Below are positions 1 to 37,735 of a stretch of 37,735 bases of DNA, piece by piece (position 1 is the stretch's first letter; each line of letters opens with the position of its first letter). Where the stretch lies: NCBI GenBank assembly GCA_022777285.1, contig JALFGN010000102.1, positions 1-37,735 on the forward strand, read 5' to 3'. The stretch is from Blautia sp. Its GTDB lineage: Bacteria; Bacillota; Clostridia; Lachnospirales; Lachnospiraceae. A model generated the notes under the pieces. The model was not told the origin of the DNA. It saw only the letters and a list, made by a program, of their open reading frames with translations, and made no database searches. The position numbers were made by a program, and so were the translations under genes.

Positions 1-1
1 G

Positions 2-543
2 GCAGCTGTGAATCAGATTCAGTTCATTTATCAGCAGTTTCTTATGGCACTTGGAGACGGACTGGTTATCTTTGGCAGTCAGTACTGGGGAAAGAAACAG
101 ACAGAACCGATGAAAAAAATAGGTGCCTGTGCGATGCAGACAGGATTGTTTGTCTGCGTTTTTCTGTTTTTGCTTGTAAGTCTTTTTCCTTATCAGGCAC
201 TGCGGGTTTTTACTACCGATGGCCCGATCATCCAAGCGGGAATTCAGTATCTGAGAATCATTCGTTTCACCTATTTGTTTTTTACAGTGACGCAGATTTT
301 ACTTGCAGTGCTTCGCAGTGTTGAGACAGTAAAGATTGCGCTGCAGCCATTGCGGCAAACAGCGCAGCATCCAATCCGTTTCTTATGGTAAAATCAACTG
401 CTGTGGGGGCTGCCTCCACAGCATCCATCCTGATTGGAAAAACCATCGGTGCAGGAGATCTGGAAAAGAAACTGGATTCGGAAACTGACCAGATAGAAGT
501 ATTAATATTAAAAAGGGGCCTGCTTGTGCAGACTCCTTTTTAA
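2..543 (+). pseudogene. MATE family efflux transporter, decayed remnant (enters from left edge)
   Basis: The reading frame is already open at the window edge and reads as an early MATE segment: GDGLVIFGSQYWGKK, then two hydrophobic helices and QYLRIIRFTYLFF. After SVETVKIAL (about position 340) the sequence shifts frame. It resumes as AAIAANSAASNPFLMVKST and IGKTIGAGD, which resemble a much later part of MATE proteins, then runs out at a TAA at 541-543 inside the terminator. Intact MATE proteins are about 440-460 residues with 12 helices, so most of the C-terminal half is missing and the pieces are out of frame. MATE proteins expel cationic drugs using Na+ or H+ gradients; this copy cannot be functional. 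The family call rests on the N-terminal piece; the exact junction is inferred. Confidence 0.72.
510..541. terminator. bidirectional intrinsic terminator between MATE remnant and DtxR gene
   Basis: AAAAAGG at 510-516 pairs with CCTTTTT at 535-541, and CTGC (520-523) pairs with GCAG (528-531) around a TTGT loop. There is an A run on one side and a T run on the other, so it can stop transcripts from both convergent genes. The last codons of both genes lie in it. Confidence 0.75.
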
Positions 544-905
544 TATTTGACATGTGACTTGATGGCTTCGAAACTTTCCGCGCTGATGACATGCTCGATT
601 TTGCAGGCATCCTCTGATGCAATCGCTCTGTCCACCCCAAGGGAGGTAAGCCAGGAAGTGAGAAATTCATGTCTTTCATAAATCATGTCAGCAATTTCTT
701 TTCCTGTTTCAGTCAGATAAATATACCCCTCTTTTGTAACTGTGATATGCTCTTTTTGTCGGAGATTCTTCATAGCTACACTGACACTTGATTTTTTAAA
801 ACCAAGTTCTTCGGCAATATCAACGGAACGCACAACAGGAAGCTTCTTACTCAGGATGAGAATTGTTTCCAGATAATTTTCCGCTGATTCATTAATATGA
901 TACAT
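540..905 (-). CDS. DtxR/MntR-family metal-dependent transcriptional repressor
   Basis: A 121-residue protein starting MYHINESAENYLETI. The start at 905 is chosen because AAGGTGG lies 8 bases upstream, whereas the longer frame to 968 begins with an unlikely hydrophobic stretch. The N-terminal half is a winged helix (VRSVDIAEELGFKKSSVSVA, then a wing near KEGYIYLTETG). The second half carries the metal-site and dimerisation pattern of MntR-type regulators: ERHEFL and ACKIEHVIS supply His/Glu ligands, with a Glu near residue 8. There is no C-terminal SH3 domain, as in MntR. It probably represses metal-ion uptake or efflux genes when Mn2+ or Fe2+ is bound. No metal transporter is adjacent, so the target is unknown. 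Confidence 0.88.
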   Translation of the reverse strand: MYHINESAENYLETILILSKKLPVVRSVDIAEELGFKKSSVSVAMKNLRQKEHITVTKEGYIYLTETGKEIADMIYERHEFLTSWLTSLGVDRAIASEDACKIEHVISAESFEAIKSHVKY

Positions 906-1004
906 ATAAGATACCACCTTATTCAAAAATATATAAGCCAGTATAACATATTTTGGAAAGAGCTTCAAGAAGCGAGTTTACGCAACCATCAGAGTAAAAA
1001 AATG

Positions 1005-1033
1005 TTGACAAATGCAATTTACAGTATTACAAT
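1005..1033 (+). promoter_or_regulatory. sigma-A promoter of the trpXYZ T-box operon
   Basis: TTGACA at 1005-1010, a 17-base spacer, and TACAAT at 1028-1033. Transcription would start near 1040, just before the T-box stem I, which is the expected geometry. Confidence 0.85.
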
Positions 1034-1045
1034 GAGAAACAACAA

Positions 1046-1329
1046 AAGCAAAACCGATGAGAAAGAAGAGTAAGCATATTCATGAAATTACAGAGAGCTG
1101 CGGTGGTGAAATGCAGTATGGAGTGATTTGCTGAATGGACTTTTGAGGGCAGCCCGAACACAAATCAGGTAAGTAGGCACTGCCGGGGAACCGAAACCCG
1201 TTATCAGTAAGGAATGTATGATAGTACATGCGCAGAGGGAACATGAGAAATGTTAATTTGAGTGGTACCGCGATAATAAGATTTTATTACCGTCTCAGGC
1301 ATAGGTTAGATTGCCTGAGGCGTTTTTTT
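1046..1329 (+). promoter_or_regulatory. T-box riboswitch leader, predicted tryptophan-specific (UGG specifier)
   Basis: A leader RNA that senses uncharged tRNA. Visible parts are the GAAGAGTA bulge motif near 1066, the AGAGAGCTGCGGTGGTGAAA region of stem I, the specifier-loop string GAATGGAC at 1133-1140, the T-box motif TGGTACCGCG at 1263-1272, and a terminator at 1291-1329. The codon before the conserved A of the specifier loop is TGG (1136-1138), which is Trp. That fits the TrpXYZ-type transporter downstream. The T-box bulge reads UGGU, which prefers a discriminator A; many bacterial tRNA-Trp carry G73, so a wobble or an atypical tRNA is implied. When tRNA-Trp is uncharged the antiterminator should form and the importer be expressed. 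Confidence 0.9.
1291..1329 (+). terminator. T-box regulated intrinsic terminator
   Basis: CGTCTCAGGC (1291-1300) pairs with GCCTGAGGCG (1313-1322), followed by seven T's at 1323-1329. It lies immediately after the T-box sequence and competes with the antiterminator. Confidence 0.9.
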
Positions 1330-1411
1330 ATTGCACGGGAAAGTTCATCCTGTGCGATCCATTTGTTTTGTTTTTGTTAATAACGAAAAACAGAAAAAAG
1401 GAGTAAAAATT

Positions 1412-2413
1412 ATGAAGAACAAAGTATTGGCAATGGTATTATGTACAGCAATGGCAGCAGGAGTGTTGACAGGATGCGGAAGCAGTAAGAAGGAGGATAC
1501 TTATACAATCGGTATTTCTCAGTTTGCAGAGCATGGTTCTCTGGATAATTGCAAAGAAGGCTTTCTGGAAGGCTTAAAAGAGGCTGGAATCGAAGAGGGT
1601 GTGAATCTGGAAGTGCTGTTTGATAATGCACAGGCAGATACGGGAACCGCAGCAACAATCGCAGATAATTTTGTTTCCAAAGATGTGGATATGATTTGTG
1701 CAATCGCAACACCGGCGGCTATGAGTGCTTATAACAGTACTATGAGTGGAGAGATTCCTGTTATTTATACTGCGATTTCAGATCCGGTGGCAGCAGGTCT
1801 GGCAGAGGAAGATGGAACGCCAGTAGGGAATATTACCGGTACTTCCGATGCACTTCCGGTAGAAGAACAGCTGAAGATGATTCGTGCAACGCTTCCGGAT
1901 GCAGAAAAAATTGGGATTCTTTATACGACAAGTGAAACCAATTCAGAAAGTACTATCGCCACTTACAAAGAACTGGCAGGAACTTATGGATTTGAAATTG
2001 TGGATACCGGTATTAATACCATCGCAGATGTAGAGATGGCTGCAAAAGATCTGGTAACAAAAGTAGACTGTATCACAAATCTTACTGACAATACCGTTGT
2101 TTCTGCTTTACAGACGGTACTGGCAGCAGCAAATGACGCAGGAATTCCTGTATTTGGTTCAGAAGTGGAACAGGTAAAGAATGGATGCCTGGCTTCCATG
2201 GGAATTGATTATGTTTCTCTTGGAAAACAGACCGGTGAGATGGCTGCAAAGGTTCTGAAAGGAGAAGCAAAAGCTTCTGAAATGAAATATGAAACCATCA
2301 CAGAGCCAAGTTTTTATGGAAATACAGAAGTTGCGGAAAGTCTGGGAATTACACTGGATGAAAGTTATGTATCTTCCGCAGCGGAAATGTTTGAGCAAAC
2401 AGTAGTGGAATAA
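1412..2413 (+). CDS. trpX: TrpX-type ABC transporter substrate-binding lipoprotein
   Basis: A 333-residue extracellular binding protein of the ABC_sub_bind family. Start at 1412 follows AAAAAGGAG; the longer frame to 1331 would begin right at the T-box terminator. The signal peptide MKNKVLAMVLCTAMAAGVLTGC has a lipobox with Cys22 as the lipidation site. The mature protein shows two-lobe features: YTIGISQFAEHGSLD, ANDAGIPVFGSE, and SMGIDYVSLGKQTGEMAAKVL near the C-terminus. It would deliver ligand to the permease at 2427 and ATPase at 3304. Family members take aromatic amino acids, and the UGG T-box upstream makes tryptophan the best prediction. It is first in a three-gene operon with 13 bases to the next start. 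Confidence 0.9.
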   Translation: MKNKVLAMVLCTAMAAGVLTGCGSSKKEDTYTIGISQFAEHGSLDNCKEGFLEGLKEAGIEEGVNLEVLFDNAQADTGTAATIADNFVSKDVDMICAIATPAAMSAYNSTMSGEIPVIYTAISDPVAAGLAEEDGTPVGNITGTSDALPVEEQLKMIRATLPDAEKIGILYTTSETNSESTIATYKELAGTYGFEIVDTGINTIADVEMAAKDLVTKVDCITNLTDNTVVSALQTVLAAANDAGIPVFGSEVEQVKNGCLASMGIDYVSLGKQTGEMAAKVLKGEAKASEMKYETITEPSFYGNTEVAESLGITLDESYVSSAAEMFEQTVVE

Positions 2414-2426
2414 GTGGAGGCGCATT

Positions 2427-3311
2427 ATGGCTTTATTGCAAAGTGTAATCGAACAGGGTCTGATTTATGCGATCATGGCTCTGGGTGTATATATAACTTA
2501 TAAAATACTGGATTTTCCGGATCTGACTGTGGATGGCAGCTTCCCTATGGGTGCAGCTATAACGGCAGCATTAATCAGCAGAGGATTGTCTCCTTTCCTG
2601 ACCTTGCCCATCTGCTTTCTGGCAGGCGCCGGAATTGGAGTTTTGACGGGACTTATTCATGTAAAATTGAAAGTACGGGATCTTCTTTCCGGGATTATTA
2701 TGATGACTGCGCTGTATACAGTGAATCTTCGTATTGCAGGAAGAGCGAATTTACCGATTTACAAAAATTCAAATATTTTTGACAATGATTTTCTGAATCG
2801 CATCTGTCCGGGATTTCTGGCCCCTTACAAGACAGTTTTTATTATTTTATTGATTACACTTGTGAGCAAATATCTGCTTGACTGGTATCTGAGTACCAAA
2901 TCCGGAATGCTTTTGCGAGCAGTGGGTGATAATGAGAAAATTATCACAGCTTTAGGCGTGGATAAAGGACTGGTGAAAATTGTAGGTCTGGCTGTATCTA
3001 ACGGACTTGTAGCATTGAGCGGCTGTGTTTTTGTACAGCAGCAGAGATATTTTGATATTTCCATGGGCACAGGAACCGTAGTAATCGGTCTGGCCAGTGT
3101 AATCATGGGAACCAGTGTTTTTAAAAAAGTCACCTTTATACGGGTGACCAGCAGTGTGGTTGTGGGATCTGTATTTTATAAAGCGTGTGTAGCACTGGCC
3201 ATTCGCCTTGGATTTCCGTCTACCGATACAAAATTCATAACGGCTGCAATCTTGCTGATTATTCTGATTGTTGGCAAGGATCGAAAAAGGAAGGTGAAAA
3301 TCAATGCTTGA
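2427..3311 (+). CDS. trpY: TrpY-type ABC transporter permease
   Basis: A 294-residue membrane protein of the BPD_transp_2 (LivH/RbsC-like) class with about 8-9 hydrophobic segments. It starts MALLQSVIEQGLIYAIMALG, a typical opening for these permeases, followed by FPDLTVDGSFPMGAA, a signature of the TrpY/DUF534-linked group. GMLLRAVGDNEKIITALG lies in the cytoplasmic loop expected to contact the ATPase. GGAGG precedes the ATG. The stop overlaps the start of the ATPase gene by 8 bases, indicating translational coupling. It forms the membrane channel of the predicted tryptophan importer, probably as a homodimer. Confidence 0.9.
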   Translation: MALLQSVIEQGLIYAIMALGVYITYKILDFPDLTVDGSFPMGAAITAALISRGLSPFLTLPICFLAGAGIGVLTGLIHVKLKVRDLLSGIIMMTALYTVNLRIAGRANLPIYKNSNIFDNDFLNRICPGFLAPYKTVFIILLITLVSKYLLDWYLSTKSGMLLRAVGDNEKIITALGVDKGLVKIVGLAVSNGLVALSGCVFVQQQRYFDISMGTGTVVIGLASVIMGTSVFKKVTFIRVTSSVVVGSVFYKACVALAIRLGFPSTDTKFITAAILLIILIVGKDRKRKVKINA

Positions 3312-4077
3312 GCTGAATCATATTCATAAATATTATAATCCCGGAACAATAAACGAAATGTGTCTCTTTGAAGATTTTAATCTTCGTGTAGAAGAAGGAG
3401 AATTCGTAGCTGTAGTAGGAAGCAATGGATCCGGTAAAACCTCTATGTTAAATATTATCTGCGGAAGCATTGATGTGGATTCCGGAAATATTTTGGTCAA
3501 TGGAAAAGATATCAGCACTATGAGTGAGCACAAACGTCTTTCTAAAATTGGAAGAGTGTTTCAGAATCCTGCCCTTGGAACTTGTCCTTCTATGACAATC
3601 ATGGAGAATATGTCTCTGGCAGATAACAAAGGAAAACCTTATAACCTGGGATTTTGTGTGCGGAAGAAGAGAAGAGACTATTATCAGGAGTTGCTCCGTC
3701 CCCTGAATCTGGGACTGGAAGATAAAATGGATGTGAAAGTAGGGGCTCTTTCCGGCGGACAGAGACAGGCCATGGCTTTACTTATGTCTACGATGACTCC
3801 GATTGAATTCCTGATTCTGGATGAACACACAGCGGCTCTTGATCCCAAAACAGCAGAAATCAATATGCAGCTTACAGATAAAATTGTAAAAGAGAAAAAT
3901 CTCACCTCCATCATGGTGACACATAACCTTCGCTACGCACTGGAATATGGAAATCGGATTCTTATGATGCACCAGGGGAAAATAATTCTGGATAAAAAAG
4001 GAAAAGAAAAGGAAAACCTGAAGATAGACGATATACTGTCATTGTTTAATGAAATCAGTATTGAATGTGGAAATTGA
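3304..4077 (+). CDS. trpZ: TrpZ-type ABC transporter ATP-binding protein
   Basis: A 257-residue ATPase. Walker A is GSNGSGKTS (about residue 40), the Q loop follows at RVFQNPALG, the signature is LSGGQRQAM, and Walker B is FLILDEHTAALD with the catalytic Glu. The switch His is in MVTHNLRYALEYG. A short C-terminal tail follows, without an extra regulatory domain. It drives uptake by the TrpX/TrpY proteins encoded upstream. AGGAAGGTG lies within the end of the permease gene. No clear intrinsic terminator follows; the next promoter begins about 40 bases after the stop. Confidence 0.92.
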   Translation: MLELNHIHKYYNPGTINEMCLFEDFNLRVEEGEFVAVVGSNGSGKTSMLNIICGSIDVDSGNILVNGKDISTMSEHKRLSKIGRVFQNPALGTCPSMTIMENMSLADNKGKPYNLGFCVRKKRRDYYQELLRPLNLGLEDKMDVKVGALSGGQRQAMALLMSTMTPIEFLILDEHTAALDPKTAEINMQLTDKIVKEKNLTSIMVTHNLRYALEYGNRILMMHQGKIILDKKGKEKENLKIDDILSLFNEISIECGN

Positions 4078-4115
4078 TGATAAGGCTGTAATTGAATGAA
4101 GTGATAAAATTTTTC

Positions 4116-4144
4116 TTGCAATTCTATGTGTGATGGATTAAAAT
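4116..4144 (+). promoter_or_regulatory. promoter of the FMN-riboswitch/rib operon
   Basis: TTGCAA at 4116-4121, a 17-base spacer, and TAAAAT at 4139-4144. The start point would be near 4151, about 16 bases before riboswitch stem P1. A perfect TTGACA at 4149-4154 has no matching -10 box and is probably incidental. Confidence 0.7.
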
Positions 4145-4166
4145 GTCCTTGACAAATGAATAGAAA

Positions 4167-4272
4167 ATCTTCAGGGCAGGGTGCAAGTCCCTACCGGCGG
4201 TAAAGCCCGCGAGCCGAAAGGCAGATCCGGTGAGATTCCGGAGCCGACAGTAAAGTCTGGATGAAAGAAGAT
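4167..4272 (+). promoter_or_regulatory. FMN riboswitch (RFN element)
   Basis: Stem P1 is ATCTTC (4167-4172) with GAAGAT (4267-4272). The conserved core is present in order: CAGGGTGCAAGTCCC, ACCGGCGGT, AGCCCGCGAGCC, GGCAGATCCGGTGAGATTCC, GGAGCCGACAGT, and GGATGAAAGAAG. It binds FMN and turns off riboflavin synthesis or uptake genes through the downstream terminator. The aptamer looks complete, although most of the operon it controlled is lost. Confidence 0.97.
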
Positions 4273-4288
4273 GATATGGATGATTGAA

Positions 4289-4311
4289 TTTATCACAGAT
4301 CTTGTGATAAA
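4289..4311 (+). other. hairpin in riboswitch expression platform (possible antiterminator part)
   Basis: TTTATCACA (4289-4297) pairs perfectly with TGTGATAAA (4303-4311) around a five-base loop, between the aptamer and the terminator. It may belong to the alternative fold of the expression platform; this is inferred from position. Confidence 0.45.
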
Positions 4312-4328
4312 TGGATATTGTGTTTTCT

Positions 4329-4365
4329 GGCTCTGAATGGATAAGATCCGTTCAGAGCCGTTTTT
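4329..4365 (+). terminator. FMN-riboswitch controlled intrinsic terminator
   Basis: GGCTCTGAATGGA (4329-4341) pairs with TCCGTTCAGAGCC (4347-4359), then G and a five-T run (4361-4365). It is placed as expected for FMN-dependent termination. Confidence 0.88.
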
Positions 4366-4406
4366 CATGGGAAAGAAATAAGATTTTTTCTATGAAACCT
4401 CCATAA

Positions 4407-4448
4407 CAGAAAAACCCTGCAGAGATGAAGTCCTGCAGGGTTTTTCTG
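4407..4448. terminator. second strong hairpin before the ribD remnant
   Basis: CAGAAAAACCCTGCAG (4407-4422) pairs with all 16 bases of CTGCAGGGTTTTTCTG (4433-4448). It has A and T runs on the two sides like a bidirectional terminator, and ends 24 bases before the ribD start. A constitutive terminator here would silence everything downstream whatever the riboswitch does. Confidence 0.65.
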
Positions 4449-4472
4449 TGCGAAGAAAGATGAGGGAAATGT

Positions 4473-4778
4473 ATGACAGACAGAGATTATATGCGCAGAG
4501 CAATTGATTTGGCAAAAAAAGGATATGGATGGACGAATCCCAATCCAGTGGTGGGCGCAGTAATTGTAAAAAACGGAAAAATGATAGGAGAAGGCTATCA
4601 TGCCAGATATGGGGAGCTTCATGCAGAAAGAAATGCTTTCTCAAGTTTGAAAGAATCTGCAGAAGGTGCAGTTCTGTATGTGACGCTGGAGCCTTGCTGC
4701 CATTATGGGAAGACACCGCCTTGTACTGAAGCGATTCTGGAACATAAATCAATGACCTCACAGGGGAACACCACGTAG
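4473..4778 (+). pseudogene. ribD: ribD remnant: deaminase domain only
   Basis: The frame encodes the N-terminal pyrimidine deaminase domain of RibD: MRRAIDLAKKGYGWTNPNPV, then GELHAERNA (the HAE zinc/catalytic motif) and TLEPCCHYGKTPPCTEAIL (the PCC-x8-C zinc motif). All deaminase catalytic residues are present. After about residue 91 the similarity stops, and the frame ends with MTSQGNTT, which is out-of-frame ribBA sequence. The reductase domain (about 220 residues), all of ribE and the RibB part of ribBA are missing. RibD normally carries out the second and third steps of riboflavin synthesis. This piece could make a 101-residue deaminase-like product, but fold stability is doubtful. Confidence 0.88.
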
Positions 4779-5005
4779 CGTTGGTCAAAGGAGAAATCGA
4801 GGATGGAGAGGCAGTGCTTTGCCGGGTACATTCCGAATGCCTTACGGGTGATACCTTCGGTTCTCTGCGCTGCGATTGCGGAAATCAGCTTCAGGCAGCG
4901 ATGGAACGGGTGCCTATTGAAGTGGAGCCTCAGAAATATGATTTTCTGTACATGAAAACAAAACAGGAAAAAATGGGACATATTTTTCAAAAAATCCGTG
5001 TGTAA
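4751..5005 (+). pseudogene. ribBA: ribBA remnant: two fused scraps of the GTP cyclohydrolase II domain
   Basis: In another frame from the ribD scrap, the sequence reads [12 protein letters not shown] and then [20 protein letters not shown], the zinc-binding centre of GTP cyclohydrolase II. At about 4900 it jumps, still in frame, from LQAAM to ERVPIEV and TKQEKMGH, which is the extreme C-terminus of the same enzyme. Roughly 90-100 residues with the catalytic Tyr/Arg region are missing, and so is the whole RibB domain. At least two separate deletions are therefore visible: one joining ribD to ribBA, one inside ribBA. GTP cyclohydrolase II opens the riboflavin pathway; this copy cannot be active. 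Confidence 0.87.
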
Positions 5006-5050
5006 GACAACGGATACCCAAATAAAAAACTGGAAAATGAGATAGTTAAA

Positions 5051-5524
5051 ATGAGACAGATTCAGGTATTGGAAGGAAAAGTAGTAGCACCACAAGGGAT
5101 GAAAGTGGGAATTGTAGCAGCCAGATTTAATGAAATTATTGTAAATAAACTTCTTGGAGGAGCAGTAGATGGACTTGTTCGTTATGGAGTGGAGGAAGAA
5201 AATATAACAGCAGCCTGGGTGCCTGGGGCATTTGAAATTCCTGTGGCAGCACAGAAAATGGCACAGTCCGGAAATTATGATGCAGTGATTTGCGTGGGGA
5301 CTGTAATCCGCGGAGACACTTCTCATTATGATTATGTGTGCAATGAAGTATCAAAAGGCATTGCCCACGTGAGTCTTGAGACGGGAATTCCGGTTCTTTT
5401 TGGTGTGCTGACAACAGAAAACATTGAGCAGGCCATTGCCAGGGCAGGAAGCAAAGCAGGAAACAAAGGTTATGATTGTGCATTATCTGCTATTGAGATG
5501 GTAAATCTTATGAATCAGATGTAA
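5051..5524 (+). CDS. ribH: 6,7-dimethyl-8-ribityllumazine synthase
   Basis: A full-length 157-residue lumazine synthase. It joins 5-amino-6-ribitylamino-uracil and dihydroxybutanone phosphate in the penultimate step of riboflavin synthesis, usually as a 60-mer or pentamer. Family motifs are all present: [52 protein letters not shown] (with the catalytic His), and [17 protein letters not shown]. It is last in the rib operon, but the genes making both substrates are deleted upstream. The ATG lacks a convincing ribosome binding site, so it may have relied on coupling to ribBA. It is either a surviving relic or fed by genes elsewhere. Confidence 0.95.
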
Positions 5525-5533
5525 AACTATTGC

Positions 5534-5562
5534 TTGCATAGACATGGAAAATGGACTATAAT
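5534..5562 (+). promoter_or_regulatory. promoter of the LacI-type regulator gene
   Basis: TTGCAT at 5534-5539, a 17-base spacer, and TATAAT at 5557-5562. The start point near 5569 lies at the edge of the palindrome at 5573-5588. Confidence 0.82.
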
Positions 5563-5572
5563 AAAAAGAAAA

Positions 5573-5588
5573 GCGTGCGCGAGTACGC
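5573..5588. promoter_or_regulatory. candidate LacI-family operator O1 (autoregulation)
   Basis: GCGTGCGCGAGTACGC is an imperfect palindrome with half-sites GCGTGCGC and, on the other strand, GCGTACTC. It lies just after the -10 box of the regulator promoter. It shares the GCGTRCRCG core with the sites near 6706 and 6885, which supports one regulator binding all three. Confidence 0.6.
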
Positions 5589-5612
5589 AAAAGAAAAAAA
5601 CAGGAGGTTTTC

Positions 5613-6641
5613 ATGTCGGTAACATTGCAGCAGATCGCAGAGGCTGCCGGGGTTTCCAGGGGTACAGTAGACAGAGCATTGAAAGACAGAGGGCGTGTGA
5701 AACCGGAAGTGGCAGAAAAAATAAAGAAAATTGCACAGGAAATGGGCTATCAGCCCAGCCGGGCAGGCCGTGCCCTTGCTATGGCAAAGCGCAATATTAA
5801 AATCGGAGTGATTCTTCAGTCGGCGCAGACACCCTTTATGAAAATGGTATTAAAAGGGATCTTATCTGCAAAGCAGGAAGTGGAAGGTTTTGGAGGAACC
5901 GTGGAAGTTTTCCAGATCCCCGGTGTGGATGCAGGAAGAGTGATGGAAATTATGGAGGAACTGCATGCGCAGGAGTATTCCGGAATTGCACTGGTACCTT
6001 CGGAAGACAGTATGCTTAAGAAGATTATAAATGTTTTTACAGAGGAATATGAGATTCCTGTTGTTACGCTGAATTCGGATGTGGAAGATACGAAACGCAT
6101 CTGTTATGTGGGGCAAAACGCTATCCAAAGCGGAAAAACAGCAGCAGGGCTTATGGGAGAAATCATTGGCGGAAAAGGACAGGTGGCTGTGATTTCCGGG
6201 CATATCTCCAATCCTTCCCTGAATAATCGTGCCAGAGGATTTCAGTCTGAGTTGTGTCGGGAATTTCCGGATGTGGAACTGATTGGGGCAAGATATTCCT
6301 ATGATGATGACTGGGTTGCGGCGAAAATCGTAGAAGAATTGCTGGAACAGTATCCGGAACTTGCGGGGATCTATATTACAGGACCTGGTGTGAAAGGGAT
6401 TTGTGAGACACTGAAAGAGAAAGGAAGACAAAAAGAAGTAAAAGTAATCGGAAATGACTTTCTGGAAGAAAATAAGGAATGGATGCGAGAGGGAGTGATC
6501 AATTTTCTGATCGGCCAGAACTCTTATGTACAGGGATATGAACCGGTTATGATTTTGTTCCGTCTTTTGCTGGATCATGAATTTCCAAAGGAAGAACGAC
6601 AGTATACAGAAATTGTAATTAAAAATAAATATAATCTGTAA
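5613..6641 (+). CDS. LacI-family transcriptional regulator of the inositol locus
   Basis: A 342-residue regulator. The N-terminal helix-turn-helix reads TLQQIAEAAGVSRGTVDRAL, using the less common TVDRALKDRGRV in place of TVSR-type recognition helices. The hinge ends near RALAMAKRNIKIGV. The rest is a sugar-binding type-1 fold of the Peripla_BP_4 class (GVILQSAQTPFMKMVLKG, VALNSDVED-like segment, GHISNPSLNNRARGFQ, IYITGPGVKGIC). The start follows AGGAGG by five bases. It lies upstream of and co-directional with iolG, and palindromes occur in both promoters, so it probably represses its own gene and the iol genes until an inositol-type ligand binds. Bacillus uses an unrelated DeoR-type IolR. 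The ligand is inferred only from context. Confidence 0.9.
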   Translation: MSVTLQQIAEAAGVSRGTVDRALKDRGRVKPEVAEKIKKIAQEMGYQPSRAGRALAMAKRNIKIGVILQSAQTPFMKMVLKGILSAKQEVEGFGGTVEVFQIPGVDAGRVMEIMEELHAQEYSGIALVPSEDSMLKKIINVFTEEYEIPVVTLNSDVEDTKRICYVGQNAIQSGKTAAGLMGEIIGGKGQVAVISGHISNPSLNNRARGFQSELCREFPDVELIGARYSYDDDWVAAKIVEELLEQYPELAGIYITGPGVKGICETLKEKGRQKEVKVIGNDFLEENKEWMREGVINFLIGQNSYVQGYEPVMILFRLLLDHEFPKEERQYTEIVIKNKYNL

Positions 6642-6646
6642 AAAAT

Positions 6647-6691
6647 GAAAGAGGCAAAACAAAAGGAAAGGTTTTGTCTCTTTCGTTTTTT
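6647..6691 (+). terminator. intrinsic terminator of the lacI-type gene
   Basis: GAAAGAGGCAAAAC (6647-6660) pairs with GTTTTGTCTCTTTC (6671-6684), with one G-T wobble, followed by a T run at 6686-6691. It separates the regulator from the iol structural genes. The 341-base gap from 6642 to 6982 holds this terminator, a distal operator and the iol promoter. Confidence 0.88.
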
Positions 6692-6703
6692 GATTAAAAA
6701 AGA

Positions 6704-6715
6704 AACGTGCACGCA
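6704..6715. promoter_or_regulatory. candidate distal operator O2
   Basis: The palindrome CGTGCACG (6706-6713) sits inside AACGTGCACGCA. Its reverse strand reads TGCGTGCACGTT, close to the promoter site TGCGTACACGTGCACA. It lies about 180 bases upstream of that site, a distance compatible with DNA looping. Confidence 0.45.
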
Positions 6716-6883
6716 GTAAAAAAAGAAAAGAAAATATAGAACTTGTGTAAAGATGAAAAATATATGTCATATATACGAAAAAATACTGGTTATACAGTTA
6801 AAAGAAACAAATGAAAGAATGGGGAAATGAATAAATGGTGATTTTTAATAAAAAGAAACTGTCAAAATTGTACAGAAAATCAA

Positions 6884-6912
6884 TTGCGTACACGTGCACA
6901 CTATGCTATTAT
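6884..6912 (+). promoter_or_regulatory. iol operon promoter with overlapping operator O3
   Basis: TTGCGT at 6884-6889, a 17-base spacer, and TATTAT at 6907-6912. The palindrome TGCGTACACGTGCACA (6885-6900, CACGTG centre) covers the -35 box and half of the spacer, so a bound repressor would block polymerase. About 64 bases of leader precede iolG. Confidence 0.68.
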
Positions 6913-6982
6913 AACATCATCAAACAAAGGAAATAGAAAACAAAAAAACAAACAATGATAAAGAAAATGGAGGAAATGAACA

Positions 6983-7987
6983 ATGTTAAAAGTAGGAGTG
7001 ATCGGATGTGGCGGAATGGGTAAGGATCATATCAGAAGACTTACAAACAAAATCCAGGGAGCAGAAGTGGTTGCAGTATCAGATGTATTTGCGGAAAGTG
7101 CAAAACAGGCAGCGGCCATCTGCAGAGCAAAAGTGTATACCGATGCAAATGAATTGATTAATGATCCGGATGTGGATGCAGTATTTATTGTATCTCCGGG
7201 ATTTGCACATGTAGATTCTTTACTGGAAGCAATCAAAGCAGGAAAGAGAATTTTCTGCGAGAAACCGCTTTGTACAACTGCAGAAGATTGTCTGAAAGTA
7301 GTGAATGCAGAAGTGGCTTCCGGAAAACATCTGATTCAGCTTGGATTTATGAGACGTTACGACAAAGGCTATATGCAGGTGAAAGAAGCATTAGCAACCG
7401 GCGAATATGGAGAACCGCTGATGCTGCATTGCACCCACAGAAATCCGGAAGTAGGAACCAATTATAATACACCGATGGCAGTACATGACACAGCCATCCA
7501 TGAAATTGATGTACTGCACTGGCTGGTAGATGATGAATATGAATCTGCACAGGTAATTATGCCGAAGGTTACCAAATATTCTCATTCTGAACTGAAAGAT
7601 CCGCAGATTATGCTGCTTCGTACAAAGAAAGGTGTCTGCATTGATGTAGAAGTCTTTGTAAATTGCAAGTTTGGATATGACATTAACTGTGAAGTTGTCT
7701 GTGAAGACGGAGCAATCAAAATGCCTTCACCAATCTATCCAAGCATTCGTAAAAACGCAGCAGTTTCCACTACGATTGATACAGACTGCTTCGTAAGATT
7801 CAAAGATGCTTATGATACAGAGGTTCAGGACTGGGTAGATGCAGCGGCAGAAGGTGTGATCAAAGGACCAAATGCATGGGATGGTTATCTGGCAGCAGTT
7901 ACTGCAGATGCGCTGGTAAAAGCACAGGAAACAGGTGCAATTGAAAGAATAGAAACAGCTGTTGAAAAACCGGAATTTTATAAATAA
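6983..7987 (+). CDS. iolG: myo-inositol 2-dehydrogenase (Gfo/Idh/MocA family)
   Basis: A 334-residue NAD(P)-dependent dehydrogenase that oxidises myo-inositol to 2-keto-myo-inositol (scyllo-inosose). The N-terminal Rossmann motif is GVIGCGGMGKDH. The catalytic triad keeps the spacing of Bacillus IolG: Lys94 in CEKPL, Asp169 and His173 in HDTAIHEIDVLHWLV, each three positions before Bacillus Lys97, Asp172 and His176. LGFMRRYDKGYMQVKEAL, HRNPEVG, WDGYLAAVTADA and the ending KPEFYK match IolG closely along the full length. AGGAG-type binding site (TGGAGGAAATG) precedes the ATG. It is the first gene of the iol operon. D-chiro-inositol or other isomers are possible additional substrates. Confidence 0.94.
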   Translation: MLKVGVIGCGGMGKDHIRRLTNKIQGAEVVAVSDVFAESAKQAAAICRAKVYTDANELINDPDVDAVFIVSPGFAHVDSLLEAIKAGKRIFCEKPLCTTAEDCLKVVNAEVASGKHLIQLGFMRRYDKGYMQVKEALATGEYGEPLMLHCTHRNPEVGTNYNTPMAVHDTAIHEIDVLHWLVDDEYESAQVIMPKVTKYSHSELKDPQIMLLRTKKGVCIDVEVFVNCKFGYDINCEVVCEDGAIKMPSPIYPSIRKNAAVSTTIDTDCFVRFKDAYDTEVQDWVDAAAEGVIKGPNAWDGYLAAVTADALVKAQETGAIERIETAVEKPEFYK

Positions 7988-8023
7988 ATAAGAAGAAAAA
8001 CAGAAGAATCGGAGGATCGGGCA

Positions 8024-8857
8024 ATGAAATTAGGATTTAACGAAGCTACAGCGCTGGAATGTAAAGGACAGTCTCTGCTGGCAGATATGGAAATGTGTGA
8101 GAAATATGGATTTGATTATATTGAGATTCGTTTTGACTGCGTAAGAGAATATTTAAAAGATCATACGCTGGAAGAACTGTCTGACTGGTTTAAAAACCAT
8201 CATCTGAAACCATGGGCTTACAACACCTTGATCTTCTTTAACCAGAGAGATGAGGCAGGAAAGAAAGAAATCGATGAGGAAGTGGACTTTATTATGGAAG
8301 TATCCAAAGCAATCGGTCTGAAAATGCTGATTACAGTTCCGAGTTTTGATGTAAAAGATAAGAGTGTCAGTGAAATTAAAGAAGAAGCAGTAGAAAGACT
8401 GCGCTACCTGTCTGACAAAGTAGGAAAGGATATGAAGATTTCTCTGGAATTCTGCGGTGCTCCAAACTGCTCCATTAATCAGTTCGGTACTGCTTATGAT
8501 GTAGTAAAAGCAGTGGACAGAGAAAACGTTGGGATTACCGTAGATACGTTCCACTTCCATGAAATGTGCTCCAGACTGGAAGACTTAAAGGCAGCAGACG
8601 GAAAGAAAATTTTTGCTTATCATCTGAATGACTGTGAAGACCTTCCTCTTGGCTCCTGCGGAGATGACAAACGGTTATGGCCGGGTGAAGGTGTGGTTGA
8701 CCATGCGGGAATCGCAGCTGCATTAAAAGAAATTGGATTTGACGGTGTATGTACCATTGAAGAATTCCGTCCGGAATATTATGCAATGTCTCATGAAGAA
8801 AATGTAAAGAAAGCGGCAGAAGTGACAAAAGCATTCGTGGAAAAACATTTCGGCTGA
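8024..8857 (+). CDS. iolI: 2-keto-myo-inositol isomerase (inosose isomerase)
   Basis: A 277-residue TIM-barrel protein of the xylose-isomerase-like AP-endonuclease 2 fold. It begins MKLGFNEATALE, as in Bacillus IolI, and the metal ligands fall at identical numbers: Glu142 (SLEFCG), Asp174 (VDTFHFHEM), His200 (AYHLND) and Glu246 (IEEFRPEYY). The enzyme interconverts 2-keto-myo-inositol and 1-keto-D-chiro-inositol, allowing use of several inositol isomers. GGAGGATCGGG lies before the ATG, and the gene follows iolG by 36 bases. It is not a generic sugar-phosphate isomerase, given the close match over the whole length. Confidence 0.92.
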   Translation: MKLGFNEATALECKGQSLLADMEMCEKYGFDYIEIRFDCVREYLKDHTLEELSDWFKNHHLKPWAYNTLIFFNQRDEAGKKEIDEEVDFIMEVSKAIGLKMLITVPSFDVKDKSVSEIKEEAVERLRYLSDKVGKDMKISLEFCGAPNCSINQFGTAYDVVKAVDRENVGITVDTFHFHEMCSRLEDLKAADGKKIFAYHLNDCEDLPLGSCGDDKRLWPGEGVVDHAGIAAALKEIGFDGVCTIEEFRPEYYAMSHEENVKKAAEVTKAFVEKHFG

Positions 8858-8906
8858 TTGTGATGGGATAAAGGGGTTTGAAAAATAAAAAAAGAGAAGG
8901 GGTAGG

Positions 8907-8924
8907 GCGGGTGTAACAACCCGC
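8907..8924 (+). other. short intercistronic hairpin upstream of the transporter
   Basis: GCGGGT (8907-8912) pairs with ACCCGC (8919-8924) with a six-base loop, followed by TTTGCTT. This is too weak in T content for a strong terminator. It could modulate read-through or mRNA processing between iolI and the symporter gene. Confidence 0.35.
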
Positions 8925-8999
8925 TTTGCTTAAAAGGTGAAAAATATGGCAAAAGGTGGAATTCCTGAATTGCTGAACTTTAAGCAAAAGGGAAAAGAC

Positions 9000-11012
9000 A
9001 TGAATGAATTTATTAAGGTGCCGATGGGCGAAAAACTGTCTTACTGTTTTGGGGATCCGGCATTGACCTTGATGTATACCATGACAACGACACTGCTCAC
9101 GTATTTCTATACAAACGTAGTGGGAATCTCCGTAGCTGCAGTTGGTATGATTATGCTTTTATCACGTGTGTTTGACGGATTTTCCGATGTGTTGATGGGG
9201 ACCATTATTGACCGTACCCATTCTAAATATGGAAAAGCGAGAATCTGGATCCTTCGTCTGGCATTGCCTTATGCACTGGCTGCTGTTTTACTGTTTACCA
9301 TGCCGCCTTTGGGGGATATGGGAAAAATCATATATGCTTTTGTTACGTATAACATTATGAATACAGTAGTCTATACAGCAATCAGTCAGCCATTCCATGC
9401 ACTTGGTTCTCTTATGAGTCGTGACAGACGGGAACGCGATGTCATCTGTAATATTCGAATGGTATTGTCGATTACTGCCAGCATGATTATTACTGCATTT
9501 ACGCTTCCTTTGATCAATAAAGTGGCAGGCATGATCGGAAATACGCAGCTTGCCTGGATTCTTGTGACAGCTGCATATGCTACGGTTTCTGTATTTGTAT
9601 TGATCAATACTTATATGACATGTACAGAACGTGTGCAGGCAGCAGCAAAAGAAAAAGAAAACATTCCGTTTTTGAAAGCATTTAAAGCTACGGTCACAAA
9701 CCGGTATTTCCTGATTGCTCTTGGTCTGATGATTTTCTATACTGCTTATCAGATTATTATCGGAACGGATCTGACTTATTACTGCCAGTATGTACTTGGA
9801 AATGTGGATCTGGTTATGCCACTGTCAGCAGCGGAAAAAGTTGCTACAATCATTGGTATCGCCATGCTTCCAAAACTTCTTCCGAAATATGGAAAAAGAA
9901 ATCTGATCTGTGCAGGATGCGTGCTTGGAATTGCAGGACAGCTGCTCTTCCTTCTGAATATTACCAGTGTTCCTCTTGGCATTGCAACCTGTATTATGAG
10001 AGGATTCGGAATTGCACCGTTCTATGGTGTACAGTATTCCCTTCCCAGCGATGCCATTGAATACGGTCACTGGAAAACAGGAATGCGTGTGGAAGGACTT
10101 ATGTTTTCTTCTATGAGCATGGGACAAAAAGCCGGTTCCGGTATCACTTCCGCAGTTATGAGTTCGGTTCTGGCAATGGCAGGATTTAATGGCCTGAAAG
10201 CAACGGCTGCGGAACAGGCACCGGAGGCGATTTCAGCCATCAAGACATTTTATCTGTATGTTCCGATTGCAATTTGGGTAATTATGCTTCTGATTGCTGC
10301 ATGTTACCAGTTAGACAAGGTTTATGACAAAATGATGCGGGAGCTGATTGCACGGGAAGGAAAACAGAATCCGGAAGAAGTGCCGGAAATGGTACATACA
10401 GGCAATCAGATTAATGTTGCAATCGGCCGTGTTTATGGAAGCAGCGGAAGACAGGTTGCAGAAGCACTTGCAAAAGAACTGAACTGTCGTGTGTATGATC
10501 GTCAGATTATCTGTCTCCTTGCAGAAAAGATGGGAATGGAAAATGCAGATCTGGATCAGGTACAAAAATATCTGGATGCTTATAATTATGGAGAAGAAGA
10601 GATCACATTTTCTCCTTATGCATATCCGGCAGCCGGTGTGGCAGGAGATCTGAATGGTGCACAGATCTTTGAACAGCAGAGTCGGATCATCAGTGGACTG
10701 GCTCAGAAAGAACCGGGAATATTCCTGGGACGTTGTGCGAATTTTGTACTGGAGAATCGGCCACATACGTATTCCTTCTTCTTATACGCAGATGATGCAT
10801 ACAGAGAAAAAGAAGGACGGGAATATTACCAAGGAGTTTCTCTGGAAGAACTGAAAGAGAAAGATAAAATGCGCAATGATTATTATGAGCGCTTCACCGG
10901 AATCAAAAGGGACGATCCAAAACATTATGATATGGTCGTCAATGTATCAAGAACCGGTGTAGAAGGCGCTGTGACCATGATTCTGGATTACATAAAAGGA
11001 AAAGAAGCATAG
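9000..11012 (+). CDS. GPH/MFS sugar-cation symporter fused to a cytidylate-kinase-like domain
   Basis: A 670-residue fusion. Residues 1 to about 450 are a GPH (MelB-like) symporter with about 12 membrane segments: [42 protein letters not shown] (first loop motif), and [21 protein letters not shown]. After a linker ([14 protein letters not shown]) residues about 471-670 match cytidylate kinase-like family proteins: GRVYGSSGR glycine loop at 476-484, [35 protein letters not shown], and [16 protein letters not shown]. Start 9000 follows AAAGGGA; ATG at 8946 after AAAAGGTG would add 18 residues and is also plausible. From context the substrate is probably inositol. In the same family LacS carries a C-terminal PTS IIA domain, so a regulatory tail has precedent, but this kinase-like tail is unusual. 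Confidence 0.9.
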
Positions 11013-11038
11013 AGAAACCGAAAAAAGGAGAGGCAGAA

Positions 11039-11935
11039 ATGTTAGATAAAAAGAAAGTAAAACTTGGGATCGCACCCATTGCATGGACCAATGATGATAT
11101 GCCGGATCTGGGAAAAGAAAATACATTTGAACAGTGTGTCAGTGAAATGGCACTGGCAGGATTTACCGGTTCCGAAGTCGGAGGAAAATATCCGACAGAT
11201 ACAAAAGTACTGAAAAAAACTCTGGAATTAAGAGGGATACAGATCTGTAATCAGTGGTTCTCCTCTTTTCTGATTTCAAGACCTTATGAGGAGACGGAAG
11301 CGGAATTTGAAAAAGCAACGGATTTTCTGAAAGAGATGGGAGCAAAAGTGATCGGCGTTTCCGAGCAGAGCTACAGCATTCAGGGAAACATGGAGCAGCC
11401 GGTGTGGGAAGGCAAATATGTTATGAATGAAGAAGAGTGGAAGCTTCTGGCAGACGGCCTGAATAAACTTGGAAAAATCGCAAAAAACAAAGGCATGACT
11501 CTGACTTTCCACCATCACATGGGAACTGTGGTACAGACAGAGGAAGAAATCGACCGCTTTATGGAACTGGTGGATCCGGATCTTGTGTATCTTCTTTTTG
11601 ACAGCGGACATCTGTCTTTTGCAGGCATTGATCCGGAAAAAGTACTGAAAAAATATGTGAATCGGGTAAAACATGTGCACTTAAAAGACATCCGCAGAGA
11701 AATGGTGGAGAAATCAAGAGAAGAAAGATGGAGTTTCTTAAGAGGTGTAAGAGAAGGTGTATTCACTGTTCCAGGAGACGGAGATGTGGATTTTGGACCT
11801 ATATTCCGTATTCTGGAAGAAGCTGCATATGAAGGCTGGGTAGTAGTAGAAGCAGAACAGGATCCTGCAAAGGCAAATCCGCTGGCTTATGCAAAAAAAG
11901 CAAGGGCATATATTGCGGAGAAAACAGGTTTATAA
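11039..11935 (+). CDS. iolE: myo-inosose-2 dehydratase
   Basis: A 298-residue TIM-barrel enzyme that dehydrates 2-keto-myo-inositol to 3D-(3,5/4)-trihydroxycyclohexane-1,2-dione. Diagnostic strings are [39 protein letters not shown] (nearly identical to other IolE proteins), [30 protein letters not shown] and VVVEAEQDP, which supply the divalent-metal ligands. AAAGGAGAGG precedes the ATG by six bases. It follows the symporter gene by 26 bases. The next enzyme of the usual pathway, the hydrolase IolD, is not in this window. Confidence 0.94.
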
Positions 11936-11976
11936 TCACATGAAAAATGGTGCAGAAGCCGGAAAGGAATTAAATT

Positions 11977-12897
11977 ATGAAAATAGCATTTGATGTAGAT
12001 GTACTGGCAAAACAGATGGATATTAACCGTATGGTTCATCAGGTGGCAGACTGGGGATATCAATATATCGAACAGTCTCCGCATCCAAGGATCAATCCTT
12101 TTTATAAACATCCTCTGTTCTCAAAAGAATGTGAAGCAGAGTACAGGAAGGCACTCCGGGAGACCGGAGTGGAAATCTCCTCTTTTATCGTTGTTTATCG
12201 CTGGTCAGGGCCAACGGAAGAACAGCGAAAAATGGCTGTTGCTAACTGGAAACGGATGATCGAGATCGCAGTGGATATGGGTGTTCCGGTTATCAATACG
12301 GAATTGTCCGGAGATCCCAACCAGCAGGAAATCTGCAACGGGATGTGGTTCCGTTCTATGGAAGAACTTCTGCCGATCATTGAAAGAGAAGGTCTTCGTG
12401 TAGAGATTCAGTCCCATCCTTATGATTTCTGTGAATTGAACAACGAAACCTGCGATATGGTAAAATCTTTCCGATCCAAAAATCTGGGTTACGTATATTC
12501 TTCCCCACATGGATTCTTCTACGACGAAGGAAAAGGGGATGTACGTTCTATGCTCCGTTATGCAGGTGATGAACTGACGCACGTACTGTTCGCGGATACC
12601 TTTAATCAGACTCTGGACTGCCGTTATATTGCCAATCCACCCTGGCTGAATGGAAGGGGAAAAGCAGATGTGACCATTCATCAGCATCTGGCTATGGGAG
12701 AAGGAGATGTAGATTTTGATGGTATCTTTGAAACCCTGCGTGAAATGGATTTTGCCAATAAACAGTTAAAAGAGGACGCACCGAAAGTGGGCGGTGACAA
12801 CATTGCCTGTGTATCTATGTTTGGATTCCCGGAAAAAATGGACAAACAGGCACCGGAAGCAAGAGAACGAATTGAAAGAGAATTGCTGCAAAAGTAA
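11977..12897 (+). CDS. iolH: IolH-type sugar-phosphate isomerase/epimerase family protein
   Basis: A 306-residue TIM-barrel protein resembling Bacillus IolH: MKIAFDVDVL, WGYQYIEQSPHPRINPFYKH, YRWSGPTEEQRKMAVANWKR, and GMWFRSMEELLPIIEREGLR all align with that family. IolH belongs to inositol operons but its reaction is not firmly established; it is probably an isomerase or epimerase with a metal site. The gene lies 41 bases after iolE, preceded by GGAAAGGAATT. It closes the operon, since an intrinsic terminator follows 6 bases later. Confidence 0.87.
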   Translation: MKIAFDVDVLAKQMDINRMVHQVADWGYQYIEQSPHPRINPFYKHPLFSKECEAEYRKALRETGVEISSFIVVYRWSGPTEEQRKMAVANWKRMIEIAVDMGVPVINTELSGDPNQQEICNGMWFRSMEELLPIIEREGLRVEIQSHPYDFCELNNETCDMVKSFRSKNLGYVYSSPHGFFYDEGKGDVRSMLRYAGDELTHVLFADTFNQTLDCRYIANPPWLNGRGKADVTIHQHLAMGEGDVDFDGIFETLREMDFANKQLKEDAPKVGGDNIACVSMFGFPEKMDKQAPEARERIERELLQK

Positions 12898-12902
12898 GGA
12901 GC

Positions 12903-12936
12903 AGGAGGCAAATATGGCCTCCTCTTTACTTTTTTT
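12903..12936 (+). terminator. intrinsic terminator of the iol operon
   Basis: AGGAGGC (12903-12909) pairs with GCCTCCT (12917-12923), followed by CTTTACTTTTTT. It ends the iolG-to-iolH transcript. Confidence 0.82.
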
Positions 12937-13002
12937 GCATTTCCATCTATACTGGTACGAAGAACCGTTACGAAATTGGAAGAAAAAAGGAGACAGATAT
13001 AG

Positions 13003-13683
13003 ATGGAAAGAAATGTGTCGATGGAAGAATTGAAAAGACAATATAGTGCTTCGGATATGGTAAAAGCGGATTGTGGAGGATGCAAGGATTGCTGTGATTG
13101 CTGCTGCGGAATGGGAGATTCCATTGTACTGGACCCACTGGATGTACAGAGGCTGGCAGATGGGCTGCACAGTAAGTTTCAGGACTTGCTCTATAAAAAA
13201 ATGGATCTTCATGTGGAAAAAGGACTGATTCTTCCACATCTTAAGATGGAAGGAGAGCAGGAACGGTGTACATTTTTAAATCAGGAAGGGCGCTGCAGCA
13301 TTCATTCCTTCCGACCTGGATTTTGCAGGCTGTTTCCCCTTGGACGGATTTATGAGAATGGTTCGTTTCGGTATTTTCTTCAGCTTCATGAATGTAAAAA
13401 GACCAATCGTTCAAAAGTAAAAATAAGTAAATGGCTGGATACACCAGATCTGAAACGATACGAAGCATTTGTAAACAGCTGGCATTACTTCCTGAAAGAT
13501 ACCCAGGAATTGCTGGAAGAAAAACAGGATGAGCAGTTAAGCAAAGAGCTGAGTCTGTATATTCTGAATCGTTTTTATACAACACCTTTTGATTTGAACG
13601 GTGATTTTTATGCGCAGTTTCAAGAACGTATGGAACAGATGAAAAAGCTTATGAAAGTGCTTGCAAATGCATCGGAAAAATAA
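13003..13683 (+). CDS. YkgJ-family cysteine cluster protein
   Basis: A 226-residue protein with a dense N-terminal cysteine group, CGGCKDCCDCCCGMGDSIVL (residues about 24-43), and a second group, RCTFLNQEGRCSIHSFRPGFC, then RLFPLGR. This is the CxxCC plus C-x(n)-C-x(n)-C layout of YkgJ (CxxCxxCC) proteins, thought to hold zinc or an iron-sulfur cluster. It has eight N-terminal cysteines where the family usually has fewer. The C-terminal 70 residues are charged and helical. The same YkgJ-like cysteine pattern recurs in the next gene, 33 bases downstream, suggesting joint function. The biochemical role of the family is unknown. Confidence 0.82.
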   Translation: MERNVSMEELKRQYSASDMVKADCGGCKDCCDCCCGMGDSIVLDPLDVQRLADGLHSKFQDLLYKKMDLHVEKGLILPHLKMEGEQERCTFLNQEGRCSIHSFRPGFCRLFPLGRIYENGSFRYFLQLHECKKTNRSKVKISKWLDTPDLKRYEAFVNSWHYFLKDTQELLEEKQDEQLSKELSLYILNRFYTTPFDLNGDFYAQFQERMEQMKKLMKVLANASEK

Positions 13684-13716
13684 GAATCCGGATAAAGAGA
13701 GAAAGAGAGAAAAAAG

Positions 13717-14826
13717 ATGCGTTATATAAAACCACACTATTACGATGCGTTTACCTGCCTTGCGGATCAATGTCCGGAAACCTGCTGTGCAGGCTGGCAG
13801 ATTATGATCGATGAGGATTCTCTGGAAAAGTATGAAAACATTCCAGGACCTTTCGGGAACCGGATTCGTAATTCTATTGACTGGGAAGAGGGATGCTTTT
13901 TTCAATATGGAAAGAGATGCGCCTTTCTCAACGAAGAAGATTTATGTGACTTACAGACAGAGCTGGGAGAGGATTCTCTTTGTGATACCTGCCGCATGTA
14001 TCCCAGACATGTGGAAGAGTACGAGGATTTGAGAGAATACTCACTTTCTCTGTCCTGTCCGGAGGCAGCCAGAATGATTCTCGGATGCAAAGAGAAAGTG
14101 ACTTTTGAAACCTGGGAAACGGAGGAAGAAGATGATTTTGAAGAATTTGATTTTCTTATGTTCACCCAGCTCGAAGATGCAAGAGAAGTCATCTATCAAA
14201 TCCTGCAGAACCGTACCCTGGATCTTCGCGTGAGAATGAAATCCATGCTGGAACTTTCTGATCAAATCCAGACCTGCGTAGAAGAAAACCGCTTTTATGA
14301 TGTTGATAGAATTATCGAGAGATGTAAAGAAAAACCAGAAGGAACAAGGAAAACAAATCTGCAGGATCGCTATGCCTTCATGCATGCAGGATTGGAAATT
14401 CTGGAAAAAATGGAACATCTGAAACCCGGCTGGGAGACTATGCTCAAAAACATAAAAGAGACCTTGTTTGCAAACGGTATCAAAACCTATGAAGCCATCT
14501 ATGAAGGATTCCAGAAAGAGATGGGCTACGATAGCCCCGGAAAAGAAGACTGGGAGATCGAAGGAGAACAATTGCTGCTGTTTTTTGTGTATACCTATTT
14601 CTGCGGAAGCGTGTATGATGACCAGGTATTGACAAAAATGCAGCTTTGTGTGTTTTCTGTTCTCTGGATTCAGGAATTATGGATGTACCACTGGGCAGAA
14701 GAAAAAAGAAAACCGACCTTTTTGGAACGGACGGAACTGGCATGGACATATGCAAGAGAAATCGAACACTCCGATCCGAACCTGGAACTGCTGGAAGAGT
14801 GGTTTTTGCAGGGCACACATGGGTGA
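13717..14826 (+). CDS. fliB: FliB-family (flagellin lysine-N-methylase-like) protein
   Basis: A 369-residue protein starting MRYIKPHYYDAFTCLADQ and then CPETCCAGWQIMIDE, the FliB/YkgJ-like cysteine motif. It continues with CAFLNEEDLCDLQ and LCDTCRMYPRHVEEY and LSCPEAARMIL. This layout is typical of proteins annotated as flagellin lysine-N-methylase in Lachnospiraceae. FliB of Salmonella methylates lysines of flagellin. No flagellar gene is in the window, so the target protein is uncertain. The C-terminal 200 residues are helical with no recognised motif. It forms a likely two-gene unit with the YkgJ protein. GAGAGAAAAAAG precedes the ATG. Confidence 0.82.
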   Translation: MRYIKPHYYDAFTCLADQCPETCCAGWQIMIDEDSLEKYENIPGPFGNRIRNSIDWEEGCFFQYGKRCAFLNEEDLCDLQTELGEDSLCDTCRMYPRHVEEYEDLREYSLSLSCPEAARMILGCKEKVTFETWETEEEDDFEEFDFLMFTQLEDAREVIYQILQNRTLDLRVRMKSMLELSDQIQTCVEENRFYDVDRIIERCKEKPEGTRKTNLQDRYAFMHAGLEILEKMEHLKPGWETMLKNIKETLFANGIKTYEAIYEGFQKEMGYDSPGKEDWEIEGEQLLLFFVYTYFCGSVYDDQVLTKMQLCVFSVLWIQELWMYHWAEEKRKPTFLERTELAWTYAREIEHSDPNLELLEEWFLQGTHG

Positions 14827-14890
14827 TAAAAAACATCTATCGTTGATAGGAAGTGCTGTTAAAGAAAAAATAAAAAGTTGAAAAAAATAG

Positions 14891-14908
14891 TTGTTAATTT
14901 ATTCACGA
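14891..14908. promoter_or_regulatory. candidate Rex redox-repressor operator 1
   Basis: TTGTTAATTTATTCACGA matches the clostridial Rex consensus TTGTTAA-N4-TTAACAA at 12 of 14 defined positions: a perfect left half and five of seven on the right. It overlaps the -35 box. Rex releases DNA at high NADH/NAD+, which suits an operon that disposes of reducing equivalents. Confidence 0.55.
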
Positions 14909-14919
14909 TATGTTATGAT
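14891..14919 (+). promoter_or_regulatory. promoter of the mdh-hdr-flx-frd-fum operon
   Basis: TTGTTA at 14891-14896, a 17-base spacer, and TATGAT at 14914-14919. The start near 14926 leaves a leader of about 230 bases before the first ATG. The 328-base gap 14827-15154 holds this promoter, two Rex-like sites and a terminator-like hairpin. Confidence 0.68.
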
Positions 14920-15056
14920 GGAATAGAGCAATGAAAAACAGAACTTATCCAATAATTTGCAAATATTGTGATGAAGTTTTAGTTATAAGAGTGTTAAGCT
15001 TTTGTAAAAAATATTTGTAAAAGGAAAAATCTGTTATTCATTGATGAACAATAGTC

Positions 15057-15093
15057 AAAATCAGACAAATTTAGTCGGATTTTGCGTTTTTTT
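15057..15093 (+). terminator. terminator-like hairpin in the mdh leader (possible attenuator)
   Basis: AAAATCAGAC (15057-15066) pairs with GTCGGATTTT (15074-15083) with one mismatch, followed by GCG and seven T's (15087-15093). It lies between the promoter and the first gene, so it either attenuates the operon or the true promoter is further downstream. Confidence 0.6.
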
Positions 15094-15102
15094 AATAATC
15101 AA

Positions 15103-15120
15103 TTGTTAAATAAAAGACAA
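15103..15120. promoter_or_regulatory. candidate Rex operator 2 (half-site type)
   Basis: TTGTTAAATAAAAGACAA has a perfect left half TTGTTAA and a right half matching four of seven Rex positions. It is 35 bases before the mdh start. It is weaker than site 1, and mainly notable because the same half-site occurs twice in the leader. Confidence 0.38.
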
Positions 15121-15154
15121 TGTAGACACCGAAAGGAAGGGAAAGGAGTACACT

Positions 15155-16105
15155 ATGAGTAGTAAAATTACTATCATTGGGGCTGGGAGTGTAGGCGCGA
15201 CGATCGCTTATACATTATCATGTGAGGATATTGCATCAGAAATCGTGCTGATCGATATTAACAAACAGAAAGTAGAAGGAGAAGTTATGGATATCGCACA
15301 GGGAACTTGTTTCCGTGATCCGATCTCTATTGTTGCAGGGGATTATTCCGATGCAAAGGATTCGGATATTGTGATCATTACATCCGGAATTGCCCGAAAA
15401 CCGGGACAGACACGTATTGAACTGACACAGACCAATGTAAACATTCTGAAAAGTATTACTCCGGACATCGTAAAGGCGGCACCGAATGCGCTTTATATTA
15501 TTGTGAGCAATCCGGTAGATATTATGACTTATGTATTTACGAAGATTTCCGGACTTCCTGAAAATCAGATTATCGGTTCCGGTACGATTCTGGATACTGC
15601 CAGACTGCGCTGCGGACTTTCTGAACATTTTAAAGTTGCGCAGAAGAATATTCACGCTTATGTATTCGGTGAGCATGGAGATACTTCTTTTGTTCCCTGG
15701 TCAGGTGCCTATATTTCCGGTGTCAGCGTAGATGAATATTATAAACTGGCAGACAGTCTTGGAAAAGATGTGAAAGAACTGGATAAAGAAGGAATGCTGA
15801 CTTATGTTCAGAAATCTGGCGGTCAGATCATTGCCAATAAGGGGGCAACTTTTTATGCAGTATCAAAAGCCGTCTGCAAGCTTTGTTCCATTTTGCTGGC
15901 AGCTTCGGATTCCATTGCAACGGTTTCTTCTATGATGCACGGGGAATACGGAATTGAAGATGTGTGTCTGAGCACACTGACTCTGGTAGGCCCGAATGGA
16001 ATTCAGGGAAAAGTTCCCATGCGTATGAACAAAGGAGAAATCGAGCGCCTGAAAGCCAGTGCAGATGCATTAAAGGCTGTAATTGCTCAGATTAACCTTG
16101 ATTAA
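15155..16105 (+). CDS. mdh: LDH-like malate dehydrogenase (Arg at the specificity position)
   Basis: A 316-residue NAD-dependent 2-hydroxyacid dehydrogenase. GAGSVG (9-14) and Asp34 form an NAD site. Catalytic residues are Asp147, His174 (GEHGDTSF) and the carboxylate-binding Arg150. The backbone looks like lactate dehydrogenase (GSGTILDTARLR, GEHGD-x4-WS). However, the active-site loop reads GIARKPGQTR, with Arg81 where LDH has Gln (canonical position 102). Arg there selects oxaloacetate/malate; a Gln-to-Arg change alone converts Bacillus LDH into a malate dehydrogenase. It heads an operon with fumarase and fumarate reductase, which fits malate. AAAGGAG precedes the ATG. Automatic annotation would probably call it L-lactate dehydrogenase. 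Confidence 0.85.
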   Translation: MSSKITIIGAGSVGATIAYTLSCEDIASEIVLIDINKQKVEGEVMDIAQGTCFRDPISIVAGDYSDAKDSDIVIITSGIARKPGQTRIELTQTNVNILKSITPDIVKAAPNALYIIVSNPVDIMTYVFTKISGLPENQIIGSGTILDTARLRCGLSEHFKVAQKNIHAYVFGEHGDTSFVPWSGAYISGVSVDEYYKLADSLGKDVKELDKEGMLTYVQKSGGQIIANKGATFYAVSKAVCKLCSILLAASDSIATVSSMMHGEYGIEDVCLSTLTLVGPNGIQGKVPMRMNKGEIERLKASADALKAVIAQINLD

Positions 16106-16137
16106 GAATGATTTTGAAAGAAAGGATAACAGGAACT

Positions 16138-16947
16138 ATGAAGTACAGTTATTATCCGGGATGTACATTGAGAACAAAGGCAAAAGCCCTGGATGCCTAT
16201 GCCAGAGTTTCTGCAAAAGCCCTGGGATTTGAACTGGAAGAGATAGAAAACTGGCAGTGCTGCGGAGGGGTTTACCCTCTTGGCAGCGATGAAATCGCCA
16301 CAAAACTTTCTTCCGTACGAGCACTGAATGAAGCCAGGGAAAAAGGACAGGATCTGGTAACACTTTGTTCTGCCTGTCATCATGTGATCAAACGGGTCAA
16401 TGATGATATGAAGAACGTAGAAGATATCCGGACAAGGGCCAATCATTACATGCAGCTGGAAGAGCCTTATGCAGGGGAAACCACCGTTCTCCATTTCCTC
16501 GAAGTGCTGCGTGACCGTGTCGGATTTGAACAGTTAAAGGAAAAAGTTGTTCATCCTCTTGTTGGAAAGAAAATCGGAGCCTATTACGGCTGCCTGCTTC
16601 TTCGTCCGGGAAAAATCATGGCATTTGATAATCCGGAAAATCCATCCATTATCGAAGATTTTATCCGTGCCATTGGTGCAGAACCGGTGATTTATCCATA
16701 TAGAAATGAATGCTGCGGCGGATACATATCTCTGAAAGAAAAAGAAATGTCAAGCAATATGTGTCAGAACATTATGGAAAGTGCGAAAGGATTCGGTGCA
16801 GAAATGCTGATCACTGCCTGTCCATTGTGTCTGTATAACCTGAACAAAAGCACCTGTGACGGACTGCCGGTTTATTATTTCACAGAACTTCTGGCAGAAG
16901 CACTTGGCGTAAAGGAAGAAGCAGAAATGGAGGTGGCGAAGCTGTGA
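16138..16947 (+). CDS. hdrB: HdrB-like subunit (CoB-CoM heterodisulfide reductase subunit B family)
   Basis: A 269-residue protein with two complete CCG domains. The first has Cys9, Cys41-Cys42 and Cys77-x2-Cys80 (C-x31-CC-x34-CxxC). The second has YYGC, then ECCGG 39 residues on, and ITACPLC. In methanogen HdrB these bind two noncubane [4Fe-4S] clusters at the disulfide-reducing site. All ligands are kept, so this is probably a working catalytic or electron-exit subunit rather than a relic. The start at 16138 is preferred over 16108 because MKYSYYPGC is the usual opening. It overlaps hdrC by four bases. The natural substrate is unknown, since this lineage lacks CoM/CoB. Confidence 0.92.
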   Translation: MKYSYYPGCTLRTKAKALDAYARVSAKALGFELEEIENWQCCGGVYPLGSDEIATKLSSVRALNEAREKGQDLVTLCSACHHVIKRVNDDMKNVEDIRTRANHYMQLEEPYAGETTVLHFLEVLRDRVGFEQLKEKVVHPLVGKKIGAYYGCLLLRPGKIMAFDNPENPSIIEDFIRAIGAEPVIYPYRNECCGGYISLKEKEMSSNMCQNIMESAKGFGAEMLITACPLCLYNLNKSTCDGLPVYYFTELLAEALGVKEEAEMEVAKL

Positions 16948-17333
16948 AGGATCAGAAAAAGCAGGCAGAATTAATCAAAGAAATCAGCGGAGTCAATCCT
17001 CTGAAATGTATGAAATGCGGAAAATGTTCTGCTACGTGCCCTTCTTATAATGAAATGGATATTAAACCGCATCAGTTTGTATCTTATGTTGTGAACGAAG
17101 ATATTGAATCCCTGGTAAATTCCAAATCTCTCTGGAAATGTCTTTCCTGTTTTGCCTGTGTAGAGCGCTGCCCAAGAGATGTAAAACCAGGAAAACTCAT
17201 TGATGCTGCAAGACAGCTTGTGGTAAGGCAGAAGGGGCAGACCTATCTGTCTCCGGATGAGATTCCGGAATTGCTGGATCCGGAACTTCCACAGCAGTTA
17301 TTAGTCAGTGCATTCAGAAGATATAGGAGGTAA
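16944..17333 (+). CDS. hdrC: HdrC-like iron-sulfur subunit
   Basis: A 129-residue ferredoxin-like protein starting with GTG (overlap GTGA with hdrB) after GGAGGTGG. Two [4Fe-4S] motifs are visible: Cys22, 25, 28, 32 (CMKCGKCSATCP) and Cys66, 69, 72, 76 (CLSCFACVERCP). The length and spacing match HdrC, which wires HdrA to HdrB. The KPGKLIDAARQLV segment after the second cluster is typical. Five bases separate it from hdrA. Confidence 0.93.
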   Translation: MKDQKKQAELIKEISGVNPLKCMKCGKCSATCPSYNEMDIKPHQFVSYVVNEDIESLVNSKSLWKCLSCFACVERCPRDVKPGKLIDAARQLVVRQKGQTYLSPDEIPELLDPELPQQLLVSAFRRYRR

Positions 17334-17338
17334 GCCTG

Positions 17339-19327
17339 GTGCAGAGAGTAGGAGTATTTGTCTGCCATTGCGGAAGCAACATTGCCGCTACGGTAGATGT
17401 AAAGAAAGTAGCAGAGATGGCTCTTATGGAGCCGGGCGTTGTCCATGCGGAAGATTACCAGTATATGTGTTCTGAGGCAGGACAGGCCAAAATCGCAGAA
17501 GCGATCAAAGAAAAACAGCTGACGGGAATCGTGGTATGTTCCTGTTCCCCGCGTATGCATGAAACCACCTTCAGAAAAGCAGCAGAAAGAGCCGGACTGA
17601 ATCCTTATATGGTGGAAATTGCAAATATTCGTGAGCACTGTTCCTGGATTCATAAAGATATGGAAGAGGCAACGAAAAAGGCAGTCATTCTCATGCGTGC
17701 AGCCGTAGCGAAAGTAAACTTAAATACGCCGCTTCAGCCGGGAGAAAGCCGTGTAACAAAACGTGCACTGATCATCGGCGGAGGAATTGCAGGAATTCAG
17801 ACTGCGCTTGATATTGCAGATGCAGGATATGAGGTAGATATTGTAGAGAAAACACCAAGTATCGGAGGAAGAATGTCACAGCTTGATAAGACCTTTCCGA
17901 CACTGGACTGTTCTGCCTGTATCCTGACACCAAAAATGGTAGAAGCAGCAGCACATGAAAAAATTAAGATTTATACCTATAGTGAAGTAGAAAAAGTTTC
18001 CGGTTTCGTAGGAGACTTTACGGTAGATATCCGCAAAAAAGCCAGAAGTGTAGATATGGATAAATGTACAGGCTGTGGTGTCTGTCAGGAAAAATGTCCT
18101 TCCAAAAAAGCACCCAGTGAATTCAACCGGGGACTGAACACCAGAAGTGCGATCTACACCCCATTTGCGCAGGCAATCCCAAATGTTCCTGTGATTGACC
18201 GGGAAAACTGTATCAAATTTAAAACAGGAAAATGTGGTGTCTGTGCAAAAGTCTGTCAGGCAGGTGCTATTGATTATGAGCAGAAAGATGAGATCATCAC
18301 AGAAAAATACGGAGCAATTGTGGTTGCTACGGGATTTGATGTGATCAAACTGGATAACTATGATGAATATGCTTACAGCCAGAGCAAAGATGTCATCACA
18401 TCTCTGGAACTGGAACGTATTATGAATGCGGCAGGTCCTACAAAAGGCCATCTGGAACGGCTTTCTGACGGAAAAGCACCAAAAGAAATGGTATTTATCC
18501 AGTGTGTGGGAAGCCGTTGTGCCGATGACAGAGGAAAGAGTTATTGTTCAAAAATCTGCTGTATGTACACGGCAAAACATGCCATGCTGATCCGAGACAA
18601 GTATCCGGATGTAAATGTGACAGTATTTTATATTGATGTACGTACACCTGGAAAGAATTTTGATGAATTCTACCGAAGAGCAGTGGAACAGTACGGTGTG
18701 CACTATATCAAAGGTCAGGTGGGAAAAGTCATTCCTCAGCCAAACGGAAAATTACTGGTACAGGGATCCGATCTGTTGGACAACCGGCAGATTCTCAAAG
18801 AGGCAGATATGGTAGTTCTGGCCGCTGCCATTGAACCAAATCCGGATGTACGTAAGATTGCAACCATGCTGACAGCAAGTATTGATACGAATAACTTCCT
18901 GACAGAAGCACATGCAAAGCTGCGTCCGGTAGAATCTCCGACAGCAGGTATTTTCCTGTCCGGTGTGTGCCAGGGACCGAAAGACATTCCGGAAACAGTA
19001 GCTCAGGCAGGAGCAGCAGCAGTCAAAGCCATTGGACTTCTTGCAAAAGACAAACTGATGACCAATCCATGTACTGCAAAACCGGATGAACTTCTCTGCA
19101 ATGGATGTTCCACTTGTGCAAATGTGTGTCCGTATGGTGCGATTACCTATGAAGAAAAAGAAGTCAATGATCATGGTATCCGGGAAACCCGCCGTCTTGC
19201 CATGGTAAACAGTGCACTGTGTCAGGGATGTGGTGCATGTACCGTAGCCTGCCCGTCCGGAGCCATGGATCTGCAGGGATTCTCTAACAGACAGATTATA
19301 GCGGAGGTAGATGCAATATGTCGATAG
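17339..19327 (+). CDS. hdrA: HdrA-like flavoprotein, predicted electron-bifurcating subunit
   Basis: A 662-residue protein with GTG start, eight bases after AGGAGG. It has the full HdrA domain order. There is an N-terminal domain with VCHCG and CSCSPRMHETTFR (residues 1-140). A thioredoxin-reductase-like FAD domain opens at GGGIAGIQTALDIA (from residue 147), with PTLDCSACILTPKM. An inserted ferredoxin begins at Cys243 (CTGCGVCQEKCP and CGVCAKVC). There is a second FAD half (GVCQGPKDIPETVAQAGAAA) and a C-terminal two-cluster ferredoxin from Cys587 (CNGCSTCANVCP and CQGCGACTVACP). HdrA is the site of flavin-based electron bifurcation, sending one electron to ferredoxin and one towards HdrBC. 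Its stop overlaps the next gene by 10 bases. Confidence 0.93.
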   Translation: MQRVGVFVCHCGSNIAATVDVKKVAEMALMEPGVVHAEDYQYMCSEAGQAKIAEAIKEKQLTGIVVCSCSPRMHETTFRKAAERAGLNPYMVEIANIREHCSWIHKDMEEATKKAVILMRAAVAKVNLNTPLQPGESRVTKRALIIGGGIAGIQTALDIADAGYEVDIVEKTPSIGGRMSQLDKTFPTLDCSACILTPKMVEAAAHEKIKIYTYSEVEKVSGFVGDFTVDIRKKARSVDMDKCTGCGVCQEKCPSKKAPSEFNRGLNTRSAIYTPFAQAIPNVPVIDRENCIKFKTGKCGVCAKVCQAGAIDYEQKDEIITEKYGAIVVATGFDVIKLDNYDEYAYSQSKDVITSLELERIMNAAGPTKGHLERLSDGKAPKEMVFIQCVGSRCADDRGKSYCSKICCMYTAKHAMLIRDKYPDVNVTVFYIDVRTPGKNFDEFYRRAVEQYGVHYIKGQVGKVIPQPNGKLLVQGSDLLDNRQILKEADMVVLAAAIEPNPDVRKIATMLTASIDTNNFLTEAHAKLRPVESPTAGIFLSGVCQGPKDIPETVAQAGAAAVKAIGLLAKDKLMTNPCTAKPDELLCNGCSTCANVCPYGAITYEEKEVNDHGIRETRRLAMVNSALCQGCGACTVACPSGAMDLQGFSNRQIIAEVDAICR

Positions 19328-19761
19328 AATCAAAAGAAGAATTCAGACCGAAAATCGTGGCTTTCTGCTGTAACTGGTGCAGTTATGCAGGAGCCGACCT
19401 TGCAGGAAGCAGCCGTCTGGCATATCCTGCAGATGTAAAAATTATCCGTGTTCCCTGCTCCTGTCGTGTCAATCCCATGTTTATCCTTCGTGCATTTGAA
19501 AAAGGGGCTGATGGCGTGATTTTGTGCGGCTGTCATCCGGGAGACTGTCACTACAGTACAGGAAACTACTATGCAAGAAGACGTATGACATTACTGTTCT
19601 CCATGCTGGATTACATCGGTGTGGAAAACGGACGTACCCGTGTCGAATGGGTATCAGCAGCGGAAGGTGTGAAATTCTCCACTACCATGAACGAATTCGT
19701 GGAGAAAATTCATTCCCTTGGAAAAAATGTGAGATTGGGGGATTTAAGATGCAGGAAATAA
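19318..19761 (+). CDS. mvhD: MvhD/FlxD-type [2Fe-2S] electron-transfer protein
   Basis: A 147-residue protein of the methyl-viologen hydrogenase delta (MvhD/FlxD) family: FCCNWCSYAGADLAGSSRLAY, IRVPCSCRVNPMFILRAFEKG, and LCGCHPGDCHYSTGNYYA carry the conserved cysteines. It docks on HdrA and passes electrons from an input module, which is a hydrogenase in methanogens and an NADH-oxidising FlxA in bacteria. No hydrogenase is nearby, but FlxA/B-like genes follow. It overlaps hdrA by 10 bases and the next gene by 13, so tight translational coupling is likely. Confidence 0.92.
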   Translation: MSIESKEEFRPKIVAFCCNWCSYAGADLAGSSRLAYPADVKIIRVPCSCRVNPMFILRAFEKGADGVILCGCHPGDCHYSTGNYYARRRMTLLFSMLDYIGVENGRTRVEWVSAAEGVKFSTTMNEFVEKIHSLGKNVRLGDLRCRK

Positions 19762-20723
19762 TCAACCGTGCAAAAGAACTGCTGGCGAACAAAACCGTTG
19801 CCCGGGTGCTTGGCTGGAAAGCCGGAGACCTGCCTTACAATCCGGAACCTGCGTATTTTGAGACAGAAGAATCTTTGAAGGATTTTGTGTATAACGGTTT
19901 TTGCGGAGCAAACTTGAGCAAATATATGATCGAAGCTTCCAAGATGGAAGGAAAAACCATGGTTTGCCTCAAACCATGTGATACATACAGTTTTAACCAG
20001 CTCATCAAAGAACACCGGGTAGACCGGGAGAAAGCGTATATTGTCGGTGTAGGCTGCAAAGGAAAACTGGATATTGAGAAGATCAGAAAACAGGGAATCA
20101 AAGGCATTCAGAGCATAAAAGGAGCAGAGCTGACCGATGACGCAGAGGTTCTGAACATGGAAACCCTGTATGGAGAAAAAATCTGTGACTGGAAAGATGC
20201 CATGCTGGAAAGATGCCACGTGTGCAAAGGAAAAGAACATCAGATTTACGACGAATTAATCGGAGAATCCAAAGATACCAAAGATGCAGACCGTTTTGAT
20301 GAAGTAAAACGAATCGAAGCCATGAGTCCGGAAGAAAAATTTGCATTTTTCCAGAAGGAATTAAGCAAATGTATCCGCTGTAATGCATGCAGAAATGTCT
20401 GTCCTGCATGCAGCTGTCGCAAATGTGTGTTTGACAGTAACAAATTCGACAGTTCACAGAAAGCAAATGCAGATTCCTTTGAAGAGAAAATGTTCCATAT
20501 TATCCGTGCCTTCCATGTGGCAGGCAGATGTACCGACTGCGGAGAATGCAGCCGTGTATGTCCACAGGGAATCCCGCTGCATTTGTTCAACAGAAAATTT
20601 ATCAAAGATATTGATGAATTATACGGGGAATATCAGGCAGGCGCAGATACCACCTCTCTGGCACCGCTGACCAGTTATACCTTTGAGGATGCGGAACCGG
20701 GAATCGTGGGAGAAAGGGGATAA
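19749..20723 (+). CDS. iron-sulfur protein of the Hdr/Flx cluster (FlxC-like position)
   Basis: A 324-residue protein; start at 19749 is preceded by TTGGGGGATTTAAG and overlaps the mvhD gene. The first 180 residues resemble the N-terminal part of FrhB-like electron carriers (KTMVCLKPCDTYSFNQLIKE, YIVGVGCKGKLDIEK), with ERCHVCKGKEH. The C-terminal half has two [4Fe-4S] motifs, CIRCNACRNVCPACSCRKC and CTDCGECSRVCP, the first with extra cysteines. It has no membrane segment. It occupies the place of an intermediate electron carrier between the NAD(P)H-oxidising module and HdrA. I do not recognise a specific named family with certainty. Confidence 0.75.
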   Translation: MQEIINRAKELLANKTVARVLGWKAGDLPYNPEPAYFETEESLKDFVYNGFCGANLSKYMIEASKMEGKTMVCLKPCDTYSFNQLIKEHRVDREKAYIVGVGCKGKLDIEKIRKQGIKGIQSIKGAELTDDAEVLNMETLYGEKICDWKDAMLERCHVCKGKEHQIYDELIGESKDTKDADRFDEVKRIEAMSPEEKFAFFQKELSKCIRCNACRNVCPACSCRKCVFDSNKFDSSQKANADSFEEKMFHIIRAFHVAGRCTDCGECSRVCPQGIPLHLFNRKFIKDIDELYGEYQAGADTTSLAPLTSYTFEDAEPGIVGERG

Positions 20724-20726
20724 TGT

Positions 20727-21767
20727 ATGTATAAGATAAGCAAAGAAAATCTGAAGGCATTATTCCGTCTGATTGCTGCAGAACAGGAATTATATGTGCC
20801 GGTAAAAACAGCAGATCAGGTGAATTTTGCAGCATGGAGCGAAGAAGCAGAAACGGATCTCGATACACTGAAAACAGTCAAATCTCCGAAAGATGCATTC
20901 TTTCCACAGAGCGAAAATCTGTATACGGTGAAAAAAGAAGGCAAAAAACTTCAGGTAGAACCGGGAGAAAGGAAAAATCAGGATTTTGTAATCTTTGGAA
21001 TGAAAGCCTGTGATGTTCAGGCAGTTCAAGTTCTGGACAATGTATTTCTTGCAGAGCCGGTCGACACTTACTATGCAGCAAGAAGAGAACATGGAACTAT
21101 CGTTTCGCTTGCCTGTCATGAACCGGAGGAATCCTGTTTCTGTAAGGTGTTTGGTATTGACTGTGCAGAACCGGCAGCAGATGTGGCAGTCTGGATGGTG
21201 GGCGAAGAACTGTACTGGAAAGCGCTGACAGAAAAGGGAGAAGCACTTACAAAGACAGTGGAAAGTCTTCTGGCTCCCGCTGATCAGGCAGACGAAGAAA
21301 GCGTAGAAGCAGAAAAGACTGCCATCCGTGGAATCGTGGAAAAACTGCCTTATTCCAATCTGTCTTTAGAAGGATGGAACAAAGAGTCTTTAACAGAAAA
21401 ATTCGATTCTCCTTTGTGGGAGGAATTGTATCAGCCATGTCTGGCATGTGGTACCTGTACCTTTGTCTGCCCGACCTGTCAGTGTTATGACATTAAGGAT
21501 TATGACACGGGAAATGGAGTTGTCCGTTATCGCTGCTGGGATTCCTGTATGTATTCCGACTTTACCATGATGGCACATGGCAATAACCGTACCAGTCAGA
21601 TGCAGAGATTTCGTCAGAGATTTATGCACAAGCTGGTTTATTATCCGGCAAACAACAATGGCATGTATTCCTGTGTGGGCTGCGGACGCTGCGTAGAAAA
21701 ATGTCCGGCTTCTTTAAATATTGTAAAAGTAATCAAAAAGTTTCAGAACCAGGGAGGTGAAAACTGA
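20727..21767 (+). CDS. 4Fe-4S dicluster electron-transfer protein (AsrA/FlxB-like)
   Basis: A 346-residue soluble protein like the A subunit of anaerobic sulfite reductase and the beta subunit of sulfhydrogenase. The N-terminus YKISKENLKALFRLIAAEQELYVPV is typical, followed by FVIFGMKACDVQAVQVLD and a cysteine-rich EESCFCKVFGIDC. Two C-terminal cluster motifs, CLACGTCTFVCPTCQC and CVGCGRCVEKCP, bind [4Fe-4S]. It works with the FAD/NAD(P) subunit encoded immediately downstream (TGATG overlap). It should relay electrons from NAD(P)H into the Hdr part of the complex. No sirohaem sulfite reductase subunit (AsrC) is present, so sulfite reduction is unlikely. Confidence 0.85.
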   Translation: MYKISKENLKALFRLIAAEQELYVPVKTADQVNFAAWSEEAETDLDTLKTVKSPKDAFFPQSENLYTVKKEGKKLQVEPGERKNQDFVIFGMKACDVQAVQVLDNVFLAEPVDTYYAARREHGTIVSLACHEPEESCFCKVFGIDCAEPAADVAVWMVGEELYWKALTEKGEALTKTVESLLAPADQADEESVEAEKTAIRGIVEKLPYSNLSLEGWNKESLTEKFDSPLWEELYQPCLACGTCTFVCPTCQCYDIKDYDTGNGVVRYRCWDSCMYSDFTMMAHGNNRTSQMQRFRQRFMHKLVYYPANNNGMYSCVGCGRCVEKCPASLNIVKVIKKFQNQGGEN

Positions 21768-22621
21768 TGAGTGAATGCACCTGTCATAAAAATTATACGT
21801 TAGATACCTTGATCCCGCAGGTTGGAGTTATTACCGATATCCGTCAGGAAACACCGGACGTAAAGACATTCCGTGTCAATGCACCGGAAGGCGGAAAACT
21901 GTTTGAGCATATGCCCGGACAGTGCGCTATGGTTTGTGCACCCGGCATCAGTGAAGGGATGTTTTCCATCACCTCTTCTCCGACGAATAAAGAATATCAG
22001 GAATTCAGCATTAAGAAATGCGGAATCCTCACAGATTATCTCCACAGTCTTCAGGTGGGGGATGAGATTACAGTAAGAGGACCTTACGGAAATCATTTCC
22101 CGGTGGAAACCGAACTGAAGGGAAAAAATCTCCTGTTTATTGCAGGTGGAATCGGTCTGGCACCGCTGCGTTCCGTGATCAATTATGTGCTGGATAACAG
22201 AGAAAATTATGGGACTGTGGATATCCTTTATGGTTCCCGTTCTGCAGATGATCTGGTACAGCTGAAAGAAATTCAGGAAGTATGGATGAAAACAGAAGGA
22301 GTCAATGTATACCTGACCATTGACCGGGAACAGGAAGGATGGGACGGTCATGTGGGATTTGTTCCTTCATATCTGAAAGAAATCGGATTTGACACAGACA
22401 AGGTGGCGCTGGTGTGCGGACCTCCGATCATGATCAAATTTGTACTGGCAGGACTTCAGGAGATCGGATTTACCAAAGATCAGGTTTATACCACACTGGA
22501 ACTGCGTATGAAATGTGGCGTTGGAAAATGCGGCCGCTGCAACATCGGATCCAAATATGTGTGCAAAGATGGTCCTGTTTTCCGTTGTGACGAAATCGAT
22601 GAACTGCCTCAGGAATTCTAA
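21767..22621 (+). CDS. FAD/NAD(P)-binding oxidoreductase subunit (AsrB/FlxA-like)
   Basis: A 284-residue ferredoxin-reductase-type protein. FAD is bound by the segment MFSITSSPT (near 65-75) and NAD(P) by LLFIAGGIGLAPLRS. The C-terminus has a [2Fe-2S] cysteine set, Cys250, 255, 258 and 266 (KCGVGKCGRCNIGSKYVC), as in AsrB, HydG and dihydroorotate dehydrogenase electron subunits. LVCGPPIMIKF is the nucleotide-binding GP motif. It is the only subunit of the operon likely to exchange electrons with NADH or NADPH. The gene starts within the preceding stop. Which nucleotide is used cannot be read with confidence. Confidence 0.88.
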   Translation: MSECTCHKNYTLDTLIPQVGVITDIRQETPDVKTFRVNAPEGGKLFEHMPGQCAMVCAPGISEGMFSITSSPTNKEYQEFSIKKCGILTDYLHSLQVGDEITVRGPYGNHFPVETELKGKNLLFIAGGIGLAPLRSVINYVLDNRENYGTVDILYGSRSADDLVQLKEIQEVWMKTEGVNVYLTIDREQEGWDGHVGFVPSYLKEIGFDTDKVALVCGPPIMIKFVLAGLQEIGFTKDQVYTTLELRMKCGVGKCGRCNIGSKYVCKDGPVFRCDEIDELPQEF

Positions 22622-22654
22622 TAGAATCAAATAACCGAAAGGACGGATACAGAA

Positions 22655-23329
22655 ATGGAAAATATGGTAAATGTGTATTTTTTTGGTAAGAAATACAGTG
22701 TACCTGCAGAGCTGACGATTATGACTGCAATGGAATATGCCGGCTATACGCTGAAAAGAGGCTGCGGCTGCCGTCATGGTTTCTGTGGTGCCTGTGCAAC
22801 AATTTACAGAATCAAAGGAAAAAATGAATTAAAAACCTGTCTGGCCTGTCAGACACAGGTAGAAGAGGGCATGTATGTAGCAAGCATTCCTTTCTTCCCT
22901 ACAGATAAAAGAACTTATGATATCAAGGAACTCAGACCGAATCAGCAGGTGATGATGGAACTTTATCCGGAAATCTACAGCTGTATCGGCTGTAATGCCT
23001 GTACAAAAGCCTGTACACAGGATCTGAATGTTATGCAGTATATTGCATATGCCCAGAGAGGGGAACTGGAGAAATGTGCAGAAGAATCCTTCGACTGTGT
23101 AGGCTGCGGCTGCTGTTCCGTTCGATGTCCTGCAGGCATTTCTCATCCGATGGTAGGTCTTCTGGCAAGACGTCTTACCGGAAAATATATTGCGCCGGAA
23201 GCAAAACATCTCACAAACAGAGTGGAAGAGATTAACAGAGGTGAGTACGACGAGCTGATCGAACAGATCATGCAGAAACCAATCACAGAAATGCAGGAAC
23301 TTTACAATAACAGAGAGATTGAGAAATAG
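22655..23329 (+). CDS. frdB: fumarate reductase iron-sulfur subunit, soluble type
   Basis: A 224-residue subunit. The N-terminal domain binds a [2Fe-2S] cluster through CGCRHGFCGAC and KTCLAC. The C-terminal domain has CIGCNACTKAC and CVGCGCCSVRC, two motifs with four cysteines each, suggesting two [4Fe-4S] clusters. Membrane enzymes have three clusters including a [3Fe-4S] that meets quinone; here the fourth cysteine is kept, which fits a quinone-independent enzyme. No FrdC/FrdD anchor gene is present. It should carry electrons from the Hdr/Flx proteins to FrdA. AAAGGA lies before the ATG, 33 bases after the previous gene. Confidence 0.83.
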   Translation: MENMVNVYFFGKKYSVPAELTIMTAMEYAGYTLKRGCGCRHGFCGACATIYRIKGKNELKTCLACQTQVEEGMYVASIPFFPTDKRTYDIKELRPNQQVMMELYPEIYSCIGCNACTKACTQDLNVMQYIAYAQRGELEKCAEESFDCVGCGCCSVRCPAGISHPMVGLLARRLTGKYIAPEAKHLTNRVEEINRGEYDELIEQIMQKPITEMQELYNNREIEK

Positions 23330-23342
23330 GAGGGCGTGAAAC

Positions 23343-24953
23343 ATGTATGCACCATATCCGGAAAACATGATGGAATCTATCAAAAAGGTAGAAGCTACAA
23401 GAGCAGAACGTATGGCAACTGAGCCGAAACGTCTGACAGCAGAGGAAAAAGACGCTCTTTTGAAAAAATTCCATCCGGACTATAACCCAGATGCGTTTGC
23501 TGAGATTAAAGTGGGACCAAACAAAGGGCAGAAAGCCCCGCTTGAACTGGCAGAAATGCTTCATTCAACAAGCCGTCTGATGGGGGAAAAGATTGATCTT
23601 ACAAAAATAGATTATGATGTAGATGTACTTGTAATCGGCGGCGGCGGAGCGGGTTCTTCCTGTGCCATTGAAGCGCACAATGCCGGTGCCAATGTCATGA
23701 TCGTTACAAAACTTCGTATTGGTGATGCCAATACCATGATGGCAGAAGGCGGAATTCAGGCAGCAGATAAGGAAAATGATTCACCGGTACAGCACTATCT
23801 GGACTGTTTCGGAGGCGGACACTTTGCTGCAAAACCGGAGCTTGTAAAGCGACTGGTAATGGAAGCACCGGATGCGATCAAATGGCTCAATGAACTCGGT
23901 GTTGAGTTTGATAAAGAAGAAGACGGAAGAATGGTAACGACACATGGCGGTGGTACTTCCAGAAAGAGAATGCATGCTGCAAAAGATTACTCAGGTGCAG
24001 AAATCATGCGTACCATAAGAGATGAAGTGCTGAATCTTGGTATTCCGGTCGTTGAATTTACTTCAGCTGTTGAATTACTGAAAGATGAGAAAGGCCAGGT
24101 TGCCGGTGCTGTGCTTCTCAATATGGAAACCGGAGATTATTCCGTTGCAAGAGCAAAAACTGTAGTCATTGCGACAGGTGGAGCAGGAAGAATGCATTAT
24201 CAGGGATTCCCGACATCGAACCATTACGGTGCAACTGCAGATGGACTGGTATTGGGATATCGGGCAGGTGCTTCTCTTCTTTATCAGGATTCCATCCAGT
24301 ATCATCCAACAGGCGCAATCTACCCATCTCAGATTCTTGGCGCACTGGTAACCGAAAAAGTACGTTCTGTTGGTGCACAGCTTGTAAATGCAAACGGAGA
24401 AGCTTATATTCACCCACTGGAAACCCGTGATGTAAATGCTTCCGGTGTCATCCGTGAATGCAGAGAAGGCCGCGGCGTAGAAGTACCAGGTGGTGCACAG
24501 GGAGTATGGCTGGATACTCCGATGATTGAGATTCTTGGTGGAGAAGGCACCATCGAAAAGAGAATTCCGGCTATGTTCCGTATGTACATGAACTATGGGA
24601 TTGATATGAGAAAGGTTCCAATCCTGATCTATCCGACCCTTCACTATCAGAACGGTGGTCTTGAGATCGATGGCGATGGATTTACAAAAGAAATCCCGAA
24701 CCTTTTAGTTGCAGGAGAAGCTGCAGGTGGAATCCATGGAAGAAACAGACTGATGGGAAATTCCCTTCTGGATGTGATCGTGTTTGGCAGAAACGCCGGT
24801 AAAAAAGCGGCTGCAAAATGCAAGTCAGTTGAACTTGGGGAAATGAACCTCAACCACATCAATACCTATGCAGAAGAACTGAAGGCTGCAGGTGTAGAGA
24901 CAAACAATGTTTCTCCATTGCTGCTTCCAAATTATGCCCGTCATGAAAGATAG
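23343..24953 (+). CDS. frdA: fumarate reductase/succinate dehydrogenase-type flavoprotein subunit
   Basis: A 536-residue flavoprotein. Residues 1 to about 90 are an extra N-terminal region (KRLTAEEKDALLKKFHPDYN) not found in classic FrdA. The FAD motif GGGGAG starts at residue 99. Active-site residues are kept: His321 (YHPTG), Arg341 (TEKVRSVG), His434 (LHYQNGG) and the Arg in GRNRLMGNSLLD. The residue that carries covalent FAD in FrdA (His in SHT) is Asn130 here (ANTMMAEGGIQ), so FAD is probably non-covalent, as in L-aspartate oxidase and soluble fumarate reductases. It would reduce fumarate to succinate in the cytosol. Aspartate oxidase activity is less likely because no nadA/nadC accompany it. 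Confidence 0.87.
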   Translation: MYAPYPENMMESIKKVEATRAERMATEPKRLTAEEKDALLKKFHPDYNPDAFAEIKVGPNKGQKAPLELAEMLHSTSRLMGEKIDLTKIDYDVDVLVIGGGGAGSSCAIEAHNAGANVMIVTKLRIGDANTMMAEGGIQAADKENDSPVQHYLDCFGGGHFAAKPELVKRLVMEAPDAIKWLNELGVEFDKEEDGRMVTTHGGGTSRKRMHAAKDYSGAEIMRTIRDEVLNLGIPVVEFTSAVELLKDEKGQVAGAVLLNMETGDYSVARAKTVVIATGGAGRMHYQGFPTSNHYGATADGLVLGYRAGASLLYQDSIQYHPTGAIYPSQILGALVTEKVRSVGAQLVNANGEAYIHPLETRDVNASGVIRECREGRGVEVPGGAQGVWLDTPMIEILGGEGTIEKRIPAMFRMYMNYGIDMRKVPILIYPTLHYQNGGLEIDGDGFTKEIPNLLVAGEAAGGIHGRNRLMGNSLLDVIVFGRNAGKKAAAKCKSVELGEMNLNHINTYAEELKAAGVETNNVSPLLLPNYARHER

Positions 24954-24967
24954 GAGAGTGAAACGTC

Positions 24968-25810
24968 ATGCGTGAGATTCAGGTAAGCCAGCTGACAGAT
25001 GTGATCGAGAGACTTTGTATCGAAGCCAATGAACATCTGCCGGAAGATGTGAAATGTGCAATTCGTAACTGTCGTGCCTGCGAAGACGGTGAGATTGCCA
25101 AAGGAGTATTGGATAATATTATTGAAAATTTTGAAATTGCAGATAAGGAATGTGTGCCGATCTGTCAGGATACCGGTATGGCCTGTGTATTTCTGGAAAT
25201 CGGACAGGATGTGCATCTGACAGGAGGAAATCTGACCGATGCAGTCAACGAAGGTGTCCGCAGAGGATATGACAAGGGATATCTCAGAAAATCTGTTGTA
25301 AAGGATCCGGTGCGTCGTGGAAATACCGGGGATAATACGCCTGCCATGATCTACACAGAGATCGTTCCTGGAGAACAGATTAAGGTGACACTGGGACCAA
25401 AAGGATTCGGAAGTGAGAATATGAGTGCCATTCGTATGTTCAAACCTTCCGCAGGACTGCAGGGAATCAAAGATTTCATTCTGGAGACTGTGGAAACAGC
25501 AGGACCGAATCCCTGCCCGCCTATGGTAGTCGGTGTTGGAATCGGAGGAACGTTTGATAAGGCTGCACTCCTTGCAAAGAAAGCCCTGATGCGTCCGCTG
25601 GATTCTTCCAATCCGGATCCGTTCTATGCAGAACTGGAAACAGAGATGCTGGACAAAATCAATCAACTGGGAATCGGACCACAGGGATTTGGCGGAAAAA
25701 CAACCGCAATCGGTCTGAACATTGAAACAATGCCGACACACATTGCAGGTATGCCATGTGCCATCAACATCAACTGCCACGTGACACGCCACAAAACGGA
25801 GGTAATCTGA
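24968..25810 (+). CDS. fumA: class I fumarate hydratase, alpha subunit
   Basis: A 280-residue alpha subunit of the two-subunit, oxygen-sensitive [4Fe-4S] fumarase. Cluster cysteines are Cys66 (VPICQDTG), Cys183 (NPCPPMVVGVGIGG) and Cys264 (GMPCAININC). KGFGSENMSAIRMFKPSAG is the usual substrate loop. It interconverts malate and fumarate together with the beta subunit downstream. The related L-tartrate dehydratase looks alike at this level, but malate dehydrogenase and fumarate reductase in the same operon strongly favour fumarase. AGGAGAGTGAAAC precedes the ATG. Confidence 0.92.
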   Translation: MREIQVSQLTDVIERLCIEANEHLPEDVKCAIRNCRACEDGEIAKGVLDNIIENFEIADKECVPICQDTGMACVFLEIGQDVHLTGGNLTDAVNEGVRRGYDKGYLRKSVVKDPVRRGNTGDNTPAMIYTEIVPGEQIKVTLGPKGFGSENMSAIRMFKPSAGLQGIKDFILETVETAGPNPCPPMVVGVGIGGTFDKAALLAKKALMRPLDSSNPDPFYAELETEMLDKINQLGIGPQGFGGKTTAIGLNIETMPTHIAGMPCAININCHVTRHKTEVI

Positions 25811-25811
25811 T

Positions 25812-26381
25812 ATGGAAAAGAAGATAACATTGCCTCTTACAGAGGAGCTGGCAAAAACACTTCATGCAGGAGACCGGGTACTTCTCACAGGAACCATTTA
25901 CACATCCAGGGATGCAGGACATAAGCGGATGTGTGAAGCCCTTGCAAAAGGAGAAGCGATTCCGTTTGATCCGACCGATGCCACCATTTATTATGTAGGT
26001 CCGACACCTGCAAAACCGGGACAGGTGATTGGTTCCGCAGGTCCGACTACCAGTGGCCGTATGGATGCGTATGCACCGACTATGATGTCTGTAGGAGCAC
26101 GAGGAATGATTGGAAAAGGTGCACGTCTTCCGGAAGTAGTAGAAGCTATGAAAAAATATCATGGCGTTTACTTTGGTGCCATTGGAGGTGCCGGTGCACT
26201 TCTGGCAAAATGTATCAAAAAGGCGGAATTGATTGCGTACGAAGACTTGGGTGCAGAAGCACTGAGAAAATTGTATGTGGAAGACATGCCTCTGGTTGTC
26301 ATTATTGACAGCGAAGGAAAGAACCTTTATGATGAGGGAAGAGCTGCCTATCTTGCGCAGCATAACACAGAAGAGGAGTAA
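25812..26381 (+). CDS. fumB: class I fumarate hydratase, beta subunit
   Basis: A 189-residue beta subunit. Motifs are GDRVLLTGTIYTSRDAGHKR, YYVGPTPAKPGQVIGSAGPT, TTSGRMDAYAP, IGKGA and GVYFGAIGGAGALL. The beta subunit completes the active site with Arg, Thr and Lys residues from these strings. It starts one base after the alpha stop, so equal synthesis is likely. With it, the operon covers the full route from oxaloacetate to succinate. Confidence 0.93.
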   Translation: MEKKITLPLTEELAKTLHAGDRVLLTGTIYTSRDAGHKRMCEALAKGEAIPFDPTDATIYYVGPTPAKPGQVIGSAGPTTSGRMDAYAPTMMSVGARGMIGKGARLPEVVEAMKKYHGVYFGAIGGAGALLAKCIKKAELIAYEDLGAEALRKLYVEDMPLVVIIDSEGKNLYDEGRAAYLAQHNTEEE

Positions 26382-26387
26382 AGCAAA

Positions 26388-26711
26388 ATGGAAATGGAAA
26401 CAATCTGCAATCTGCTTGAGGCTCTGATGATCCTCTGCTTTGGACTGTCATGGCCGATTTCAATCCGGAAATCCTGGATTTCCAGAACTGCAAAAGGAAA
26501 AAGTTTGTTTTTTGAAGTATTTATCTGGATCGGTTATGTGTTCGGTATCATGAACAAGTTTATCCAGTACGGACAGAATCCGGAAAGAGGATGGATTTTC
26601 TTCCTTGCATGGGCCTTCTATTTCCTGAATATTACAGAGATTACCATTGATATGGTACTGTATTTCAGAAATGTGAAGCTGGATAAAGAGCGGGAAAAAG
26701 AAAAGAAATAA
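26388..26711 (+). CDS. small three-helix membrane protein, PQ-loop/SemiSWEET-like
   Basis: A 107-residue protein with three hydrophobic helices (about residues 8-24, 42-58 and 68-90) and a charged C-terminal tail. FGLSWPISIRKSWISRTAKGKS followed by a GYVFGI helix resembles one half of a PQ-loop transporter, with WP where PQ is usual. SemiSWEETs have the same size and helix number. It starts six bases after the fumarase beta stop and precedes the operon terminator, so it is co-transcribed. A dicarboxylate or small-solute transport role is possible but not shown. The family name is uncertain. Confidence 0.6.
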   Translation: MEMETICNLLEALMILCFGLSWPISIRKSWISRTAKGKSLFFEVFIWIGYVFGIMNKFIQYGQNPERGWIFFLAWAFYFLNITEITIDMVLYFRNVKLDKEREKEKK

Positions 26712-26718
26712 AAAGTAC

Positions 26719-26762
26719 GAAAGAGAGAAAATTCTTACAAAAAGGATTTCTCTCTTTTTCTT
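26719..26762 (+). terminator. intrinsic terminator of the fumarate operon
   Basis: AAAGAGAGAAA (26720-26730) pairs with TTTCTCTCTTT (26747-26757), followed by TTCTTTT. It closes the transcript running from mdh. Confidence 0.82.
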
Positions 26763-26809
26763 TTGTAAGATATATGTTAGAATTAAAAAAATTGGAAAGA
26801 GGAAACGAC

Positions 26810-27364
26810 ATGTCTGATAATATTTTTTTGAAAGAAAACAAAAAACAGATGTTTCTGGAAGAATATATGAATTACAATGTAGGAGGCAGAGAAAATCTGG
26901 GAAGTCAGCTGCCGGTTGCTGTATACAGACTGATGGAGTACTCACTGAAAGAAGAGCTGACAGAACGATTTGGGACAGAAGAACAGATTCGGATTTTCCG
27001 GGATGCAGGATATCGTGCCGGCGTTTATTTTGCAAAACATTTTCTGGATACCAGTCTGGAGCAAAATGTATTTCTTGCTTCTTTACAGAGCAAGATGGAA
27101 GAATTGAAAATTGGTGTCTTGCGGATGGAATATTTTGACGAAGAAGCCGGTAAAATCGTATTGACGGTATCCGAAGATGCAGATTGTTCCGGACTTCCTT
27201 TATTGGGAGAGACAGTCTGCAATTATGATGAAGGATTTCTGGCGGGTATCTTATCTTCCTATTTTAAGAAAGACTATGTTGTGGTGGAAACAGACTGTTG
27301 GGCTACAGGAGACCGGGTCTGCAGATTTTGTGCCAGACAACAATCGGACGGGAGCGAGCAATGA
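26810..27364 (+). CDS. V4R-domain sensor protein
   Basis: A 184-residue protein; start 26810 follows GAGGAAACGAC, and the longer frame from 26774 lacks a binding site. The C-terminal two thirds fit the V4R (4-vinyl reductase) small-ligand domain: LPVAVYRLMEYSLKEEL, FRDAGYRAGVYFAKHFL, YDEGFLAGILSSYF, and the ending VVETDCWATGDRVCRFCAR, where two cysteines near the end are typical. V4R domains bind small aromatic or hydrophobic ligands or metals and feed regulators. The stop overlaps the start of the diguanylate cyclase gene (ATGA), so the two products are probably made together and may interact. Confidence 0.8.
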   Translation: MSDNIFLKENKKQMFLEEYMNYNVGGRENLGSQLPVAVYRLMEYSLKEELTERFGTEEQIRIFRDAGYRAGVYFAKHFLDTSLEQNVFLASLQSKMEELKIGVLRMEYFDEEAGKIVLTVSEDADCSGLPLLGETVCNYDEGFLAGILSSYFKKDYVVVETDCWATGDRVCRFCARQQSDGSEQ

Positions 27365-28602
27365 ACAAGAAAGACTGTGAAAGCAATTGCCGTTTGTTAT
27401 TTGAATATTTAAGAAGTATTTTATACGAAAGGCCAATTCAAAAGTTGGATCTTGAAGAACTGGAACCTTCCTATCAGAATCTTGGAGAAGGGATGCAGTT
27501 TCTTCAGCGTGCAATTGAAGAACTCCTGACTTATTCAGAAAATTTATCAAAGGGAAATCTGTCGGGACCGTATCCGTCCAGAGATAATTTTCTGTGCGCC
27601 AATTTGAAAAATCTTCATGCCAATCTGAATCACCTGACCTGGCAGGCAAAACAGGTGACAGCAGGGGATTATTCTCAGCATGTGTCATATCTGGGAGAAT
27701 TTTCCGATGCGTTTAATACGATGATCCGGCAGCTGAAGGAACGGGAAACACAGCTGAAAGAAGAAGCAGAGAAATTGCAGAGATACAATCAGCTTTTTAT
27801 GGAGATGACAAGAAAAAGAAACGAATGGATTCTTGTTATAGATGCAGACAGCAGAGAGACGCTTTTCTGTAATAAACACGATGAAAAAGAAGAAATTATG
27901 AATGTGAAATGCAAACACTGTTATGGCCGACTGGGCTTTCAGGATGCAATTATGAACTGTCAGTGGCAGGATGGCGCGAAAGAGACAATCTGGGAGACGG
28001 GGGACTGGGAGCATGGATTTTTCCGGATCACAACGTTTCCCATCCATTGGAAAAACCGCAATGCCCATGTACATGTTATTGAAGATATTACAGAAGACAG
28101 AAAAGAAGCAGAAAAACTGAGCAGTAAAGCTTATTATGATGCAGGAACAGGTATTTATAACCGGATGTATTTTCAGGAATATATGAAAAAAGCATTGGAG
28201 GAAAAACAGAATCTGCTTCTTTGCTATATGGATCTGGATGGCTTAAAATTTGTGAATGACAATTTCGGGCATCTGGAAGGAGATGCATATATTCACAGGT
28301 TTGTTACATGCATACAAAGATTCTTCCGTAATACGGACATCTTTGCCAGAGTAGGGGGAGATGAATTCTGTCTGTTGATGCCGAATGCGGATTTTCTGGT
28401 CATCAAAGAAAAAATCAAAAGAGTACGGGAAGTGTTCAGAAAAGAAAACGATCAACCATATTCTGCATCGTTCAGTTATGGTCTGGTGGATATAAACGGA
28501 AACGAAAAGGAAGAAGACTTTGACAAAATCTTGAATCTGGCAGATGAAAGGATGTACCGGTTTAAAAAAGAAAACAAAGAAAACAAGGAGTGTCTGTCAT
28601 AG
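27361..28602 (+). CDS. diguanylate cyclase with PAS-like sensor region (GGDEF)
   Basis: A 413-residue protein without membrane segments. A helical N-terminal region includes a HAMP-like stretch (LTWQAKQVTAGDYSQHVSYL) and a coiled coil. A PAS-like domain (residues about 150-245) has several cysteines (CKHCYGRLGF, MNCQW). The GGDEF domain is catalytic: GGDEF at 332-336, YMDLDGLKFVND for Mg/GTP, and an RNTD inhibitory site at 323-326 with the exact five-residue spacing, so product inhibition is predicted. It makes cyclic di-GMP. The V4R gene overlaps its start. Its cysteines and the V4R partner suggest sensing of a metabolite, metal or redox state. Confidence 0.87.
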   Translation: MNKKDCESNCRLLFEYLRSILYERPIQKLDLEELEPSYQNLGEGMQFLQRAIEELLTYSENLSKGNLSGPYPSRDNFLCANLKNLHANLNHLTWQAKQVTAGDYSQHVSYLGEFSDAFNTMIRQLKERETQLKEEAEKLQRYNQLFMEMTRKRNEWILVIDADSRETLFCNKHDEKEEIMNVKCKHCYGRLGFQDAIMNCQWQDGAKETIWETGDWEHGFFRITTFPIHWKNRNAHVHVIEDITEDRKEAEKLSSKAYYDAGTGIYNRMYFQEYMKKALEEKQNLLLCYMDLDGLKFVNDNFGHLEGDAYIHRFVTCIQRFFRNTDIFARVGGDEFCLLMPNADFLVIKEKIKRVREVFRKENDQPYSASFSYGLVDINGNEKEEDFDKILNLADERMYRFKKENKENKECLS

Positions 28603-28623
28603 AACAGAACTCCTTATTTTTTT
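28585..28623. terminator. terminator shared by the diguanylate cyclase and LysR genes
   Basis: AAGGAG (28585-28590) pairs with CTCCTT (28610-28615), and TCTG with CAGA inside, then seven T's (28617-28623). It overlaps the diguanylate cyclase stop and the end of the convergent LysR gene. Confidence 0.75.
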
Positions 28624-29497
28624 AAAAACAAGCTTGTAGGATTTTGATAAAAGATTTTAATATGGTATGGTTATTGGCAGTCTTGTGATAAAGACCGAAG
28701 GAAATCGTGTGTTCTGTTTCAACCGGCAGATAAATCAGGTTTTCCTGCTGCATAAAAGGAAAATCCGGAAGCAGACAGAAACGGATGCCTGACCGGACAA
28801 ACGCAAGGGTGCATTCCAGATTGTCTCCGAAGAAGGTTTCAGAAGAGGTCCGGCTTCCCAGTAACTGCCCCTGCAGCTGTCCGATCACAGAAGGAATTCG
28901 TTCCGGATCACAGACAACCATGGTCCCTTTTTCCAGATCTTTTAAAGTGACGGAAGATTTTTGGGCAAGTGGATGTTCGCCAGTTACCGCACAGACGATT
29001 CCGCTTTTTCCAAGTTCCACATAAGTATTGTTGCCCTTGGTTTCTTTTTCATCATAGAAACCAAGCATCACATCAATGGATTCTTCCTGAAGGAGATTAC
29101 GAAGCGCCTGGGAAGGTACCATCTTCAGATCCGGATGAATAGAAGGAAACTCGTTGCACAGGGATTTTAATACCGGAGGAAGAATATTCAGTTCAAAAGG
29201 AGTGTGACAGCCAATGGAAAAGCTCTGAATCCGGTCTTCGTATTGGCCGGAAAGCCTTGCTTTTGCCTGATCGGTTGTTTTTAAGATGGTACGTGCATAA
29301 CCACAAAAAGTCCATCCGTCATTGGTAAGGGCTACGGTGCGGGTGGTACGGCGAAAGAGCTTTACATTCAGTTCATTTTCCAGAGAACTGATCTGATGGG
29401 TTACAGCAGGCTGGGTAATGTGCAGTTGTTCGGCAGCTCTGGCAAAACTCAGATTGTCTGCCACAGCAAGGAAACATTCCAGTTGTACAGTATTCAT
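28622..29497 (-). CDS. LysR-family transcriptional regulator
   Basis: A 291-residue regulator with N-terminal winged helix MNTVQLECFLAVADNLSFAR AAEQLHITQPAVTHQ (recognition helix TQPAVTHQISSLE) and RTTRTVALTNDG. The C-terminal effector domain has SIGCHTPFELNILPPVL, VMLGFYDEKET and CAVTGEHPLAQ. It is divergent from the ABC exporter genes. A perfect T-N11-A palindrome lies between them, so it probably regulates its own gene and the exporter. The co-inducer is unknown. Confidence 0.93.
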   Translation of the reverse strand: MNTVQLECFLAVADNLSFARAAEQLHITQPAVTHQISSLENELNVKLFRRTTRTVALTNDGWTFCGYARTILKTTDQAKARLSGQYEDRIQSFSIGCHTPFELNILPPVLKSLCNEFPSIHPDLKMVPSQALRNLLQEESIDVMLGFYDEKETKGNNTYVELGKSGIVCAVTGEHPLAQKSSVTLKDLEKGTMVVCDPERIPSVIGQLQGQLLGSRTSSETFFGDNLECTLAFVRSGIRFCLLPDFPFMQQENLIYLPVETEHTISFGLYHKTANNHTILKSFIKILQACF

Positions 29498-29531
29498 AAG
29501 GAAAAGGTACCTTTCTATTAATTAAGAATAT

Positions 29532-29544
29532 TTATCAATGATAA
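29532..29544. promoter_or_regulatory. LysR-type T-N11-A binding site
   Basis: TTATCAATGATAA is a perfect 13-base palindrome of the T-N11-A type, 35 bases before the LysR start and 86 before the ABC gene. Its position fits a shared operator in the divergent promoter region. Confidence 0.6.
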
Positions 29545-29550
29545 CATTTT

Positions 29551-29579
29551 TTGAATTTACATTCAATGAAATTTATGTA
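29551..29579 (+). promoter_or_regulatory. candidate promoter of the ABC exporter operon
   Basis: TTGAAT at 29551-29556, a 17-base spacer, and TATGTA at 29574-29579. The -10 box is weak, which fits an activator-dependent promoter with the LysR site just upstream. Confidence 0.45.
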
Positions 29580-29629
29580 AAAATTTTTAAAGAGTGAACA
29601 ATAAAAAAGAATAAAAGGAGGATCGAAGA

Positions 29630-31381
29630 ATGCTGAAAACCTTATTAAAACAAGTAAAGCAATATAAAAAACCTTCTCTGCTTACGCCTCTCTTTGCGGC
29701 CCTTGAAGTGGTGATGGAGGTTTTGATTCCATTTATTACAGCTGCGATCATTGATCAGGGAATCACAGCCGGGAATATGAGAATCATAGGTCTTTATGGC
29801 TTCATTATGCTGGTAACCGCCATGTTCAGTCTGTTGTTTGGAGTTCTGGCAGGAAAATATGCAGCCGATGCATCTGCGGGATTTGCCTGCAATCTGCGGG
29901 ATGCCATGTATGAGAATATACAGACTTTTTCTTTTTCCAACATTGACCGGTTCAGTACAGCCGGCCTTGTTACACGTATGACAACGGATGTAACAAATGT
30001 GCAGAATGCGTATCAGATGCTGCTGCGGATTGCCGTGCGTGCGCCTTTTACCCTGGTCTGCAGTATTATCATGTGTTTTCTTATCAATGCAAGATTGAGC
30101 GGAATCTTTGTTATTGCCATAGTCGTTTTGTCAGTATTTCTGATCGTGGTGGTAAAAACCACAATGAAAATCTTTGATCAGGTGTTTAAAAAGTACGATG
30201 CATTAAATGCCAGTGTGCAGGAAAATGTATCTGCAATCCGTGTGGTAAAAGCCTTTGTGCGGGAAGATTATGAAAATGAAAAATTTACAAAAGCAGCCTG
30301 GAATGTATATAAGCTATTTGTAAAAGCAGAAGGAATCCTGGCTTATAATGGACCGGTTATGATGCTGGTCGTTTATTTCTGTATTATTTCTTTATCCTGG
30401 TTCGGAGCACGGTTTATCACGGCAGGAAATCTCACCACAGGAGAATTGACTTCGATGTTCAGCTACATTATGGCGATTTTGATGTCCCTTATGATGCTTT
30501 CTATGATTTTTGTCATGACAACGCTCAGTATTGCAAGTGGAAGACGAATTGCGGAAGTGCTGAATGAAAAAGCCGATATTGTGAATCCAGAGAATCCGGT
30601 AAAAACAGTTTCCGATGGAAGTATTGACTTCAATCACGTAGAATTTACCTATCATTCCGATGCAGAGAAAGATACGTTAAGAGATATTGATCTGCATATT
30701 CGTTCGGGTGAAACTATTGGTATCATCGGAGGAACCGGATGCGGAAAATCCAGTCTGGTGAATCTAATCAGCCGATTGTATGATGCAACCAGAGGAACGG
30801 TGTGTGTAGGCGGGAAAGATGTACGGGAATATGATCTGGAAGAACTGCGCAGCCAGGTATCGGTAGTGCTTCAGAAAAACGTATTGTTTTCCGGAACGAT
30901 TCTGGACAATCTTCGCTGGGGAAATGAGCAGGCGACAGAAGAAGAATGTATGGAAGCCTGCAGACAGGCCTGCGCAGATGAATTTATCGAAAAATTTCCG
31001 AATCAGTACCATACGTATATTGAACAGGGTGGAACGAATGTATCCGGTGGACAGAAACAGCGTCTTTGCATTGCAAGGGCACTTCTGAAAAAACCGAAGA
31101 TTCTGATTCTCGATGATTCTACCAGTGCAGTGGATACGGCTACAGATGCAAAAATCCGTTCGGCTTTTCGTCAGATGATTCCGGATACCACAAAACTGAT
31201 CATTGCACAGAGGATTTCCAGTGTGCAGGATGCAGACCGGATTTTGGTTCTGGATGACGGAAAGGTAAATGGATTCGATACTCATGAGAAGCTTTTGAAG
31301 AACAATGAAATTTATCAGGAAATCTACCATACGCAGATTCGAGGCGGAGGAGATTTCGACCAGGCGGGAGGTGAGCAGTGA
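29630..31381 (+). CDS. ABC exporter half-transporter with degenerate catalytic site
   Basis: A 583-residue type IV ABC protein. Six membrane helices (residues about 15-310) precede an ATPase domain with Walker A GGTGCGKSS (Lys373), the Q loop in VVLQKNVLFSG, the signature VSGGQKQRL, and Walker B ILILDDSTSAVD. The Glu that activates water is Asp496, as in the TM287-like half of heterodimeric exporters. The downstream gene has the complementary canonical Glu. AAAAGGAGG precedes the ATG. The partner gene starts at its stop codon. Such pairs export drugs, peptides or lipids; the substrate cannot be read from sequence. Confidence 0.93.
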   Translation: MLKTLLKQVKQYKKPSLLTPLFAALEVVMEVLIPFITAAIIDQGITAGNMRIIGLYGFIMLVTAMFSLLFGVLAGKYAADASAGFACNLRDAMYENIQTFSFSNIDRFSTAGLVTRMTTDVTNVQNAYQMLLRIAVRAPFTLVCSIIMCFLINARLSGIFVIAIVVLSVFLIVVVKTTMKIFDQVFKKYDALNASVQENVSAIRVVKAFVREDYENEKFTKAAWNVYKLFVKAEGILAYNGPVMMLVVYFCIISLSWFGARFITAGNLTTGELTSMFSYIMAILMSLMMLSMIFVMTTLSIASGRRIAEVLNEKADIVNPENPVKTVSDGSIDFNHVEFTYHSDAEKDTLRDIDLHIRSGETIGIIGGTGCGKSSLVNLISRLYDATRGTVCVGGKDVREYDLEELRSQVSVVLQKNVLFSGTILDNLRWGNEQATEEECMEACRQACADEFIEKFPNQYHTYIEQGGTNVSGGQKQRLCIARALLKKPKILILDDSTSAVDTATDAKIRSAFRQMIPDTTKLIIAQRISSVQDADRILVLDDGKVNGFDTHEKLLKNNEIYQEIYHTQIRGGGDFDQAGGEQ

Positions 31382-33306
31382 TGCATGGACCGAAAAACAT
31401 GCCGGGCGGTTCCAAGGGAAGTATGCCGGGCGGCATCAAGGGGAAACCCGGAAAGACCCTGAAACGGACACTTGGATATATGTTGGTGAATTATAAACTT
31501 CCATTTGCAATTGTAGTGGCCTGCATTCTGATCACGGCATTTGCCACATTGGAAGGAACTTTGTTTATGCAGAAACTCATCGATGATTATATTTTGCCGA
31601 TGACAAGAGAGGAAGTTCCGGACTTTACCCCACTGATGCATGCTTTGGTGAAACTGGCCGGCATCTTTGGGATTGGTGTTATTTCTGCACTGACTTACAA
31701 TAAAATCATGGTATATATCAGCCAGGGAACCATGCGGAAACTTCGTGTGGAATTATTTACGCATATGGAATCGCTGCCAATTAAATATTTTGACACCCAT
31801 CCACATGGAGATATTATGTCTGTATATACCAATGACGTGGATACGCTGCGTCAGCTTATGGGGCAGAGTATTCCCCAGGTATTGAACTCTCTGGTCACCA
31901 TTGTTATGACATTGATCAGCATGATAGTTCTGAACATTCCGCTTACCATTCTTACTTTGCTTATGGTAGGTGTTATGATGACTGTAACGAAAAAACTGGC
32001 TGCGAGATCCGGAACATACTTTGGCGAACAGCAGATGAATCTTGGAAAAGTAAACGGTTATATTGAAGAGATGATGGAAGGGCAGAAAGTCGTAAAGGTA
32101 TTTTGCCATGAAGAAAAGAGCATTTCCGAATTCAAAAAAATCAATGAGGAATTGCGGGAGAGCGCACAAAAGGCCAATACCTTTGCCAATATTATGATGC
32201 CTGTAAATGGAAATCTGGGCAATATCAGTTATGTACTTTGTTCTGTACTGGGTGCAGCTCTGGCAATCAGCGGATTTTCCGGAATCACACTGGGAACTCT
32301 GGTTTCTTTCCTTACTTTAAATAAGAACTTTACCCAGCCGGTAACACAAGTCAGCCAGCAGATGAACAGCATTGTTATGGCTATGGCAGGCGCAGACCGT
32401 ATTTTCCGTCTTCTGGATGCAAAACCGGAGATGGATGAAGGATATGTAGAATTGGTGAATGCAAAAGAACTGCCGGACGGTACTTTGACAGAAACCAGTG
32501 AACGAACCGGTCTGTGGGCATGGAGACATCCACATAAAGCAGAAGGAACGGTGACTTATACAAAACTGGAGGGAAATGTAACGTTCCACAGTGTGGATTT
32601 TGGCTATACAGAAGAAAAGATGGTTCTCCATGATGTGAAACTGTATGCAGAACCTGGACAGAAGATTGCTTTTGTAGGAAGTACGGGAGCGGGAAAAACA
32701 ACGATAACCAATCTGATCAACCGTTTTTATGATATTCAGGATGGAAAGATCCGCTATGACAACATTAATATCAATAAGATAAAAAAAGCAGATCTTCGTC
32801 GTTCACTTGGAATCGTATTGCAGGATACCCATTTATTTACGGGTACTGTTATGGATAACATCCGTTATGGAAGACTGGATGCCACCGATGAAGAATGTAT
32901 GGCAGCAGCAAGACTGGCCAATGCAGATGGATTTATCCGCAGACTGCCGGAAGGCTATCATACCCTTCTGTCCGGAGACGGAGGAAACTTAAGCCAGGGA
33001 CAGAGACAGCTCTTGTCCATTGCAAGAGCGGCTGTTGCAGATCCACCGGTACTGATTCTGGATGAAGCGACCTCTTCTATTGATACAAGAACAGAAACGC
33101 TGGTACAGCAGGGCATGGACCGTCTGATGAAAGGAAGGACAACCTTTGTAATTGCCCATCGTCTGTCTACTGTTCGCAACTCAGACTGCATTATGGTTCT
33201 GGAACAGGGAAGAATCATTGAGCGGGGAACCCATGAGCAGCTGATGGAAGAAAAAGGAAAATATTATCAGCTCTATACAGGGAATTTTGCAGAAGAAACG
33301 GCGTGA
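31381..33306 (+). CDS. ABC exporter half-transporter with canonical catalytic site
   Basis: A 641-residue protein starting MHGPKNMPGGSKGSMPGG, a glycine/proline-rich cytosolic leader of about 30 residues typical of the second half of heterodimeric exporters. Six helices are followed by Walker A GSTGAGKTT (Lys439), the signature LSQGQRQLLS and Walker B VLILDEATSSID with Glu562. The ATG overlaps the previous stop (TGATG), with GGAGGTG seven bases upstream; GTG at 31378 would add one residue. With the previous protein it forms a heterodimer with one active and one degenerate ATP site. A 27-base-arm hairpin starts at its stop codon. Confidence 0.93.
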   Translation: MHGPKNMPGGSKGSMPGGIKGKPGKTLKRTLGYMLVNYKLPFAIVVACILITAFATLEGTLFMQKLIDDYILPMTREEVPDFTPLMHALVKLAGIFGIGVISALTYNKIMVYISQGTMRKLRVELFTHMESLPIKYFDTHPHGDIMSVYTNDVDTLRQLMGQSIPQVLNSLVTIVMTLISMIVLNIPLTILTLLMVGVMMTVTKKLAARSGTYFGEQQMNLGKVNGYIEEMMEGQKVVKVFCHEEKSISEFKKINEELRESAQKANTFANIMMPVNGNLGNISYVLCSVLGAALAISGFSGITLGTLVSFLTLNKNFTQPVTQVSQQMNSIVMAMAGADRIFRLLDAKPEMDEGYVELVNAKELPDGTLTETSERTGLWAWRHPHKAEGTVTYTKLEGNVTFHSVDFGYTEEKMVLHDVKLYAEPGQKIAFVGSTGAGKTTITNLINRFYDIQDGKIRYDNININKIKKADLRRSLGIVLQDTHLFTGTVMDNIRYGRLDATDEECMAAARLANADGFIRRLPEGYHTLLSGDGGNLSQGQRQLLSIARAAVADPPVLILDEATSSIDTRTETLVQQGMDRLMKGRTTFVIAHRLSTVRNSDCIMVLEQGRIIERGTHEQLMEEKGKYYQLYTGNFAEETA

Positions 33307-33366
33307 ATAAAGAAACAGGGACGGATGCGGCTCAATTTGCCGCAGCCGTCCCTGTTTCTTTATTCA
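33304..33366. terminator. very long near-perfect hairpin after the ABC exporter operon
   Basis: The 27-base arms at 33304-33330 and 33340-33366 pair with a single A/G mismatch, around a nine-base loop region. The left arm begins with the stop codon of the exporter gene (TGAATAAAGAAACAGGGACG). The right arm ends eight bases before the truncated permease frame. The outer stem is A/T-rich, so it can act as a bidirectional terminator. It is longer than a usual terminator and could be a repeat unit. Confidence 0.7.
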
Positions 33367-33373
33367 GAGTCGG

Positions 33374-34000
33374 ATGTATGAAGAATTAATCATGGATAAA
33401 GCGATTAAAGGGATCGGGGCAATCCGTACAACAGTATTGATTCCATGGGCAATTCCAACAGCAGTATCAGCAATGATCTGGAGTTATATGTATGATGGAA
33501 GTTATGGTGTGATTTCAAAAATTTTCTCAAGTATTGGTCTGATTTCCAAACAGTCCGCTATGCTTCTTACTTCATCAGGAGCTATGACTTCTATTGTTAT
33601 TTCTGACGTATGGAAAACAACTCCTTATATGGCATTGCTGCTTTTGGCCGGACTTCAGGTCATTGACAGAGGACTGTATGAAAGTTCTGCGATTGATGGA
33701 GCAGGTCCTTTTACTACATTCTTTAAAATTACATTGCCATTGATGAAACCGAGTCTTCTGGTAGCCTTATTATTCCGTACTTTGGATGCATTCCGTGTAT
33801 ACGATCTGATTGCGATTTTGACAGGAGGCGGTCCAGGAAACGGAACAGAATCTCTGTCTGTGTATGCATATAAGCTGATGTTTGGGCAGAGTAATTATGG
33901 ATATGGCTCGGTAGTAGTTATGGGAATGGCAGTATGCGTAGCCATTATTGCAGTTCTTTATGTGAAAGTACTTGGTGCTGAAGTAATCAGTAACGATTAA
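33374..34000 (+). pseudogene. MalF-type sugar ABC permease, N-terminally truncated
   Basis: A 208-residue frame matching the last two thirds of a MalF/UgpA-like permease: RTTVLIPWAIPTAVSAMIWS, then the EAA loop ESSAIDGAGPFTTFFKITLP and FRVYDLIAILTGGGP, ending near the usual C-terminus. Normal proteins have about 290 residues; the first two membrane helices are gone. The truncation point lies directly after the long hairpin. The ATG at 33374 has no good binding site. A substrate-binding protein gene is also missing. It probably once imported maltose or isomalto-oligosaccharides for the downstream glucosidase. Confidence 0.82.
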
Positions 34001-34016
34001 GAAGGGAGGAAGGAAA

Positions 34017-34545
34017 ATGAGTAAGAATAAAACGTTTCATATTGTATGCTGGATATTTGTTGTGGCTTTTTGTTAATTACAGTATTTCCTTTCTTCTGGA
34101 TTCTGAATAGTTCCTTTAAACCGGAATCCGAGATTTTTGGTGCAAATTGTTATCGAATTATTGCAGAAAATCCAACAATAGAAAACTATAAAGTAGTAAT
34201 TTTTGAAAAAGGAATGTTGAGAGCCATTGGAAAATTGACGGATGTTCTACATGGGGGATGCTATGGAGAATTATTTTTCCGATTGCGGCACCTGGTGTAT
34301 TTACAACAGCAATTATGAGCTTTATAGCAGCATGGAATGAATATCTGTTGTCCTGTACGCTGAATATTGATGAAAAAATACAGACAGTGCCTGTACGTCT
34401 GAGTTATCTGAAAGATCAGTTTACCATATTCTGGAGTCAAATTTCGGCTGCAACGGTAGTGGTTGTAATTCCTACGCTTCTGATTGTTCTTTTGTTCCAA
34501 AAACAAATTGTCGCAGGTATTGCAAATGGTGCAGTAAAAGAATAA
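34017..34545 (+). pseudogene. MalG-type sugar ABC permease, frameshifted and internally deleted
   Basis: Starts MSKNKTFHIVCWIFVVAFC after GGGAGGAAGG and stops at 34076. A shifted frame continues LLITVFPFFWILNSSFKPES and NPTIENYKVVIFEKGMLRAI, a typical MalG N-terminus. Near 34232 it jumps to DGCSTWGMLWRIIFPIAAPG, the second half of the EAA loop, and then runs intact to QKQIVAGIANGAVKE. About 100-110 residues with three helices are missing. There is thus at least one frameshift and one deletion. Together with the malF-like remnant this transporter is dead. Confidence 0.82.
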
Positions 34546-34597
34546 AATAGAAACAGCTATTTTGATGAGAGAAAAACAGAAAGGAAAAAGAACAATT

Positions 34598-36256
34598 ATG
34601 AAAAAAGCCTGGTGGAAAGAAGCGGTGGTATATCAGATATACCCAAGAAGTTTTATGGATTCGAACGGGGATGGAATCGGGGATCTTCCCGGAATCATCA
34701 GCAAACTGGATTATCTGAAAGAGTTGGGCGTTGACGTGATCTGGCTCTCTCCCTGTTACAAATCTCCAAATGATGATAATGGATATGATATTTCTGATTA
34801 CAGAGATATTATGGATGAATTCGGCACATTGGAAGATTTCCGTACCATGCTTGAAGGGATTCATAAAAGAGGAATGAAACTGGTTATGGACCTGGTAGTG
34901 AATCATACTTCCGATGAACATGCCTGGTTTATGGAATCCAGAAAATCAAAAGACAATCCGTACCGCGATTATTATATTTGGAGAGATGGAAAAGACGGAA
35001 AAGAGCCAAATAACTGGACCTCTTATTTCTATGGGCCTGCATGGGAATACGATAAGGAGACGGATCAGTATTATCTCCATATTTTCTCAAGAAAACAGCC
35101 GGATTTGAACTGGGAAAATCCGAACGTACGTTATGAAGTGTATGATATGATGAAGTACTGGCTGGATATGGGCTGTGATGGCTTCCGTATGGATGTAGTC
35201 AATATGTATTCCAAAGTACCGGGACTGCCGGACGGAAAACCTGCAGAAATCACAGGAAAAGAACATTTTCAGGATGGTCCCCGCATTCATGAATTTCTTC
35301 AGGAAATGAACCGCGAGGTATTGTCGAAATATGATATCATGACAGTAGGAGAAACTGCAGATGTCAGCATCGAAGAAGCCCTGCGTTATGCCAATAATGA
35401 AGGAACAGAACTTGGAATGGTCTTCCAGTTTGAACAGAATATGATCGATAATGGAGAGACAAGATTCAGCTACAGAAAAGTGCCGCTTCCAGAGCTGAAG
35501 GCATGTTTCAGCAAATGGCAGAGACAGCTGGAAGGAAAAGCATGGAACAGTCTTTACTGGACAAATCATGATCAGCCAAGAACTGTATCACGAAGAGGGA
35601 ATGATAAAGAGTACCGGAAAGAAAGCCAGAAGATGCTGTACACCATGCTTATGACCATGCAGGGTACACCTTATATCTATCAAGGCGAAGAAATCGGAAT
35701 GACCAATGTATATTTCGATGATATTCAGGATTATGATGATGTGGAAATCAGAAACTACTGGGAACGTTATGTAGTGAATGGGACAGAAGATCCGGAAAAA
35801 ACACTGGATGGTATTCATTTCCGTGCAAGAGATAATGCAAGAACTCCGATGCAGTGGGACGATTCCGAAAATGCTGGCTTTACCACGGGAAAACCATGGA
35901 TCAAAGTAAATCCCAATTATAAAGAAATCAATGTCAAAGAGGCACTGGAAGATCCAGATTCCATTTTCCACTATATGCAGGATCTGATTCGTATGAGGAA
36001 AGCAAATGAAGTCGCAGTCTATGGTGATTTTAAAGAATATGAACCGGAGAATGAAAAACTGTATATTTATGAGAGGAACTTTGAAGGAAAGAAACTCTTT
36101 GTAGTTTTGAATTTTACAGAAGAAACGGTAGATTTCTGTGTACCGGAAGGGATTTCAGGAGAAGGAGCAGAATTGCTCATAGATAATTACAAGGACGGAG
36201 GAAAACTGGAGAACAGAGTGATGCGTCCTTATGAAGCGTCTGTTTATCTTATTTGA
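34598..36256 (+). CDS. GH13 oligo-1,6-glucosidase (alpha-glucosidase)
   Basis: A 552-residue cytosolic enzyme of glycoside hydrolase family 13, subfamily 31 type. It cuts terminal alpha-1,6 (and some alpha-1,4) glucose from short isomalto-oligosaccharides. WWKEAVVYQIYPRSFMDSNG is the usual opening. The catalytic triad is Asp199 (GFRMDVVN), Glu252 (VGETAD) and Asp325 (TNHDQPR). The residue after the nucleophile is Val200, as in alpha-1,6-specific members; alpha-1,4 enzymes usually have Ala or Thr. ARTPMQWDDSENAGF is present. The start at 34598 follows AAAGGAAAAAG. Its presumed import system upstream is broken, so substrate must enter another way. Confidence 0.93.
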   Translation: MKKAWWKEAVVYQIYPRSFMDSNGDGIGDLPGIISKLDYLKELGVDVIWLSPCYKSPNDDNGYDISDYRDIMDEFGTLEDFRTMLEGIHKRGMKLVMDLVVNHTSDEHAWFMESRKSKDNPYRDYYIWRDGKDGKEPNNWTSYFYGPAWEYDKETDQYYLHIFSRKQPDLNWENPNVRYEVYDMMKYWLDMGCDGFRMDVVNMYSKVPGLPDGKPAEITGKEHFQDGPRIHEFLQEMNREVLSKYDIMTVGETADVSIEEALRYANNEGTELGMVFQFEQNMIDNGETRFSYRKVPLPELKACFSKWQRQLEGKAWNSLYWTNHDQPRTVSRRGNDKEYRKESQKMLYTMLMTMQGTPYIYQGEEIGMTNVYFDDIQDYDDVEIRNYWERYVVNGTEDPEKTLDGIHFRARDNARTPMQWDDSENAGFTTGKPWIKVNPNYKEINVKEALEDPDSIFHYMQDLIRMRKANEVAVYGDFKEYEPENEKLYIYERNFEGKKLFVVLNFTEETVDFCVPEGISGEGAELLIDNYKDGGKLENRVMRPYEASVYLI

Positions 36257-36286
36257 TAGAAGCAAAAAGTGTTTCTGCCTGTAGAC

Positions 36287-36323
36287 AAACCTGGTGTTGG
36301 GCATAAAACCCAACACCAGGTTT
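36287..36323. terminator. bidirectional terminator after the glucosidase gene
   Basis: AAACCTGGTGTTGGG (36287-36301) pairs perfectly with CCCAACACCAGGTTT (36309-36323), with flanking CTTT. It can serve the glucosidase gene and the opposite-strand genes. The transposase scrap begins just beyond it. Confidence 0.75.
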
Positions 36324-36326
36324 CTT

Positions 36327-36459
36327 TAACAAGATCATAAATAAATTTCCAATTAATTGCCTTGTCAATCAATTGCAGCATATAGTTTTGTGGCATCATG
36401 TCATTTATGGACTTCCTTTCCAATAAGTGTTTATAATAGATTTCTGCATCGAGAAACAT
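36327..36459 (-). pseudogene. transposase N-terminal scrap (DUF772/IS1182- or IS5-like)
   Basis: On the minus strand the frame reads MFLDAEIYYKHLLERKSIND, then MMPQNYMLQLIDKAINWKFI and YDLVKE. The pattern of two hydrophilic residues, MVP, LL-x2-ID-x2-I-x-FSFIYDLV is the N-terminal DUF772 signature of transposases. It stops where the hairpin at 36287-36323 starts, so only about 45 of some 450 residues survive. No inverted repeats of an insertion sequence were identified. It shows past mobile-element activity at this junction. Confidence 0.6.
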
Positions 36460-36525
36460 ATCACGTATGCAAGTCGATGCTTTCCACCCAATAAAAAAGC
36501 CCATAGCATTTTATAATACAACCGT

Positions 36526-37735
36526 TTATTTGGAAACCTTGGAAGGAATCAGACTTACAAGAAAATAAGCAATTGCTGAGGGGATGATTGGGAAAAGGCT
36601 TCCTGGGATAATGTTTCCAAATGGGAATACAACACCCGGAATCCAGCTGACAAGAACTGTCAATACACCTACGACAGAAGCTGTTACAGCGCTTTTTGCA
36701 TCTCCTTTTTTCCATATAACCCCACCTACAAAAGGAACAAAGCATGCTGCTGCTAGGAAGGAGTATACAGAATTTAATAATCCTAAAATACTGCTTGCTG
36801 AAAGTGCCAGTGCAGTGGACGTAAACATAAATCCAATATTAACAACCAGCGTAATTTTCTTTAACTGGGCTTCGGATGGATTCTTCTTTAATGCACCCTG
36901 CCAGATATCTCTGGTAAGGACAGTCGACATGGTAATCAGTCCGCAGTCAATGGTAGACATTACTGCTGCCAGGACAGCTGCAATAATCAAAGCACATACA
37001 ATAGCAGGCAATTCATTTAAGATGATATCAAAAAATGCACTGTTTCCATTGGTTCCATATTTATATGCTCCATAGGAACCGATAAAAGCCGGCATGAGTG
37101 CCAGAGGAATCATAACGAGGCAAGAGAGATAGCATGCAATACGTGAAATTTTTGCACTTTTGGCAGAGTTTACACGCTGGTATGTAGGCTGATCTGTTAC
37201 CATGCCAAACAGCAGAGGAAGCATCATACCCGCAAAACCTGCTGCTGACAGACCACTCATATCCAAAGAAGAACTTGCAAGAGTCCCGGCTTCAATGGCA
37301 GCGCTCATATCACCGATTGCTCCTCTTACGAATAAAACAACTGTAGTAGCGATAAGACCGATTAAAATAACGATAGTCTGAATAACAGAAGTTGCAAAAG
37401 CACCCCAAAGACCAGATAATTGTGAATATAACAGGACGACTACGGCAATAGCAATGGCGCCTGCATTTCCAGGAAGATCCAATGCCTCAAATAATGCTTT
37501 TCCTGCCATAATCTGTCCTGCAATCAGGCCGATGGAAGAAAGTGCGGTACTCAAATCATAAATGGTTCCTGGAATTTCATTGCGATAGCGTTCTCTGGTA
37601 TAGTCTGCCATGGACATATATCCATGATTGTAAATGAAATTGTTCAGAAACAGGGCAACCATTACAGTAGATAAGGCACAGGCAATACCGTAAGCAGAAC
37701 CGGCAAGTCCAGAAACAGAACCTTCTGCAGCACCG
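36526..37735 (-). CDS. sodium:solute symporter family protein (5' end beyond window)
   Basis: The frame is open to the right edge (SVSGLAGSAYGIACALST precedes the first internal Met at 37662), so about 402 residues of the C-terminal part are seen. It has at least ten hydrophobic helices. GYMSMADYTRERYRNEIPGT, GMVTDQPTYQRVNSAKSAK and AVLAAVMSTIDCGLITMSTVLTRDI are hallmarks of the SSS family (the last is the region that lines the Na+ site). The C-terminus ends VSLIPSKVSK. It imports a small solute with Na+; the substrate cannot be told. No clear terminator of its own is seen. Confidence 0.9.
   Translation of the reverse strand, partial: GAAEGSVSGLAGSAYGIACALSTVMVALFLNNFIYNHGYMSMADYTRERYRNEIPGTIYDLSTALSSIGLIAGQIMAGKALFEALDLPGNAGAIAIAVVVLLYSQLSGLWGAFATSVIQTIVILIGLIATTVVLFVRGAIGDMSAAIEAGTLASSSLDMSGLSAAGFAGMMLPLLFGMVTDQPTYQRVNSAKSAKISRIACYLSCLVMIPLALMPAFIGSYGAYKYGTNGNSAFFDIILNELPAIVCALIIAAVLAAVMSTIDCGLITMSTVLTRDIWQGALKKNPSEAQLKKITLVVNIGFMFTSTALALSASSILGLLNSVYSFLAAACFVPFVGGVIWKKGDAKSAVTASVVGVLTVLVSWIPGVVFPFGNIIPGSLFPIIPSAIAYFLVSLIPSKVSK

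What the first reader, a model, noticed from the sequence alone, without database searches (positions are those of the whole stretch)
15155..26381. Putative soluble, electron-bifurcating fumarate reductase: HdrABC-MvhD-Flx-like proteins with FrdAB in one operon
The sequence shows HdrB, HdrC, HdrA, MvhD/FlxD, two iron-sulfur proteins, an FAD/NAD(P) subunit, FrdB and FrdA in a row with overlaps of 1-13 bases or short gaps. Known HdrA complexes bifurcate electrons between ferredoxin and a disulfide acceptor, and FlxABCD-HdrABC of Desulfovibrio uses NADH. Methanogen thiol:fumarate reductase links an Hdr-like module to FrdA/B. My inference is a complex oxidising NAD(P)H and reducing both ferredoxin and fumarate, saving energy without membranes. 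I know of no described enzyme with this exact composition.
Basis: partly seen in the sequence, partly recalled or inferred. Interest (0 to 1): 0.93.

Follow-up and report, generated by a model that had tools for sequence, protein, structure and literature searches.

The report
Bifurcating fumarate reductase operon, gut bacteria
A gut-type bacterium carries one operon for making succinate whose fumarate reductase genes sit, gene by gene, beside those of a soluble enzyme of the kind that splits electrons, so making succinate may also save energy; the idea has been proposed for another bacterium, and we found no report that the enzyme was purified and tested.

Summary
The window holds a tight 12-gene operon: malate (or lactate) dehydrogenase, HdrB-C-A, FlxD-C-B-A, FrdB-like, FrdA, fumarase alpha and beta. 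The motif cysteines, the HdrA bifurcation signature and the fumarate site are conserved in relatives. Of 109 loci fetched from relatives and class, 85 hold all nine genes hdrBCA-flxDCBA-frdBA (the other 24 are cut short); 84 keep the order, one is rearranged but still linked. In 391 class genomes FrdA and this HdrA co-occur in 53, each alone in one. Likeliest function: a soluble NADH-driven fumarate reductase that also reduces ferredoxin. The idea is not new: an operon of like composition was proposed as such in Pseudoclostridium thermosuccinogenes (PMC7282089). New here: its spread through gut Lachnospiraceae and Oscillospiraceae, including a strain labelled Blautia luti, a species whose 2026 energy model uses a plain NADH-dependent enzyme; and signs that the same FrdBA core takes other donors elsewhere in the phylum (11 of 18 loci there have no Hdr or Flx gene beside it), while one HdrB type follows FrdBA whatever HdrA it sits with. 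No biochemistry seen shows bifurcation; two genomes keep FrdBA without any HdrA.

The parts
15155..16105 (+). mdh: malate (or lactate) dehydrogenase
   Evidence: Ldh_1_N/C. NCBIfam L-lactate dehydrogenase models are over cut-off (340.9 of 339; 332 of 303.55) and a malate dehydrogenase model just under (278.4 of 283); but the specificity loop reads ARKPGQTR, Arg where LDH has Gln102 (rule recalled), hence malate preferred
16108..16947 (+). hdrB: two CCG motifs for two noncubane [4Fe-4S] clusters
   Evidence: CCG; PDB HdrB 8rvv 119.7 bits; ten motif Cys in 86 of 86 sequences, window included
16944..17333 (+). hdrC: two [4Fe-4S], short type (129 aa)
   Evidence: eight Cys in 86 of 86
17339..19327 (+). 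hdrA: FAD subunit with bifurcation signature, inserted and C-terminal ferredoxin domains
   Evidence: HdrA2 799.6 bits, cut-off 1100 (model includes the MvhD part); 5odc 694 bits; E359 and K413 in 86 of 86
19318..19761 (+). flxD / mvhD [2Fe-2S]
   Evidence: FlpD 184 bits
19749..20723 (+). flxC: FdhB-like iron-sulfur protein
   Evidence: 7bkb_E (formate dehydrogenase beta, Hdr complex) 78.5 bits; start read
20727..21767 (+). flxB: AsrA / sulfhydrogenase-beta-like iron-sulfur protein
21767..22621 (+). flxA: FAD/NAD(P)H subunit (AsrB / sulfhydrogenase-gamma-like)
   Evidence: NAD_binding_1, FAD_binding_6, DHODB_Fe-S
22655..23329 (+). frdB-like: N-terminal [2Fe-2S] and two CxxCxxCxxxC [4Fe-4S] motifs, no HdrB domain
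   Evidence: weak SDHB match 28.9 bits
23343..24953 (+). frdA: fumarate reductase flavoprotein with 90-residue N-terminal extension; Asn at the covalent-FAD His position
   Evidence: FAD_binding_2 225.8 bits; model pTM 0.86, best PDB folds E. coli FrdA
24968..25810 (+). fumA: fumarase alpha
   Evidence: NF004885 419.4 bits, cut-off 276
25812..26381 (+). fumB: fumarase beta
   Evidence: NF005310 287.7 bits, cut-off 238

Best explanation
The operon encodes a soluble, NADH-driven, electron-bifurcating fumarate reductase together with enzymes that feed it fumarate (a probable malate dehydrogenase, and fumarase). Proposed path: NAD(P)H gives a hydride to FlxA; electrons pass FlxB, FlxC and FlxD to the FAD of HdrA; HdrA sends one electron downhill through HdrC and the HdrB clusters to FrdB, FrdA and fumarate, and one uphill to ferredoxin; two rounds give 2 NADH + fumarate + 2 Fdox -> 2 NAD+ + succinate + 2 Fdred. 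Ferredoxin is then spent by Rnf. Shown here: gene content, cluster motifs, bifurcation signature, fumarate-site residues, conserved linkage, co-occurrence, HdrB type tracking FrdBA, rnfC and PEP carboxykinase in the same genome. Inferred: one physical complex, NADH rather than NADPH, ferredoxin reduction, direction toward succinate.
For: Linkage: 84 of 85 complete loci in one order, the other (L180) rearranged yet contiguous; L221 and L222 also have frdBA before hdrBCA-flxDCB, with flxA cut by the locus end. Co-occurrence: 10 of 61 relatives have FrdA and exactly those 10 have full HdrA; in 391 class genomes both 53, FrdA only 1 (75% complete), window-type HdrA only 1 (62% complete), neither 336, three with a different HdrA counted there (not corrected for kinship, and partly the effect of one operon). 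HdrA E359/K413 align with E356/K409, the residues used to tell bifurcating HdrA (PMC9430772, PMC12054007, passages): 86 of 86. Inserted ferredoxin domain: all eight Cys 86 of 86. HdrB of 25 FrdBA-associated loci is split at 100/100 support from six stand-alone HdrB, including two loci with only hdrC-hdrB-frdB-frdA. Fumarate-site residues H321, T337, E338, R362, H434, R469 invariant in 36 rows; H434 and R469 109 of 110 in the larger set. Energetics: -49 or -33 kJ/mol with ferredoxin at -420 or -500 mV (fumarate and NADH potentials recalled). Own genome: rnfC over cut-off twice, PEPCK, no MenD over cut-off.
Against: No biochemistry of ferredoxin coupling was seen for this or any related organism. 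Two genomes (G814, G513) keep FrdBA and have no HdrA match, so the core can work without it; of 18 phylum-level core loci, 11 have no adjacent Hdr or Flx gene. HdrB keeps a complete disulfide-type site, so a thiol step is not excluded. FrdB misses every curated FrdB/TfrB cut-off and its structure model is poor (pTM 0.46). The Hdr-type methylene-THF reductase of Sporomusa carries the signature in one of two HdrA flavins and showed no co-reduction of ferredoxin or NAD(P) with H2 as donor (PMC9430772, passages). No fusion joining FrdB to Hdr was seen (FrdB 221-244 aa in 103 relatives). rnfC was not found in 2 of the 10 FrdA-bearing relatives, one of them 77% complete. The first gene passes lactate dehydrogenase cut-offs.
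Confidence: 0.68

Rival explanations
1. Two-step thiol route: Flx-Hdr bifurcates to ferredoxin and to a protein or small-molecule disulfide at HdrB, and FrdBA then uses the dithiol, as in thiol:fumarate reductase, without a single complex.
For: HdrB keeps all ten cysteines of both noncubane clusters, 86 of 86; PMC7282089 speaks of Flx-Hdr giving electrons to ferredoxin and thiols (passage).
Against: FrdB has no thiol-oxidising HdrB domain of its own, so a second HdrBC would be needed and only one is in the operon; HdrB type follows FrdBA, also where HdrA is absent from the locus.
Confidence: 0.13
2. NADH:fumarate reductase without energy coupling: the Flx-Hdr-Frd chain passes electrons straight to fumarate and ferredoxin is not reduced, or FrdBA takes electrons from NADH by another route.
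For: Trischler and Mueller 2026 model an NADH-dependent fumarate reductase in B. luti (PMC12773636, section 18); FrdBA exists without HdrA in G814 and G513.
Against: Bifurcation signature and inserted ferredoxin domain of HdrA invariant in 86 sequences; a nine-gene machine conserved in order would be costly if only NADH oxidation were needed (inference).
Confidence: 0.14
3. Reverse use: the enzyme oxidises succinate with reduced ferredoxin or NAD+ (confurcation).
For: Such systems are reversible in principle (recalled); the distant locus L214 has an ATP-grasp/CoA-ligase gene next to frdA.
Against: Asn at the covalent-FAD His position in 110 of 110, a state that in E. coli FrdA favours fumarate reduction (recalled); operon with fumarase and a probable mdh; B. 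luti excretes succinate (PMC12773636, passages).
Confidence: 0.05

Closest known systems
Proposed electron-bifurcating fumarate reductase / 'succinate operon' of Pseudoclostridium thermosuccinogenes (PMC7282089, passages; preprint 10.20944/preprints201912.0288.v1 not held, seen only as a citation)
   Same: Fumarase, Flx-Hdr genes (seven by locus tags), two fumarate reductase genes in one operon; same proposed NADH to ferredoxin plus fumarate reaction
   Different: Thermophile; one fumarase locus tag and no mdh named in the operon; adjacent putative transporter; its sequences were not compared here
FlxABCD-HdrABC NADH dehydrogenase/heterodisulfide reductase (Ramos 2015, citation only)
   Same: All seven subunits and cofactor motifs
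   Different: HdrC short and HdrB of a separate type tied to FrdBA; the six stand-alone Flx-Hdr loci seen here have hdrC-hdrB-hdrA order and 188-212-residue HdrC
Thiol:fumarate reductase TfrAB of methanogens (recalled, and NCBIfam models)
   Same: FrdA-like flavoprotein as best curated match; FrdB and HdrB chemistry side by side
   Different: TfrB holds FrdB and HdrB parts in one chain; here separate, and joined to HdrA-Flx; TfrA 332.8 of 718 bits
Clusters with korABCD, tfrAB and flxABCD-hdrABC in tubeworm symbionts and Thioflavicoccus (PMC6315080, passages)
   Same: Flx-Hdr interspersed with a fumarate reductase; a complex was suggested
   Different: rTCA cluster with 2-oxoglutarate oxidoreductase; proteobacterial
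HdrABC-MvhD methylene-THF reductase of Moorella and Sporomusa (PMC9430772, passages)
   Same: Hdr module plugged onto a reductase that does not act on disulfides
   Different: HdrA there lacks the inserted ferredoxin domain; membrane-linked in Sporomusa

Membership tests
FlxABCD-HdrABC | All seven subunits in one cluster | tested here: met
FlxABCD-HdrABC | HdrA with bifurcation residues (E356/K409) and inserted ferredoxin domain | tested here: met
   E359, K413 86 of 86; Cys 243-253 and 291-306 86 of 86
FlxABCD-HdrABC | NADH oxidation coupled to ferredoxin and a disulfide | not testable with these tools
   needs enzyme
Bifurcating fumarate reductase operon (P. thermosuccinogenes proposal) | Fumarase + Flx-Hdr genes + two frd genes together | tested here: met
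   window gene content against the description in PMC7282089
Bifurcating fumarate reductase operon (P. thermosuccinogenes proposal) | Sequence orthology to that operon | not tested
   its record was not identified among the loci fetched
Thiol:fumarate reductase TfrAB | TfrA and TfrB curated models | tested here: not met
   FrdA 332.8 of 718; FrdB 30.9 of 385 bits
Thiol:fumarate reductase TfrAB | FrdB-HdrB fusion in TfrB (recalled) | tested here: not met
   FrdB 221-244 aa in the 103 relatives kept
Quinol:fumarate reductase / complex II | Covalent-FAD His, C-terminal flavoprotein domain, membrane anchor in the operon (recalled) | tested here: not met
   Asn130 110 of 110; FAD_binding_2 but no C-terminal SDH flavoprotein domain matched; no anchor among the 12 genes
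Complex II flavoprotein fold | Fumarate-site residues and fold | tested here: met
Complex II iron-sulfur subunit (dhsB) | TIGR00384 cut-off 88 bits | tested here: not met
   22.9 bits
Complex II iron-sulfur subunit (dhsB) | SdhB fold | tested here: inconclusive
   SdhB at rank 2, E 7e-4, TM 0.29, on a model of pTM 0.46
L-aspartate oxidase | NadB models | tested here: not met
   TIGR00551 252.2 of 452.75, NF005867 259.4 of 639 bits; the other NadB models listed there are also under cut-off

The most novel reading that the evidence does not exclude
FrdBA of this family is a modular terminal fumarate reductase whose electron supply has been exchanged during evolution: HdrBC-HdrA-Flx for NADH-driven bifurcation in gut Clostridia, HdrBC alone, HdrA-GltD giants, cytochrome b561-ferredoxin, or NapC/multihaem and FMN-binding proteins elsewhere. 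HdrBC of a FrdBA-specific type is the socket. In gut Lachnospiraceae such as Blautia, succinate formation is then itself an energy-conserving step, adding about 0.23 ATP per glucose through Rnf at the published yield of 0.42 succinate per glucose, which the 2026 Blautia luti model leaves out.
Probability: 0.55. Interest if true: 0.75.

Novelty: new member of a known kind. Interest (0 to 1): 0.56.

Why it matters
If true, a way for many gut Firmicutes to make succinate also yields reduced ferredoxin without a membrane or quinone, changing the energy budget of human-gut genera. The 2026 Blautia luti study measured fumarate reductase in crude extract with methyl viologen, found frdAB highly transcribed and modelled an NADH-dependent enzyme (PMC12773636); words beginning with Hdr or heterodisulfide do not occur in its main text (its supplements were not seen). 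In a strain labelled Blautia luti (MSK.16.34, L045) frdBA follows hdrBCA-flxDCBA directly. The question can be tested in a culturable acetogen. The donor swaps also offer natural comparisons for how an Hdr module docks on a reductase that does not act on disulfides.

Tried and rejected
Docking of the FrdA N-terminal extension to Hdr: the 90-residue extension is predicted folded but also occurs in FrdA of loci without Hdr (profile positions from 2 or 3 to 531 matched in G525, G479, G520, G816; L216-L219), so it is not an Hdr dock. Fusions as proof of a complex: HdrB-HdrC reads as one frame in L048 and L068 and FlxB-FlxA in L051, but these are metagenome assemblies and single indels could do it; not used. 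FrdB fold: inconclusive. Taking the first ORF as a lactate dehydrogenase, as NCBIfam does over cut-off: set aside on the ARKPG loop and the operon, not disproved. Correlation with Rnf or ATP-type PEPCK: not specific (rnfC 51 of 61, PEPCK 28 of 61 relatives; 8 of 10 and 4 of 10 FrdA-bearing genomes). HdrA tree as evidence that HdrA tracks FrdBA: it does not separate FrdBA-linked from stand-alone HdrA cleanly; HdrB does, though the roots are midpoints for drawing and holding the six stand-alone HdrB together as a clade of their own was neither found nor rejected (p-AU 0.488). Papers reporting such an enzyme purified: none noticed in the listings of searches or in the passages opened; the library lacks most subscription journals, bioRxiv and the cited preprint. 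Most of the papers in those listings were not opened (for instance PMC10920352).

Dropped rows: one search left out hits covering under 80% of the query (and mdh hits under 50% identity); searches used hand-chosen representatives (36, 41, 32 rows), and HdrB reading frames over 300 residues from the second, third and fourth fetched sets were trimmed to their last 300. The 20 class-level and 20 phylum-level loci were chosen by me from 54 and 41 matching genomes, partly for divergence. In one search three of 57 genomes with an HdrA match were set aside as another HdrA type. Loci are not independent of each other.


Full report
What is there. The window (contig C44 of a 2.72 Mb draft genome) carries on the + strand twelve genes with gaps of at most 33 bases: malate (or lactate) dehydrogenase, hdrB, hdrC, hdrA, flxD, flxC, flxB, flxA, frdB-like, frdA, fumarase alpha and beta. 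With PEP carboxykinase, which the genome also has, this gives the reductive route from phosphoenolpyruvate over oxaloacetate, malate and fumarate to succinate. The first gene passes lactate dehydrogenase cut-offs; I read it as malate dehydrogenase from the ARKPG loop (rule recalled).

Electron-input arm. FlxC is related to the FdhB subunit found in solved Hdr-formate dehydrogenase complexes, FlxB to sulfhydrogenase beta and AsrA, FlxA to the FAD/NAD(P)H subunits of the same enzymes. HdrA aligns over its whole length with a solved HdrA (5odc, 694 bits) and keeps the glutamate and lysine that the literature uses to mark a bifurcating flavin (E359 and K413 here; rule from passages of PMC9430772 and PMC12054007), in 86 of 86 sequences, window included. 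The inserted ferredoxin domain, said to be missing from HdrA of the Sporomusa methylene-THF reductase (PMC9430772), is present.

Output arm. HdrB keeps both noncubane cluster motifs, 86 of 86. FrdB-like has a [2Fe-2S] motif and two CxxCxxCxxxC motifs; in 104 sequences the eight cysteines of the latter are invariant and those around the first are at 0.91-1.0. It is far from SdhB (28.9 bits) and reaches no curated cut-off. FrdA reaches none either (TfrA 332.8 of 718 bits), yet its model folds well (pLDDT 82, pTM 0.86) and is nearest to E. coli fumarate reductase FrdA. Aligned with E. coli SdhA (which residues are catalytic is recalled) the substrate-site residues are H321, T337, E338, R362, H434, R469, all invariant in the 36-row alignment; in the 110-row set H434 and R469 are kept in 109, R362 was not counted. 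The residue at the covalent-FAD histidine is Asn in 110 of 110.

Conservation. FrdA orthologues (68-91% identity) occur in 9 of 60 relatives besides the window's genome, and full HdrA in exactly the same ones. In 391 genomes drawn from the class 54 have FrdA; 57 have an HdrA match, of which 54 are of the window type (my judgement by score and identity; the other 3 are 44-48% identical); 53 have both (Fisher 2e-63, not corrected for kinship and partly a consequence of sharing one operon). Of 89 loci in the first set (9 from relatives, 80 named) 66 hold all nine genes, all in order on one strand; the 23 others have at most 6.0 kb before frdA, less than the 7.0-8.2 kb the block spans. In a second set of 20, 19 hold all nine, 18 in order; L180 has fumAB-frdBA-hdrBCA-flxDCBA; one is cut. 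mdh lies within 3.5 kb upstream in 17 of 24 loci with room, fumA within 3 kb downstream in 68 of 91: within the class the two flanks vary, the nine genes do not.

Beyond the class. In 398 genomes across the phylum 41 matched FrdA, two of them other proteins at about 300 bits. I fetched 20 loci: 18 of this family and those two. Of the 18, three have hdrABC-flxDCBA beside frdBA (L220, L221, L222; flxA cut by the locus end in the last two), two have HdrA and GltD-like giants (L224, L232), two only hdrC-hdrB-frdB-frdA (L228, L230), and 11 have none of these. Among the 11, L216 has a ferredoxin-cytochrome b561 protein directly behind frdA by Pfam and L217 and L218 homologous ORFs by clustering; L219 and L227 have NapC-type cytochromes, L214 an FMN-binding ferredoxin protein; L229 and L231 sit with fumarase (malic enzyme by Pfam in L229, and by clustering in L231) while hdrBCA-flxDCBA lies elsewhere in the genome; L223 and L233 come from genomes with no HdrA match; L215 is a second FrdA copy without frdB. 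So the core can be served by other donors, which weakens any claim of an obligate tie and suggests a modular design. That these neighbours are the donors is inference from position.

HdrBC as the socket. Three trees were built. FrdA groups largely by donor, with L223 and L233 inside the Flx-Hdr group as apparent losses (L233 is a long branch). HdrA does not separate FrdBA-linked from stand-alone systems cleanly. HdrB does: the 25 HdrB associated with FrdBA (linked, HdrCB-only, GltD type, or in trans) lie on one side of a 100/100 branch, and the six stand-alone ones plus a second HdrB of L232 on the other; the HdrC frames are 126-156 against 188-212 residues. G490 and G692 each hold both kinds. 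'Stand-alone' and 'in trans' were assigned by me from gene neighbourhood. This is the best sequence evidence that electrons leave Hdr through HdrBC into FrdB.

Mechanism and energetics. With largely recalled standard potentials, 2 NADH + fumarate + 2 Fdox is exergonic by 49 or 33 kJ/mol with ferredoxin at -420 or -500 mV. The window's genome has two rnfC genes (other Rnf subunits were not searched), so ferredoxin could be re-oxidised with ion pumping. MenD is absent above cut-off (the futalosine route to menaquinone was not tested), so a quinol-linked enzyme is less likely. Direction toward succinate is inferred from the operon.

Known or new. The reading is already in print as a proposal for Pseudoclostridium thermosuccinogenes (PMC7282089, passages), where the operon rose about four-fold at low CO2, not significantly for all subunits, and a 2019 preprint is cited for the idea (not held). 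A Flx-Hdr/fumarate reductase complex was also suggested for tubeworm symbionts (PMC6315080, passages). I noticed no paper with the purified enzyme (searches named under Tried and rejected). For Blautia luti DSM 14534, Trischler and Mueller report succinate at 0.42 per glucose, fumarate reductase activity of 499 mU/mg with reduced methyl viologen, high frdAB transcript and a model with an NADH-dependent enzyme (PMC12773636: abstract, passages, sections 4 and 18). The strain with the operon here is a different one bearing that species label (MSK.16.34); whether DSM 14534 has the same neighbourhood was not checked. If it does and the enzyme bifurcates, 0.42 x 2/3.6 = 0.23 ATP per glucose should be added to the published 3.05-3.15.

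Verdict. Organism: Lachnospiraceae by its nearest named relatives; the genus is not established.

Noticed in passing
L244 (HdrA start 8721), L246 (start 8110), L245: In three stand-alone Flx-Hdr clusters HdrA has an in-frame TGA exactly at the Cys194 position of the LDCSACI motif, likely selenocysteine; no SECIS or tRNA search was made.
   Followed up: partly
L215 (G536), match 6369-7973: A second FrdA copy (56% identical) without frdB, next to an AtuA-domain protein; function unknown.
   Followed up: no
window 13003-14826: Two FliB-type lysine methylase-like ORFs directly upstream of the operon, one full length (316.6 bits, cut-off 85), one with a weak partial match (26.8 bits); no flagellar gene was recognised among the window proteins scanned (not every ORF).
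   Followed up: no
window 26388-28602: Downstream of fumB: an uncharacterised 107-aa ORF without Pfam match and with homologues near the same place in a number of relatives, then a V4R/MsvR-like protein and a GGDEF protein; possible regulators.
   Followed up: no
L059 (Sporofaciens musculi), frdA: The reading of frdA in this genome shows stops and a 30-residue piece in another frame, perhaps sequencing indels.
   Followed up: no
L048, L068 (hdrB-hdrC) and L051 (flxB-flxA): Neighbouring subunits read as one frame in single assemblies: fusion or indel error.
   Followed up: no
L228 (G490): hdrC-hdrB-frdB-frdA with fumarase and a DctM C4-dicarboxylate transporter nearby: looks like a fumarate-uptake and reduction unit without HdrA in the locus.
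   Followed up: partly
window 6983-12897: An inositol catabolism cluster (iolG-like, symporter, iolE and a sugar-isomerase-like protein) upstream.
   Followed up: no
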